From IMG/VR virus record IMGVR_UViG_3300044617_001663, positions 1 to 56,459 of that record: 56,459 nt of DNA; one strand, given 5' to 3'. Position 1 is the stretch's first letter. Each line of letters opens with the position of its first letter. Below, one piece after another: positions 1 to 56,459 of the stretch. The position numbers and the translations under genes were made by a program. Below the pieces are notes generated by a model, which worked only from the letters and a program-made list of their open reading frames with translations, did no database searches and was not told the origin of the DNA. This stretch comes from a virus.

Positions 1-56
1 CATTAAAAATGATGCAAAGAATAAGAAAAGATTTTAAAGACAAAAAATTAACTTAA
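1..56 (+). CDS. C-terminal end of an upstream gene (partial)
   Basis: An open frame enters from the left edge and ends at a TAA at 54-56. The readable tail is basic and ends MMQRIRKDFKDKKLT. It lies 10 bases upstream of the gp27 start, so it is probably the previous baseplate-operon gene. Too little remains to identify the family; a gp26/gp51-type baseplate factor would fit T4-like order, but that is inference from position only. Confidence 0.45.
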   Translation, partial: LKMMQRIRKDFKDKKLT

Positions 57-66
57 GAGATATATT

Positions 67-1488
67 ATGACTTTTTCTCCTCTTGGAAATACAGTAGCTT
101 CATTTGATTCTATTCTACTTAAAATACCAGTATCAGATTCCAAAAAAGAAGAAGTTGATATTAGTGGTCAAGTAAGATTAGTAGAAGTATTTCAAAGTAT
201 ATACGAACCATTTGTTACAGGAAAAATGGTTGTACATGATGTATCTTCAACAAGATTAAGAAAAATAGGAAGTGGTGTTTTCGGACAAGGAGAAGAAATT
301 GATTTCTCCATAGTTCTTTTCATAGACAAATCGAGATTGGCTATAAAGGATTTTTGCATTTATAAAGTTGATAATACTATACTTGAAAACATTCCAGGAC
401 AAACAAATCCAAACGAAATATCAACATTTTACTTTTGCTCAAAGAAAATGATAGAAAATGAGTTTAGAAAAGTACGCAAAACATATACAGGAAAAATATC
501 TGAAATAGTAAAGCAAATTGGAGATGAATATGGTTTTGTTTTTGGTGAAATAGAACCAACAGATAAAAATTATAAAATAACAATACCAAGTTTAAACCCC
601 GCAGATGCCATAATGTGGTTAACTAAATTTGCTCAAAGAGAAAAAAATAAAAATGATGTAAATTATGTTTTTTATGAAAGTTTAAATCATTTCTTTTATT
701 TTAAATCTGTAGGTAGTATGTTGGAATCCTTGCCTTTGACTGAACAAGATGATGAATTCGGTATAAAAATAACAAACATAAATGTAAATGAAACGTCAAA
801 GGGTGTTTATGATAAAAATAGTCTTAATGCAAAAAGACATATTGGTAAATCAATATCTCCATTAGGAAATGCATTATCTGGAATGTATTCCTCTTTGGCT
901 CTTCAATTTGATATTACTTCAAAAACTTATTCTAGTACAACATTTTCTTATGATGAAAAATTCTCTGAAATGACACACCCAGAAGGATATGATAAAAAAA
1001 TAGTATCCGGACCAAAAGCATTAGTATTGAATCAAATATATGATTATCCAGAAAATAACGTATCTTATTATCCAAGATGCACATATTTGTATAAGAATAC
1101 AGGAAAAGGGTTTAAAAAAACATCTGGACCAAGAAGTGACAGAAAACTAACAGGTGGTTGTGTTCAACCAAAAAATGAAGAAACTCCTGTAAATTACATA
1201 CATGAAATAGCTCAAATTAGAAATAGTCAATTTCAATCAATAGATCAATTAGGGTTGACTGTAGAAATGAAAGGATTGTCTTTATTTAATTTAGGAAATA
1301 TGGTTTATTTCTCAAGAGCACAAATAGATTCTAGAGATCGATATTCTGATGGAAAAAGAGATAAATACTTTACTGGGTTGTTCTTGATAACAAATCTTAA
1401 GCAAACTTTCTTCCTGAATAGTACTGTTAAAGGACCAGATTTAAGAACAACTTTGACATTAAGAAAAGAATCGGAAAAACTACAATGA
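67..1488 (+). CDS. 27: Baseplate hub protein, gp27-like
   Basis: Likely the trimeric baseplate hub subunit that caps the tail tube and carries the gp5 spike complex. The N-terminal part has the pattern of contractile-tail hub proteins: a beta-rich stretch with VEVFQSIYEPFVTGKMVVHD near residues 40-60 and an FSIVLFI strand after it. A helical segment near residues 155-215 contains a PADAIMWLTKFAQRE motif typical of the gp27 insertion. Length is 473 residues against 391 in T4. The stop overlaps the next start by 4 bases (ATGA), and the next gene is the gp5 OB-fold protein, gp27's direct partner. No strong Shine-Dalgarno is seen before ATG 67. Identification rests on fold-level pattern plus position. 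Confidence 0.8.
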   Translation: MTFSPLGNTVASFDSILLKIPVSDSKKEEVDISGQVRLVEVFQSIYEPFVTGKMVVHDVSSTRLRKIGSGVFGQGEEIDFSIVLFIDKSRLAIKDFCIYKVDNTILENIPGQTNPNEISTFYFCSKKMIENEFRKVRKTYTGKISEIVKQIGDEYGFVFGEIEPTDKNYKITIPSLNPADAIMWLTKFAQREKNKNDVNYVFYESLNHFFYFKSVGSMLESLPLTEQDDEFGIKITNINVNETSKGVYDKNSLNAKRHIGKSISPLGNALSGMYSSLALQFDITSKTYSSTTFSYDEKFSEMTHPEGYDKKIVSGPKALVLNQIYDYPENNVSYYPRCTYLYKNTGKGFKKTSGPRSDRKLTGGCVQPKNEETPVNYIHEIAQIRNSQFQSIDQLGLTVEMKGLSLFNLGNMVYFSRAQIDSRDRYSDGKRDKYFTGLFLITNLKQTFFLNSTVKGPDLRTTLTLRKESEKLQ

Positions 1489-2537
1489 GTGCATTTTTAG
1501 GTAAAGATGGATTCGCTTGGTTTTATGGTGTAGTTGAAAGCAGAAGTGATCCATTGCAACTCGGAAGAGTAAAAGTAAGAGTTTTTGGTTATCATCATGA
1601 AGATAAAAATGTCATGCCTACTGACTCTCTTCCTTGGGCTACTCCAATACAACCAGTAACATCTGCAAATATAAGCGGAATTGGACTCTCTTCAAATGGT
1701 CTTGTTGAAGGAACATGGGTAATAGGCTTTTGGGCTGATGTAAATAATTATCAAATTCCAATGATTCTTGGTGCAATATCAGGATTGAACAAAGAACCAG
1801 ATTCAATAAAAGAGAGAAAAGAAATGTATGGAAATGCTTTTAGAGATTTCCGTTCTGATTCTACTCTTAAAAAGCATCCTAAAAATAAATTTACAAAAAG
1901 AGAATATCCAGATGGAAAGGTAAAATCTGGTGATTCGCATGGTGCTCAAATAAAAAATGCAGATTCTGCAGAAAAGAATCCTAGAGAATTATATCAAGAT
2001 GGGGCTTGCTCCTTTCCAGAAGGAACTCCAGATACAAATGTTGTTGCTGTAAATGATCCACAAAGAATCGATGAAACAATAGTAAAAATAAAAAAAGATG
2101 CATTCCCTGGAGGATTAAGAGAAACTTTTGTTCCAGTTGCAGATGCACCAACTAAACAATTTTTTACTGGAATTATAAATGCAAGAGGAGTTAATAGAGG
2201 AACAAATAAAGGACTTGCATATCCTCCAAATCGTTTGAAATCAAGTTCCTGGGAATCACTAAAAACAAAATATAAATCTGTTTTAGAAAAACCAACAAAT
2301 GTGAATAAAAAATCTGTTTATGAAAATCAAACAAGTGTTGATTCTTTAGGAAATGTAATAGATGAAAAAACTGTTGATGGTCTTGATAAAATATTAAGTC
2401 CTTCTACATTACAGGAAAAAGTTAATTTTTTCAAAATTGATGAAAGTATAAACAAGTTAAATGAAAAAATTAATTCACCCATAACTACAGTTAAAGGTAA
2501 AGCAGAAACTACACTAAGAGATAATTTAAAGGGATAA
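1485..2537 (+). CDS. 5: Baseplate hub OB-fold protein, gp5 N-terminal domain homologue without lysozyme
   Basis: Residues about 8-110 form the gp5/gpV-type OB-fold that links the gp27 hub to the central spike: FYGVVESRSDPLQLGRVKVRVFG, then DSLPWATPIQP, then a GLVEGTWVIGFW strand and PMILGAISG. In T4 gp5 this domain is followed by lysozyme and then a beta-helix. Here it is followed by about 240 polar residues with no lysozyme E-D-T motif, and the beta-helix is encoded by the next gene. The start overlaps the gp27 stop by 4 bases. The polar tail (KHPKNKFTKREYPDGK onwards) carries recognisable late blocks such as FTGIINARGVNRG but no enzyme motif. Loss of the lysozyme domain is usual in marine T4-like phages. 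Confidence 0.82.
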   Translation: MSAFLGKDGFAWFYGVVESRSDPLQLGRVKVRVFGYHHEDKNVMPTDSLPWATPIQPVTSANISGIGLSSNGLVEGTWVIGFWADVNNYQIPMILGAISGLNKEPDSIKERKEMYGNAFRDFRSDSTLKKHPKNKFTKREYPDGKVKSGDSHGAQIKNADSAEKNPRELYQDGACSFPEGTPDTNVVAVNDPQRIDETIVKIKKDAFPGGLRETFVPVADAPTKQFFTGIINARGVNRGTNKGLAYPPNRLKSSSWESLKTKYKSVLEKPTNVNKKSVYENQTSVDSLGNVIDEKTVDGLDKILSPSTLQEKVNFFKIDESINKLNEKINSPITTVKGKAETTLRDNLKG

Positions 2538-2538
2538 A

Positions 2539-4425
2539 ATGAGTACAGGAAATTGGTCAGAACCAGAAACATCATATGCTAAAGTTGAAGGGGTTGACGT
2601 AAAACCAGATGAAAAAACTGGTGCAACAATATATCCATTCAATAAAGTATATGAATCTGAATCCGGTCATTTAATAGAAATAGATGATACTGCCGGTTCT
2701 GAAAGATTATCCATTCATCATAGAACAGGAACGTTCGAAGAATATCATCCAAATGGAGATAAAGTAGTAAAAGTAGTAAGAGATAATTATACAAGTGTTT
2801 TGAGAGATGATTATGTTCATATTGACGGTTATTGCAATGTCACAATAGATAAGGCATTAAAGATATTAGTAAATAAGGATGAACTTCCAAATTCAAAAGA
2901 ACAAGCAGTAAATTTGGATATAGAAGTAGGAAAAAATGCAAATGTTAATTTAGTTATTAACAGAGGACAATGCAATATTCTATTGAAGGATGGAGATTTG
3001 AATGCCCAACTTCAAAAAGGAGATGTGAATTTACGTCAAGATAATGGTAATTACAACCATTTTATAAATGGAGATTATAATCTTGAAGTTACTGGGCATA
3101 TGCATGTTGTAACTGGAGGAAGTGTTGTAAATGAAATTGGCGGTGCAAGAGATATTCGTGTCGATGGACCATTTGATAATCTTGATGTAAAAGGATATAA
3201 GGAAACAGCAGTTGCAGGAAAAATGAATTATGCTGTTGGTGGTGGAATATTTGAAATTGTCGGTGGTTCATATGAAACCTCAATAGCAGGAAAAAGAGTA
3301 ATAAGAACTGGCGGTTCGGTACATGAAAAAAATGGAGGAAATCATTATATTGGTTGTCCTCAGTTTCACGTTGCAAGTGTTAGAGCATACATTTCAGGTT
3401 CTTCTGGTGTTGATTTCTGGTCACCAGGAAATCAAATGAGATTTGACGAGACTGGATTTGGTCTTAAAACCACAGGTAATGCTCTTTTTAATGCCTCAAA
3501 AATCCATTTTAATGGTCCTCCAGTTCCAGATGCAGATAGATCATCTCCTCCTATAGATGATCCAACTTTTTCTGTTGGTGCTGGTGGAGTGTGGAGAAAA
3601 TCTATAAACCACGAAAGAAATAGTGTTCTTGCATTGTTGACAACAATTGGTGAACTACAAAACATACAATCAAGACTGACAGAGTTGCAAGAAGTAAATA
3701 AATTAGCAGAAAATGCCTCTGCTGGTTTAAATGCTTCAATACAAAAATTGCAAGAAGTTTCTTCTCAATTAGAACTTGGAGCAATAAGCCCAGAACAAGC
3801 AAAAGCATTCATGACTGATGCTCAGAACGTTTTGGAATCGGCAAATAATCTGTCTATGAACATCTCTGATACAGTATCAACTGTAGGCACAGTATCCGAT
3901 CAAGCATCATCCACAATAGATTCTGCGCTATCAACAAGTGAAAATCTTATACAAAATAGCACAGGTGGCATAGGAAGTTCTATCAGTGATGTTTTTGATG
4001 GAGTAAAAAGCGGAATAGGTGGCATAACGGATTTCGTGGGGGGAATCGTTGGCGGAATACTTGATGTTGCATGTACAATATCAGATGCAATAAACAATGC
4101 AGTATCTGGTGTGTTTGGTGCTGTTGGGTCAGCAATAGGAAAAGTAATGGGGAGAATTGGACAGGCAATATCAGCAGTTACAGGAGCCATAGGCGGTATT
4201 ATATCAAAAGTTACTGGAGTTATAGGAACTGTATTTGGAAAAGTCGGTGAGATAATCGGAACTGTAACTGGGGCAATCGGAGGAGTTATTGGAGATGTTA
4301 TCGGTGGTCTTGGTGGAATTTTGGGTGGTTTTGGTGGAAGACCCGGAAACTGTGGTTTATCTTTGGGAATAGCAACTCCGGATTTTAATGTTGGTTTTGG
4401 AATTTCTAGGCAAAGTACTCTCTGA
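2539..4425 (+). CDS. Central spike protein: gp5C/VgrG-like beta-helix with coiled coil and glycine-zipper tail
   Basis: Probably the membrane-piercing tail needle. Residues about 20-120 resemble the VgrG/gp5 spike entry region (YESESGHLIEIDDTAGSERL, then HHRTGTFEEYHPNGDKV). Residues about 125-270 are short repeating strands (INRGQCNILLKDGDLNAQL and GDYNLEVTGHMHVVTGGSV) of an intertwined beta-helix. Residues about 355-450 are Leu/Gln/Glu-rich and look coiled-coil. Residues about 475-615 are a Gly/Ile/Val-rich low-complexity tract with many IGGVIG and GAIGGIIS repeats, followed by a short Gly-rich end. Such a hydrophobic glycine-zipper tail is not part of T4 gp5. It starts one base after the gp5 OB-fold stop, as if one ancestral gene were split. 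Spike role is well supported; the tail's role is unknown. Confidence 0.78.
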   Translation: MSTGNWSEPETSYAKVEGVDVKPDEKTGATIYPFNKVYESESGHLIEIDDTAGSERLSIHHRTGTFEEYHPNGDKVVKVVRDNYTSVLRDDYVHIDGYCNVTIDKALKILVNKDELPNSKEQAVNLDIEVGKNANVNLVINRGQCNILLKDGDLNAQLQKGDVNLRQDNGNYNHFINGDYNLEVTGHMHVVTGGSVVNEIGGARDIRVDGPFDNLDVKGYKETAVAGKMNYAVGGGIFEIVGGSYETSIAGKRVIRTGGSVHEKNGGNHYIGCPQFHVASVRAYISGSSGVDFWSPGNQMRFDETGFGLKTTGNALFNASKIHFNGPPVPDADRSSPPIDDPTFSVGAGGVWRKSINHERNSVLALLTTIGELQNIQSRLTELQEVNKLAENASAGLNASIQKLQEVSSQLELGAISPEQAKAFMTDAQNVLESANNLSMNISDTVSTVGTVSDQASSTIDSALSTSENLIQNSTGGIGSSISDVFDGVKSGIGGITDFVGGIVGGILDVACTISDAINNAVSGVFGAVGSAIGKVMGRIGQAISAVTGAIGGIISKVTGVIGTVFGKVGEIIGTVTGAIGGVIGDVIGGLGGILGGFGGRPGNCGLSLGIATPDFNVGFGISRQSTL

Positions 4426-4443
4426 TATTATTCTAATAGGTTT

Positions 4444-4451
4444 TATAAATA
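4444..4451 (+). promoter_or_regulatory. T4-type late promoter TATAAATA
   Basis: An exact TATAAATA octamer, the T4 late-promoter consensus read by gp55, lies 17 bases before ATG 4468. The start would fall near 4457, placing the AAGGAG Shine-Dalgarno (4457-4462) at the very 5' end of the message. It sits in a 42-base gap, one of the few non-coding gaps in the baseplate operon. Confidence 0.65.
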
Positions 4452-4467
4452 TTATCAAGGAGTTTTT

Positions 4468-5094
4468 ATGTCTTCAAATTCTTCTCTGTTTTTTGAAATA
4501 GGAATGGGTATCGTTTCCTTCTTAATGGGAGCATTTATAGCTCTATATACGTTTATAAAAAAAACACATAAAGAGAAAATTTCATCTAAAGTTTGTAATA
4601 AATTTACCAGAATTCACTCTTCAATAAATGAAATATTAACAGAATTGAGAATAAAGACAAATTCATCCAGAACTAGTTTAGTTCAATTTCATAATGGGGG
4701 TAACTTTCTAGATGGCACTTCAATATTAAAATTTTCGATAACCCATGAATCTTGTGATTTAGGAACTTCTTCAACAATAGACGGTCAACAAGCAATATTA
4801 TTAACAAGATTTACAGATAAACTTGAATTTTTACATGAAAATACTGCAAAAATTATAAAAACCAAAGAATTAGAAGGAAGTCATTTTAGAAATTATATGC
4901 AAAGTAGAGATGTGGTTGCTTTTATAATGGTTCCAATATATTGTGAGAAAAAAATTAATATAATAGGTTATATTTCATGTGAATGGTGCGATGAAAATTT
5001 GTTAAATAATGCAGTAGACGAGGAATACAGGTATATTGTAAAATATAATAGAAATATTATAACTGAACTGCTTTACAAACAAAAGGCAAACTGA
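4468..5094 (+). CDS. Membrane-anchored GAF-like domain protein of unknown function
   Basis: An N-terminal hydrophobic helix (residues about 8-30, IGMGIVSFLMGAFIALYTFI) is followed by basic residues (KKTHKEK), which predicts a signal anchor with the C-terminal domain in the cytoplasm. Residues about 60-195 look GAF-like: SLVQFHNGGNFLDG, then a FSITHE strand, a variable loop, and a VVAFIMVPIY strand with IIGYISCEW. I recall similar proteins in marine T4-like phages, without an assigned role. It is preceded by a perfect late promoter and AAGGAG, and followed one base later by gp25, so it would be made with the baseplate. Whether it is virion, lysis or host-sensing is unknown. Domain call is by eye only. 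Confidence 0.55.
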   Translation: MSSNSSLFFEIGMGIVSFLMGAFIALYTFIKKTHKEKISSKVCNKFTRIHSSINEILTELRIKTNSSRTSLVQFHNGGNFLDGTSILKFSITHESCDLGTSSTIDGQQAILLTRFTDKLEFLHENTAKIIKTKELEGSHFRNYMQSRDVVAFIMVPIYCEKKINIIGYISCEWCDENLLNNAVDEEYRYIVKYNRNIITELLYKQKAN

Positions 5095-5095
5095 A

Positions 5096-5476
5096 ATGGC
5101 TGAGAAATTAATAAAAGATATAGATTTTGATTTTGAGCCTCATCCTGTTACTGGGGACATTTTAACAAAAACAGACATAAGTGCTTTAAATCAAAATTTA
5201 AAAACTATTATATTGACTGATTTATTTGAAAAACCCTTTAGAACTGATATACCAGTCGCAATAAATCAATTCTTGTTTGAAAATGATAATGGATTTGTTA
5301 TTAACTTTTTGGTCGAAAGAATTTATAGTAAAATTAATAAATTTGAACCAAGAGTCACAAATTTATTAGTGAATGTTTCCAGAAGAGATGCTAATGGAAT
5401 GAGCATAGATATTTCATATACATTTAATAATAAAAGTAATGAATCATTCACTGTTAATATAGAGAGAAATAGATGA
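5096..5476 (+). CDS. 25: Baseplate wedge protein gp25
   Basis: A small conserved wedge component (gp25/TssE/gpW family) that joins wedges to the central hub and nucleates the sheath. The order of motifs fits: DFDFEPHPVTGDI near the N-terminus, TDISALNQNLKTIILTDLFEKPFR in the conserved helical region, and a beta-rich end (PRVTNLLVNVSRRDANGM). Length is 126 residues against 132 in T4. The stop overlaps the gp6 start by 4 bases, which is the usual 25-6 pairing. Confidence 0.92.
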   Translation: MAEKLIKDIDFDFEPHPVTGDILTKTDISALNQNLKTIILTDLFEKPFRTDIPVAINQFLFENDNGFVINFLVERIYSKINKFEPRVTNLLVNVSRRDANGMSIDISYTFNNKSNESFTVNIERNR

Positions 5477-7308
5477 GACAATTAAACACAACTGGGATAG
5501 ATTTCTTTTCAATAAAGAACAATTTTATATCATTTTTGAGAAATCAATCAGAATTTTCTGGATTTAATTTTGAAGGATCTTCTATAAATGTTCTTCTTGA
5601 TGTATTAAGTTATAATACTTATTACCAATCATTGTACAATAATATGGTAGCAAATGAGATGTTCGTTGAAAGTGCTCTTTTGCGTAAGTCTTTAGTTTCC
5701 AATTCAAAACAATTAGGATATTTTCCCAAAAGTGTAAAATCATCAAAAGCAAAATTAAAAGTAATATCATCAGAGGCAAGTTTCTTACCAAAAAATACAA
5801 TATTCAAAGCATTAGGATCTAATGGAGTAACTTATAGTTTTCATACAAATGATAATTACACTTTAACTCCAAATTCATTTGATGAAAACGGAGTTGTTGT
5901 AGATTATTCTGCTACAATAGATGTATTTGAAGGATTATTGACAACCTATACCTTTATAGTTGAAGAACCAGAACAAATATTTGAATTGCCTTTTACTGGT
6001 TTAGATGAAGATAGTTTGAAAGTAATAGTATTGACATCACCAACTCAACTAGAAGGATCAGAAACAGTTTGGAATAGAAGTAAGGATGTGAATGAACTGA
6101 CTCCAACAAGCACAAGTTACTTTTTAGAGGAAAATGCAAAAACAACATATAACATATATTTTGGTGATGGTATATTAGGAAAGAAACTTGAAAGAGGAAA
6201 TCTTATTTTATGTGAATTCCGAGTAAGCAATGGTTCGATAGCCAATAATATAGGATCAGTTGGAGTCGAAAATACTTTTGTATTGTCTGGATTTGATGTA
6301 CAAACATTAGAACCATCAAACGGTGGTTCTGAAGTAGAGTCGGCAGCATCAATCAGAAGAAATGCAATTAAGAAATATTCAACTGCAAACAGAGCAGTTA
6401 CAGCAAAAGATTATGAAGCACTAATTCTTGAAAAATATCCATACGTTGCTGCAATACGTTGTTGGGGAGGAGAAGATGCAATTCCTCCTCAATACGGAAA
6501 AGTATTTGTTTCCTTAAAACCAACATTTGGAACTGTACTATCGAAAGAAGAAAAACAATCAATAGTGGCAAGCATAACAGAGCCAAAAAGTATTGTTGGC
6601 ACTGGTATAGAATTTATTGATCCCGAATTATTGTTTATAAATTTTTCTATAGAAGGAAAAATTAAAAACAGTTATAATTCTACAATCAATAAAATGGATA
6701 GAGATATAAAAAGAACAGTATATCTTTATTGCTTGAATAATTTACAAGAATTTAATGATTCATTTTTTAATTCTGATTTAGTAACTGATCTAATGAGCAA
6801 TCATTCATTAGATTCTGTTAATATTGAAACTAAACTAGAAAAAAGAATTTCTCCAGTTTTATTCAAGAAACAAAATATTACAGTAGATTTTAATAATGAA
6901 ATATATAATCCTATTCCAAACAATCCTATTTCTTCATTAACATCAACAATATTTGAAACTTCTATTAATGGAGTAATAACCAAGTGTTTCATAGAAGAAG
7001 ATGGAAACGGAAACGTAAATCTTTGCACAACTGGTTCTAATAATACAAAAACTGTTCTTTCTAAAATAGGAAATATTGATTATGCTTCCGGAACTGTTGT
7101 TCTACAAAACTTTACAATAACAAGTTACACAAACAATTTTGATTTTATAAAACTATTTGCAAAATTAAAAAACAAAGATATCATTACGAACAGAAATACA
7201 ATTTTAACTTTTGATGTCTCTTCTACTGAATTTATAAATCTAAGTTTGGCATTCAACACAGGGGCAGAAGGATTAAATAATTATTCTAATCCACTGACTA
7301 GAAGATAA
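5473..7308 (+). CDS. 6: Baseplate wedge protein gp6 (baseplate J-like)
   Basis: gp6 forms the inner ring of the baseplate with gp25 and gp7. The N-terminus carries the gpJ-like entry (FEGSSINVLLDVLSYNTYY, then MFVESALLRKSLV). The middle has IYFGDGILGKKL, and the conserved J-domain helix appears as SIRRNAIKKYSTANRAVT followed by KDYEALI near residues 295-315. Length is 611 residues against 660 in T4. ATGA overlap with gp25 upstream, and the stop touches the next ATG, indicating translational coupling through the wedge genes. Confidence 0.93.
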   Translation: MRQLNTTGIDFFSIKNNFISFLRNQSEFSGFNFEGSSINVLLDVLSYNTYYQSLYNNMVANEMFVESALLRKSLVSNSKQLGYFPKSVKSSKAKLKVISSEASFLPKNTIFKALGSNGVTYSFHTNDNYTLTPNSFDENGVVVDYSATIDVFEGLLTTYTFIVEEPEQIFELPFTGLDEDSLKVIVLTSPTQLEGSETVWNRSKDVNELTPTSTSYFLEENAKTTYNIYFGDGILGKKLERGNLILCEFRVSNGSIANNIGSVGVENTFVLSGFDVQTLEPSNGGSEVESAASIRRNAIKKYSTANRAVTAKDYEALILEKYPYVAAIRCWGGEDAIPPQYGKVFVSLKPTFGTVLSKEEKQSIVASITEPKSIVGTGIEFIDPELLFINFSIEGKIKNSYNSTINKMDRDIKRTVYLYCLNNLQEFNDSFFNSDLVTDLMSNHSLDSVNIETKLEKRISPVLFKKQNITVDFNNEIYNPIPNNPISSLTSTIFETSINGVITKCFIEEDGNGNVNLCTTGSNNTKTVLSKIGNIDYASGTVVLQNFTITSYTNNFDFIKLFAKLKNKDIITNRNTILTFDVSSTEFINLSLAFNTGAEGLNNYSNPLTRR

Positions 7309-9242
7309 TGGCAAAAATAAATTTAATATATCCAAATGAAAGAGTTGCGGTTTATGGTGATACAGTAACTATTCGTTATGAGACAATTGATATTCTTTCT
7401 ACTGATAGGGTAAATAAAATTGTTTTTATTTTGGATGAAGATAAAGTAGAAACAACGGATTTAAAAGGATTTAAAACTTTTTCAAATTTACCAAATGGAA
7501 CTCATGTTCTTTCTGGATATATTTTAAATGATAATAACAAAAAAGTCAAGTCTTCAGATTTTACTTTTAATTTTACAACTATAAACAAAAAATATAAGCC
7601 AGAAAATAAATTATCAAGTATTGTAGCAAAAAGAGTCCCAGAATTTATTCAAAATGACCATCCTCGTTTTGTTAAATTTGTAGAAGCATATTATGAGTGG
7701 CTGGAAAGTAGCAACAATCCATATTTTATGAATATATCATCTGGAGATTTTTTTGATATAGACAAAACTCCTGATATTTTTATAAACAGATTCAGAAGAC
7801 AATATCTTGACAATTTTCCATTAGAATTTGCCAAAAATTTAAATGGAGATACGGCAAATCTAAAAACAGTAATCAAAAATATAAAGCAATTTTATGGAGC
7901 AAAGGGAACAGAAAAATCATTTAAGTTTTTCTTTAGATTACTGTACGATACTTTCGTAGAATTCTATTATCCAAAAAATGATCTTCTGAAAGCTTCTGCA
8001 AGCAATTGGATAGAAAGAAAAACTATAAAATTGTTGTGTTCTAATATTAATTTATTTCACTCAGCAAAAGGAAGAATACTTTATCAAGCAACAACAGATA
8101 ATAATATAACTTTTACTGCAAGAGTTGTTTCCGTCCAAGTGTACAAACACGAAGAATTAACAATAGCAGAAATGGATATAGTATCTGAAAATGGCTCATT
8201 TGATAAGATGGAAAAAGTATATTGTGATTTGGATGAAGAACGAATAATAGCAAATCCAATTCAAGTAATTAATTCAATAACAATATTGAATGGAGGATTT
8301 GGTTATAAAGTTGGAGATATTGTAACTGCAACCAATGAATCTACATCAAATCAACAACCAAGTGGAAAACCAGCAAAAGGTAAAGTTGTTAAAGTTGGTC
8401 AAAAAGGAAATATACTCAAAATTGAAATGACAGATACTGGGTCTTTCAGTTTACTTTCAGATTCCTCTGCTGATATGCCAATTTCTTTTTCAATTGATTC
8501 TTTGCACGGTGGTAATGCAGTTTTAACTGCTGATTACACAGGTATAACAACTTATCCTGGTTATTATGGTAAGAAGCAAGGTCATATAAGTTTTAATAAG
8601 AAATTGCAAGACAACAGAAGATATCAAGATTTATCTTATGTTTTAAGAACAGATATGATGTTGCAGGATTATATTGTTTTACTCAAAACACTAGTTCATC
8701 CAGCAGGTTTTTATGTTGGTGGAGATATCATACTAAAAGCAGAGTTTGAAAATGTTGCTTTTTCTGGAAATGGAATTGTTAGAGAAGTTAGAAATCTAAT
8801 AGGAAATTATGTTGCATATCGCTTAGATTGTGATTTTAATATTCGTAACTTTGATCCTCCTTCAAATAGACTTGATTTAAAACCAAATAAATTACATGGT
8901 GATTTATTTCCAAATGGTTTCGATCCAACAGACCCAATTCCTGAGCAAACTATACAAGCATTAAATTCATCAAATGATGATTTGGTATTCCTTCATAATA
9001 TTGATGGAGATAATACAAATAGATTGAATGAGGGAGTTTCTGAAGTAAGATATACAAATATTCCAGACGGAATAACAGATACTGAAAATTTAAATCTTTA
9101 TTGGGTTGTATTTCCTCATCCAGGAATAAAGGCACAAAATACAGACCAAGAAATGGATTTAAAAGCTATTAATCAATTAACCATCAATGAATTTATCATA
9201 AATAGTAAGAATGACATATACTTTAACTTATCAAATGGATAA
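7308..9242 (+). CDS. Baseplate wedge / tail structural protein in the gp7 position
   Basis: A 644-residue structural protein directly between gp6 and gp8, where gp7 sits in T4. Residues about 1-95 are an Ig-like beta-sandwich (NERVAVYGDTVTIRYE to SSDFTFNF). Residues about 105-230 hold a block common in marine T4-like phages: FVKFVEAYYEWLE, then FINRFRRQYL, and IKQFYGAKGTEKSFKFFFRLLY. Later residues repeat ILNGGFGYKVGD-type turns also seen in gp8-like proteins. It is much shorter than T4 gp7 (1032 residues), so direct homology to gp7 is not certain; the call rests on position and the conserved helical block. Confidence 0.65.
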   Translation: MAKINLIYPNERVAVYGDTVTIRYETIDILSTDRVNKIVFILDEDKVETTDLKGFKTFSNLPNGTHVLSGYILNDNNKKVKSSDFTFNFTTINKKYKPENKLSSIVAKRVPEFIQNDHPRFVKFVEAYYEWLESSNNPYFMNISSGDFFDIDKTPDIFINRFRRQYLDNFPLEFAKNLNGDTANLKTVIKNIKQFYGAKGTEKSFKFFFRLLYDTFVEFYYPKNDLLKASASNWIERKTIKLLCSNINLFHSAKGRILYQATTDNNITFTARVVSVQVYKHEELTIAEMDIVSENGSFDKMEKVYCDLDEERIIANPIQVINSITILNGGFGYKVGDIVTATNESTSNQQPSGKPAKGKVVKVGQKGNILKIEMTDTGSFSLLSDSSADMPISFSIDSLHGGNAVLTADYTGITTYPGYYGKKQGHISFNKKLQDNRRYQDLSYVLRTDMMLQDYIVLLKTLVHPAGFYVGGDIILKAEFENVAFSGNGIVREVRNLIGNYVAYRLDCDFNIRNFDPPSNRLDLKPNKLHGDLFPNGFDPTDPIPEQTIQALNSSNDDLVFLHNIDGDNTNRLNEGVSEVRYTNIPDGITDTENLNLYWVVFPHPGIKAQNTDQEMDLKAINQLTINEFIINSKNDIYFNLSNG

Positions 9243-9245
9243 AAA

Positions 9246-11573
9246 ATGGCAGAAATAGAACTAAAATCAATATTTAAAACTCAGTTAGCAACTAGTGTTG
9301 CAGAGTCTTTTTACTTAAATCCAAAAGTAAAAAGTTACATATTTGTTGGTAAAGTAGATTCTTGGGTTGAAAATCAAAATGATTCTATACCATCAGTGCC
9401 AATTCCTGAAGTTACAGATACCCTTCAAGAAGAACTAGATGCATGGAAAAACATGTTGGCATGTGCTCCCGTAGAAAGAAAAAATGTAAGTTTGGTTGTC
9501 AAAAGAAATAATTGGAAATTTGGTGAATACTACGATCAATATTCTCATGACGATGAAATATTCAACATGAGAAAATTTTATGTAATTACACCATCAAATC
9601 ATGTTTATAAATGTTTAAGCAACAATGGTGGATCTGTTTCAGAATTTGAACCTTATGGTACAAGTGTTGAGGAATTAATTCTTCCTGATGGTTATATTTG
9701 GAAATATCTTTATACTGTTAGAGAAGAATTATATCGCTTTTTAACTCCAGAATACATGCCTGTAGAAAATTTAGAACTTCTCAGTTACAATGATGATAGA
9801 CAAAATCAATTAAATGTTCAATTAACTGCTATAGATGGAAGCATAGAAAATATAGAATTAGTTTCTACTGGAAGCCCATATCCATTTACAATAGATGAAG
9901 AAACAGATGAAAATAATAGTGAAAATTATATAACTGAAATTGAAACGTTATCTGATGGTAGTTTTAGATTTTATCTGAATAATGTTGATTTACTTTCAGT
10001 TATGGATAATTTTTATAATGGGTATGTGTTATACATTTCAAGTGGATTTTTAGCAGGAAAAGTATTTGATATAGAAGAATATTCATATAATGATGGATCT
10101 CCTATCATTACTTTAAATTCTGATCAAATAACTTCAACAACATTTACTTTTAATAATAGACCATTTTTTAAGATATTGCCAAAAGTTACAATATTTGGAA
10201 ATGGAACAAATGCAAGTGCTATTGCAAGAATCAACAAAACAACTAAACAAATTAGTTCTTTTGAAATTTTGAATCCTGGTGCAAATTATCGATATGCTAC
10301 TGTAGAAGTTGTATTATATGATTTGATAACAAATGCAGAAAAAGTTGAAACAATAGGTAAAGTAATAATTTCTCCATATGGTGGTCATGGTAAAAATGCA
10401 ATATTTGATCTATTACCTAGACATGTAATGGTTAGCGTAAATCTTAGAGAGGCAGAAATAGAAGATATTGTAAATGAAAATGAATTTAGGCAATTTGGTA
10501 TACTTCAAAATCCTGTATTGAATGATGGTACTGAAAGATTGGCTGGAACAGAAATACCAGATCAGATAATGTTGCGCCTAAAAAATAAAAATGCCACAGT
10601 ATCAATTACATTTAGCGATACAACAGAGGAAATTCAAGATATTTTAACTTCTACTGAAATTGCCGGAGAACTTATAGAACAAGGATTGGAAACTTCACCC
10701 AATAGAGCAATCGGAAGAATAATAAGTTATACGCCTACCAGTTATAAGAGTGGAATATTGTTGGCAAATTTATTGAATGGAAGTTTTTCTACAAATTTAC
10801 TTGCCAATCCAATAACAGTTGAAGAAAAATATACGATTGATGAATCAAATACAATCAGTTTGATAACTAACGATAATTTTTATACCTCCAGTACATTCGA
10901 AGAAGGTAAAAAAATCTTAGCATATACTACAAATTCAACGGCAGAGATACAAAAATCAGTTATTACAAATAATTCAGGAACTGCATGTAAAGTTTATTTG
11001 AAAAACATAAAAGGAAATTTTCAAGAATCATACTATAATTCTGTAGGTGAACTTATTAATGGTGAACTAGTTGTAAGCTATGATTATATTGATTCAAATA
11101 CTGGTCAATTAGTTTCTGCAAATGATATATTAGAATCAGTATCATACGTTGTTGATAGCGAAAAACAAAACTACGAAGCCTCTGTAAATAATTATAGAAC
11201 AACTACATTATTAACAATTAATTGGAATAATTATACAAATTTAATAAATTATGAAAAAGACGCAGTAGTGTATCAAGATTTAAACGACGGAACCAAAGCC
11301 ATGGGAACTGTAGTTTCTTGGACAGTAACAGATGAAAATAACAAATTAGGAAGACTAGAAATCACCAATGTTACTGGTCAATTTACAACTTCTTCCGAAG
11401 ATTTGGCTATAAAAACAGTCAATGATACCAATACGGACATTTCGGAACTAGTTTCAATAATAGAACCGGAGTTAATACCATTTTCTGGAAAAATTACATA
11501 TATACAAAATGTAAGACCTGTATTGAAAACTAGTGATCAAGACGAAGAAATTAAGATATTAATAGGATTCTGA
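9246..11573 (+). CDS. 8: Baseplate wedge protein gp8-like (enlarged)
   Basis: Residues about 1-180 match T4 gp8: FYLNPKVKSYIFVGK with a following Trp, a DAWKNMLACAPVERK block, the two-strand NWKFGEYYDQYSHDDE region, VYKCLSNNGGS, and GYIWKYLY (T4 has GYVWEYLF). The C-terminus QNVRPVLKTSDQDEEIKIL matches the T4 gp8 ending (RPPIIMAMDQTEEINILFTF). Between these ends it is expanded to 775 residues against 334 in T4, with extra beta-rich repeats containing GANYRYATVEVVLYD-like turns. It follows the gp7-position gene by 3 bases. The conserved ends make this a confident call despite the large insertion. Confidence 0.85.
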   Translation: MAEIELKSIFKTQLATSVAESFYLNPKVKSYIFVGKVDSWVENQNDSIPSVPIPEVTDTLQEELDAWKNMLACAPVERKNVSLVVKRNNWKFGEYYDQYSHDDEIFNMRKFYVITPSNHVYKCLSNNGGSVSEFEPYGTSVEELILPDGYIWKYLYTVREELYRFLTPEYMPVENLELLSYNDDRQNQLNVQLTAIDGSIENIELVSTGSPYPFTIDEETDENNSENYITEIETLSDGSFRFYLNNVDLLSVMDNFYNGYVLYISSGFLAGKVFDIEEYSYNDGSPIITLNSDQITSTTFTFNNRPFFKILPKVTIFGNGTNASAIARINKTTKQISSFEILNPGANYRYATVEVVLYDLITNAEKVETIGKVIISPYGGHGKNAIFDLLPRHVMVSVNLREAEIEDIVNENEFRQFGILQNPVLNDGTERLAGTEIPDQIMLRLKNKNATVSITFSDTTEEIQDILTSTEIAGELIEQGLETSPNRAIGRIISYTPTSYKSGILLANLLNGSFSTNLLANPITVEEKYTIDESNTISLITNDNFYTSSTFEEGKKILAYTTNSTAEIQKSVITNNSGTACKVYLKNIKGNFQESYYNSVGELINGELVVSYDYIDSNTGQLVSANDILESVSYVVDSEKQNYEASVNNYRTTTLLTINWNNYTNLINYEKDAVVYQDLNDGTKAMGTVVSWTVTDENNKLGRLEITNVTGQFTTSSEDLAIKTVNDTNTDISELVSIIEPELIPFSGKITYIQNVRPVLKTSDQDEEIKILIGF

Positions 11574-11583
11574 GGAGAAATAA

Positions 11584-14500
11584 ATGGCTTATAAGCACAA
11601 TGATTTGTTGAGTTTAAATCCTTATTTTGATGATTTTGACGATACAAAGAAATTTTTAAGAATTCTATTCAAACCTGGTTATTCGGTACAGGCTAGAGAA
11701 CTTACTCAATTACAAACTTTACTCCAAGACCAATTATCAAAATTGGGAAGTCATATATTTGAAGATGGTAGTCAAGTATTTGGTGGTGGTGTATCTTTAT
11801 CAAAGGCAAATTATCTAAGAGTAAAAGGAACTGCTACTTCTTCAGATCCTGTAAATTCAGATTTAACTTATTTTAAAAATAAAATTATACAAAAAACATC
11901 TTCAACTTCAATCAAAGCAAAAGTTGTCGAGGTCTTAACTCCAACAGAAGAAGATCCATTTACTATTTTTATATTACAATATTTAACTGGCACTGAATTT
12001 ACTGCCGGTGATACAATTTCAGTTGAAACACTAGAAAGTACATTCGTATCGTCTGGATTTACTGTAGCAACAAGATCCGAAATTGATTTCTATCAAAATA
12101 GTGATACTAGTTTTGGAAATACTTTAGTTGGTATTTCTGGTATAGCACACACTATAACTGTTGATGATGGAATATTTTATATTGATGGATTTTTTGTAAA
12201 ATCAACAAAACAATCAATTTCATTATTTAAATTATCAAAAGAAGATGATAATGAATTTGTTGATGATGTACAATATACTTTCAGCACTAGTGGAGTTCGT
12301 GTATTCTCATCCCCAACCAACAGAGTTGGATTTTCAATAGTAAGAAAAGCAGTAACATCAGATGAAGATTTAACACTTAAAGATCCTGCAAATGGTTCTT
12401 ACAATTTCAATGCTCCGGGTGCAGACAGATATGTAATAGATTTAGATATCCATAGTTTAGCATTCAGCAATATCGAAACAGATACTTCTTACTTAGTAAC
12501 TGAAGATTTTATAGAACTTGCTAGAATAGTTGAAGGAAAACTTGATTTTATCAGAAGAATTCCTTCATACTCTGATTTGCTTGAGGTATTCGCAAGAAGA
12601 ACATATGATGAATCTGGAAACTATACTGTAAAACCATTTACTCTAGAAGTTTATAATCATCTAAGAAAAGATAGATTTGTATTAGATCTAGTTTCCAAAG
12701 AAGAAATTCAAACAAATAACAATGCCATCAATTCTCCTTATCTTCCAATACCTGGAGATATTGTTCAATATAAAGAAGTAGAACCGGGGGCAGGCACAGT
12801 AGTAAAACAAGGAAGAATAATTTCAGTTGTAAAACTATCTAATAATCAACAAAATTCAACTGGAACTCTTGATGATATAATTTATAGAACAACAGTAAAA
12901 CTATTAGATAATACAACTCAACCATTTGAAATTAATGATCTAGTAACTTTATACGCATCTTTAGATGATACTACAAATGGTCCTGAAAATTCATCATATA
13001 ATGAAACTGTATATCAAGTTGAAAAAGTTGTAATCGACAGAGATGAAAGAGGAGCATATTCCAATTTAGAGGGTGCAACCCCTTCTGGCGATGACAACAA
13101 AATGGTTCTATCTGTCCAACCAGGAAAGGCATATGTATTTGGTTACGAATTTGAAACTATAAATTCAACAAACATATCAGTAGATAAGCCAAGAGAATTG
13201 GCATCTTTGAATGGTTATAATTTACCATCAAATATTGGTAATTATATGATGATTAAGGCAGAATCTTCAACTACTGGTTATCAATTCCCATTCTGGGGAA
13301 GAAAATTAGATCAAACATCAGGGTTGAATACATTATCTAGCGCAGAATTGGACAAGATTTATTTTGGTGCAAATTACAAGAGAATAACAATACCATATCA
13401 ACAAGATTTGTTTGCAACTCTTCCAGTAAAATATTGGTCGCCTTTGACTGCAATAGAGAGAAGCAACACTTGGGATAGCATTCTATTTGTATCATGTGCA
13501 TCTCAATTTAATTCCGATCCTCAATTAACATATGCACAAGATTGTGGAGATTTAGTTAAAACTGATGATCTTGAGGATTCAGACGGAACACTACCAGACA
13601 GATTCTCAAGACCTCAATCAGTAGAAGTAGAGATAGCAAAAAATATAGGTCAGGACAATGGTTCTAAGACTTACTATACCATGTCTGATATGTCTCCACA
13701 AACAGAATCAAATATCTCAAGATTGATGTTCACTGAACCTTATCATGGAGATTATGACGTAGCATACGTTCCAGATTTGCCGCAAACTATCACCGATACT
13801 GAATTGGCAGATGATTTTTATCTTGATGATGAAAAATATAGTGTATATCAAATTTTGAATTATTCTTCAAACAATACGCCAAATAGCATCAGAATAAGAA
13901 AAGGAAAAGCAGTGCGTTGGGTTCCTGCTTCTCCTCTTGGAGTTCAAACAAACAGTTCTCTCTTCATCAAGACAAGTTCTGGAAGTGATGCTCATGCATT
14001 TGGTGATGATGATCAAAATTATAATTTTAATATTGATGGTGGAGTTGTATTCCAAAATAGACAATCCGGAATTGTTGCAAATGCGATGCTTTCTTATGGT
14101 AGCAGCGTAAAAAGAATTTCACCAGTTGAAAACATTATAAAAATAACATTCACTAGTTATAACCCAGAATGTTTTGGTTCTTCTGATGAATGCAATACAG
14201 GTTCTTTCTCTGAGGGAGAAATTGTCACTCAACAATACAAAAGAAGAATAACCACAGATGATTATGAAGATGTAACAGCAAGAGGAGAAATTGTTGCTGT
14301 TAGCGTTCCTAACAATCCAACAAATTATGCAGGGTCTTCTAAACTCGTAGTTTACGTATCCACTGTTGGTGTTGATGACTTTGAGGAAAAGATTCAAACA
14401 CCAGTTGAGGATTATACTGGAACTGTCAATGATGTTTATGACATCAAAAATGTTGGTCCTGTAATCGGAAGTTGCGGTTGCTATGATGTAGAAAAAATAG

Positions 14501-17500
14501 AAGTATTGAATGGTGCTGATTGTGGTAGATTGATATTGGTAGAATTCAGAGAACCCGGTCAATTTGGAAATTATATTCCCGGAGCAGATGTTTATCAATA
14601 CAATATTTCAGAAATTCAAGATATTTTAGCAAATCCTGGATATGATTTTGCAATACAATCTTCGCTAGCTTTATCTGTAGGAAAAGTTGTAAAGTGGAAT
14701 TCCGGAAGTTCTATTCTTTATATTCTAGAAACAAGAAATAGATTTAAGATAGAGAATGGTATCATATATCAACTTGAAGGGACAGATGGCGAAGTAACAA
14801 TACCTGCTGTAAGATACGGCGGTAGGGGCTGGAATCGTTCAAAGAACATATTTGTCGAATCAAGCAATAATTACATTCCTGGTGGCGACAGTTCAGGAGA
14901 AGCAGGATATATTGAAAAAGTACAAGGCATCTTTATCAATATTAAACAACAATATCAAGCAGGAAAAGACTTCCTAGAGTATAAGGGAGTTGGAGAACTT
15001 ACTTCAGCATATCTCGCAAAACAAGTATACTCTCTTTCTGCCGATAATTATGTGCCTGGAAATGATTTCATAATTGGTGAACAAGTAAGACAAGAGCATT
15101 TAAATGTAAATACACTTGATGCTCCTTCTTTCTTCTCAACTGGAATAATTAGAGCTTGGAAGCACAGAGATCCTAATAATCCAGTAGATGATAGTCCAAC
15201 TATAATTCTAATTGAAAGAACAAATGACTTTGATTTTGCAGTAGGACCAAACAAAAAACCAGTAGTATCTGTAAATACTGGCGTATCATACAAAACCAGT
15301 CTGCTTGGTACAAAAATAGAAGATGAATTCATAGGAGAAGCAAGATTTAAGCAACTTGGAAGACAAACTCCAGAAGAATATAGACTGTTCTTTATGGATT
15401 CCAAGATGTATAATATTTTAGATACAAATGACAAATACCTCTTAGCAGAAACTAAGACAGTATATATTCTAGAAAATGAGAAATTTAAGAATTCATTCTA
15501 TAAGAAAATAGCAGATGTACATCCAGACCATAGAATTGTTGATACAAATAATGTAGGAAAAACAACAATTTATGATAGAGAGTCAAATTCTCTTCTATTC
15601 CCAATTCCAATTGGAGATGTAATCAAATCTGTATATGATATGGATTATAGAGTTCAAAAAGAAATATATCCAGATGAAGGTTCAAATTCTAAGAAATTGA
15701 CATTCACAGTAACTGGAACTAATTATCAATTTGTTGGTGGAAAATTAAATGGAAAAGTAGAAGCCACAGATTTATATGAACATTATATTTTGATTGAAGA
15801 GCCAGTAACAATTAAAGATTCTGCAAGAATTATTGATTTAATTACACAAAATTACTTGATTAAAACAAATAATTCAAATCCAGAATCGACTTCTTTTGCT
15901 CAACTGACTATTGAAAATATTAGTGGTAATTCATCTTTTGATTTTGATATCAATAATAAGAAATATCGCTTATATGCTACAATTGAGGTAGATCCAACAA
16001 ATTCTGTAAATGATTACAGAAGAAAAGTTGAAGAAAGATATTTCAATTCAGATGGTAATGCTTATTATGAGACTCAAATAAGGAAAGATGAAAATGGAAA
16101 TTATTACGGAATAATTCCAATCTCAGACGTTATTGAGATCGATAATATTGATTATTCAAACAATAACATAACAGATATTTTTGAATTTGACAATGGACAA
16201 ACAGATAATCTTTATGATTTTGCAAAAATTAAATTGAAGAAAGAATTTGAACTAGAATACTCATATCTTGAAAATAATACAGTTAAAGTATTCTTTAGGT
16301 ACTATAAGCATGTTGGTACTGGTCCATTCATTGTAAATTCGTACTCATCACTGAATGAGATTCCTCTTTATACGAGTCCATCAACGGGAAGTATTTACAG
16401 GCTAGATTCTTTTGTCGATTTCCGTCCTGTAAAGAAATTGAAATCTGATGCAGAATCTGTAGAGGACTATGAATTTGAATTCTTCGGAATTCCAAAGGCA
16501 TCGGAATCTTTCAATATTGATTATGATTATTATCTTGCTAGAAATTATAAATTAATGCTAACAAGAAATAAGAAATTCAAGATTGTAAACGGTCCTTCAT
16601 CCTTGGTCCCACAATTGCCAAGCGATGAAGAAAATTCAATGACATTGTTCAATATCGAATGTCCTCCATACGTATTTGACTGCAAGCAATGCAATATCAC
16701 AAATATAGATCATCAACGATATACAATGAAAGATATTGCAAATCTTGAAAAGAGAATTTCAAATATTGAGGAATTTGTCAAACTCAGCAATCTTGAAAAA
16801 GAAGCACAAACCACATTTGTTGATGATAGATTCAAGTCAGCAATTATAGTTGATGATTATTCAAGTCATAAAGTTGGTGAAATCAATAATACTGACTATA
16901 ACGTTTCAGTAGATTTTGACGAAAACACTTTAAGACCTCCAACTAGAACTTCAAATGTTGATTTGGAAGTAGACATAACAGAATCACAAAATATAAAATT
17001 GTCTGATAACTTTGTCACTTTAAATTACACAACTTCCTTGTTTGAGCAAAAACAACCATATGGCACATCAGAAATGATTGTAAACAGTGGAGATGTCATT
17101 CAATGGATTGGTAATATGAAGTTGTCTCCAAATTCAGATTCTTGGTTTGATAACAAAATTGCACCAGATGTTATTAGTAATAATAATGGTACAAATGATA
17201 TAATGTACAAAAATCCAAGAATAAGCAAAGATCTCATTCAACAATTAGAAAAGAAATATGATTATTGGACTTCTCTCTGGAAAGGAAAACCACTTCCAAA
17301 AGAAGCAAATGAACTTAAGAATTTCATAACGATGCTCAAGGGTGAGGCTTTAGTTGTCCCACAACCAAATGACAAAATAGTTTGGAAACGAGTATCTGTA
17401 CAATTAGAGCCAACTATTATTCGATCAACAAGAAAAGGAACTATTTACGAAGCAAATAGAAAAACATATTCTATACCAGTAAGAGTTCCATCAACTGATG

Positions 17501-19161
17501 TTATAGTTGATAAAAGTGTTGTTCCATTCATGAGAACAAGAGACATCACCGTAAATGCAACAGGAATGAAGCCAAACTGCAGAGTGTATGCATTCTTTGA
17601 CAATATCAGCGTCGATGATAATTGCACTCAAGCAAATGCAGTTGTGGTTGGAAATCTTCAAACAAATTCATTTGGGGAGATTCAATTCACATTCAAGATT
17701 CCAGAAGGTAAGTTCAGAACTGGAGAAAAACTACTAGTAATAACAGATAGTTCAACAAATAATCCAAATAATGCCACAACAATTGCTGAAGCAATTTACA
17801 ATTCTAGTGGTGTAACTCAGAATAAGTCTGATCTTTATCTTTCTACTCGTCTTGCAAAGAAAGCAGCAGCAAACATCTCATATGATGAGATGGATCCCAT
17901 GGCTCAAACCTTCTTTGTAGATGAAGCAACTTATCCAAATGGAATTTTTGTAGATTCTGTAGTATTGTTCTTCTCAAGCAAGGATACAAATTTACCAATA
18001 ACATTGGAATTGCGTCCAGTCAACAGTGGAGTTCCATCATCAGGTAAGAACCTATTAGTATATCCTGGTGCTTCTGTAACATTGAATCCAGATTCAATTA
18101 CAACTACAACTATTCCAAGTTTGGTAAATTCAAATGGTTCAACTATATTTAAATTTGATCATCCAATACACTTGTTGCCCGGAGAACATGCAATAGTTCT
18201 CAAGACAAATAGCGCAAATTACAAAGTTTATGTTGCTATTCCCGGACAAACAGTTATTGAATCTGGAAGTTTATTGACAAACAATGCATATAAAGGTTCA
18301 TTCTACAAGCCTCAAAATGCGTCACAATGGACTCCAGATCAAGATACAGATCTGATGTTTGGTATTCAAAAATGTTCATTCGAAACAACAGGACAGGTAA
18401 TATTCAAAGAATCTTCAAATAATGATTCTTTGGTTGAATATGATTTATTCAATCTTACATGCCCAAATATTAATTTCGACAAGAACATTTCCTTCAAGAT
18501 CAAGACCATGAAGAAAGATTCTAATACTCTTGATTCTGAATATACTGAAATAGTTCCAGAAATTAATATATCACAAAGACAAACCAAGATTGCCAAAAAC
18601 AATGGTCAAAGCGTCAAGGTGAGAGTTGATTTGGAATCAGATGGAATTGTATCCCCAATTTTTGATGTTGATCGAATCAACATGATTGCAGTCAAGAATC
18701 TTATCGATTCAAACGATACAGTAGATAAGACCAGTGTAAATTACAACGGAGAATTGAATCCCAAAGGCAATGCACCGGAGAAGTCACCAAATGGAACTGT
18801 AGACACTCCAAGAGTTCGTTACATTAGCAAATTGGTTACCCTTGAAGAGGGAATTGATGCAAATAATGTAAATGTAATTTTGGATGTAAATAAGCCAGAG
18901 GGAACAAACATCCAAGTATTTGTTAAATGGCAAGGAGCAGGAAAAGACGCTTCGTTTGATGACGAGCCATATTATCAATTAATACCTGATAAGAAGGATC
19001 TCATAACTTATGATTCCAACACATATGAATCTGTAAAATATACTTTACCAGAAGATACAAAGGAATCTTTTGTTAAATTCTCAATAAAGATATGTCTATA
19101 CTCCTCTAATTCATCAATTGTTCCAACAGTCAAGAATATGAAAGTGATTGCAGTCGTATGA
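11584..19161 (+). CDS. Giant baseplate / fibre-network structural protein with DUF4815-type N-terminus
   Basis: At 2525 residues this is the largest gene in the window. The N-terminus (NPYFDDFDDTKKFLRILFKP, then GYSVQARELTQLQTLLQDQL) is the conserved opening of DUF4815-type structural proteins of marine T4-like phages. A second conserved landmark near residue 1700 is CPPYVFDCKQCNITNIDHQR followed by YTMKDIANLEKRISNIEEF. After residue about 1900 come adhesin-like beta domains (DPMAQTFFVDEATYPNGIFV). Cys pairs occur near residues 860, 960 and 1700. It follows gp8 by 10 bases with a clear GAGGAG. A role in the outer baseplate or fibre attachment, comparable to gp10, is inferred from position and size. 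Confidence 0.78.
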   Translation: MAYKHNDLLSLNPYFDDFDDTKKFLRILFKPGYSVQARELTQLQTLLQDQLSKLGSHIFEDGSQVFGGGVSLSKANYLRVKGTATSSDPVNSDLTYFKNKIIQKTSSTSIKAKVVEVLTPTEEDPFTIFILQYLTGTEFTAGDTISVETLESTFVSSGFTVATRSEIDFYQNSDTSFGNTLVGISGIAHTITVDDGIFYIDGFFVKSTKQSISLFKLSKEDDNEFVDDVQYTFSTSGVRVFSSPTNRVGFSIVRKAVTSDEDLTLKDPANGSYNFNAPGADRYVIDLDIHSLAFSNIETDTSYLVTEDFIELARIVEGKLDFIRRIPSYSDLLEVFARRTYDESGNYTVKPFTLEVYNHLRKDRFVLDLVSKEEIQTNNNAINSPYLPIPGDIVQYKEVEPGAGTVVKQGRIISVVKLSNNQQNSTGTLDDIIYRTTVKLLDNTTQPFEINDLVTLYASLDDTTNGPENSSYNETVYQVEKVVIDRDERGAYSNLEGATPSGDDNKMVLSVQPGKAYVFGYEFETINSTNISVDKPRELASLNGYNLPSNIGNYMMIKAESSTTGYQFPFWGRKLDQTSGLNTLSSAELDKIYFGANYKRITIPYQQDLFATLPVKYWSPLTAIERSNTWDSILFVSCASQFNSDPQLTYAQDCGDLVKTDDLEDSDGTLPDRFSRPQSVEVEIAKNIGQDNGSKTYYTMSDMSPQTESNISRLMFTEPYHGDYDVAYVPDLPQTITDTELADDFYLDDEKYSVYQILNYSSNNTPNSIRIRKGKAVRWVPASPLGVQTNSSLFIKTSSGSDAHAFGDDDQNYNFNIDGGVVFQNRQSGIVANAMLSYGSSVKRISPVENIIKITFTSYNPECFGSSDECNTGSFSEGEIVTQQYKRRITTDDYEDVTARGEIVAVSVPNNPTNYAGSSKLVVYVSTVGVDDFEEKIQTPVEDYTGTVNDVYDIKNVGPVIGSCGCYDVEKIEVLNGADCGRLILVEFREPGQFGNYIPGADVYQYNISEIQDILANPGYDFAIQSSLALSVGKVVKWNSGSSILYILETRNRFKIENGIIYQLEGTDGEVTIPAVRYGGRGWNRSKNIFVESSNNYIPGGDSSGEAGYIEKVQGIFINIKQQYQAGKDFLEYKGVGELTSAYLAKQVYSLSADNYVPGNDFIIGEQVRQEHLNVNTLDAPSFFSTGIIRAWKHRDPNNPVDDSPTIILIERTNDFDFAVGPNKKPVVSVNTGVSYKTSLLGTKIEDEFIGEARFKQLGRQTPEEYRLFFMDSKMYNILDTNDKYLLAETKTVYILENEKFKNSFYKKIADVHPDHRIVDTNNVGKTTIYDRESNSLLFPIPIGDVIKSVYDMDYRVQKEIYPDEGSNSKKLTFTVTGTNYQFVGGKLNGKVEATDLYEHYILIEEPVTIKDSARIIDLITQNYLIKTNNSNPESTSFAQLTIENISGNSSFDFDINNKKYRLYATIEVDPTNSVNDYRRKVEERYFNSDGNAYYETQIRKDENGNYYGIIPISDVIEIDNIDYSNNNITDIFEFDNGQTDNLYDFAKIKLKKEFELEYSYLENNTVKVFFRYYKHVGTGPFIVNSYSSLNEIPLYTSPSTGSIYRLDSFVDFRPVKKLKSDAESVEDYEFEFFGIPKASESFNIDYDYYLARNYKLMLTRNKKFKIVNGPSSLVPQLPSDEENSMTLFNIECPPYVFDCKQCNITNIDHQRYTMKDIANLEKRISNIEEFVKLSNLEKEAQTTFVDDRFKSAIIVDDYSSHKVGEINNTDYNVSVDFDENTLRPPTRTSNVDLEVDITESQNIKLSDNFVTLNYTTSLFEQKQPYGTSEMIVNSGDVIQWIGNMKLSPNSDSWFDNKIAPDVISNNNGTNDIMYKNPRISKDLIQQLEKKYDYWTSLWKGKPLPKEANELKNFITMLKGEALVVPQPNDKIVWKRVSVQLEPTIIRSTRKGTIYEANRKTYSIPVRVPSTDVIVDKSVVPFMRTRDITVNATGMKPNCRVYAFFDNISVDDNCTQANAVVVGNLQTNSFGEIQFTFKIPEGKFRTGEKLLVITDSSTNNPNNATTIAEAIYNSSGVTQNKSDLYLSTRLAKKAAANISYDEMDPMAQTFFVDEATYPNGIFVDSVVLFFSSKDTNLPITLELRPVNSGVPSSGKNLLVYPGASVTLNPDSITTTTIPSLVNSNGSTIFKFDHPIHLLPGEHAIVLKTNSANYKVYVAIPGQTVIESGSLLTNNAYKGSFYKPQNASQWTPDQDTDLMFGIQKCSFETTGQVIFKESSNNDSLVEYDLFNLTCPNINFDKNISFKIKTMKKDSNTLDSEYTEIVPEINISQRQTKIAKNNGQSVKVRVDLESDGIVSPIFDVDRINMIAVKNLIDSNDTVDKTSVNYNGELNPKGNAPEKSPNGTVDTPRVRYISKLVTLEEGIDANNVNVILDVNKPEGTNIQVFVKWQGAGKDASFDDEPYYQLIPDKKDLITYDSNTYESVKYTLPEDTKESFVKFSIKICLYSSNSSIVPTVKNMKVIAVV

Positions 19162-19379
19162 ATTCCAAGATGAAAGTAGAAGGATTTGGTGATTTATATA
19201 AAGATAAATATTCAGGAGCAATTCTGAATTGCAATAAAGAAGCATATTATTCTGCAAAAAACAAAAAAGAGACATTAAATAAAATAAACAAATTAGAGGA
19301 AGAAATAACAAATCTTAAAAGTACGAATGAAGAAATAAAAAACATGTTAAAGATTTTGTTAGAGAGAAATAACCCATGA
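19158..19379 (+). CDS. Small coiled-coil protein of the baseplate operon
   Basis: A 73-residue protein with an N-terminal motif FGDLYKDKYSGAILNCNKEA followed by a Lys/Glu/Leu heptad region (residues about 35-68) that should form a short coiled coil. Small proteins with the same FGDLY opening and coiled-coil end recur next to structural genes in marine T4-like phages; the role is not known to me. It overlaps both neighbours by 4 bases, so it is surely translated with them. It could be a chaperone or a minor virion protein. Confidence 0.7.
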   Translation: MNSKMKVEGFGDLYKDKYSGAILNCNKEAYYSAKNKKETLNKINKLEEEITNLKSTNEEIKNMLKILLERNNP

Positions 19380-20782
19380 GTACTGAACCATTAAGCGATA
19401 CCATACAACCGTTGACATTAACAGATACAGTTTATACTTGGTATAACACTACGAATGAAATTATTAATCTCGTAAATCCTCTTAATATTTACGATGTTAT
19501 TCCTGAAAATGGCATAACTTCCAGTCGTAGTGGAATATCAGATGGAATATTAACTTTTTCTGTTAATTTAAAATCTGACGGTGGTTTAAATTTTGAAGGT
19601 GGGGGGTCGATATCTCTATCTACGGCTAATATTTTAAAAGAATCATTTTCAACTTCTAGTTCATATAAATTCTTTGCTGAAGATTCTTCTGGAACCATAA
19701 AAGCAGTTACATTTGATTTGAATGAAGGAAAAGGAATTGATTTTATAGATAATACCAATTCCTTGACGATTGGAATAGATTCCAGCGTTGTAACTTTAAC
19801 TGATACACAGACACTTACAAACAAATCATTTGTTGCTCCAAAAATTGTAAATGATATAAGTCCATCTGGAAGTATTACTTTATTAGCTCCTGCTGGTATA
19901 GGTTCATATAATTTAACATTACCCAGCAATTTCGGTGGGGCAGGACAATATTTAAAATCATTAGGAAATGGAACTTTGGCGTGGGACACTCCTTCAGGTG
20001 GAACAGGCGGTGGAATATTAAATATTATAGCAGAATCTGGAACAACTTTTGTAAATTTAAGTACACAGAATTTAAGTTTTCAAGGTGATACTGGTATCAA
20101 TACTACAGCAAGTGTAGTAGGTGGCACTCCTAGAGTGGTAATTGGAATAGATAACACAGTAGTGACCCTTGCTAAAACACAAACGTTAAAAGAAAAAACA
20201 TTAGAAGAACCAAAAATAAAAAATATAAGTGCACAATACACTATTACTTTAAAACCTAGTATAGCACAAGAATCTAATTATACTCTAACATTACCCACAA
20301 CAGATGGTGATAGTGGTCAATATTTAAAAACAGATGGATCAGGAGTTTTATCTTGGGATACTCCCTCTGGTGGTGGAGTTACTTCTTTTACCATTAAATC
20401 TGATAGTCAAACTGCAACTTTCAATGCTTCTTCTGAGGCATTACAATTTGTAGGAGGAATTGGATTAAATACTTCTTTGAGTTTATCTGGTTCAGATAGA
20501 AAAGTTACGATAGATTTGGACACATCCGGAAGTACATTTACCGATGGAAATAATTTAACTGTATCTTTCCCGGGCGGAAATACAGTTAGGTATTCTCTTG
20601 ATACTGTTGTTACTGATATTACCTTAAGTAATTCTTTATTTACTAATATAAATTATCTTTACTCAGATATCACTGGTAATACTGGACCTCTATATACTCT
20701 TATGGATTCTGATTGGGATGAAACACAAACAGAAGATGGACATATAGTAGGCCAATTGGTTCTTGTTCCTTTTGCAAATTAA
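19376..20782 (+). CDS. Tail fibre-like protein with two internal beta repeats
   Basis: A 468-residue Gly/Ser/Thr-rich protein. Two copies of a module of about 75 residues are visible: one with DTQTLTNKSFVAPKI ending GQYLKSLGNGTLAWDTPSGG (residues about 142-210), the other with KTQTLKEKTLEEPKI ending GQYLKTDGSGVLSWDTPSGG (about 265-335). These TQTLTNK and GQYL..DG.G.L.W modules are common in trimeric phage fibres. The N-terminal part would attach to the baseplate. There is no intramolecular chaperone motif that I can recognise. It overlaps the small coiled-coil gene by 4 bases. Confidence 0.75.
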   Translation: MSTEPLSDTIQPLTLTDTVYTWYNTTNEIINLVNPLNIYDVIPENGITSSRSGISDGILTFSVNLKSDGGLNFEGGGSISLSTANILKESFSTSSSYKFFAEDSSGTIKAVTFDLNEGKGIDFIDNTNSLTIGIDSSVVTLTDTQTLTNKSFVAPKIVNDISPSGSITLLAPAGIGSYNLTLPSNFGGAGQYLKSLGNGTLAWDTPSGGTGGGILNIIAESGTTFVNLSTQNLSFQGDTGINTTASVVGGTPRVVIGIDNTVVTLAKTQTLKEKTLEEPKIKNISAQYTITLKPSIAQESNYTLTLPTTDGDSGQYLKTDGSGVLSWDTPSGGGVTSFTIKSDSQTATFNASSEALQFVGGIGLNTSLSLSGSDRKVTIDLDTSGSTFTDGNNLTVSFPGGNTVRYSLDTVVTDITLSNSLFTNINYLYSDITGNTGPLYTLMDSDWDETQTEDGHIVGQLVLVPFAN

Positions 20783-20800
20783 TGTTAGGATTTTTATATC

Positions 20801-22141
20801 ATGGCAATTCATATAAATGTAGGTGAAAGTTCTTACAAGGAACTTTCCAACGTATATTTAAAACAAATCGACTCTTATACGGAAATTTGCAAAGTATATA
20901 TTTGCACAGGACCAAATCAGTATCAATTACTTTTTGATGTGTGTGAAACAATTCCTTGCGAAGAATCAGATGAAGAATGTGATGATTGTTTGCCTACTTG
21001 GTCAAGTTTTCATGATGAATTATTGTTATCCACTGATGGACCAGAACCAGTAGGAATAACAAAACTCATATGCCCAACAACCCAGTGTGCACATGGTGCA
21101 GGTGATGATATATTCACATTAGATACAACTTGCATGGATGACAACATTTGTTGTAATTGCGGATTTGATATTTTTGGTGTCAGAATAGAACCAGAAGCAT
21201 GTGTTCCTCTTGTTGATATAAATTGTCCATGTTTAAAATTAGATAGTACTTCATGTTCTGGTTTGCCAAAATATATCAGAAATACTTGTCAAGCATATGT
21301 TTGGACTGCTCTTGGTGGAGATTTACTTGAAGGTAAAACTTCCTCTTGTAAATCATGTATAGATTCCACCAGAACTATTGTTGGTAAATGCTGTAGAAAT
21401 GGAAGAAGATATTCTTATATTAAAGAAGCAACATGGATCAAAGATCCAACCAGCGAAAGTGATTGCGGAATAAAAAGAAATTGTTTTGCTTTTGAATATC
21501 TTTCTGCAATATACCCAGATGAAAGTATCGGTATAATTGATTATGGATATGGATTTGATATAGAAAAAATATTTTCTGAAGGTGGTATTGCAGGAGGCGG
21601 TCCCGGAGGACCAATAACTATATGCCCTAACATTGAAGAGGGAATAGATGAAAGTTTTTACTGTGCATGTTTTCCAAATTGCTGCAATACATTTTGTATA
21701 GGACAAGAATGTACACAAGAAGCAAGATGTGAAGCTATGTGTAATCCTATAAATAATTGTAGTCAATTTAATAATGTATATCAATCTTTATATAATCAAT
21801 CATTTGATGAATATAAATGTCAATATTGTTCTACAGTAGAAAACGATCCTTGCGGTTGTAATAGTCCACCACCACCAGAAGGATGCGATATCTGTGTCAA
21901 AAATCCTTGTGGTACAGGATGTTATGTGTCTTGTTCAGAAGGACCAATAAATTGGTGTGATTATTTCTGTACTACTCCAAATGAAATAAATTGGAGTTGT
22001 ATATTTCAATCTGCAGGACTTCCAAACGATGCTACACAATTGTTATTAATTTTAAGAAATCTCGGTTGTCCTTGTGCTCCGGATTTTGATACATGTAACG
22101 ATATTTGTTATAATTCATTTGGAACTAATGATGCAAATTAA
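20801..22141 (+). CDS. Cysteine-rich structural protein (about 49 Cys in 446 residues)
   Basis: The first 50 residues (MAIHINVGESSYKELSNVYL, then ICKVYICTGPNQYQLLFDV) form a beta-rich head of the kind seen at the start of phage appendage proteins. The remainder is extremely Cys-rich, with CC pairs, CxC and CxxC spacings: NICCNCGFD, FYCACFPNCCNTFC, DPCGCNSPPPPEGCDICVKN. No signal peptide or membrane helix is present. It lies between the fibre gene and the DUF1617-like gene, in the late structural operon, preceded by a weak TTAGGA. It shares the Cys-rich style, not obvious alignment, with the 976-residue protein at 32031. Metal binding or disulfide cross-linking after lysis are both possible. 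Confidence 0.65.
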   Translation: MAIHINVGESSYKELSNVYLKQIDSYTEICKVYICTGPNQYQLLFDVCETIPCEESDEECDDCLPTWSSFHDELLLSTDGPEPVGITKLICPTTQCAHGAGDDIFTLDTTCMDDNICCNCGFDIFGVRIEPEACVPLVDINCPCLKLDSTSCSGLPKYIRNTCQAYVWTALGGDLLEGKTSSCKSCIDSTRTIVGKCCRNGRRYSYIKEATWIKDPTSESDCGIKRNCFAFEYLSAIYPDESIGIIDYGYGFDIEKIFSEGGIAGGGPGGPITICPNIEEGIDESFYCACFPNCCNTFCIGQECTQEARCEAMCNPINNCSQFNNVYQSLYNQSFDEYKCQYCSTVENDPCGCNSPPPPEGCDICVKNPCGTGCYVSCSEGPINWCDYFCTTPNEINWSCIFQSAGLPNDATQLLLILRNLGCPCAPDFDTCNDICYNSFGTNDAN

Positions 22142-22158
22142 AAAGAAAGGATTTTATA

Positions 22159-22515
22159 ATGCAAGTGAAACTGTCTGAAATTTATAATGCAATTGAACCT
22201 CTTAATAAACTTTCTGAAATGCCACTTCCAGTAGCAATTTCATATAAATTAGTAAAATTAGTTAAAAAATTAAGTGATGAAGTAGAAACAATAGAGAAAC
22301 TTCGTCAAAAATTAATAAAAAAACATGGAAAAGAAGATGAATCTGGAAATATTACTGTTACAGAAGAGAAAAAACAAGACTTTTTGAATGAATTTACAAC
22401 TTTACTTAGTTCAAAAATTAAAGTGGATTTTGAGCCTATCCCAGTAGAATCTCTAAAAGATATTACAATGTCCGTATCAGACATGGGTAGATTACACTTT
22501 ATTTTTAAAGAATAG
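22159..22515 (+). CDS. DUF1617-like small phage protein
   Basis: A 118-residue mostly helical protein. The layout, a helical N-terminus (ISYKLVKLVKKLSDEVETIE), then KLIKKHGKEDESGN, then VDFEPIPVESLKDITMS near the C-terminus, resembles the DUF1617 type of phage proteins, for which I know no assigned function. It is preceded by AAAGGA at about 22146 and is the last gene before the CATAAATA promoter of the neck genes. A tail-assembly chaperone is a possible role, by inference only. Confidence 0.5.
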   Translation: MQVKLSEIYNAIEPLNKLSEMPLPVAISYKLVKLVKKLSDEVETIEKLRQKLIKKHGKEDESGNITVTEEKKQDFLNEFTTLLSSKIKVDFEPIPVESLKDITMSVSDMGRLHFIFKE

Positions 22516-22529
22516 TACATATTCCTTTG

Positions 22530-22537
22530 CATAAATA
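22530..22537 (+). promoter_or_regulatory. Late promoter variant CATAAATA before gene 13
   Basis: CATAAATA differs from the T4 late consensus at the first base only. It lies 18 bases before ATG 22556 with AAAGGAG between. It sits in the 40-base gap that separates the baseplate/fibre genes from the neck-packaging genes, a sensible place for a new transcript. Confidence 0.5.
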
Positions 22538-22555
22538 ATATGTAAAGGAGAAATA

Positions 22556-23374
22556 ATGCCTAACCTATCGTCCAGAGAAGCCCTAAAAGATTACTGTTTG
22601 CGTAGATTGGGGCATCCTGTAGTACAAGTAAACGTAGACGATGCTCAGATTGAGGATCGCATAGATGATGCTTTGCAATATTTTGCAGAGTATCATTTCG
22701 ATGGTACTGAAAGAGTTTATATTCAAAAACAAGTAACTCCTAAAGATGTAGAAAGAGGTTACTTTGATCTTACAGAGCCAACAGAAGCAGACGAAGAAAA
22801 AGGTATTAAAGCAGCACCAGCAATAGATGAAACTTCAAATAAAATAGTTTCTATTGTAAGAGTATTTCAATTGTACGATACTCTTGGCGGTACTGGTATG
22901 TTCGATGCTCGCTATCAAATCGCTCTAAACGACCTTTATGGGCTTAGAACAAACACCTATAGTCAATCTATGATTACGTATGATATCACTCGTAGGCACA
23001 TGGGATTATTACAAGATCTTTTGACTCCAGAGAAGCAATTAAGATTCAGTAGAGTTACAAATAAAGTCCATATTGATATGGATTGGAAAAACCAAACAAC
23101 TGTTGGTAACTATATTTTAATGGAAGGATATGCAGTCCTTGATCCTGAACAATATACAGAAATTTATAATGATATGGTTGTAAAAAAATATACAACAGCA
23201 TTGATTAAAGAACAATGGGGAATGAATTTGATGAAATTCAAAAATATCGAACTCCCCGGCGGTATTAGTATTGACGGAGAATCAATACTTGCAGAAGCTT
23301 TGAAAGATAAAGAAAGAATAGAAGAAGAAATACAACTTAAATGGGAACTACCTCCCGGATTCTTCATAGGATAA
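22556..23374 (+). CDS. 13: Neck protein gp13
   Basis: gp13 and gp14 form the collar that closes the packaged head and accepts the tail. The N-terminus (REALKDYCLRRLGHPVVQVN, then VDDAQIEDRIDDALQYFAEYH) is the highly conserved opening of marine gp13 proteins. Also typical are YFDLTEP and the DLYGLRTNTYSQSMITYDITR region. The C-terminus ends in LKWELPPGFFIG. Length is 272 residues against 309 in T4. Clear AAAGGAG Shine-Dalgarno; gp14 follows one base after the stop. Confidence 0.93.
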   Translation: MPNLSSREALKDYCLRRLGHPVVQVNVDDAQIEDRIDDALQYFAEYHFDGTERVYIQKQVTPKDVERGYFDLTEPTEADEEKGIKAAPAIDETSNKIVSIVRVFQLYDTLGGTGMFDARYQIALNDLYGLRTNTYSQSMITYDITRRHMGLLQDLLTPEKQLRFSRVTNKVHIDMDWKNQTTVGNYILMEGYAVLDPEQYTEIYNDMVVKKYTTALIKEQWGMNLMKFKNIELPGGISIDGESILAEALKDKERIEEEIQLKWELPPGFFIG

Positions 23375-23375
23375 A

Positions 23376-24074
23376 ATGGCACTTAATCCATATTTTGATA
23401 ACAAAAAAGTATTAGGAACGCAACGCTTGATAGATGATATGACTAGAGAAGTCATAAAGGCTACAGGTATAGATGTTATTTACATAGCAAAAACAACAGA
23501 TAAATTAGATGCAATATTCGGAGAGAATCCATTAGGAAAATTAAAAAATGCATTTACAATTGAAATGTATTCTCAAAATGTTAAAACATTTGATGGAAAT
23601 GAAAGAGATATAGTCACTAAATTTGGTATGGAACTTAAAGATAACGTATCTCTTTTGGTTTCTCGTAGTAGGTGGTACGAAGAGGCTTCCAAATTACCAG
23701 AAGATTTCCCAAATCGTCTACATCCAAGATTAAGACCTATGGAAGGCGATATTATCTTCTTACCATATGCTCCATCCTCAAGAAATCTTTATGAAATAAA
23801 GTTGGTAGAAAATGAAAATATGTTTTACCAACAAGGAGATTATTATACTTTCCGTCTTGATTGTGAACTTTACAAATATGATATGGGTGATATTCAAACT
23901 GGATTTGACGAGATAGACAAGTCAACTCAAGGAATCATTTCCACAATTACAGATTCAAATGGAACATATCAGATGAATACATTGCAACCAAATAACAATA
24001 CAGAGTTGCAAACTAACGGAAATGATTTCATAGACTTTACTGAAATAGATCCATTCTCTGAGGGAAGATACTGA
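23376..24074 (+). CDS. 14: Neck protein gp14
   Basis: Partner of gp13 in the head-completion collar. The opening ALNPYFDNKKVLGTQRLIDD and the following IKATGIDVIYIAKT are conserved features. LHPRLRPMEGDIIFLPY and LYEIKLVENENMFYQQGDYY follow in the expected order, with an acidic C-terminus. Length is 232 residues against 256 in T4. It shares one base with the start of gp15, keeping the 13-14-15 order. Confidence 0.92.
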   Translation: MALNPYFDNKKVLGTQRLIDDMTREVIKATGIDVIYIAKTTDKLDAIFGENPLGKLKNAFTIEMYSQNVKTFDGNERDIVTKFGMELKDNVSLLVSRSRWYEEASKLPEDFPNRLHPRLRPMEGDIIFLPYAPSSRNLYEIKLVENENMFYQQGDYYTFRLDCELYKYDMGDIQTGFDEIDKSTQGIISTITDSNGTYQMNTLQPNNNTELQTNGNDFIDFTEIDPFSEGRY

Positions 24075-24727
24075 TGTTTACTACATTTTATTACGGAATA
24101 ACTAAAAAGGTAGTTTCATCATTTGGAACTCTATTCAATAACATTTATATTGTTAGGGAAAATAAAAAAATTAAAGTTCCATTAATATATTCACCAAAAG
24201 AAAAATTTATGCATCGTTTGAAAATGGATTTTGGTAAACAACAATTTCAAACCATTCTCCCGAGAATGGGATTTAGTATTTCTGGTCTTGGTTATGATGC
24301 AGAAAGAAAGAAAAATAGCACAAATAGAAAAATAAAAGATGTAATAAATGTAAATCAAGAAGTTAGTTTCAAATATCGTTATGAAGATGTTCCATATAGT
24401 ATTGCATTTGAATTATATGCTTATGTCAGAAATATAGATGATGGATTGCAAATTTTTGAACAAATAGTTCCATTCTTTACGCCTGAATTTACAATAACAG
24501 TAAAACCACAAATTTTAGAAAATTCTGCAGAAGAAAAAATTGATATACCAATAATTCTCAAACAAACTGCAATAAATGAAATATATGACGGCAGTTATAG
24601 CGATGATACAAGAGTACTAAATTTTAATATGTCTTTTGAAGCAAAAGTATTTTATCCAGGACCAGTAAAACAAGCGGAAGTAATCAAATTTATCGATATA
24701 GATATATTTGATATCAATCAACAATAA
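24074..24727 (+). CDS. 15: Tail sheath terminator gp15
   Basis: gp15 caps the sheath and tube and docks the tail to the neck. The sequence follows T4 gp15 block by block: MFTTFYYG, a SFGTLFNNIYI segment, KVPLIYSPKEKFMHRL, QTILPRMGFSISGLGYDAER, and the late region IFEQIVPFFTPEFTITV. Length is 217 residues against 272 in T4. It overlaps the gp14 stop by one base. Confidence 0.92.
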   Translation: MFTTFYYGITKKVVSSFGTLFNNIYIVRENKKIKVPLIYSPKEKFMHRLKMDFGKQQFQTILPRMGFSISGLGYDAERKKNSTNRKIKDVINVNQEVSFKYRYEDVPYSIAFELYAYVRNIDDGLQIFEQIVPFFTPEFTITVKPQILENSAEEKIDIPIILKQTAINEIYDGSYSDDTRVLNFNMSFEAKVFYPGPVKQAEVIKFIDIDIFDINQQ

Positions 24728-24729
24728 CC

Positions 24730-24912
24730 ATGGAAAAGACACCACTAACAAAATTAAACATATATCCTGTTGTATACAGAAAAGATACTGATGGTAATAT
24801 AGTATTAGATACACATGGAAATAAAATAATAGATAAATCATATCAAGAAATTAATATGAATGATGATTACGATATAATTGTTCAATACATTAGTTTAACA
24901 GAAATTAAATAA
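24730..24912 (+). CDS. Small hypothetical protein between genes 15 and 16
   Basis: A 60-residue polar protein (MEKTPLTKLNIYPVVYRKD at the start) with several Asp/Asn-rich turns, predicted beta-rich. It sits two bases after gp15 and one base before gp16, filling the space exactly, which supports its being translated. No Shine-Dalgarno is obvious, so coupling to gp15 is likely. I do not recognise a family. Confidence 0.6.
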   Translation: MEKTPLTKLNIYPVVYRKDTDGNIVLDTHGNKIIDKSYQEINMNDDYDIIVQYISLTEIK

Positions 24913-24913
24913 T

Positions 24914-25360
24914 ATGAGTGATATAGATTCAAAATTGAGTGAAGAATTTGATTTGCCTATTGATAATAGTTCTATGATGAAACAAATTATGGAACCAAAA
25001 GAGATAGTTGCTGTAACTCCACAAACAGATTTAGAAAAAGATTATACTGATATTCGCCGTAATATCAAAAATATAATTTCAAAAGGATCTGAAGCAATTG
25101 ATGGAATATTGAATTTGGCATCAGAAACAGAATCTCCAAGAGCATACGAAGTTCTTTCTCAAATGATAAAAACTGTATCTGATGCAAATAAAGATCTTCT
25201 TGAAATTCATAAGAAAATGAAAGATATAGAAGGCGTATCAACACAAAATCAAAATGCATCCACTATTACAAATAACTCAATATTTGTTGGAAGTACTTCA
25301 GACTTGCAAAATATTTTAAGAGGAAAGATGAAAGAGTTAGATACTCTTGGTGATGAATGA
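24914..25360 (+). CDS. 16: Small terminase subunit gp16
   Basis: gp16 recognises phage DNA and stimulates gp17 during packaging. Features are an acidic N-terminus, a central helical pair (YTDIRRNIKNIISKGSEAID and YEVLSQMIKTVSDANKDLLE) matching the T4 gp16 oligomerisation coiled coil, and a C-terminal NNSIFVGSTSDLQNIL segment. Length is 148 residues against 164 in T4. The stop overlaps the gp17 start by 4 bases, the standard 16-17 arrangement. Confidence 0.9.
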   Translation: MSDIDSKLSEEFDLPIDNSSMMKQIMEPKEIVAVTPQTDLEKDYTDIRRNIKNIISKGSEAIDGILNLASETESPRAYEVLSQMIKTVSDANKDLLEIHKKMKDIEGVSTQNQNASTITNNSIFVGSTSDLQNILRGKMKELDTLGDE

Positions 25361-26991
25361 ATGAAAAAGAAAGTTATTTAGGAAATAGCAATCTTAAAAA
25401 ATCAAATGTAAAAGTATCTTTCACACAGGATCAAATTACTGAATATGCAAAGTGCATGAAAGATCCTATATATTTTATTAAAAAATACATTAAAATTGTA
25501 AATGTTGATGATGGTCTTATTCCATTTGAAACTTATCCATTTCAAGAAAATCTGATCAATACAATAAATGACAATAGATTTACAATAGCAAAAGTTCCTC
25601 GTCAGATGGGTAAATCAACTTGCATAACTGCATATTGTTTACACCAAGCGACTTTTGCTCCAAATCAAAATATAGCAATTTTGGCAAATAAAGAAAAGAT
25701 TGCAAAAGATCTTTTACATAAAATTAAAGTTGCTCACGAATTTATGCCAAAATGGTTACAACAAGGAATAGTAGAATGGAACAAGGGTTCTATTCTTTTT
25801 GAGAATGGCTCTAGAATTGTTGCGTCGGCTACGTCATCTAGTGCCATTCGTGGTGGTTCTTACAATCTTATCGTCCTTGACGAGTTTGCCTACGTTGCTC
25901 CAAATATTGCTGATGAGTTTTATAGTTCAGTTTATCCTACAATATCATCAGGTAAGCAAACTAAAGTTGTAATCATTTCCACACCTAAAGGACTAAATCT
26001 TTACTATAAGATGTGGATAGAAGCCGTTGAAAAACGAAGCATGTTTGTTCCTTTTGAAGCACATTGGTCTGAAGTTCCCGGTAGAAATACAGAGTGGCGT
26101 GAAACACAAATTCGTAACATTGGTGAAGAGATGTTTAAAGTGGAGTTTGAATGTGACTTCATTGGATCCACAAACACTTTAATTTCAACAGCAAAACTAA
26201 AATCTTTAGCATTTAAAACCCCCATTTACAAAACAAATGATGGATTGTGTTTATATGAAAAACCATATAGGGATGAAAAAGATCCTAAAAATAATCATAC
26301 TTATGTAATGACAGTAGATACTTGTCGGGGAGCCGGTGGAGACTTTCATGCTTTTTGTGTAATTGATATTACAAAATCTCCATATAAAATTGTTGCCACA
26401 TTTAAAAATAATGAAATATCTCCATTACTATATCCAAATATTATAGTTCCTGTGGCGAAACAATACAATAATGCTTATATTTTAGTCGAAATTAATGATA
26501 TCGGCGGACAAGTTGCGGATCTTATTCATAATGAATTTGAATATGAAAATTTACTCATGTCTACCATACGAGGAAGAAAAGGACAAACTTTAGATGGGGG
26601 ATTTGGTGCAAGTCAAACACAACTCGGTCTAAGAACCACAAAAGCAGTGAAAAGATTAGGATGTTCTATATTAAAATCTTTGATTGAAGGTGATAAATTA
26701 ATTATTGAAGATTATAATATAATCAATGAATTAGTTTCTTTTATTTCTAGAAATAATAGTTTTGAAGCAGATATGGGTCACCACGATGATCTTGTAATGT
26801 GTATGGTTCTTTTTTCGTGGTTGACCACCCAAAATTATTTTAAAGATTTAACAAATATGGATATTCGAAAGAATCTGTTTCAGGATAAAATGGAAAATTT
26901 GGAAGAAGAAGTAACTCCTTTTGGATTTGTAGAAGATGGCTCACAAGAGCAAGGATTTTATGATAATAATGGAATTTTTTGGAAATATTAA
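25357..26991 (+). CDS. 17: Large terminase subunit gp17 (ATPase-nuclease)
   Basis: The packaging motor and headful nuclease. Walker A is PRQMGKST at residues 81-88, Walker B LIVLDE at 171-176, and the coupling motif IISTP near 206-210. The RNase H-like nuclease domain shows candidate acidic metal ligands D321 (MTVDTCRGAGGD), E378 (ILVEINDIGG) and D477/D478 (GHHDDLV). Length is 544 residues against 610 in T4; the T4 N-terminal extension is missing, usual for marine relatives. Overlap with gp16 is 4 bases. Confidence 0.97.
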   Translation: MNEKESYLGNSNLKKSNVKVSFTQDQITEYAKCMKDPIYFIKKYIKIVNVDDGLIPFETYPFQENLINTINDNRFTIAKVPRQMGKSTCITAYCLHQATFAPNQNIAILANKEKIAKDLLHKIKVAHEFMPKWLQQGIVEWNKGSILFENGSRIVASATSSSAIRGGSYNLIVLDEFAYVAPNIADEFYSSVYPTISSGKQTKVVIISTPKGLNLYYKMWIEAVEKRSMFVPFEAHWSEVPGRNTEWRETQIRNIGEEMFKVEFECDFIGSTNTLISTAKLKSLAFKTPIYKTNDGLCLYEKPYRDEKDPKNNHTYVMTVDTCRGAGGDFHAFCVIDITKSPYKIVATFKNNEISPLLYPNIIVPVAKQYNNAYILVEINDIGGQVADLIHNEFEYENLLMSTIRGRKGQTLDGGFGASQTQLGLRTTKAVKRLGCSILKSLIEGDKLIIEDYNIINELVSFISRNNSFEADMGHHDDLVMCMVLFSWLTTQNYFKDLTNMDIRKNLFQDKMENLEEEVTPFGFVEDGSQEQGFYDNNGIFWKY

Positions 26992-27015
26992 TAAAATAAT
27001 AGAAAATCGATTTTT

Positions 27016-27023
27016 TATATATA
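27016..27023 (+). promoter_or_regulatory. Possible late promoter variant TATATATA before gene 18
   Basis: The 73-base gap before the sheath gene contains TTTTATATATAATTG. TATATATA aligns to the TATAAATA late consensus with one change, and an overlapping TATAAT-type hexamer is at 27020-27025. It lies 41 bases before ATG 27065, which has a strong AAGGAG. The same variant precedes the gp67-like gene and gene 23, which supports function. Confidence 0.45.
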
Positions 27024-27064
27024 ATTGAGACATATACTGAAAATATTCAAGAAGGAGAATCACG

Positions 27065-29071
27065 ATGGGATTCCAAGTTAGCCCCGGTGTAGAAATTAAA
27101 GAATTCGATTTAACAGCCATCGTTCCTGCTGTTACAACAACCCCTGCTGGTTTCGTAGGAGCCTTTGAGTGGGGTCCTACAGAGCAAAGAGTTTTAATAA
27201 ATAGCGAAAAAACTCTAAGAGAAACATTTTTTAAGCCATCTAGAAATGAATTTTATTCAACTTCTTGGTTTGTTGCCCAAAACTTTTTAACATATGGCAG
27301 CAATTTACTTGTTGGAAGAGTTCTCTTAGATAATGATACAAATGCATTCTGCCCTGGTTCTAATTGGAGAGATGCATCAGGAAATGTTACAATTCCTTCA
27401 GGCGAATCAGTATTAATCAAAAATAGACAAGATTTTGAAGAATTATACGGTGAAAAAATCAAAGGAACTTGGGATTTCACCTTTGCTGCAAAATATCCAG
27501 GTCTTCTTGGAAATGGTATTAAAGTAATTGTTTATGATATCAAAGAAGATCAATTTGATAGAGATAATTTATCATCAACTGTTTGGGGTCAAAGATCAAT
27601 AGATCCAGAAGATGCAGATATTATCATAGGATATGTAAACAAACAAGCCCCAAATACAAGTTCATATGCTGCAAATATACTTGCTGGTGCAGAGGATGAA
27701 ATACACGTAGTTGTAGTAGACTCTTTAGGAAAAATTACAGGAAGTAAAAACACAGTATTGGAAACCTATTTAGGTCTATCTAAAGCTCCAAGTGCTAAAA
27801 ATCCAGATGGAAGCACAAATTATTGGAGAAATGTAATTAATAACAAATCTCTTTACATTTGGGCCGGTGAAAGTCCTTATCTTGAGGAAGTAGCAGAACT
27901 AGACCCATCAGAACCTAATCAAGTAGATAAACCAATAAGTGGTGGAGTTGCTAGTTCTGGTAAGCCACCTTTACAATTCTATGGTGCAATAACAGGAGAA
28001 AAAGCACAAAAAATAGGAGAAAATTATAATTTAATTCTTTCCGCAACTACAGGTCACATCGACTGGGATGAAGAAGTTAGTATATCTTTCCCATATGATA
28101 GATGTGGTATTATGGTCCACGAATTGGATTATGGTACATTAACATCAGTCGTTACTTCTGGTGATAGAATGGATGCAGAAGCAAATGTTGCCGCAACATT
28201 TGAACAATTATTCGGTGATACTGAAGAAGTTGACGTATCACTACTCATCGCTGGTGATTTGAGAAATGAAGTAAACAACAATACAATAATTGCTTTGGCA
28301 GAGAAAAGAAAGGATTGCGTTACATTCGTTTCTCCATCTACCAGTGCAATAATTGAAGCAGCACCAGCAGACAGAGCAAATATAGTATTGAGTTATAGAA
28401 ATGGAACAGATGGATATGTTGGAATAACATCATCTTCATACGCAGTCATGGATAGCGGTCCAAAGTATCAATATGATCGTTACAATGACCGTTTCATATA
28501 CGTTCCAATGTGTGGTGATATCGCAGGATGCTGTGTAAGAACAGACACAACGAGAGATCCTTGGTATTCGCCTGCAGGATATGATCGTGGTCGTATCAAC
28601 AATATCGTTAAATTGGTTTACAATCCAAATAAGGAAGAACGTGATTTACTATACCAAAAAGGTGTAAATCCTGTAGTAACTTTCCAAGGATCTGGTGCAA
28701 TTCTTTTCGGTGATAAGACTCTTCAATTGAAGGCATCTGCTTTTGATAGAATCAATGTACGCCGTCTCTTCATCGTTCTAGAGAAGGCAATTGCAACAGC
28801 AGCCAAGTTCCAATTGTTCGAATTCAACGATGCATTCACTCGTAATCAATTCAGACAATTAGTTGAACCATTCCTCCGTGACGTACAAGGTCGTAGAGGC
28901 ATCAGTTCATACGCAGTTGTTTGCGATGAAAGCAACAATCCTCCAAGCATAATTGATTCTAACCAATTCGTTGCTGACATCTTTGTTGCTCCTGCTCGTA
29001 GCATCAATTTCATTAAGTTGAACTTTGTTGCTACACCAACAGGAATACAATTTGCTGAATTTGGTGGATAA
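27065..29071 (+). CDS. 18: Tail sheath protein gp18
   Basis: The contractile sheath subunit. The opening SPGVEIKEFDLTAIVPAVTT and FVGAFEWGP are standard sheath motifs. The C-terminal part carries the conserved sheath fold: SAIIEAAPADRANIVLSYRN, DRYNDRFIYVPMCGD, a CVRTDTTRDPWYSPAGYDRG stretch, LYQKGVNPVVTF, FDRINVRRLFIVLEKAI and the last strand INFIKLNFVATPTGIQFAEF. Length is 668 residues against 659 in T4. Codons become visibly more C- and G-ending after about 28440, coinciding with the conserved C-terminal domain. Strong AAGGAG before the start. Confidence 0.97.
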   Translation: MGFQVSPGVEIKEFDLTAIVPAVTTTPAGFVGAFEWGPTEQRVLINSEKTLRETFFKPSRNEFYSTSWFVAQNFLTYGSNLLVGRVLLDNDTNAFCPGSNWRDASGNVTIPSGESVLIKNRQDFEELYGEKIKGTWDFTFAAKYPGLLGNGIKVIVYDIKEDQFDRDNLSSTVWGQRSIDPEDADIIIGYVNKQAPNTSSYAANILAGAEDEIHVVVVDSLGKITGSKNTVLETYLGLSKAPSAKNPDGSTNYWRNVINNKSLYIWAGESPYLEEVAELDPSEPNQVDKPISGGVASSGKPPLQFYGAITGEKAQKIGENYNLILSATTGHIDWDEEVSISFPYDRCGIMVHELDYGTLTSVVTSGDRMDAEANVAATFEQLFGDTEEVDVSLLIAGDLRNEVNNNTIIALAEKRKDCVTFVSPSTSAIIEAAPADRANIVLSYRNGTDGYVGITSSSYAVMDSGPKYQYDRYNDRFIYVPMCGDIAGCCVRTDTTRDPWYSPAGYDRGRINNIVKLVYNPNKEERDLLYQKGVNPVVTFQGSGAILFGDKTLQLKASAFDRINVRRLFIVLEKAIATAAKFQLFEFNDAFTRNQFRQLVEPFLRDVQGRRGISSYAVVCDESNNPPSIIDSNQFVADIFVAPARSINFIKLNFVATPTGIQFAEFGG

Positions 29072-29085
29072 TTTATTAAAAAGGA

Positions 29086-29093
29086 TATAAATA
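29086..29093 (+). promoter_or_regulatory. T4-type late promoter TATAAATA before gene 19
   Basis: An exact TATAAATA lies 23 bases before ATG 29117, within the 45-base gap between sheath and tube genes, followed by AGGAG at 29105-29109. It would allow the tube gene to be transcribed separately from the sheath gene. Confidence 0.65.
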
Positions 29094-29116
29094 AAAGAGG
29101 AAAATAGGAGAAATAA

Positions 29117-29875
29117 ATGGCAGACTCATCAATCAATTCCTTCATGTCGGCATTTGACGGCGGCGCAAAACCAAATCTTTACTCTGTAAATGTTTCTTGC
29201 CCTGCCCTTGGTAATGCTTTTCAAAATCTTCAGTTCTTTTGTAGAGCAACCACTCTCCCTTCCTCACAATTAGGAGAGATTGTATTACCATATCTTGGTC
29301 GTATGGCTAAGTATCCCGGTGACCGTTTTTATGATCCATGGTCAATTACTGTAATCAATACTCAAGACATGCAATTAAGAAAAGTATTTGAATATTGGAA
29401 TGAATTGTTTAATTCACATGCAGGAAACGTTTCTGCATCAACAAATCCAAGACAACTTTTTGGTGGTGCAACAATTACACAATTGGCTCGTAATTATCAA
29501 CCAGTTCGTTCATATTTCTTAGCAGAAGTTTATCCTTCAGCAATAAGCCCAGTCGGAATGGGTTTCGCTGATGATAACGTAATATCAGAATTTGAAGTTA
29601 CATTAACATATTCATATTTCATCACAGATACCTCTGCTGCAGTCAATGGGGTTGGAATATTCAGCGGAAATCCACTTGCCAATCCCGGAGCAATTGGTGG
29701 TGGCGCTCCTGCTGGCGCAATTCCTGCATTCGGTGGTGTAGGTGGTCTAGGTGGAGGATTTGGTCTACCTGGAGCATTTGGACAATCCAGTTCAGGTGGC
29801 TTCTCTTTCCAAAATAAGAACTTCGGATTCAGCATTGGCGGAAGCAATTCCAGCTTTGGTTCAGGTATAGGATAA
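29117..29875 (+). CDS. 19: Tail tube protein gp19 with glycine-rich C-terminal extension
   Basis: The inner tail-tube subunit. Residues about 15-175 follow the tube fold: PNLYSVNVSCP, FFCRATTLPSSQLGEIVLPY, GDRFYDPWSITVINTQDMQL, KVFEYWNELFN, and the late strand EFEVTLTYSYF. T4 gp19 is 163 residues; this one is 252 because of a tail of about 75 residues rich in Gly, Ala, Pro, Ser and Phe, including GGVGGLGGGFGLPGAFGQ and FSFQNKNFGFSIGG. The tail should be disordered or surface-exposed. Late promoter and AGGAG upstream. Confidence 0.93.
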   Translation: MADSSINSFMSAFDGGAKPNLYSVNVSCPALGNAFQNLQFFCRATTLPSSQLGEIVLPYLGRMAKYPGDRFYDPWSITVINTQDMQLRKVFEYWNELFNSHAGNVSASTNPRQLFGGATITQLARNYQPVRSYFLAEVYPSAISPVGMGFADDNVISEFEVTLTYSYFITDTSAAVNGVGIFSGNPLANPGAIGGGAPAGAIPAFGGVGGLGGGFGLPGAFGQSSSGGFSFQNKNFGFSIGGSNSSFGSGIG

Positions 29876-29883
29876 TAAGAAGT

Positions 29884-29917
29884 AATATACTCCTACATAT
29901 AACTGAGGAGTTATATT
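29884..29917 (+). promoter_or_regulatory. Inverted repeat able to occlude the gene 20 ribosome binding site
   Basis: Left arm AATATACTCCT (29884-29894) pairs with right arm AGGAGTTATATT (29906-29917) as an 11-bp stem with one bulged T and an 11-base loop. The right arm contains the gene 20 Shine-Dalgarno (AGGAG, 29906-29910) and ends at the ATG (29918). It could work as a translational switch for the portal gene, or as an attenuator after gene 19. Confidence 0.5.
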
Positions 29918-31540
29918 ATGGCTTTCAAATTATTCGGGTACAGTTTTACCAAAGAATCAAAAGAAAATTTAATATCTTTCGTTCCGGAAGATCTAAATGA
30001 TGGCTCATCGATTATCGCAGCAGGCGGTACGATGGGCTATTATGTAGATCTTGATGGAACAATTCGTAGTGATATAGAATTAATAAAAAGATATAGAGAA
30101 ATGTCTCTCCATGCAGAGATTGAACTTGCAATTGATGATATTATAAATGAAGCAATTGCAGATGATGCTACGGGAAGATATGTAACTTTAGATCTAGATA
30201 AAACAAATCTTCCTCCTATCATAAGACAAATTATAATTGAAGAATTTGAAAGAATTTTAACTTTATTAAATTTTAATCGTTATGGAAAAGAACTTTTCCG
30301 TAAATGGTATATCGATGGTAGATTATATTTTCATAAAATATTAGGAGATGATCCAAGAGAAGGAATTAAAGAATTAAGACAAATTGATCCCATCTACATC
30401 AAAAAAGTAAGAGAAGTTAGAAAGAATGATCAAGTTCTTGGAGTACCAGTTGTAGAGCAAGTCGATGAATATTATTTGTTTTCTGCATTTGAAAAATCAA
30501 ATGCATATGATACTCAAGGATTGAAGATTTCGGTAGATTCTATTTCATATTGCCATTCTGGTCTTTACGATGCGCAATCTAAACGTGTGGTAGGCTATCT
30601 TCACAAAGCAATCAAGCCACTCAATCAATTAAGAATGATTGAAGATGCTACAGTCATTTATCGCATATCCCGTGCTCCAGAAAGAAGAGTATTTTACATA
30701 GACGTAGGTTCTCTACCAAAAAATAAAGCAGAACAATATCTTCGTGATATTATGAATAAGTTCCGCAATAAAGTTGTTTATGATGCAGCAACCGGAGAAG
30801 TTCGTGATGATCGTAAACATATGCACATGTTAGAAGATTTCTGGCTTCCACGTAGAGAAGGTGGTCGTGGTACTCAAATTGAAACTCTTCCTGCAGGACA
30901 AAATCTAGGAGAGATGGGCGATGTTCTTTATTTTCAAAAGAATTTATGGAGGGCATTAAATATCCCAATGACTCGTATGGAAGCCGAAAATGGTTTCAAT
31001 ATGGGAAGATCCTCCGAAATTACAAGAGATGAATTAAAATTCTCAAAATTTATTAATTCATTAAGAATGAAATTTTCAGATTTCTTTCTTGATATTCTCA
31101 AAACTCAATTACTTGCAAAACAAGTTATGAGTCAAGAGGATTGGGAGGCAATAGAACAAAAAATTACGTTTGTTTTTTCGACCGATTCATACTTTACAGA
31201 ATCAAAACAAGCAGAAATAATGAAAGATCGTCTTGCAATGCTTAGAGATGCTGCTGACTTTGTAGGAAGATATTACTCTGAAAGATGGGTAAGAAAGAAT
31301 ATTCTACGTCAAACAGAAGATGATATAGATGAAATGAACGCCGAAATTGAAGTAGATAGGCAAAAAGAACTTGAGAGACAACAACAAGAAATGGCTATGC
31401 AAGCAGAACAACAAGCTCAAATGCAACAGCAACAACAGGGAGCCCCTGCAGAAGGTCAAGAGCAAACTCCAACCGGAGAAGCGACTGCAACTTCCTCTAC
31501 ATTAGGAGAAATAGTTTTCGATGCCAGCAGCTTACTATGA
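29918..31540 (+). CDS. 20: Portal vertex protein gp20
   Basis: The dodecameric DNA entry channel that initiates head assembly. Diagnostic blocks are YREMSLHAEIELAIDDIINE near residue 65, LRQIDPIYIKKVREVRK, IKPLNQLRMIEDATVIYRIS, PERRVFYIDVGSLPKNKAEQ, KHMHMLEDFWLPRREGGRGT and NIPMTRMEAENGFNMGRSSE. Length is 540 residues against 524 in T4, with a Gln/Ala/Thr-rich C-terminal tail beyond residue about 490. The next gene starts inside the last 20 bases of this one. Confidence 0.97.
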   Translation: MAFKLFGYSFTKESKENLISFVPEDLNDGSSIIAAGGTMGYYVDLDGTIRSDIELIKRYREMSLHAEIELAIDDIINEAIADDATGRYVTLDLDKTNLPPIIRQIIIEEFERILTLLNFNRYGKELFRKWYIDGRLYFHKILGDDPREGIKELRQIDPIYIKKVREVRKNDQVLGVPVVEQVDEYYLFSAFEKSNAYDTQGLKISVDSISYCHSGLYDAQSKRVVGYLHKAIKPLNQLRMIEDATVIYRISRAPERRVFYIDVGSLPKNKAEQYLRDIMNKFRNKVVYDAATGEVRDDRKHMHMLEDFWLPRREGGRGTQIETLPAGQNLGEMGDVLYFQKNLWRALNIPMTRMEAENGFNMGRSSEITRDELKFSKFINSLRMKFSDFFLDILKTQLLAKQVMSQEDWEAIEQKITFVFSTDSYFTESKQAEIMKDRLAMLRDAADFVGRYYSERWVRKNILRQTEDDIDEMNAEIEVDRQKELERQQQEMAMQAEQQAQMQQQQQGAPAEGQEQTPTGEATATSSTLGEIVFDASSLL

Positions 31541-32027
31541 CATAACAACTGACGAAGGTGCAACATTTCGTTTAAAACTAAAGTACATGGATACTTTTGG
31601 TAAAGTTTATAATTTAATTGATCCTGTACCACCATTTGGTTTTGAGGAAAGATTCACTACAAATGATCCTAACAATCCATATCAAATTAAAGCATATGCC
31701 AGAATGGAAGTTCGCAACTCACACGACGGACAGATAGTTGGATTGGTTGGCACACCCGGAACTTCAATTGAAAATACATTAAGTGGAAATTCTGAATATA
31801 CAGTATCTCCTATAAAAATAGAATTAGGTGATGGTGGAACTTCACAAACTGAACCAAACATAATAATAACAATTGAAGCAGCAAAAATGGCAAGAGTTCA
31901 ATACGGAAGATATCTTTATGATATTGATATATGTTTTACACAGGATATCGTAGGTCATCCGAATGAAGTTATATTTAAAATATTACAGGGTAGATTCATA
32001 GTAAATCCAAGTATCACTAGACAGTAA
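31521..32027 (+). CDS. Ig-like beta-sandwich small structural protein (copy 1)
   Basis: A 168-residue protein beginning in the last 20 bases of gene 20, with AGGAG 13 bases before its ATG. It opens YYDITTDEGATFRLKLKYMD and ends GRYLYDIDICF, then KILQGRFIVNPSITR. That order (YDI, EG.SF.L...Y.D, long middle, Y.YDI, I.KGRF.V) recurs in the 137-residue protein at 51892, so the two are paralogues or share a domain. Small Ig-like proteins of this design are common in phage baseplate and fibre regions. Each copy is followed within 15 bases by a large appendage-type gene. Role as an adaptor or head/tail decoration is inferred. Confidence 0.62.
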   Translation: MPAAYYDITTDEGATFRLKLKYMDTFGKVYNLIDPVPPFGFEERFTTNDPNNPYQIKAYARMEVRNSHDGQIVGLVGTPGTSIENTLSGNSEYTVSPIKIELGDGGTSQTEPNIIITIEAAKMARVQYGRYLYDIDICFTQDIVGHPNEVIFKILQGRFIVNPSITRQ

Positions 32028-32030
32028 AAA

Positions 32031-34961
32031 ATGCAAGATTTTTTAATAGAAGTTATAAATTATGTCCCATCTTACTATCCTTTCACAGAAAGAGATGGTT
32101 CTATTGGAATTGCTGACTTCTATGCCCAACAGCCAGTATCAAACTTCAAAAAATTGCATGATGATCCTGTTTATAGAAACTTTCAAGCAACTTGTGATGT
32201 CATAGGAGTTCCTGTTGGGCCTTGCAATAAGTTATTGAAAGGTACGCAACTTGAATGCGTAAGAAAACCACCTCCATCAATAAGTCCACCTCCAATATGT
32301 CAAGACAATAATGGAATTACATTACCATGCCGTTGCAGTTGCACCGGCTCTTGTCTTTATAGAGAAGGGAAAACATCAGACTATATTGAGGATTGGGATA
32401 GGCAAGAATTATTGGAATTAATTGATTCTGTAAGATTGTTTCCAGAAATCGATACAACAGATTTAAATAATACTTCTATTGATAACAATTACAATAGATT
32501 GATAACTCATGAACTTGCAGGAAATGCTTATTGGATAGGATTACCACCATCTTGTGATGGAATTTGGATAACAATAGTAAGTTGTGAAGACTCGGAATTT
32601 ATAGGATTTTACGAATTAACTTCTCCTGTATTTGGTATTGGAAATCAAGTAGAATTAAAAGGCAGAGGGCAAAGAGTAAAAATAGAAACAGAAACTCCTG
32701 GAGTTTACAAAAAATATCAAGTATATTATTCTTATGAATTTGAATATAAACTAGAAATTACTCCTCCAAATCAAATGACTTTTAGATTGGCAGATTCCAA
32801 TATAATTCAAAATGCAGAAAATGATGATTTCCAATCAAATCTTGCAGAAGAGGAAATTAATACATATTCTCGTTTTTGTTATGATGAATTTGTGTCATTT
32901 ACTGCTAGAAGTTGCATAAAAAATAATAGTACACAAGGAACTCTAGGAAAAATACCTTGTGTTTGCGAAGAAGAATTCAACACAAGTTTTAATACTTCTG
33001 ATGCAGTCAAATATGTTTTGAAAAAGGATGTTCCATATGAAAGATTGCAATATGGAACATTTTCTTATGAAAATGAAGAAACACAAATTGCAATGAATGC
33101 CTCATTTGATGAAGTTCCTCCTCCAGATGGGCTTGCTTCTAATACTTTAATTTACGAATTTTATGACGCTTTTTCCAGAGATGTCATAAGATGGAATCAA
33201 TCTGGAACTTGGGAAGATAGTAATCAAGAGGAAAACTGGTATTCGTGGGAAAGAAAACAACCACTTGATGCATTCATATGGGATAATGAAAAAATTTACA
33301 ATTCTTGCTATGATCTTTTAAGTCAAAAGAAAAGAGAAAATCTAAGAGATGAAGTTCCACCATGCGAAAACGTAATGTGTGGAAGAGTTGAAATTAATGC
33401 AAATCCAAATGGATCAAAATTTAGTAATTGGAAAAATGCTATAGAGAATAATAATTTTACAGGTATTACTTCTGCACAAATTTTAGAATGGAATATGTTC
33501 TCCAAATTTGGATTCCCAACTGCTTATGTTTATAATCCTTTTGCCTCTAACCAACTCAAAGATTTATGGTATGATGAAATAAACAATAGGTTTATAGATG
33601 GTGGGACATTCAAGGCAGAAAAATCTCAATTTACGATTCCGTGTTTTCCAAAAATAAAGTGCGAACAAGGATTTATCCGAGTTACAAACGTATTGGATGT
33701 TGCAAGACCTTGTTCATTAAAATATGGTGGTCAATGGACAAATGAAAATACGGGTGAAATAACAACAACGACTGCAGGGGGAGCAATCCATGATTTATTT
33801 GTTGGAATTGACTTCAGACCCAATTCAGGTTGTTCTGAAACTTGTCCTGAATGTTCCCCTGCAGATTGCTGTGTAAGTAAGAATGGTTCTTTTGAAATAA
33901 TTTCAGGACCAATAGGTTTAGTTGCATATAACACTATTTCAGTAACTGAAGATGAAAATTCTGATTTGCAAATTAAAGAGGCAATTAAGAGTCTTGACTT
34001 GACTTTTATGGAATGCTACTTGGAAAACTGCAATAGTAGAGGTCTAGAACTAAATTATAAAAATTGCATTGAAAATAATTTATCTCCCGATGATTGTGAT
34101 GGAACTTTAGAAGATTGCTGCAAGCAATATGCTATAGAAGCATGTATAGCACAATATGAAAATAATGATAATTTTGCTTGCAATAATCAAAGTATAACGG
34201 AAGCAAATTTCACAAGAATACAAGAATTCGTGTGGAATTTCAAAGGTTCTCCTCTTTCATCGTGCAATGAAAATCCTCAATTGGGTGCTCCATTCCAGTG
34301 CGCATATGAAGTTAATCCATTAAGACCAAGTAATCTGTACTACACTGAAATATACGAAGGTCAATGCTTGGTAAGCACTACAAGAGGAGATTCTTCATGT
34401 AATGATGGAAATGAATATTGTGAAATAGTAACTAAAGATAAAAGAACATCACCATTATATTTCGCAGGGAATACTAAATCAACTCATACATGTCCAATAA
34501 CCTTCTGCAGCAAATGTATAGAAGGAACTACTTCTGATTGTTCCTGTTGCGGAATTAATAACATAACAAGCAAAGAAAATAGATCAAGTCAATCAGTATT
34601 TAATGATTGTGGTTCTTGTTCTGGTAATGAAAAATGTTGCCCAGAATGCTGCTCAGTATGCAATGAATTTGGAAATGATGCTTGTGGATTAAATTCACAA
34701 TTTATTAGTCCAAATTGGTCATCAGAAATGCCATGTGGTGTTCCCCCTTGCGAATGGTATTACTTGGACTGGCTAGATTGTGTTCAAAAATGCTTACCCG
34801 GAGATCTTTCGGGAAATGATTGTGAAAATGCATGTTCATATAATCCCAATTTTGAATGTAATTGCGATGATTTATATCAAAAATATCAAGATTGTGATGT
34901 AGATGAAGAATATAGCGATGATGGTACTACAAATAGCGGGGGATTTGGTGGTTCAATTTAA
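32031..34961 (+). CDS. Large cysteine-rich structural protein (about 61 Cys in 976 residues)
   Basis: It begins MQDFLIEVINYVPSYYPFTE and has alternating Cys-poor beta-rich stretches and dense Cys clusters: PCRCSCTGSC near residue 100, CSETCPECSPADCC near 600, and SDCSCCGINN to CGSCSGNEKCCPECCSVC near 845-885. Residues about 370-550 are rich in Trp, Tyr and Asn and look carbohydrate-binding in character, but I recognise no family. The C-terminus is acidic and Gly-rich. There is no signal peptide. It starts 3 bases after the Ig-like gene; together they separate gp20 from the gp67-like and gp21 genes, which are adjacent in T4. Virion attachment or metal binding is inference. Confidence 0.62.
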   Translation: MQDFLIEVINYVPSYYPFTERDGSIGIADFYAQQPVSNFKKLHDDPVYRNFQATCDVIGVPVGPCNKLLKGTQLECVRKPPPSISPPPICQDNNGITLPCRCSCTGSCLYREGKTSDYIEDWDRQELLELIDSVRLFPEIDTTDLNNTSIDNNYNRLITHELAGNAYWIGLPPSCDGIWITIVSCEDSEFIGFYELTSPVFGIGNQVELKGRGQRVKIETETPGVYKKYQVYYSYEFEYKLEITPPNQMTFRLADSNIIQNAENDDFQSNLAEEEINTYSRFCYDEFVSFTARSCIKNNSTQGTLGKIPCVCEEEFNTSFNTSDAVKYVLKKDVPYERLQYGTFSYENEETQIAMNASFDEVPPPDGLASNTLIYEFYDAFSRDVIRWNQSGTWEDSNQEENWYSWERKQPLDAFIWDNEKIYNSCYDLLSQKKRENLRDEVPPCENVMCGRVEINANPNGSKFSNWKNAIENNNFTGITSAQILEWNMFSKFGFPTAYVYNPFASNQLKDLWYDEINNRFIDGGTFKAEKSQFTIPCFPKIKCEQGFIRVTNVLDVARPCSLKYGGQWTNENTGEITTTTAGGAIHDLFVGIDFRPNSGCSETCPECSPADCCVSKNGSFEIISGPIGLVAYNTISVTEDENSDLQIKEAIKSLDLTFMECYLENCNSRGLELNYKNCIENNLSPDDCDGTLEDCCKQYAIEACIAQYENNDNFACNNQSITEANFTRIQEFVWNFKGSPLSSCNENPQLGAPFQCAYEVNPLRPSNLYYTEIYEGQCLVSTTRGDSSCNDGNEYCEIVTKDKRTSPLYFAGNTKSTHTCPITFCSKCIEGTTSDCSCCGINNITSKENRSSQSVFNDCGSCSGNEKCCPECCSVCNEFGNDACGLNSQFISPNWSSEMPCGVPPCEWYYLDWLDCVQKCLPGDLSGNDCENACSYNPNFECNCDDLYQKYQDCDVDEEYSDDGTTNSGGFGGSI

Positions 34962-34973
34962 ACAATAAACTAT

Positions 34974-34981
34974 TATATATA
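34974..34981 (+). promoter_or_regulatory. Possible late promoter variant TATATATA before the gp67-like gene
   Basis: TATATATA lies 18 bases before ATG 35000 in the 38-base gap after the Cys-rich gene, with ATAGGAG between. It matches the variant seen before genes 18 and 23. Confidence 0.45.
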
Positions 34982-34999
34982 CAAATATAGGAGATTTTT

Positions 35000-35176
35000 A
35001 TGGACACTTCAAATATTATAAAAAATATAGCATTCGGCAACTATGAGGCTGCTAAAGATGCTATTAATCACGCTTTATTAACAAAAACCGCAATGGCACT
35101 TGATGAAAAGAAAAAAGAAGTAGCCAAAAAGATGTACTGTGAAGAATGTAATTCTTCAAAAAAAATTAAGGATTAA
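35000..35176 (+). CDS. 67: Prohead core protein gp67-like (58 residues)
   Basis: A short gene with AGGAG 5 bases upstream, placed directly before gp21 where T4 has gene 67. The protein begins MDTSNIIKNIAFGNYEAAKD and continues LLTKTAMALDEKKKEVAKKM. This matches the helical block of T4 gp67 (IKSNDLVAARKLFAEAM followed by RTIDLIKEEKIAIARNF) in hydrophobic spacing. T4 gp67 then has a long Asp/Glu tail; this protein instead stops after a CEEC motif and a few Lys, and the acidic run is found at the N-terminus of gp22. A role in the scaffold core is inferred from position and this match. Confidence 0.72.
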   Translation: MDTSNIIKNIAFGNYEAAKDAINHALLTKTAMALDEKKKEVAKKMYCEECNSSKKIKD

Positions 35177-35185
35177 TGTCTTAAA

Positions 35186-35827
35186 ATGAAACTAATAACA
35201 GAAACAACACACGATTTAAAATATCTTGCAGAAGAAACTGCTGGTGGAAAAAACTACCGCATTGAGGGAGTTTTCATGCAAGCAAATACAAAAAATCGTA
35301 ATGGTAGAATTTACGAATCAAATATATTAAATAAAGAAGTTGGCCGTTATTTAAAAGAATATGTACAAAATAACCGTGCTATGGGAGAATTGGGTCACCC
35401 TGAAGGTCCAACACTCAATTTGGAAAGAGTTTCCCATCTTATCACAGATCTTAAAATTAATGGAAATGATGTAATTGGAACTGCAAAAGTTCTTGGTACA
35501 CCATATGGAAAAATTGTAGAAAATCTTATTGATTCTGGCGTAAAACTAGGCGTTTCTAGCCGTGGCATGGGTTCTCTAAAAGAAGTAAATGGCGTTCAGA
35601 TGGTACAAGAAGACTTCATGCTAGCAGCCGTTGACATTGTAGCCGATCCCTCTGCCCCTAATGCCTTCGTAAATGGCATCATGGAAGGTAAGGAATGGGT
35701 ATGGGAAAATGGTTCATTTAAACAAGTAGATCTTGAAAATGCCAGAAGAATAATACAAAAAACATCAAAAAGAAACCTAGAAGAACAAAAATTAGAGATA
35801 TTTAAGAGATTTTTAGGTCATATTTGA
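35186..35827 (+). CDS. 21: Prohead core protease gp21
   Basis: The serine protease that matures the prohead by cutting scaffold and capsid proteins. The conserved elements are GVFMQANTKNRNGRIY near residues 28-43, AMGELGHPEG with the candidate catalytic His71, GVKLGVSSRGMG with candidate Ser124/125, and DFMLAAVDIVADPSAPNAFV. Length is 213 residues, near T4 gp21. It follows the gp67-like gene by 9 bases and precedes scaffold and capsid, its substrates. Confidence 0.95.
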   Translation: MKLITETTHDLKYLAEETAGGKNYRIEGVFMQANTKNRNGRIYESNILNKEVGRYLKEYVQNNRAMGELGHPEGPTLNLERVSHLITDLKINGNDVIGTAKVLGTPYGKIVENLIDSGVKLGVSSRGMGSLKEVNGVQMVQEDFMLAAVDIVADPSAPNAFVNGIMEGKEWVWENGSFKQVDLENARRIIQKTSKRNLEEQKLEIFKRFLGHI

Positions 35828-35839
35828 AAAGTTAAATAT

Positions 35840-35847
35840 TATAAATA
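35840..35847 (+). promoter_or_regulatory. T4-type late promoter TATAAATA before gene 22
   Basis: An exact TATAAATA lies 27 bases before ATG 35875 in the 47-base gap between protease and scaffold genes, followed by ATAGGAGAA. It would raise scaffold expression relative to the protease. Confidence 0.65.
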
Positions 35848-35874
35848 ACTAAGATAATGAAATAGGAGAATTCA

Positions 35875-37080
35875 ATGGATCCCAAGAAAATAGCAGAAGA
35901 AATAATGGAACACCTCTTCGCAAAACAAGAAGAAACTCTTGTTGAGGAAATGGATGAAGAAGAGGGCGATGAAGAGGAAGAAGAGGGTGAAGAAGAGGAA
36001 GCAGAAGATTCTTACGAAGAAGATTCAGAGGAAGAGTCAGAAGATTCAGAGGAAGAATCAGATGATGAAGATTCCTATGAAACAGAAGAAGCAGAGTCCG
36101 CTGGTTCTGGGGATGCATCAAAAAATGCAGCATCAGTTTCAATGAAACCATCAATGGCTTCACCATCAATGGTTGGTGGTAAAGTAAGCCAAGGAGATGC
36201 AGATTTAACAGGTAAAGGTTCAAGAGATGCATTTGGAAAAGGCCAAATGGAACTTTCCGCTGATGTTCCTGTTGATGCTATGAAAAATCAAGCAACACTT
36301 CAAATGAAACCAGTTGATTTTTCTCTTGACAAGAGCAAATTGTCAGAGGATATCAAGATTCTTTTCGGTGGAAATGAAGAATTATCCGAAGAATTCGTCA
36401 ATAAAGCAACAGATCTTTATGAAGCATCAATGATGACAAATCTTCAAGCAATCACTGAAGAACTCACAAACCAATATCAAGAAGCACTTGTAGAACAAGT
36501 CGATCAAGTAAGAGAAATTCTTGAAGAACAAATTGATGCATATCTTTCATATGTCGTAGAAGAATGGATGAAAGAAAATGCTCTTACAGTTGAAAATGGT
36601 CTTCGCACAGAAATTGCAGAAGAATTCATTGGAAATCTTAAGAATCTTTTCCAATCTTCATATATTTCAGTTCCAGAGGAAAAAACAGATCTTGTTGCTG
36701 AAATGATGAATTCTTTAGAGACTTACGAAGTTAGAGTCAATGAAGAAATTGAAAAGAACATGCAACTCAAAGAGCACATTGATGCACTCACTGCACTCAA
36801 TGTATTCAATGAAGAAACAAAATCTTTAAATAATCTTGACATTGAAAAAGTTCGTTCTTTAGTTGAAAATCTAGAGTACGAAAACGAATCAGATTTCCGC
36901 GAAAAAGTTCAAGTAATTGTTGAAGGTTATGTAAAGAATAAAAATTCAGGAAAAACAAGTTCAAAAATTTCAAAAATAATTGAACAAGTTCAAGATACTT
37001 CAAATACACAAGAAATACAGCCAATAAATGAATCTATTAGTTTGTATTCACATGTTTTGAATAGATCAATTAATGGTTAA
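35875..37080 (+). CDS. 22: Prohead scaffold protein gp22 with N-terminal acidic tract
   Basis: The major internal scaffold of the prohead. Residues about 130-370 are long helices typical of gp22: LSEEFVNKATDLYEASMMTN, AYLSYVVEEWMKENALTVEN, VPEEKTDLVAEMMNSLETYE (T4 has VPEESVDVVAEMEEEL), and DIEKVRSLVENLEYENESDF. The C-terminus SISLYSHVLNRSI also fits T4 (IVSVYAKVASRF). Unusually, residues about 20-75 are almost entirely Glu/Asp/Ser, adding to a 401-residue length against 269 in T4. Late promoter upstream; capsid gene next. Confidence 0.92.
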   Translation: MDPKKIAEEIMEHLFAKQEETLVEEMDEEEGDEEEEEGEEEEAEDSYEEDSEEESEDSEEESDDEDSYETEEAESAGSGDASKNAASVSMKPSMASPSMVGGKVSQGDADLTGKGSRDAFGKGQMELSADVPVDAMKNQATLQMKPVDFSLDKSKLSEDIKILFGGNEELSEEFVNKATDLYEASMMTNLQAITEELTNQYQEALVEQVDQVREILEEQIDAYLSYVVEEWMKENALTVENGLRTEIAEEFIGNLKNLFQSSYISVPEEKTDLVAEMMNSLETYEVRVNEEIEKNMQLKEHIDALTALNVFNEETKSLNNLDIEKVRSLVENLEYENESDFREKVQVIVEGYVKNKNSGKTSSKISKIIEQVQDTSNTQEIQPINESISLYSHVLNRSING

Positions 37081-37105
37081 TTTTAATAGTCAAAATAAAA
37101 CATTT

Positions 37106-37113
37106 TATATATA
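37106..37113 (+). promoter_or_regulatory. Possible late promoter variant TATATATA before gene 23
   Basis: The 66-base gap before the capsid gene contains TTTTATATATAGTATTG, with TATATATA 33 bases before ATG 37147 and AAGGAG near the start. T4 gene 23 also has its own late promoter. Same variant as before gene 18 and the gp67-like gene. Confidence 0.5.
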
Positions 37114-37146
37114 GTATTGTAATAAAAATATTAAGGAGAATCGAAG

Positions 37147-38625
37147 ATGGACCCCAAAACCGTCACCCTAACAGAGTCAGTAAAAAATAAGTGGAAGCCA
37201 ATTGTCGAGCACAAGGCTCTCCCTGCAATTCAAGACAATTATCGCAAGGCAGTAACCACAGTTCTCCTTGAGAATCAAGAACAATTCCTCCGTGAAACCT
37301 TCCAAGGTGTAACCGGTGGAAACCTTGGTACTTTCGGTGGCGGTGCTCTTAATAGCACAGGTCAACCAACAGGTGGAACCAGCAGCATCGATGCATTCGA
37401 TCCAATCCTAATCAGCTTGGTTCGTCGTTCAATGCCAAATCTCATGGCATACGATCTCGCTGGCGTTCAACCAATGACTGGTCCTACAGGTCTTATCTTC
37501 GCAATGAAGACCCGTTACGGTGGTACAAGATCTGGCACTGAAGCATTCTTCGGTGAAGCAAATACTGCTCACTCAGGTGCTTCTGGTACAGCAGCAGGTC
37601 AAATGGATGACCTCTTTGCTAATGACGTAGCCAACACTTCAGCAGGCGTATTTGATGCAGGCAAGCCATTAGCCACAACAACCGCTGAGGGTCTTGGTGC
37701 TGGTCAATATCAAAATGTTAATGGAAGTACAAATGTCACTTCTGATAACTTCAACGAGATGTCTTTCTCAATTGAGAAGACAGCAGTTCAAGCCAAGACA
37801 CGTGCTCTCAAAGCAGAGTACACAGTCGAACTTGCACAAGACCTCAAAGCAGTTCACGGTCTTGATGCTGAGTCAGAACTTGCTAACATTCTCAGCACAG
37901 AGATTCTTTTTGAAATCAATCGTGAACTAGTTCGCACAATCTATGACGTTGCTCGTCTCGGTTGCCAACAAGCAGATCTTACTGGTAAGACAGCAAATAC
38001 AGGTGGATTGAATGCAAACAAAGGTGGCGGTATCTACGATCTAGAACTTGACTCTGACGGTCGTTGGTCAGCAGAGAAGTTCCGTGGTCTTCAATTCCAA
38101 ATCGAACGTGAATGCAACGTAATCGGTGCAGAAACACGTCGTGGTCGTGGAAACTTCATCGTATGCTCACCTGACGTTGTTTCTGCTCTCTCAATGAGCG
38201 GAATTCTCAACACAGAGCCAGCATTCCGTCCTGATATGAACACTGATGTCAATGGCAACACCCTTGCAGGTACAATTGCAGGCGGCAAAGTAAAGGTCTA
38301 CATCGATCCTTACTCAATGCCAACATCAATTGAAACCTACACACCAATCAACTTCGTTTGCGTTGGTTACAAAGGTACAAGCCCATACGATGCAGGTATC
38401 TTCTATTGCCCATACGTACCTCTACAAATGGTCCGTGCAATCGATCCTGGTTCATTCCAACCCAAGATTGGTTTCAAGACTCGTTACGGAATGGTTTCAA
38501 ATCCATTCGTAATGAACTCTACTCAAACACCAGACGGTATGAATCTCGGTCGTAGACTCAATCACTACTACCGCATCTTCAGAGTCGATAACCTCCACGG
38601 TAACGACGCATCATACGGTGGCTGA
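37147..38625 (+). CDS. 23: Major capsid protein gp23
   Basis: The HK97-fold capsid subunit. Marker blocks are FDPILISLVRRSMPNLMAYD, LAGVQPMTGPTGLIFAMKTR, EMSFSIEKTAVQAKTRALKA, EYTVELAQDLKAVHGLDAES, and the C-terminal GFKTRYGMVSNPFV. Several L/I-x-E sites suitable for gp21 cleavage occur in the first 50 residues (LTE10, IVE21, LLE42, LRE50); LRE before Thr51 best fits removal of an N-terminal delta domain. Length is 492 residues against 521 in T4. Codon use is clearly richer in C-ending codons than in neighbouring genes, as expected for the most expressed protein. A terminator follows. Confidence 0.98.
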   Translation: MDPKTVTLTESVKNKWKPIVEHKALPAIQDNYRKAVTTVLLENQEQFLRETFQGVTGGNLGTFGGGALNSTGQPTGGTSSIDAFDPILISLVRRSMPNLMAYDLAGVQPMTGPTGLIFAMKTRYGGTRSGTEAFFGEANTAHSGASGTAAGQMDDLFANDVANTSAGVFDAGKPLATTTAEGLGAGQYQNVNGSTNVTSDNFNEMSFSIEKTAVQAKTRALKAEYTVELAQDLKAVHGLDAESELANILSTEILFEINRELVRTIYDVARLGCQQADLTGKTANTGGLNANKGGGIYDLELDSDGRWSAEKFRGLQFQIERECNVIGAETRRGRGNFIVCSPDVVSALSMSGILNTEPAFRPDMNTDVNGNTLAGTIAGGKVKVYIDPYSMPTSIETYTPINFVCVGYKGTSPYDAGIFYCPYVPLQMVRAIDPGSFQPKIGFKTRYGMVSNPFVMNSTQTPDGMNLGRRLNHYYRIFRVDNLHGNDASYGG

Positions 38626-38650
38626 TAGAATATAAAATTCTAAGATTCAA

Positions 38651-38684
38651 GGGAGAGGGTTAAAAACCTCTCCCTTTTTCTTTT
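38651..38684 (+). terminator. Intrinsic terminator after gene 23
   Basis: GGGAGAGG (38651-38658) pairs perfectly with CCTCTCCC (38667-38674) around an 8-base loop, followed by TTTTTCTTTT. It lies 26 bases after the capsid stop, the G/C-richest hairpin in a non-coding gap of this window, and would end the strong capsid transcript. Confidence 0.9.
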
Positions 38685-38692
38685 CCTAAATA
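38685..38692 (+). promoter_or_regulatory. Weak late-promoter-like CCTAAATA
   Basis: CCTAAATA matches TATAAATA at 6 of 8 positions, directly after the terminator and 14 bases before ATG 38707, with GGGAGA between. A restart of transcription is needed here if the terminator is efficient, so this is a plausible but degenerate late promoter. Confidence 0.3.
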
Positions 38693-38706
38693 TTCTGGGA
38701 GATATT

Positions 38707-39255
38707 ATGGTTCCATTTAGTCAAAGAATTTTAGAAAGTGCTATTCTAGCAAAAAAGAACACAAACTTTTTGCAGGCAAATGAATTTCGTTTGGTATTTC
38801 ATAGAATACCAAATGTTGTTTATTTTTGTCAATCCATAAAGATACCGGAAATATCATTTGGAAATACTGTGCAACCCTCCATGTTTGCCACACCAATTCG
38901 TGTCCCCGGAACAAAAATACAATATGGTTCATTTGATGTTTCTTTTCCAGTTTCAGAAGACATGAAAAATTGGTTAGAAATATTTAATTGGATTACAAAA
39001 ATACCTGCAAATAGAGATTTTAGTGGTTATACAGAATATAAAGAGGCATTCTCTGATGCCACTTTAATTTTGCTAAACAGTGTTTCAAAACCATTTATAA
39101 AAGTAGATTTTATAAACTGCTTTCCTACCGATCTTGCAGAATTAACTCTTACAACTACTGTCTCTGATATTAATCCAGTTTTATCTCAAGCCTCTTTCGC
39201 TTACAGTGGTTATGTGGTAGAATACATAGATAAGTCCTTGGAGTCTGTATCTTAA
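38707..39255 (+). CDS. Tail-tube-fold protein between genes 23 and uvsY (possible gp3-type tube terminator)
   Basis: The 182-residue protein has the tail-tube pattern in order: NEFRLVFHRIPNVVYFCQSI, KIPEISFG, TPIRVPGTKIQYGSFDVSF, and EDMKNWLEIFNWITKI. It is therefore related in fold to gp19 and gp54. In marine T4-like genomes the gene between 23 and uvsY is usually labelled gene 3 (tube terminator), so gp3 is the most likely role; a gp54-like tube initiator is the alternative. Preceded by GGGAGA and isolated from the capsid gene by a terminator. Confidence 0.65.
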   Translation: MVPFSQRILESAILAKKNTNFLQANEFRLVFHRIPNVVYFCQSIKIPEISFGNTVQPSMFATPIRVPGTKIQYGSFDVSFPVSEDMKNWLEIFNWITKIPANRDFSGYTEYKEAFSDATLILLNSVSKPFIKVDFINCFPTDLAELTLTTTVSDINPVLSQASFAYSGYVVEYIDKSLESVS

Positions 39256-39274
39256 ACTTTAACTAATTTATATT

Positions 39275-39712
39275 ATGAATATTGAAACATATCGTGAAAT
39301 GCTAGAGCAAGATTTGAAGTTTGATGAAATTAAACTGGATATTGAATCACTGAGAATTCCACAACTTCACGGAAAGTATCTTAATTTTTATCATAACGAA
39401 AAGAGAAATCTGCACATTCTTAAAAAGAACAAAGCAAATCTTTTTAAATTGAAGTGGGAATACTATACAGGAAGAATTTCAAAAGAAGATCTAGATGCAA
39501 ACAAATGGGAAGCATTCGATCATAAGATTCTGAGACAAGATGTAGATCTTTATCTTGAATCTGACAAAGATCTACAGGAATTAGATTCTAAAATATTTTT
39601 AGTTGAAGAAAAAGTGGATTATTTAGAATCAATTCTAAAAACAATCTCCAATCGTCAATTTCATATAAGAGATGCTATTGCTTGGAGAAAATTCATAAAT
39701 GGCGTAGTATGA
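39275..39712 (+). CDS. uvsY: Recombination mediator UvsY
   Basis: UvsY loads the UvsX recombinase onto gp32-coated single-stranded DNA. The small helical sequence follows T4 UvsY: EMLEQDLKFDEIKLDIESL, YLNFYHNEKRNLHILKKNKA, LKWEYYTGR (T4 has RLDYYSGR), LESDKDLQELDSKI, and FHIRDAIAWRKF near the C-terminus (T4 FAIKHIQDMRAF). Length is 145 residues against 137 in T4. No clear Shine-Dalgarno. The stop overlaps the uvsW start by 4 bases, the conserved uvsY-uvsW order. Confidence 0.93.
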   Translation: MNIETYREMLEQDLKFDEIKLDIESLRIPQLHGKYLNFYHNEKRNLHILKKNKANLFKLKWEYYTGRISKEDLDANKWEAFDHKILRQDVDLYLESDKDLQELDSKIFLVEEKVDYLESILKTISNRQFHIRDAIAWRKFINGVV

Positions 39713-41193
39713 TGGATTTAACAATAGATCAACAAGACTCAGTTTATATAAAAGTATCATGTGAAAGATCGATAGCAAAAGAACTTTCTGATTTTTTTAC
39801 TTTTACCGTTCCAGGTCACAAATACATGCCAGCATTTCGCAACAAATACTGGGATGGTAAAATAAAACTTTATAACATCTACACACAAGAAATATATGCA
39901 GGTCTTGTTGACTATGTTATACAGTTTGCAAAAGATAGATCTTATACTTATGAGAACAATGTAAAAGATTCTGTTGATGTGCCAGTAGACTTAAATAAAT
40001 TTATAGACCATTTAAATATAACAATATCAGGAAAACCAGTACAACCATACGATTATCAAAAAGAGGCAATATATCACGCTCTCAAAGAAAAACGTGCATT
40101 ACTTTTATCTCCTACAGGTTCTGGTAAAAGCTTGATAATTTATACTCTTTGTCGTTATATTTTAAATTTAATACCAAAAGATAAGAAGATACTTATTATT
40201 GTTCCAACTATTTCATTAGTTTCGCAAATGTATTCTGACTTCGCAGATTATGCTGGAAAGACAGAATGGAAACCTAGAAATTTTGTTCACAAGATATTTG
40301 GCGGAGAAGAAAAAAATTCTAATAAAAGAATTACTATCTCTACTTGGCAAAGTATTTACAAATTACCAAATTCATATTTTGAACAATTTGAATGTGTATT
40401 TGGAGATGAATGTCACTTATTTAAAAGTAAATCTTTGACCGCTATTTTAACAAAACTTAAAAATTGTCCATACAGAATTGGAACAACGGGAACTCTAGAT
40501 GGTTCTTTTACACATAAACTAGTAATTGAAGGACTGTTTGGTAAGGTCAAAAAAGTTACATCCACAAAAGAACTCATAGACCAAAAGGTTCTTTCTAATT
40601 TATCAATTGATTGTATTGTATTAAAATATCCTGCAGAAATTTGTAATACAATGAAACGTTTAAAATATTCTGAAGAAATAGAATGGCTTGTAATAAATCA
40701 AAAAAGAAATCAGTTTATAACAAAACTTGCATTATCATTAAAAGGTAATACGCTTGTATTATTTCAATTTGTAGAAAAACATGGTAAAGTATTATATGAA
40801 ATGATGAAAGACAAGGATAAAAAAGTATTCTTTGTCCACGGTGGTACTGACGTAGACGATAGAGAAAAAATTCGAAAGATTGTTGAAAAAGAAGAAAATG
40901 CTATTATAATTGCATCCTATGGTACATTCTCTACAGGTATCTCCATCAAAAGACTACATAATATTGTATTCTCTTCTCCTTCTAAGAGCAGAATACGTGT
41001 TTTGCAATCGATAGGAAGACAATTGAGAAAGTCTGAATTCAAGGAGAAAGCCAGACTTTACGATATTGCAGATGATCTTTCATGGAAATCCTATCAAAAT
41101 CATACTCTTCGTCATTTTGTGGAAAGAATCAAGATCTATGAGTCAGAGAAGTTTGAACATAGAAAAATTATAGTCCAAGTAAAGGAGAGTTAA
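39709..41193 (+). CDS. uvsW: Recombination helicase UvsW
   Basis: A superfamily 2 helicase that unwinds branched DNA and R-loops and ends origin-dependent initiation. The N-terminal domain has GHKYMPAFRNKYWDGKIKLY, shared with T4 UvsW. Motifs in order: SPTGSGKS at residues 134-141 (Walker A), DECH at 233-236, TTGT after it, and QSIGRQLRKSE as motif VI. I chose ATG 39709 because it gives the ATGA overlap with uvsY; an in-frame ATG at 39682 lies inside uvsY. Length is 494 residues against 503 in T4. Confidence 0.96.
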   Translation: MMDLTIDQQDSVYIKVSCERSIAKELSDFFTFTVPGHKYMPAFRNKYWDGKIKLYNIYTQEIYAGLVDYVIQFAKDRSYTYENNVKDSVDVPVDLNKFIDHLNITISGKPVQPYDYQKEAIYHALKEKRALLLSPTGSGKSLIIYTLCRYILNLIPKDKKILIIVPTISLVSQMYSDFADYAGKTEWKPRNFVHKIFGGEEKNSNKRITISTWQSIYKLPNSYFEQFECVFGDECHLFKSKSLTAILTKLKNCPYRIGTTGTLDGSFTHKLVIEGLFGKVKKVTSTKELIDQKVLSNLSIDCIVLKYPAEICNTMKRLKYSEEIEWLVINQKRNQFITKLALSLKGNTLVLFQFVEKHGKVLYEMMKDKDKKVFFVHGGTDVDDREKIRKIVEKEENAIIIASYGTFSTGISIKRLHNIVFSSPSKSRIRVLQSIGRQLRKSEFKEKARLYDIADDLSWKSYQNHTLRHFVERIKIYESEKFEHRKIIVQVKES

Positions 41194-41744
41194 TGGAAAA
41201 CTATAAACTCATAAAATTACGTTCGGGAGAATCTATTATTGGTGATGTAAAATCTATTACTGATTACAAAACAGTGTTAATAGATCGTCCGATGTGTTAT
41301 AGAGTTGTATCTTTGATGGATCAAAAAAATGCAATCAATAACGATTTATTGATTTTTAGAAATTATAATGAATTTTCTGCAGATAATTTAGTTGAATTGC
41401 CTGTTGATTACATTGCAACTATAATGAATCCAGATAAAAATATTGTAAATTATTACATCACAGAAAAGAAAAAACAAGATTTGCCAGGTCCTTCAACATT
41501 AAAAGAAATATTTGAAGATGTTGACAATCTAGAATTTGATGGTCCATTTGATTTACCAACAGAAATAATAGATCAAATGATGAATGGTATTCAAGAAAAT
41601 CTTCATTCTATTGAAGGACTTCAGCCACCTAAGAAGAAAAAGAAAAGCAAAAAGGCTCCACCTTCTTCCTCTAAAAATAAAGTTGACCCTACTTGGGGAA
41701 ACAAATATACTGATTGGCCTATAGATCCTAATGACTATCTCTAA
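41193..41744 (+). CDS. Sm-like domain protein of unknown function
   Basis: The first 90 residues have the short-strand pattern of an Sm/LSm-like barrel: YKLIKLRSGESIIGDV, TVLIDRPMCYRVV, and VELPVDYIATIMNPDKNIVN ending YYI. The second half is acidic, followed by a Lys/Pro/Ser-rich stretch (PPKKKKKSKKAPPSSS) and a C-terminus ending WPIDPNDYL. Proteins with this arrangement occur near uvsW in marine T4-like phages. An RNA-binding role is possible by fold only. The start overlaps the uvsW stop by one base and has AAGGAGA. It ends before a hairpin at 41803. Confidence 0.5.
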   Translation: MENYKLIKLRSGESIIGDVKSITDYKTVLIDRPMCYRVVSLMDQKNAINNDLLIFRNYNEFSADNLVELPVDYIATIMNPDKNIVNYYITEKKKQDLPGPSTLKEIFEDVDNLEFDGPFDLPTEIIDQMMNGIQENLHSIEGLQPPKKKKKSKKAPPSSSKNKVDPTWGNKYTDWPIDPNDYL

Positions 41745-41802
41745 TAGATCTATGGATGATTCCAACACAGTGATTGTACAGGTCATTTTTTGCATGTCAA
41801 GT

Positions 41803-41822
41803 AAAATCTTTTAAGATTTTTT
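41803..41822 (+). terminator. A/T-rich hairpin with T tail, possible weak terminator
   Basis: AAAATCTT (41803-41810) and AAGATTTT (41813-41820) form a perfect but A/T-rich stem with a two-base apparent loop (realistically a 4-6 base loop), followed by TT. It lies in the 144-base gap between the Sm-like gene and gene 55. Low G/C makes strong termination doubtful. Confidence 0.4.
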
Positions 41823-41840
41823 CACATTAAAACTTTTAAA

Positions 41841-41868
41841 TTGCATTCATTCCTTTGAGAGGTATAAT
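41841..41868 (+). promoter_or_regulatory. Sigma70-type promoter before gene 55
   Basis: TTGCAT (41841-41846), a 16-base spacer and TATAAT (41863-41868) form a good host-type promoter. The start would be near 41875, giving a leader of about 14 bases with AAAAGGAG before ATG 41889. This allows the late sigma factor to be made before late transcription begins. The -10 box lies inside a dyad (41852-41880). Confidence 0.65.
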
Positions 41869-41880
41869 GACCTCAAAAGG
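41852..41880. promoter_or_regulatory. Operator-like dyad centred on the gene 55 -10 box
   Basis: CCTTTGAGAGGT (41852-41863) and ACCTCAAAAGG (41870-41880) are imperfect inverted repeats with a perfect core GAGGT/ACCTC separated by ATAATG. The symmetry brackets the -10 hexamer and predicted start, where a dimeric repressor would block initiation. In read-through RNA it would also form a hairpin overlapping the Shine-Dalgarno. Confidence 0.45.
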
Positions 41881-41888
41881 AGTATAAA

Positions 41889-42488
41889 ATGAAGAAAAAG
41901 AAGAAAAGTTCGCTGGAAGATATAGAATTAACTCAAGAAGAATTAAATAATATAGTTAAACCAAAAGCTAATAAAAATCACTATATTGATAACAAAAAGT
42001 TCTTCCAAGAAATGGTTGAGTGGAAAAAGAAAGTTAATGAGGCACAGCAACAAGGAGATCCAGTTCCTCCTGTATCAGATTACATTGGAATGTGCTTTTA
42101 TGAAATTGCACAAAATTTAGCAAAAAAACCAAACTTTGTAAACTATCCCTTCAAGGAAGACATGATTGGAGATGGGATTGAAAACTGTTTGATGTATTGC
42201 TCTAATTTTGATCCAGATAAATCAAGCAATCCATTCTCATATTTTACTCAAATAATTTATTATGCTTTCCTCCGAAAGATCGCAAAGGAAAAGAAGCAAA
42301 ATTATATCAAGTATAAGTATCTGAAATCTCTAGATACCAAGGGAGAGTTTAATGAAATACTCAAGGCTATGGGATTTACAGAAGATGAAGCTGAACATCT
42401 TGAGGAAATGGATGTAAAACTTTCTCCAAAAAGAAAGAAAAGAACAAAGAAAAAGAAGAAAAATCTAGAAGATATTATGGAGGATTGA
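41889..42488 (+). CDS. 55: Late-transcription sigma factor gp55
   Basis: gp55 replaces sigma70 on host RNA polymerase and recognises TATAAATA late promoters, linked to the sliding clamp. The conserved core is present: NHYIDNKKFFQEMVEWKKKV, DYIGMCFYEIAQNLA, NYPFKEDMIGDGIENCLMYC, and FDPDKSSNPFSYFTQIIYYA ahead of FLRKIAKEKK (sigma region 2-like). Length is 199 residues against 185 in T4. Both ends are Lys-rich, and the C-terminus NLEDIMED follows a run of basic residues; T4 gp55 carries its clamp-binding motif at the same end. Own sigma70-like promoter; overlaps gene 47 by one base. Confidence 0.94.
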   Translation: MKKKKKSSLEDIELTQEELNNIVKPKANKNHYIDNKKFFQEMVEWKKKVNEAQQQGDPVPPVSDYIGMCFYEIAQNLAKKPNFVNYPFKEDMIGDGIENCLMYCSNFDPDKSSNPFSYFTQIIYYAFLRKIAKEKKQNYIKYKYLKSLDTKGEFNEILKAMGFTEDEAEHLEEMDVKLSPKRKKRTKKKKKNLEDIMED

Positions 42489-43531
42489 TGAAAGTAGCAT
42501 TGATTACTGATACGCATTTCGGTATTCGAAATGATTCTCCTCTTTTCGTAGATCATTTTTTAAATTTCTTTGAGAATATTTTTTTTCCGTATCTTGAAAA
42601 AAATAACATCACAGAAGTTATTCATCTAGGTGATCTATTAGATCGTAGAAAGTTTGTAAATTTTTACATTCTTTCTCAAGTTAAGAAGAGATTCTTTACT
42701 CCTTTCAATGAAGGAAAGTATAATCTTCATTGTATTATTGGTAATCATGATACTTATTTTAGAAATACAAATGATTTGAATTCAGTGACAGAACTTTTTG
42801 AAAAAGATAGGCTTATAATTTATGACAAACCTCAAGTTGTTTCTATTTGTAATCTTGATATGGCTTTTCTCCCTTGGATTAGTAAATCGAATGAGGAAGA
42901 ATCCCTAAAATTTATTCAAAAAGCCAAGGCAGATATTTTGCTTGGTCACCTTGAATTGAAGGGGTATCAAGTTCTTCGTGGTGTAAAATCAGAAGAAGGA
43001 ATTGATGCATCTCTTTTCAAGAGATATGAAATGGTTCTTTCTGGTCATTTTCATTGTCGTCATGAGGATGGAAATATTAAATATCTCGGGACGCCATACC
43101 AGATGACGATAGCAGAAACAAATGAAAGAAAGGGATTTCACGTACTAGATTGTTCTACAAGAGAACTTGAATTCATAGAAAATCCATATAAAATCTTTCA
43201 TAGCATTCGATATGATGATCGAAATACCGATATGAATAAAATTGATTTTACTCCATATAAGGATGGATATATTAAACTTTTTGTGGATAATAAAACAAAA
43301 CCTTCCATGTTTGAAAAGTTTTTGGATAATTTATATTCTCTTCCAACAACATCTGTGACAATAATGGAAGAAAATAATGCAATGGAACTTGACAAAGAAA
43401 GTTTAGTCGATACAACTAAGGATACTCTTACAATCATCAATGATGAAATTGATAAATTGGAAGAAGTTCAAAATAAAGATAAACTTAAGAAAATCGTTCA
43501 TGACCTTTATCTGGAAAGTGTAAATCAATGA
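42488..43531 (+). CDS. 47: Recombination nuclease subunit gp47 (Mre11/SbcD-like)
   Basis: The phosphoesterase partner of gp46 in processing DNA ends for recombination-dependent replication. Metal-binding motifs are all visible: D8 and H10 (ITDTHFG), HLGDLLDRR with D49, IGNHDTYF with N86-H87, LLGHLE, and the double-His SGHFHCRHE. Length is 347 residues against 339 in T4. I chose ATG 42488, which overlaps the gene 55 stop as TGATG. The stop overlaps the next start by 4 bases. Confidence 0.95.
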   Translation: MKVALITDTHFGIRNDSPLFVDHFLNFFENIFFPYLEKNNITEVIHLGDLLDRRKFVNFYILSQVKKRFFTPFNEGKYNLHCIIGNHDTYFRNTNDLNSVTELFEKDRLIIYDKPQVVSICNLDMAFLPWISKSNEEESLKFIQKAKADILLGHLELKGYQVLRGVKSEEGIDASLFKRYEMVLSGHFHCRHEDGNIKYLGTPYQMTIAETNERKGFHVLDCSTRELEFIENPYKIFHSIRYDDRNTDMNKIDFTPYKDGYIKLFVDNKTKPSMFEKFLDNLYSLPTTSVTIMEENNAMELDKESLVDTTKDTLTIINDEIDKLEEVQNKDKLKKIVHDLYLESVNQ

Positions 43532-44133
43532 ATATTTTTGTGGTTTCCGAAGATCCTGTCGAAGCAGCACACAGTCTGTGTGATAAACATGTGGTAAAAA
43601 TGATTGTCGAAACGGCACAAATGCTTTCCACGGCCCATCGTGTTCTCGATGGAGTGGAATGTCAACGACTTTCAAAAAATAATAGAAAACTCAAATACTG
43701 GCGTCTGGATGATATTTTTATGGAACAATATCTATGTTTGCCAACAATGGTAAATCATCCATGCACAAAATGGGCAATGATATGTAACGAAAACTATCAT
43801 TGGCTTGCCGTACATGGTGTTGGTCTTTGTGAGGCATATACATGCAGATACGGAAAAACACATTCCATGCATGAACTGTTGTCTGTTCATCTTACGAACC
43901 CACCAAGATCAATTAATAGGGATATGTTTTTAACAAAATTTGCTCAAGCAATGCCAGATAAGTACAAGAATGAATGTGCTATTACCGCATATAGAAATTA
44001 TTATATTCATGAAAAATCAAGGTTTGCTAAATGGAATAAGGGTCAAAATGCCCCAGAATGGTATACTAGAGGAGTATCAGAATTAATAAATACTCCTAAA
44101 GAGGATATGAATGCTATTTTACAATCCATTTAA
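43528..44133 (+). CDS. Conserved T4-like phage protein of unknown function between genes 47 and 46
   Basis: A 201-residue protein with a strong family signature I recall from many T4-like phages: MNIFVVSEDPVEAAHSLCDK, HVVKMIVETAQMLSTAHRVL, NHPCTKWAMICNENYHWLAV, CEAYTCRYGKTH, and FAQAMPDKYKNECAITAYRN followed by YYIHEKSRFAKWNKG. The conserved His, Lys, Glu and Tyr residues suggest an enzyme, possibly nucleic-acid acting given the neighbours, but the activity is unknown to me. It overlaps gp47 by 4 bases and the next gene by 23 bases. Confidence 0.7.
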   Translation: MNIFVVSEDPVEAAHSLCDKHVVKMIVETAQMLSTAHRVLDGVECQRLSKNNRKLKYWRLDDIFMEQYLCLPTMVNHPCTKWAMICNENYHWLAVHGVGLCEAYTCRYGKTHSMHELLSVHLTNPPRSINRDMFLTKFAQAMPDKYKNECAITAYRNYYIHEKSRFAKWNKGQNAPEWYTRGVSELINTPKEDMNAILQSI

Positions 44134-44599
44134 AATTGATTTTACCGGGCAATTATCTATTATAGACGTAGACGAATATACGTCTATGATATCATTTGAC
44201 AACATTGTAGCAGAAGAAATTAAACAAATTCTTGAATTTGACGCTTATGAATATAATCAGGTTCAAGATAATATTATAGTAATAGACGGAAATTTAGAAG
44301 AATTAACTGAAACATTTTTAGAATTTGATTTATTTCATACAGACAATATTCACGAACTTTCTGAAGGTGTTGCAAAAAGAACTTTAGTAGTCAGAAAAGG
44401 ACAAAGAAAAGTTATTTTTAAATGCAAACCAGGTGAGAAAAAAATAGGAAGAAGATGCGTTCAAAGAAAAGCATCAGAACTAAATAGGATGAAAAGAAGA
44501 GCTAAGATAGCAGCAAGAAAAGCAAGAGCCAAAAAATCAAGTGCTAGTAGACTTCGTAAAGTATCTTTAAGAAAAAGAAAACAACTATTTCACAAATAA
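44111..44599 (+). CDS. Acidic-basic two-part protein of unknown function
   Basis: The first 85 residues are acidic and beta/alpha mixed (VDEYTSMISFDNIVAEEIKQ). The second half is strongly basic and conserved in style: GVAKRTLVVRKGQRKVIFKC, PGEKKIGRRCVQRKASELNR, then KRRAKIAARKARAKKSSASR. Such basic tails recur in marine phage genomes on proteins of unknown role and should bind nucleic acid. GAGG lies 6 bases before ATG 44111, which is inside the previous gene. Two Cys (FKC and RRC) flank a short basic loop and might bind metal with partners. Confidence 0.6.
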   Translation: MLFYNPFKIDFTGQLSIIDVDEYTSMISFDNIVAEEIKQILEFDAYEYNQVQDNIIVIDGNLEELTETFLEFDLFHTDNIHELSEGVAKRTLVVRKGQRKVIFKCKPGEKKIGRRCVQRKASELNRMKRRAKIAARKARAKKSSASRLRKVSLRKRKQLFHK

Positions 44600-44605
44600 T
44601 ATATT

Positions 44606-46309
44606 ATGATTACATTTGAAAAGATTAGATGGAAAAACTTTCTATCTACTGGTAATAATTTTATAGAATTATCCTTGGACAAAAAGAAAACCACCTTAAT
44701 AAGTGGAGAAAATGGAGCAGGCAAGACAACGTTACTAGATGCTCTTGCATTTGTTCTATTTGGTAAACCATATAGAAATGTAAATATTGATCAAGTAGTT
44801 AACTCTATAAATCAAAAAGATTGTGTTGTTGAAATAGAATTTTCTATTGGTTCTTTTTCATATAAAGTCAGAAGAGGACTCAAACCAAAATTGTTTGAGA
44901 TTTATCGAAATGATGAACTTATAGATCAAGAATCAAAATCAAAAGATTATCAAAGAATGTTTGAAGAAACAATTCTGAAGATGAACTACAAGTCTTTCTG
45001 TCAAGTAGTTATTCTGGGAAGCACAAATTATGTTCCATTCATGCGTCTAACTGCAGCAGAAAGAAGAGAACTTGTAGAAGAACTTCTTGATATTAATATT
45101 TTTTCAAACATGAATTCAGTTTTAAAAACAAAGTTGGCTACTTGCAAAGAAGAACTGAAAGATGTTGATCATAATCTGGCTTTGATAAATGAGAGAAAGA
45201 AAGCACAACAGAGGCAGATTCAAGTCCTTGAAGATAAGGCAAAACAATCTACTCAAACTTATCAAAAAGAAATAGAAGAAAATCAAAACATCATTAAACA
45301 ATGTGAAATTGAAAATAATTCTCTTAGAGATAAGATGAATAATATCCAGGTTAAAAGAGATGCACTAGATAAAGTTAATATAACTGAAGCATTTAAGGCT
45401 ATGGATAAAGAAGACGATACTATAACTGCAGCAAAAAAAGAAATAAAATTTTATGAGAGTAATAATAGTTGTACTCTGTGCAAACAAAATTTATGTGAGG
45501 AGCACAAGAATAGTATTATAACAGAATTGAATAATACAATTGAAACCTCTAGAAAAAGCATAACTAAGATAGAAAAAATTATTGTAAAAATGAAAGGCAT
45601 TAAAGAGCAAGATGATAAACTCTATGTTGAACTGATGTCCTTGGAAAAACAAATAAGAGATAATAACAATAATATTTCTGCTTGTAATCAATATATTACA
45701 AAAATGCAAAAACAAATTAGTGACCTTCAAATTGAAGATATTGAGGAAGAAAGGTCTAAATTAGAGGAACTTGATCTTTCAATCAGTGAACAACACCAAA
45801 GAAGAAAAAATATAGAGGAAGACGTTCAATATTTGGCATATGCTAGTTTTCTCATGAAAGATACTGGTATTAAGAGCAAAATTATTAAATATTATTTGCC
45901 AATTATGAATAAAACTATTAATAAATATCTTTCTAGTATGGATTTCTTTGTCAAATTTGAATTAGATGAGACATTTACTGAAACAATTAAAAGTAGACAT
46001 AGAGATATATTTACCTATGATAGCTTCAGTGAAGGAGAAAAAAGAAGAATAGATCTATCTCTTCTTTTTGCCTGGAGAGCAGTTGCGCAACAGAAAAATT
46101 CATTAAATTGTAATCTTCTTATATTTGATGAAGTATTAGATGGCAGTCTAGATGATACTGCCACAGAATATTTCCTAAATATTTTGAAGAATCTAGGTAA
46201 GAATACAAATGTATTTGTAATTTCCCATAAATCAAAAGAAATATTACAAGACAAATTTGTAGATCATATAACATTTGTAAAGAAAAATAATTTTACTAAA
46301 CTAACTTGA
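44606..46309 (+). CDS. 46: Recombination nuclease subunit gp46 (Rad50/SbcC-like)
   Basis: The ATPase partner of gp47. Walker A is GENGAGKTT at residues 34-42. Two coiled-coil arms flank the zinc hook CTLC at 289-292. The ABC signature FSEGEKRR is at 474-481 and Walker B LLIFDE at 504-509, followed by VLDGSLDD (D-loop). Length is 567 residues against 560 in T4. The two conserved unknown genes between 47 and 46 break the pair. A sigma70-like promoter for the following gene overlaps the stop codon. Confidence 0.96.
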   Translation: MITFEKIRWKNFLSTGNNFIELSLDKKKTTLISGENGAGKTTLLDALAFVLFGKPYRNVNIDQVVNSINQKDCVVEIEFSIGSFSYKVRRGLKPKLFEIYRNDELIDQESKSKDYQRMFEETILKMNYKSFCQVVILGSTNYVPFMRLTAAERRELVEELLDINIFSNMNSVLKTKLATCKEELKDVDHNLALINERKKAQQRQIQVLEDKAKQSTQTYQKEIEENQNIIKQCEIENNSLRDKMNNIQVKRDALDKVNITEAFKAMDKEDDTITAAKKEIKFYESNNSCTLCKQNLCEEHKNSIITELNNTIETSRKSITKIEKIIVKMKGIKEQDDKLYVELMSLEKQIRDNNNNISACNQYITKMQKQISDLQIEDIEEERSKLEELDLSISEQHQRRKNIEEDVQYLAYASFLMKDTGIKSKIIKYYLPIMNKTINKYLSSMDFFVKFELDETFTETIKSRHRDIFTYDSFSEGEKRRIDLSLLFAWRAVAQQKNSLNCNLLIFDEVLDGSLDDTATEYFLNILKNLGKNTNVFVISHKSKEILQDKFVDHITFVKKNNFTKLT

Positions 46310-46333
46310 CAAGAAAACTATAAAGACTACAAT
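46306..46333 (+). promoter_or_regulatory. Sigma70-type promoter giving a leaderless or near-leaderless message
   Basis: TTGACA (46306-46311), a 16-base spacer and TACAAT (46328-46333). The expected start is at 46339-46341, on or next to ATG 46341, and there is no Shine-Dalgarno before that ATG. The -35 box overlaps the gp46 stop codon. Confidence 0.6.
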
Positions 46334-46340
46334 ATACATC

Positions 46341-47492
46341 ATGGCAAAGCGATACCTAACAGTCCCTAAAGGTGAAAATGCATATGTGGCAATTTATGGT
46401 AGAGAGCCACTTTTAACCGTAGCAGATTACCCAGATGCTGCAGCCAGAGAAACAGCAATTAATTCTGCTCTAAATTGGTATAGAAACAATTCTTCAAAGA
46501 AAGATTTGAAGAAGTATTCTATAGAGTATGCAAAGAAAAATTCGTACTCAAAAGAACAAATTGAAAAGTTGGAAAATGAACAATACACTGCTTTTGAATT
46601 TAGTATAGTTGGTGGTCTTTGTCGAATTTCAAATAGAGGATTTCCTCTAACAGACAATTTGACAAAATTTGTCACAGATAATCTTCTACCAATTCTTCAA
46701 CGAAAGAAGATTAAAGAGGTAGACAATGATATAAAGCAAAAGATAACAGTTCAAGATAGAATTGTAAATCAAGTTAAAGAGTATATTTCTGAACTTGAAA
46801 GATATGTAGATTGTTATTTGGACAATCTAATTTCCTCTAATCCAGAAAAGTTGAAAGATCTTTCAGAATGGATTCGGGAAAAAGATGTGAAATCACAACA
46901 ATCAAAAATGATTGCGGATTGGTATAGACCAAAGATCGATCAGATTCAATCTGCAATCGATGGTGATGAAATTATGAGGGAAGGATATTGTTTTCTTTCT
47001 ATGCCAAAGTTGCGTAGATATGGAGAATTTTTTCGTAATCTAGTTAATATTTTTGATGAAAATTCCAAGATTACAAAAGCAGTTAGAAAGCCAAGAGCAA
47101 AGAAAAAGAAGTCACCAGACAAACAAGTTGCAAAATTGAAGTATCTTAAGGAATATTCTATTGGAAATAGAAAATTGACTTCTATAGATCCACGTGATAT
47201 AATTGGCGCTAGTAAGTTGGTTGTGTTTAATACAAAATACAATAAACTTACAGTTTATGAAAAATCAAGTCTTGTTGATGGATTTTCAGTAAAGGGTTGC
47301 ACATTGATTGGTTATGACGAAAAGAATTCTTCCACTAAGAAGATCAGAAAGCCAGAATCTTTTGATTTTAATAAATTCTTGGGTGGAGCAAGGGCAGTTA
47401 ATAATACTTTTAAGGACATCTCAACCAAAGAGTCTCTTCCCAATGGAAGATTCAACGAGCACGTAATTATAATTCAGGCAATTCACTCATGA
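46341..47492 (+). CDS. Conserved marine T4-like phage protein of unknown function
   Basis: A 383-residue protein. Recognisable family features are a short N-terminal beta part, SALNWYRNNSSKKDLKKYSI, GLCRISNRGFPLTDNLTKFV, a helical middle with VQDRIVNQVKEYISELERYV, a basic linker (RKPRAKKKKSPDK), and a C-terminal beta domain with KLVVFNTKYNKLTVYEKSS and FSVKGCTLIGYDEK. I recall similar proteins in marine T4-like phages with no known role. It has its own consensus sigma70-like promoter, so it is likely made early. Position between gp46 and rnh suggests a DNA-metabolism role. The stop overlaps rnh by 4 bases. Confidence 0.65.
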   Translation: MAKRYLTVPKGENAYVAIYGREPLLTVADYPDAAARETAINSALNWYRNNSSKKDLKKYSIEYAKKNSYSKEQIEKLENEQYTAFEFSIVGGLCRISNRGFPLTDNLTKFVTDNLLPILQRKKIKEVDNDIKQKITVQDRIVNQVKEYISELERYVDCYLDNLISSNPEKLKDLSEWIREKDVKSQQSKMIADWYRPKIDQIQSAIDGDEIMREGYCFLSMPKLRRYGEFFRNLVNIFDENSKITKAVRKPRAKKKKSPDKQVAKLKYLKEYSIGNRKLTSIDPRDIIGASKLVVFNTKYNKLTVYEKSSLVDGFSVKGCTLIGYDEKNSSTKKIRKPESFDFNKFLGGARAVNNTFKDISTKESLPNGRFNEHVIIIQAIHS

Positions 47493-48322
47493 TTTTACTT
47501 GACAATACTCAAATTATTCTTTCAAGCATTTTTGTTCATTATCGATCTCCACAAGAGATTAATGAGGATATTATTCGCCACACTACACTGAACACATACC
47601 GAATGTATAAAAATATGTACGGTAAAGAGTATGGCGAACTTGTAATTTGTCAAGATGCTGGTAATTCTTGGCGTAAGGACATTTTTCCACAATATAAAAT
47701 TAATCGCAAGAAGAATAGATCAAAAGACTTTGATTGGGATAGAATCTTTGAAGTGATGTCTCAAATTCGTAATGAAGTTGCAGAGATTTTTCCCTATAAA
47801 AGCATTCGTGTTGAACGATGTGAAGCAGATGATATTATTGCAATTCTCACAAAGCATTATCATGAAACAGAAAAAATTATGATTGTTTCTAGTGATAAGG
47901 ACTTTGTTCAACTGTATAGATATCCGAATGTTAAAATTTATAGCCCTTCACAGAAGAGTATTGTTTCTTGTAAAGATCCAGAAGTTTCTCTTTTTGAACA
48001 TATTGTTAGGGGAGATTCTGTTGATGGAATTCCTAATATTTTGTCTGATGACGACACTTTTGCTGTAGACGGAAAACGACAGAAGCCACTCTCTGCTAAA
48101 AAGTTGGATGCGTGGTCAACTTCAAGATCATTTCCAACAGAATATACTCAAAATTGGGAAAGAAATCAAAAATTGGTCGATCTAACCTATATACCAGAGG
48201 AGTATGAAAAGAATATCATGAAGGAATACATGATTCCTCCTGTAGGATCTAGGAGTAAAATTTTTGATTACTTTGTACAGCATAAGATGAAAAATTTGAT
48301 TGAAAACATACAGGAATTTTGA
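47489..48322 (+). CDS. rnh: RNase H / 5'-3' exonuclease of the FEN family
   Basis: The T4 Rnh-type nuclease that removes RNA primers from lagging-strand fragments. The acidic metal-binding motifs are MILLDNTQ (D5), VICQDAGNSWRKDIFPQYKI, RVERCEADDIIAIL and MIVSSDKDFVQLY, then IVRGDSVDGIPNIL (helix-hairpin-helix region). The C-terminus ends with a NLIENIQEF helix; T4 Rnh also carries a gp32-interacting C-terminal part. Length is 277 residues against 305 in T4. The start overlaps the preceding stop by 4 bases. Confidence 0.93.
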   Translation: MILLDNTQIILSSIFVHYRSPQEINEDIIRHTTLNTYRMYKNMYGKEYGELVICQDAGNSWRKDIFPQYKINRKKNRSKDFDWDRIFEVMSQIRNEVAEIFPYKSIRVERCEADDIIAILTKHYHETEKIMIVSSDKDFVQLYRYPNVKIYSPSQKSIVSCKDPEVSLFEHIVRGDSVDGIPNILSDDDTFAVDGKRQKPLSAKKLDAWSTSRSFPTEYTQNWERNQKLVDLTYIPEEYEKNIMKEYMIPPVGSRSKIFDYFVQHKMKNLIENIQEF

Positions 48323-48323
48323 A

Positions 48324-48767
48324 ATGAATAAAACTATACCAGAAATACTAAGTTTGATCTCTGAAGCAAAATCTGACAAAGAAGTTGTAGATATTCTTAC
48401 AAGAAATACAACCCCAGCACTACAAATTTGTCTTAGGGCAAATTATGATCCCTCTATAGAGCCAATCTATACATCTTCTTCCATCCCAGAATATGAGCCA
48501 GATGATTCTCCTATAGGTTATTCTTATAGTTCTCTCTTTAGAGAAGCAGATAGATTGCCTTATTTCTTTAAAACAAATAGACTCATAACAGATGAAAAGA
48601 AAAGAAATAGAAAATTAAAAATTATTCTAGAGAGTATAAATTCTGCTGAATCTGCAATTTTAGAAAAAATTCTAACTAAATCTTATATTAATCCCAATTT
48701 AAATATTGATGTTATCAATACTGCATTTCCAAATTTGATCGTTGAAAGGATGAATGATTTGCTATGA
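48324..48767 (+). CDS. DUF6433-like phage protein
   Basis: A 147-residue helical protein. IPEILSLISEAKSDKEVVDI, RNTTPALQICLRANYDPSIE, and YSSLFREADRLPYFFKTN, then RKLKIILESINSAESAILEK, follow the pattern I recall for the DUF6433 family of T4-like phages, whose function is not known to me. I chose ATG 48324, one base after the rnh stop; an upstream in-frame TTG (48300) lies inside rnh and is less likely. The position between rnh and the clamp gene suggests a replication or late-transcription accessory. Confidence 0.68.
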   Translation: MNKTIPEILSLISEAKSDKEVVDILTRNTTPALQICLRANYDPSIEPIYTSSSIPEYEPDDSPIGYSYSSLFREADRLPYFFKTNRLITDEKKRNRKLKIILESINSAESAILEKILTKSYINPNLNIDVINTAFPNLIVERMNDLL

Positions 48768-48949
48768 GCAATAAAGATTATCGATATGATGCATCTGATG
48801 ACAGAAGAGATGCAAAAAGAGTTAGAAAAAATTGTAGAAAGGGAAAGAAGCAAAGAGGAAATGAACAAGAAATTTTGAGAGGAATAGCAGACGGTTATAT
48901 TCCAGAAGATGATTATTATGATGACTATCTAGATGAAGATGAGGATTGA
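48764..48949 (+). CDS. Small charged protein, basic N-half and acidic tail
   Basis: A 61-residue protein with a basic region (KRVRKNCRKGKKQRG) followed by an acidic end rich in Asp and Tyr (PEDDYYDDYLDEDED). It overlaps the previous stop by 4 bases and ends 3 bases before the next start, so it is part of the operon. The charge split suggests binding to nucleic acid or to a basic protein. I do not recognise a family. Confidence 0.6.
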   Translation: MSNKDYRYDASDDRRDAKRVRKNCRKGKKQRGNEQEILRGIADGYIPEDDYYDDYLDEDED

Positions 48950-48952
48950 ATA

Positions 48953-49396
48953 ATGAGCGACGAAAAGATAGATCAAAAAAAGCAAAATTTAGTAAACAAG
49001 GCAGTTTCTTTTGGAAGAGCTATCGCTTCTAAAGGTATTACAAATAAAAAAGCAGAGTCTAAAACTCTTGAACTCAGAAAAATGAGTTGCCATGGAGATT
49101 CAACTAAAAATCTACCTCCATGCTCTGAAAGAAAAGATAGTGAGAAATTTCCGGGTTCTTTCTATTGCGGGGCATGTGGATGTGGAGATAAAGCACACAC
49201 ACAACTTGTAAATGGTAAAAATCCAGATGGTTCTGAAAAATATTCAAAACTTGATTATCCAAAAGTAACTTGTCCTTTGAAAATGCCAGGATTTGTTAAT
49301 TATGTTGAATCACAGACAGGAGTATCAGAAAATCCAAGAAAATTGTTTATTGAGATGACTATAGGCGTAAGTGAAATTAAAGAAAATTCTAAATGA
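48953..49396 (+). CDS. Cysteine-cluster protein upstream of the sliding clamp
   Basis: A 147-residue protein with a compact six-or-more Cys cluster: MSCHGDSTKNLPPCSERK, SFYCGACGCGDKAHTQL, and VTCPLKMPGFVNYVES. The two GC-containing loops and His residues suggest a zinc or iron-sulfur site. The N-terminal 45 residues are a basic helix. Similar Cys-cluster proteins occur in marine T4-like phages, to my recollection without known function. GAGGA lies before ATG 48953, and the stop overlaps the first possible gp45 start. Confidence 0.6.
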   Translation: MSDEKIDQKKQNLVNKAVSFGRAIASKGITNKKAESKTLELRKMSCHGDSTKNLPPCSERKDSEKFPGSFYCGACGCGDKAHTQLVNGKNPDGSEKYSKLDYPKVTCPLKMPGFVNYVESQTGVSENPRKLFIEMTIGVSEIKENSK

Positions 49397-50094
49397 GAAA
49401 TATTATGACAAATACAACTATGAAAATTACAAAAAGAACATTCGATATCCTAAAGAACTTTTCAACTATTAATTCAAATATTTTGATAGAGCCCGGTAAT
49501 AGAATTACAACAATCTCTGCAACTAAAAGTATTCTTGTGGAGGCGGAAATTGATGAGGAGTTTGAAACTCGTTTCGGTATTTGGGATTTAAATAAGTTTC
49601 TTGGTACTATTTCTTTATTTACTGATCCAGAGTTTGAGTTTTCAGATAAGTTTGTTACAATTTTTGGCTCAAACAATTCATCTGTGAAGTATTTTTATTC
49701 TGAGCCAAAATTGCTGACTACATCAGCAAAAAAGATCAACATGCCAGAAGTTGCATTTTCATTCAACATTACAGGAAAACAAATTTCTGAAATGTACAAG
49801 GCAGCATCAGTCCTACAACTACCGGATGTCTGCATTCGTTCTGTTGACGGAAAGATCATGCTTGTTGCAGAGGATAAGACAGACTCAACTTCAAACAATT
49901 TCTGCATTGATGTGAATGAAGAAACAAATTCAGAATTTGAAATGTACTTGAAGATGGAGAATCTTAAGTTGTATCCTGGCGATTATAAAGTCGATGTTTG
50001 TCAGAAAGTCGTATCCAGATTCACAAATACATCTTCCTCCAAGGATTTTGTATACTGGATTGCCCTAGAGAGCGATTCTACTTATAAGGCTTGA
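49393..50094 (+). CDS. 45: Sliding clamp gp45
   Basis: The trimeric processivity clamp, also the mobile enhancer of late transcription. MKITKRTFDILKNFSTINSN aligns directly with the T4 start MKLSKDTTALLKNFATINSG. Later blocks are WDLNKFLGTISLFTDPEFEF, VLQLPDVCIRSVDGKIMLVA, LKLYPGDYKVDV, and the ending WIALESDSTY (T4 VALEADSTH). Three in-frame ATGs are possible: 49393 (ATGA overlap), 49405 and 49420; the T4 alignment favours 49420, while coupling favours 49393. Length is up to 233 residues against 228 in T4. Confidence 0.93.
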   Translation: MRNIMTNTTMKITKRTFDILKNFSTINSNILIEPGNRITTISATKSILVEAEIDEEFETRFGIWDLNKFLGTISLFTDPEFEFSDKFVTIFGSNNSSVKYFYSEPKLLTTSAKKINMPEVAFSFNITGKQISEMYKAASVLQLPDVCIRSVDGKIMLVAEDKTDSTSNNFCIDVNEETNSEFEMYLKMENLKLYPGDYKVDVCQKVVSRFTNTSSSKDFVYWIALESDSTYKA

Positions 50095-50096
50095 AT

Positions 50097-51050
50097 ATGT
50101 TAAAAACAACAGGTTATCTTTGGACTGAGAAATATCGTCCGAAGACGGTTGAAGAATGTGTTCTTCCTAATAATATTAAGAAGACATTTCTTGAGATTGT
50201 AGCATCCAATAATCTACCAAATCTTCTACTTTCTGGTCCTCCGGGATGCGGAAAGACAAGTGTAGCAAAAGCACTTTGTGAAGATATGGGCTGCGATTAC
50301 ATGATGATCAATTGCTCTGAAGATGGAAATATTGACACTCTTCGTACAAAAATTCGTAATTTTGCAAGTAGTATTTCTTTATCAGGTGGATTAAAAGTAG
50401 TTATTCTTGATGAGTTTGATTACTCCAACCCACAAAGTATGCAGCCTGCATTAAGAGGATTTATGGAGGAATTTGCTAATAATTGCAGATTCATACTTAC
50501 TTGTAATTATGAAAACAAGGTTATTGATCCTTTGCATTCTAGATGCACAAAAATTAACTTTAGATTCAATAATGCAGAAAAGTCAGAGATGTGTAAGGCA
50601 TTTTATGATCGACTTTGCGATCATATATTGCCAAGTGAAGAAATTGAATGCAAGAAGACCATTTTGATGAGATTGTTTCCGATTTACGGGACAGACTTTA
50701 GGGCATTACTCAATTATCTCCAAAAATATTCAATTACGAGTAATGGCTTTATAGATGATGGAATTCTTGCAGGAAAGAATGACGTTGATTCTGATTCTTT
50801 AATTTCAGCAATGAAAAGTAAAAACTTTGCGGATGTTAGAAAATGGGTATTTAATAACCTTGAAAACGATCAATCACACGTATTCAAAAGTATTTACAAT
50901 ATATTAATTCGTAATCTAACCCCGAATAGTATTCCACAAGCAGTCGTAATAATTGCAGACTATCAATATAAATCTGCATTTGTTGCTGATCAGGAAATCA
51001 ATCTTGTTGCTTGTATAGTTCAACTGATGGTTGAGTGTGAATTTGTATGA
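50097..51050 (+). CDS. 44: Clamp loader large subunit gp44
   Basis: The AAA+ ATPase that opens and loads gp45. EKYRPKTVEECVLP is the conserved opening. Walker A is GPPGCGKT at residues 47-54, Walker B ILDEFD at 103-108, and the SRC motif of clamp loaders is at 148-150, followed by DFRALLNYLQKYS. Length is 317 residues, essentially the T4 length of 319. I chose ATG 50097, two bases after the gp45 stop; a TTG at 50091 overlaps gp45. The 45-44-62-regA order is as in T4. Confidence 0.96.
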   Translation: MLKTTGYLWTEKYRPKTVEECVLPNNIKKTFLEIVASNNLPNLLLSGPPGCGKTSVAKALCEDMGCDYMMINCSEDGNIDTLRTKIRNFASSISLSGGLKVVILDEFDYSNPQSMQPALRGFMEEFANNCRFILTCNYENKVIDPLHSRCTKINFRFNNAEKSEMCKAFYDRLCDHILPSEEIECKKTILMRLFPIYGTDFRALLNYLQKYSITSNGFIDDGILAGKNDVDSDSLISAMKSKNFADVRKWVFNNLENDQSHVFKSIYNILIRNLTPNSIPQAVVIIADYQYKSAFVADQEINLVACIVQLMVECEFV

Positions 51051-51433
51051 ATGTATTTGATATTGTAAATTCTTTGTCATCAACTAAAAAGTTGACATTT
51101 GAAGAGAACGATCCAGAAATGGAGAAAGAATATCATTCATTTTTAGTTAATAAAGCATTTTCATATTATCCGGATACTATTATGCATTCAAATGAAATGA
51201 ATCTTCGACCATTCATTTCAAAACGAATGCAGCATAATTACTATCATAATTCTTTGCGTTCTCGTAAAAGATACACAAAGTGGCTAAAAAAGACTAAAAA
51301 TGAAGATATTGAACTAATTCAAAAATATTTTAATTTTTCTAAAAAGAAAGCCATTGAAGCCTTGAAAATTCTATCGGACAAGGATATTTCCTGTATTCGG
51401 GAGGAGATGTCTGAGGGGGGTGCTCAAACATAA
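51047..51433 (+). CDS. 62: Clamp loader small subunit gp62 (short marine type)
   Basis: The stator-like partner of gp44. The 128-residue protein has FDIVNSLSSTKKLTFEENDP, HSFLVNKAFSYYPDTIMHSN, and HNSLRSRKRYTKWLKKT, then an acidic-helical C-terminus (FNFSKKKAIEALKILSDKDI). T4 gp62 is 187 residues; the short form is typical of marine relatives. It overlaps gp44 by 4 bases. The gap after it holds a late promoter that separates the replication operon from regA. Confidence 0.88.
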   Translation: MNVFDIVNSLSSTKKLTFEENDPEMEKEYHSFLVNKAFSYYPDTIMHSNEMNLRPFISKRMQHNYYHNSLRSRKRYTKWLKKTKNEDIELIQKYFNFSKKKAIEALKILSDKDISCIREEMSEGGAQT

Positions 51434-51439
51434 TATTTT

Positions 51440-51447
51440 TATAAATA
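51440..51447 (+). promoter_or_regulatory. T4-type late promoter TATAAATA before regA
   Basis: An exact TATAAATA sits in the 34-base gap after gene 62. A start near 51453 would leave 15 or 27 bases before the two possible regA ATGs (51468, 51480). It marks the change from replication genes to late appendage genes. Confidence 0.65.
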
Positions 51448-51450
51448 TAG

Positions 51451-51463
51451 TATAGTAACTATA
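51451..51463. repeat. 13-base dyad in the regA leader
   Basis: TATAGT and ACTATA flank a single A, just upstream of the first regA ATG and at the predicted late-promoter start site. As RNA the stem would be short (four A/T pairs with a five-base loop), so a protein-binding dyad is more likely than a stable hairpin. RegA represses its own translation in T4, which makes leader elements worth noting. Confidence 0.3.
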
Positions 51464-51467
51464 TTAT

Positions 51468-51890
51468 ATGGAAAATATTATGGAAAAGCAAAAAATAACC
51501 GTAGATGACCTTTTAGAGGTCAGTTTAAATAAATCAGATGACTTCTTAAAAATAAAAGAAACACTAACAAGAATCGGTGTATCTTCCAAAAAAGAAAAAA
51601 AGTTATATCAATCCTGTCACATACTCCATAAAAAGGGTAAATATTATATTGTTCATTTTAAAGAATTATTTTCTTTAGATGGACTTCCATCAGATATTGA
51701 TGAAAATGATATAGGCAGAAGAAATAGTATAACAAAATTACTAGAGGACTGGGGATTACTAAAAATAGTAAATCCTGATAAAGCCAACTCTCTGATGGTT
51801 CCTATAAACCAATTTAAAATACTTTCTCATAAAGAAAAAACTGAGTGGGAATTATGTCCTAAATATCATATAGGAAAAAAGAGGATTTAA
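51468..51890 (+). CDS. regA: Translational repressor RegA
   Basis: RegA binds initiation regions of early phage messages and represses their translation. The match to T4 RegA is close: DDFLKIKETLTRIGVSSKKE, KLYQSCHILHKKGKYYIVHF, KELFSLDGLPSDIDENDIGR, LLEDWGLLKIV, and WELCPKYHIG at the end (T4 WKLVPKYTIG). Length is 140 residues against 122 in T4, the excess being mostly at the N-terminus. A second ATG at 51480 with GGAAAA ahead of it is a likely alternative start. In T4 regA is followed by DNA polymerase gene 43; here late adhesin-type genes follow. Confidence 0.95.
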   Translation: MENIMEKQKITVDDLLEVSLNKSDDFLKIKETLTRIGVSSKKEKKLYQSCHILHKKGKYYIVHFKELFSLDGLPSDIDENDIGRRNSITKLLEDWGLLKIVNPDKANSLMVPINQFKILSHKEKTEWELCPKYHIGKKRI

Positions 51891-51891
51891 T

Positions 51892-52305
51892 ATGGCAGCA
51901 GGATCATATGATATTTTTGCAGAAAGAGGAGAGTCATTTTCTCTAGAATTTGAATATTTAGATGTAAATATGAATTCTATAGATTTGTCTGATTATATTA
52001 TTCAATTTAAAGTAAAAAGTACTTCTACTACTACAGATGAATATATTTTTGAAGTTTATTCTGAACTAGGAATAACAGTAGAAGGAACTTTAGATATTTT
52101 AAGTACAGATAAAACCGAATATGGATCTATTGAAATATTAGATGATACTGATTCTGTCGGTAAATTTGTAGTAAAAATAGATTCGGAAACAATGCAAGCA
52201 TTAAAACGAGGTTATTACTTTTATAATATTCGTTTAATAGGAGATGATAATAGTATAACTTCTATTCTAAAAGGACGTTTTGTAGTTCAATCTGAAGTCG
52301 ATTAA
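51892..52305 (+). CDS. Ig-like beta-sandwich small structural protein (copy 2)
   Basis: A 137-residue protein opening YDIFAERGESFSLEFEYLDV with a late YYFYNIRLIGDDNSITSILK and GRFVVQSEVD at the end. The first and last blocks match the 168-residue protein at 31521 (YYDITTDEGATFRLKLKYMD and LQGRFIVNPS), so both belong to one small-protein family. It starts one base after regA and precedes a large appendage protein by 11 bases, the same arrangement as copy 1. Probably a virion adaptor or fibre-associated protein. Confidence 0.65.
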   Translation: MAAGSYDIFAERGESFSLEFEYLDVNMNSIDLSDYIIQFKVKSTSTTTDEYIFEVYSELGITVEGTLDILSTDKTEYGSIEILDDTDSVGKFVVKIDSETMQALKRGYYFYNIRLIGDDNSITSILKGRFVVQSEVD

Positions 52306-52316
52306 TTGGATTAAAA

Positions 52317-54455
52317 ATGCCATTACCAACTCCACCACCCCCTGCACAATCTTCTGAGGATTATGAAATTTGGGCATTTGCTTTCTTTGGCACAGTGCCT
52401 GGATTGAATATGTTCAGCCAAAATGTTAGTTCTCAATATAGATGGGGAACAACAGATTATGAATATAATGCAATAGTACCAACTGTAAGAATTTACTCTT
52501 TAGATACTTCATATAATGGTCATCGACTTCCCGGAATTTCAGATTCTGGTACAGATACTTACTTTGATTTTGATTTTTTTAAAGAAAAAATTCAAACTAT
52601 ACCAGAGTCGAGAAGAGCAGTTGATGGTTATTATTGGTGGCCTGATGTTTCAATTTATTCAAAAGCACATGAAAATTATTATAAGAATACATCAGATGGT
52701 ATGACTTATGATGGAGATGTATTATTATCTCCATGGCTAGAAACAAATGCAGAAGATACTGCAAATTCTTTAAAAGCATTTTTAGATAGATGTGTAGAAG
52801 AAAATATAACTTTTAGTTACTTTATAGATGATAAAGAAGCTAATGATTATTTTTGGTTAAATGGAAGAAATTCTTTTAATTACAACTGGCTTCCGGATTC
52901 AAATGGCGATGGATATCCAGAAGATCCAAGACCTAATGTTCCATACGCAGAAAAAATGTCTGATGCTAGAGTTATATCTGCTATAGTAACAGATCCAAGA
53001 TTTACAAGTTATGTGAATCCTAGCAGTGGATTAAGTTTATCTGATCAATTTATTGAAAACTATAAAGCAATAACAAATAATCCAGGAGAAACAAGAACTG
53101 CTCAACAAATTCTTGCTCCGTTTATAAACATCACAGATCCAATGGATTATGTTGATCAGAATTCTATTTGGAGGCCATGGGGATGTGCTGGCGGCTGTGG
53201 TCCTGAAGGAAATGATGTAATTCAAAATGGATATGATATATGGCATAATGTAATACCAGCATGGAATTGTGCTGTAGATGATTTACATTTTAATGATTTT
53301 TTGAATAAATCATATGTTCAAGTTTTTAATGAATATCCAGAATTTGAAGACGTTGTGTATTGTCAATACAATGTAGATCCAACAGATCATGAAGAATCGT
53401 TCTATTTTCAGGGAAGTAATTTACAGAGATATTTTCAAAATCCAATAGAGGATACACATACAGGATCTGCTATTTATTACTCAGGCTTCAATAATGTTAT
53501 ATTTGAAGGTGGCAATTATCCTCCTAGCTCAGGATTTTCATCTTCATTTAGTATTAGAAGTGGATATGTTATCAGTCCTGTAAACGATGAAGAAGCATAC
53601 AATTGGTCGGGATATTACACTACTCAATATAAAGGACCAGCAGGCAATTCAAAATTAGTTCGTTATCCAGAAACCAATCCTTATCAAAACGGAATTTATT
53701 CTAATTATTACGCTTCAAAATTTTATGATGAATTATGTTTTAAATTTTTAGTGAATAGCGTTAAAAGAACAAGAACTGCTTTAAGAAGTGATACAAATTT
53801 GTGGCAAAGATTTACTCCTTGGATTGCTCCTCCAAGTTATCCAGGAGCACCATTCCTGAGAAGTGATAATGGAATTGCATATTGGTATGAAATGATTTAT
53901 CACTTATGTTTGGGTGGGACAAGATTTTTTCATCTGTTTGATTCTACATATAATGTAACATATTGTTCTCATGTTCAACGAGTATTGGATGAATGGAGAA
54001 GAATAAGTGGAAATCATAAAACAAGACCATGTTCATCTTTAACTGGTAATTTCGGAAAAGTTGATAGAATTGTTCTGTGGGAAGCATTTGAAAAATTATT
54101 AATAAGTGGTGGACAATTACAAGGTAATGGAACTTATTTGTGGAGACTCACTCCAGCACCAAAATATTTTAATAAGAAAGGAGTTTGTTTATTAAAAAGA
54201 GTTGGAAATGATTCAGACCTTCCAGAGTTTATAAGAATAGATTCTTCAAGTCTTGAAAATTCAAGAGGAGTTTGGATTTATAGACAAGTTCAAACTCCAC
54301 CATCATATGTTCCAATTACTACTGAAAGTCTTACTAGAAGTAATAAGAATGACATAGTAAAAGTTTTTCAACCAGTTGAAAATTTTGTTTATAAAAAAGA
54401 AAACAAAGTTATTATTCAACAAATGTCACCTAATAAATTATTAGTGAGATTGTGA
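52317..54455 (+). CDS. Large appendage protein with an enzyme-like (TIM-barrel/glycosidase-like?) body
   Basis: A 712-residue protein with a Pro-rich start ([20 protein letters not shown]) that could be an attachment tag. The body is rich in Trp, Tyr and acidic residues and reads like an alpha/beta barrel hydrolase: [57 protein letters not shown], and [20 protein letters not shown] followed by FHLFD. Candidate acidic active-site residues are in FIDDKEAN and the YWYEM segment. The last 60 residues are small beta strands ending in PNKLLVRL. I do not recognise the family with certainty. It lies between the Ig-like protein and a collagen-like fibre, so a receptor-binding or surface-glycan-degrading role is a reasonable inference. 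Confidence 0.55.
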
Positions 54456-56459
54456 TGCGAGATACACCTCATAATTATGATGATAGATGGAAAAGAGGCG
54501 AACGACTGAGTACGGTTGTTCCCAGAATAGGAAATGGTCCTCCACAAAAAGGACAACTCCAAACAAATGAAATTGGAGTTGACATTAAGAATAAAAGCAT
54601 TTATATTGGTGGAAAAGATGGTGTTCCAATATTAATTGGTTTGGGTGCTTCTGGTGCATCAGGATCAACAACTTTGCCTGTTGTTGGTCCTGGAGGAATA
54701 AAATTTACAGCAGATATTACACCACCCACAATAAACAATAATGACGGAGACTTGTGGTTAGATACGAATAGTGGTATTTTGTATTTGTATCTTATAGAAC
54801 TTGACACTGTTGGATTTGTTGATAGTGAGCAGTGGGTACAAATTATGGGAGTTGGTCCACAAGGAGAAAAGGGATCAAATGGGGCAACTGGAGCGACTGG
54901 TCCTACGGGTGCAACAGGACCATCAGGTGGACCTATTGGTGCCACAGGTGCAACAGGATTAGGTGCTACTGGGTCTACTGGTGTCAGAGGTTCAACAGGA
55001 GCAACCGGTGCAACAGGTATACAAGGAAGTACAGGAGCCACGGGAACTAAAGGAGCACAAGGATCTCAAGGAACTACAGGAGCAACAGGATTAACTGGAA
55101 ATCAAGGCGCTACTGGCGCAACAGGATCTCAAGGTGTTCAAGGAACCACAGGTGCCACTGGTTCTCAGGGTGTTCAAGGAACAACAGGTGCTACAGGATC
55201 TCAAGGTGTTCAAGGAACCACAGGTGCCACTGGTTCTCAGGGTGTTCAAGGAACAACAGGTGCTACCGGTGCAACTGGTCCAACAGGAGCAACAGGTCCA
55301 GAAGGAATTCCGGGTATTGGTTCTCCGGGACCCATAGGTGCAACTGGTGCAACGGGAACTACAGGTGCAACAGGTCTTCAAGGAACCACAGGTGCTACAG
55401 GATCTCAAGGTGTTCAAGGAACAACAGGTGCTACCGGTGCAACTGGTCCAACAGGAGCAACAGGTCCAGAAGGAATTCCGGGTATTGGTTCTCCCGGACC
55501 CATAGGTGCAACTGGTGCAACTGGTGTTCGTGGAACTACTGGTGCAACAGGTGCAACGGGAACTACAGGTGCTACTGGTCTTCAAGGAACCACAGGTGCT
55601 ACAGGATCTCAAGGTCTTCAAGGAACCACAGGTGCTACAGGTTCTCAGGGTGTTCAAGGAACCACAGGTGCTACAGGATCTCAAGGTGTTCAAGGAACCA
55701 CAGGTGCTACAGGATCTCAAGGTGTTCAAGGAACAACAGGTGCTACTGGTATTCAAGGAACCACTGGTGCTACTGGCATTCAAGGTAAATTAGGTGGTCC
55801 AAAATATCAATTTACAACAAGTTTATTTGGTAATGGTAATTTCACATATAACAATAGCAGTCCTTCAACCACAACAACAATTACCGTCTCTTATCAAACT
55901 ATAGATTTAATTGATATATCAACTTATTTAAATACTTGGGATGACTCAAATTCAACAATAAAGGGATATTTAACTGTTTTAAATTCTTCTAGTACTTCTA
56001 GTTTTGTTAATATATTTGCTATAACAGCATTATCTGACGATTCAATAAATAGTTATGTAGATTTAACAGTAAGTCATATTTCTGGTAATACACAGCCAAC
56101 TAATAGTTCTGAATATGTTTTATTATTTAGTAGAACTGGAGATAGGGGATCTACCGGTGCTACAGGATCTCAAGGTGTTCAAGGAACAACTGGTGCCACT
56201 GGTTCTCAGGGTGTTCAAGGAACAACAGGTGCTACCGGTGCAACTGGTCCAACAGGAGCAACAGGTCCAGAAGGAATTCCGGGTATCGGTTCTCCGGGAC
56301 CAATAGGTGCAACAGGTGCAACGGGAACTACAGGTGCTACTGGTCTACAAGGAACTACAGGTGCTACTGGTCTACAAGGAACAACTGGTGCCACTGGTTC
56401 TCAGGGTGTTCAAGGAACCACAGGTGCCACTGGTTCTCAGGGTGTTCAAGGAACAACAG
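54455..56459 (+). CDS. Collagen-like tail fibre protein (partial, runs off the window)
   Basis: An open frame starts at ATG 54455 (TGATG overlap with the previous stop) and has no stop by the window end, at least 668 codons. Residues about 1-130 are a globular head: [20 protein letters not shown] and [20 protein letters not shown] are typical of phage fibre N-termini. Gly-X-Y repeats run from 54854 to 55795, dominated by GAT, GSQ, GVQ and GTT triplets. A globular insert of about 114 residues (55796-56137, with [20 protein letters not shown]) interrupts them, and Gly-X-Y resumes at 56138. Collagen-like segments trimerise fibre shafts in other phages. Confidence 0.85.
54854..55795 (+). repeat. 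Collagen-coding tandem repeat array
   Basis: About 940 bases of tandem 9-base units, with a frequent 36-base higher-order unit (encoding [12 protein letters not shown]). A longer near-identical block of about 111 bases occurs at 55241-55351 and 55409-55519, offset by 168 bases, and again at 56210-56320, offset by 969 bases; both offsets keep frame. Confidence 0.85.
56138..56459 (+). repeat. Second collagen-coding repeat array (partial)
   Basis: Gly-X-Y coding repeats resume after the globular insert and continue to the window edge. It holds the third copy of the 111-base block (56210-56320), encoding a [20 protein letters not shown] segment. Confidence 0.8.

Follow-up and report, generated by a model that had tools for sequence, protein, structure and literature searches.

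A cysteine-dense protein encoded just before gp13 in an uncultured T4-like phage, a candidate disulfide-stapled virion appendage

Introduction

Phage particles are assembled in a reducing cytoplasm and, for this reason, they are thought to be poor in cysteine. The Agrobacterium phages Milano and 7-7-1 depart from this picture; extensive disulfides were revealed in their virions by cryo-EM and, in the case of Milano, also by mass spectrometry (PMC10811340, PMC12796354). Both are myophages whose particles are assembled in the cytoplasm, and their many cysteines, about 2% of the residues (2.1% in Milano), are spread over the sheath, baseplate and capsid proteins and link their subunits. The fibres of Milano (PMC10811340) and of Pam3 are disulfide-linked to the baseplate, the Pam3 link being cited in PMC11821841. 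A different chemistry has been suggested for marine phage fibres in the Trojan/Ferrojan Horse proposals, according to which fibre tips of the T4 gp37 type (for example, in Alteromonas phage R22Y) carry iron at HxH histidine sites, several of them per chain (PMC11705849).

In the Kyanoviridae, tail-fibre genes are located immediately before gp13, as in Methylophilales phage Melnitz and Synechococcus phage S-SZBM1; the annotations of the cultured relatives describe the gene in this slot as "tail fiber" in Methylophilales phage Melnitz-3 and as "structural protein" in S-SZBM1. In HTVC008M the same slot is occupied by metabolic genes. The fibre-region proteins of five reference phage records have at most 2 cysteines per 80 residues, except for one small HTVC008M protein with 3. 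Here, we examine a gene in this position whose product is more than one-tenth cysteine, and we consider what the function of so many cysteines could be.

Results

The window, which is the whole 56,459-nt stretch of an IMG/VR record analyzed here, comes from an uncultured virus as a linear fragment, and its genes are ordered as in T4-like phages. The baseplate genes are followed, on the plus strand, by the start of an appendage cluster: a DUF4815 protein of 2525 residues resembling a baseplate/fibre connector (11584..19161; Pfam PF16075, E 7e-50), a small virion protein of 73 residues (19158..19379; phrog_473, E 2e-13) and a fibre-like protein of 468 residues that lacks cysteine entirely (19376..20782; phrog_692 virion structural protein, E 9e-7). 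The latter adjoins the gene of interest (20801..22141, plus strand), an ORF that begins with an ATG at 20801 preceded by an AGGA box, ends with a stop codon at 22141 and encodes 446 residues. Downstream on the same strand are a conserved protein of 118 residues (22159..22515; phrog_1401, E 6e-15), found at the same place in relatives, and the gp13 neck protein, or head-tail adaptor (22556..23374; phrog_211, E 5e-39), which matches 2223 phage records. The region 3' of gp13 encodes the gp14 neck protein, the tail-sheath stabilizer, sheath, tube, portal and major head protein. Thus, the gene belongs to the fibre cluster that precedes gp13, where a neck or tail-fibre appendage of a T4-like phage would be expected, and nearly all the genes with a family match in the approximately 10-20 kb on either side of it are structural or involved in packaging.

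The protein contains 49 cysteines (10.99%), arranged in 3 CC, 5 CxC, 5 CxxC and 7 CxxxC motifs. A sequence-only reading of this DNA had already reported a 446-residue product with about 11% cysteine, CC, CxC and CxxC motifs and no signal peptide, and all of these points were confirmed; the highest 19-residue Kyte-Doolittle mean within the first 40 residues is just 0.33. The remaining ORFs of the window, after removal of this gene and of a second Cys-rich one at 32031-34961, have 148 cysteines in 16,327 residues (0.91%), and at a background of 0.9% the binomial chance of finding at least 49 is about 1e-36. The 17 other structural proteins of the window average only 0.58%, the sheath, tube and capsid all being Cys-poor. 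The view, also put forward in the sequence-only reading, that phage structural proteins normally contain little cysteine is too strong as a general rule, given the disulfide networks of Milano and 7-7-1. The 49-Cys protein is acidic (62 D+E against 24 K+R, with 3 His), is rich in Asn, Ser and Gly, and has 44 aromatic residues.

The sole homologue found in IMG/VR comes from another sample (locus L003), where the gene order is the same and the protein 50% identical. The sequence-only reading had made its case depend on the conservation of the cysteines among homologues, and the idea survived this comparison: 46 of the 49 are retained in L003, as opposed to 182 of the 364 residues of other kinds in the alignment (Fisher P 4e-10), a result that, like the corresponding one for the second Cys-rich protein, comes from two sequences. 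All five Trp and all five CxxC pairs are also retained, and His4 is the only one of the three His that is. The two genes have diverged substantially (pS 0.63, pN 0.31), and a silent difference is present in 23 of the 46 codons for the conserved cysteines. With so high a pS and silent changes in half of these codons, the retention of the cysteines reflects selection at the residue level and not recent common ancestry. By these comparisons, the ORF is a real gene under selection.

Searches of Pfam, PHROGs, PDB, 50,697 phage records and 84,980 genomes gave no match to the protein; in particular, none of the first three linked it to a recognized family of fibres, whiskers or adhesins. A PDB match to TIMP-3 (E 1.1) and some weak N-terminal matches (E 2-3) among the phage records were attributed to chance.

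The protein can be divided into a short N-terminal segment (approximately residues 3-48; 20807..20944, plus strand) and a Cys-rich body (residues 49-446; 20945..22138, plus strand). The former is a tandem repeat with a unit of about 14-15 residues and is probably the anchoring part; its self-similarity at offset 14 has a shuffle P of 0.0014 (0.0002 in the L003 copy). At the same slot in another relative, L040, the encoded protein opens with a unit of this type, VRDxxGNPxEIxKIY, repeated three times almost without deviation. When all the ORFs of the fetched loci were searched, the N-terminal profile of the 49-Cys protein placed this L040 protein first after its self matches (E 0.05, a weak value), and, independently, so did the N-terminal profile of the slot family of L049-L052 and L135 (E 5e-4, again weak). 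That two families of unrelated appearance both point to the same protein suggests a common attachment part that would carry interchangeable bodies. Virion attachment, as claimed in the sequence-only reading, fits the gene order and the N-terminal repeat. The beta-rich head of that reading has only the indirect support of the repeat, as AlphaFold2, run with two sequences, gave no confident model of the protein (pLDDT 29). Structure prediction for the L049-L052/L135 family (5 sequences) also gave no fold, with the same pLDDT of 29.

Although the pre-gp13 proteins of Melnitz and S-SZBM1 are encoded at the same position as the 49-Cys protein, they have only 0-1 cysteine and no detectable similarity to it. 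In the uncultured clade to which the window belongs (gp13 identity at least 53%), 8 of the 27 loci with enough upstream sequence encode a fibre-region protein with 8-16 cysteines per 80 residues, as compared with 0 of 11 more distant loci, a difference that is only suggestive (Fisher P 0.08). Three further cases (L086, L111 and L114) came from a portal search, and they join L004, L011, L013, L021 and L049-L051 as uncultured relatives with a Cys-dense slot protein. These resemble the 49-Cys protein in being products of fibre-region genes with a cysteine density in this same range, but the bodies that were compared cannot be aligned to it; profile comparison with the L049-L052 family and direct comparison with the L004 protein both gave no match. 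Some have additional Thr-rich linkers or a domain weakly resembling Lcl_C, the latter forming a C-terminal stretch after the Cys-rich one in L086 and L111 (E 0.008 and 0.02). Since the compared bodies, apart from that of the L003 homologue, are unrelated to the 49-Cys protein, Cys-dense modules seem, on sequence grounds, to have been acquired or to have evolved several times in the slot before gp13.

The fibre-region protein of L004 (702-3488; 928 residues) has 95 cysteines, located in repeating Cys-rich units, and also a linker rich in Thr and Pro, and that of L011 (3676-8781; 1702 residues) has RCC1-like repeats (Pfam E 1e-6) as well as a Cys-dense stretch. The L052 slot protein (6735-9569) has an extra N-terminal stretch with a GDSGSP motif that looks trypsin-like by eye, Pfam Peptidase_S6 reaching only E 0.06. 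In L005 a 1650-residue protein (6704-11653) has an N-terminal part that by eye resembles the window's 52317-54455 protein, fused to Cys-rich and hydrophobic segments.

The second Cys-rich protein of the window (32031..34961, plus strand) has 976 residues and 61 cysteines (6%), 41 of which are within the last 376 residues (601-976). Its gene adjoins, on its 5' side, the portal gene and a gene for a 168-residue phrog_1084 protein that is weakly tail-fibre-assembly-like (31521..32027, plus strand). Direct comparison with the 49-Cys protein gave no match. Its L082 homologue retains 59 of the 61 cysteines as against 52% of the other residues. The window has two cassettes built in this manner, 31521-32027 with 32031-34961 and 51892-52305 with 52317-54455, each consisting of a small phrog_1084 protein followed by a large protein without a family match.

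Discussion

We consider that the 49-Cys protein is probably (at a rough probability of 0.55) a virion appendage of a T4-like phage, with an outer part that becomes cross-linked by disulfides once the cell has lysed. This reading draws on the conservation of the cysteines in both Cys-rich proteins, the gene order together with the annotations of the slot in cultured relatives, the N-terminal repeat, the Cys-rich stretches that precede the Lcl_C-like domain in L086 and L111, the acidic composition and the precedent of Milano and 7-7-1; from the same evidence we infer the protein's presence in the virion, its place on the particle, its disulfide state and its contact with the host. The appendage would be a neck or tail fibre or an adhesin, that is, an outer component of the particle. 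Its first 48 or so residues, a tandem beta-hairpin-like repeat, would attach it to the particle, and the other 400 or so would make up one or more small domains with little hydrophobic core, held by some 23 disulfides. In the cytoplasm the chain would be synthesized and attached in its reduced form; oxidation would follow when lysis exposes it to oxygen, and the product would be a compact head, resistant to protease and shear, with a role in host contact or in protecting the particle. Such a composition, and a near-complete conservation of cysteine in an otherwise rapidly changing protein, are what is expected of secreted cystine-rich domains. Several points count against this interpretation: the database searches and the structure prediction gave neither a match nor a fold, a chain that has to pair about 23 disulfides correctly with no foldase to help it faces a difficult task, the number of cysteines is odd in both copies, and the N-terminal links to other slot proteins are weak when taken one by one.

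The sequence-only reading had offered metal loading and disulfide hardening after lysis as its two options; the second is the one favored here as plausible, and the first has not been supported. In the metal alternative, several Cys4 zinc sites or Fe-S clusters would fold the protein, possibly with a metal-linked role at a receptor. It has the attraction that these sites would form in the reducing cytoplasm without foldases, and all five CxxC pairs are retained in both copies; iron-bearing phage fibres have, moreover, been proposed (PMC11705849). Nevertheless, we think it unlikely. Five CxxC pairs are close to the 4.7 expected from the local cysteine density (5 versus 4.9 in L003), CxC is similarly not in excess, and neither is the excess of CxxC typical of zinc knuckles or zinc ribbons seen, while a DnaJ zinc-domain control gave a clear one (P 0.003). 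This spacing test has no power for clusters of the metallothionein type, since a metallothionein control does not stand out in it; it therefore argues against arrays of zinc knuckles but leaves other metal clusters, including sites made of cysteine only, conceivable. A protein with 44 aromatic residues alongside 11% cysteine is, however, unlike a metallothionein. The more specific idea in the sequence-only reading, an iron carrier directed to siderophore receptors, was rejected: HxH, of which gp37-type tips have several per chain, is absent from the 49-Cys protein, its L003 homologue, the second Cys-rich protein and the L082 protein, and just one His is conserved.

Two further alternatives are less probable than metal binding. 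In the first, which we regard as improbable, the disulfides are between chains and lock the appendages to one another or to the neck or baseplate, as in Milano, so that reduction would be needed for infection. The cysteine counts are odd in the 49-Cys protein and its L003 copy (49 and 47) and in the second protein and its L082 copy (61 and 65), which means that at least one cysteine per chain is either unpaired or bonded to another chain, and the Milano and Pam3 fibres provide a precedent (PMC10811340, PMC11821841). Yet four odd numbers can be chance, and the cysteines of Milano are found throughout its structural proteins, whereas here the adjacent fibre has none and the other 17 structural proteins so few that there would be few partners. 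For this last reason a network spanning the whole virion, of the Milano type, was rejected. In the window phage the cysteines are concentrated in two proteins, at 11% in the 49-Cys protein, five times the density of Milano and 7-7-1, and at 6% in the second; a further difference is that the 49-Cys protein matched no sequence among the phage records. The system is accordingly not of that kind, although by analogy the chemistry may be alike.

The second of these alternatives, that of an intracellular or released protein which happens to lie in a structural cluster, can draw on the metabolic genes of HTVC008M but is equally improbable, given the structural and packaging genes that surround it, the N-terminal repeat that it may share with another slot protein and the absence of any match to an enzyme or regulatory family.

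A disulfide-stapled appendage could conceivably have a more active function. The unpaired cysteines of both Cys-rich proteins might be reactive thiols, and the oxidized appendage might exchange with thiols on the host surface, thereby producing a covalent, redox-dependent attachment or trigger. To our knowledge, this has been described in no phage, and we consider it very improbable.

If the disulfide-stapled appendage is the correct interpretation, the virions of some uncultured T4-like phages may carry outer domains as densely stapled by cystine as secreted animal proteins. This raises the question of how and when phage proteins become oxidized, and it provides a candidate for the hardening of the particle against its environment or for its contact with the host.
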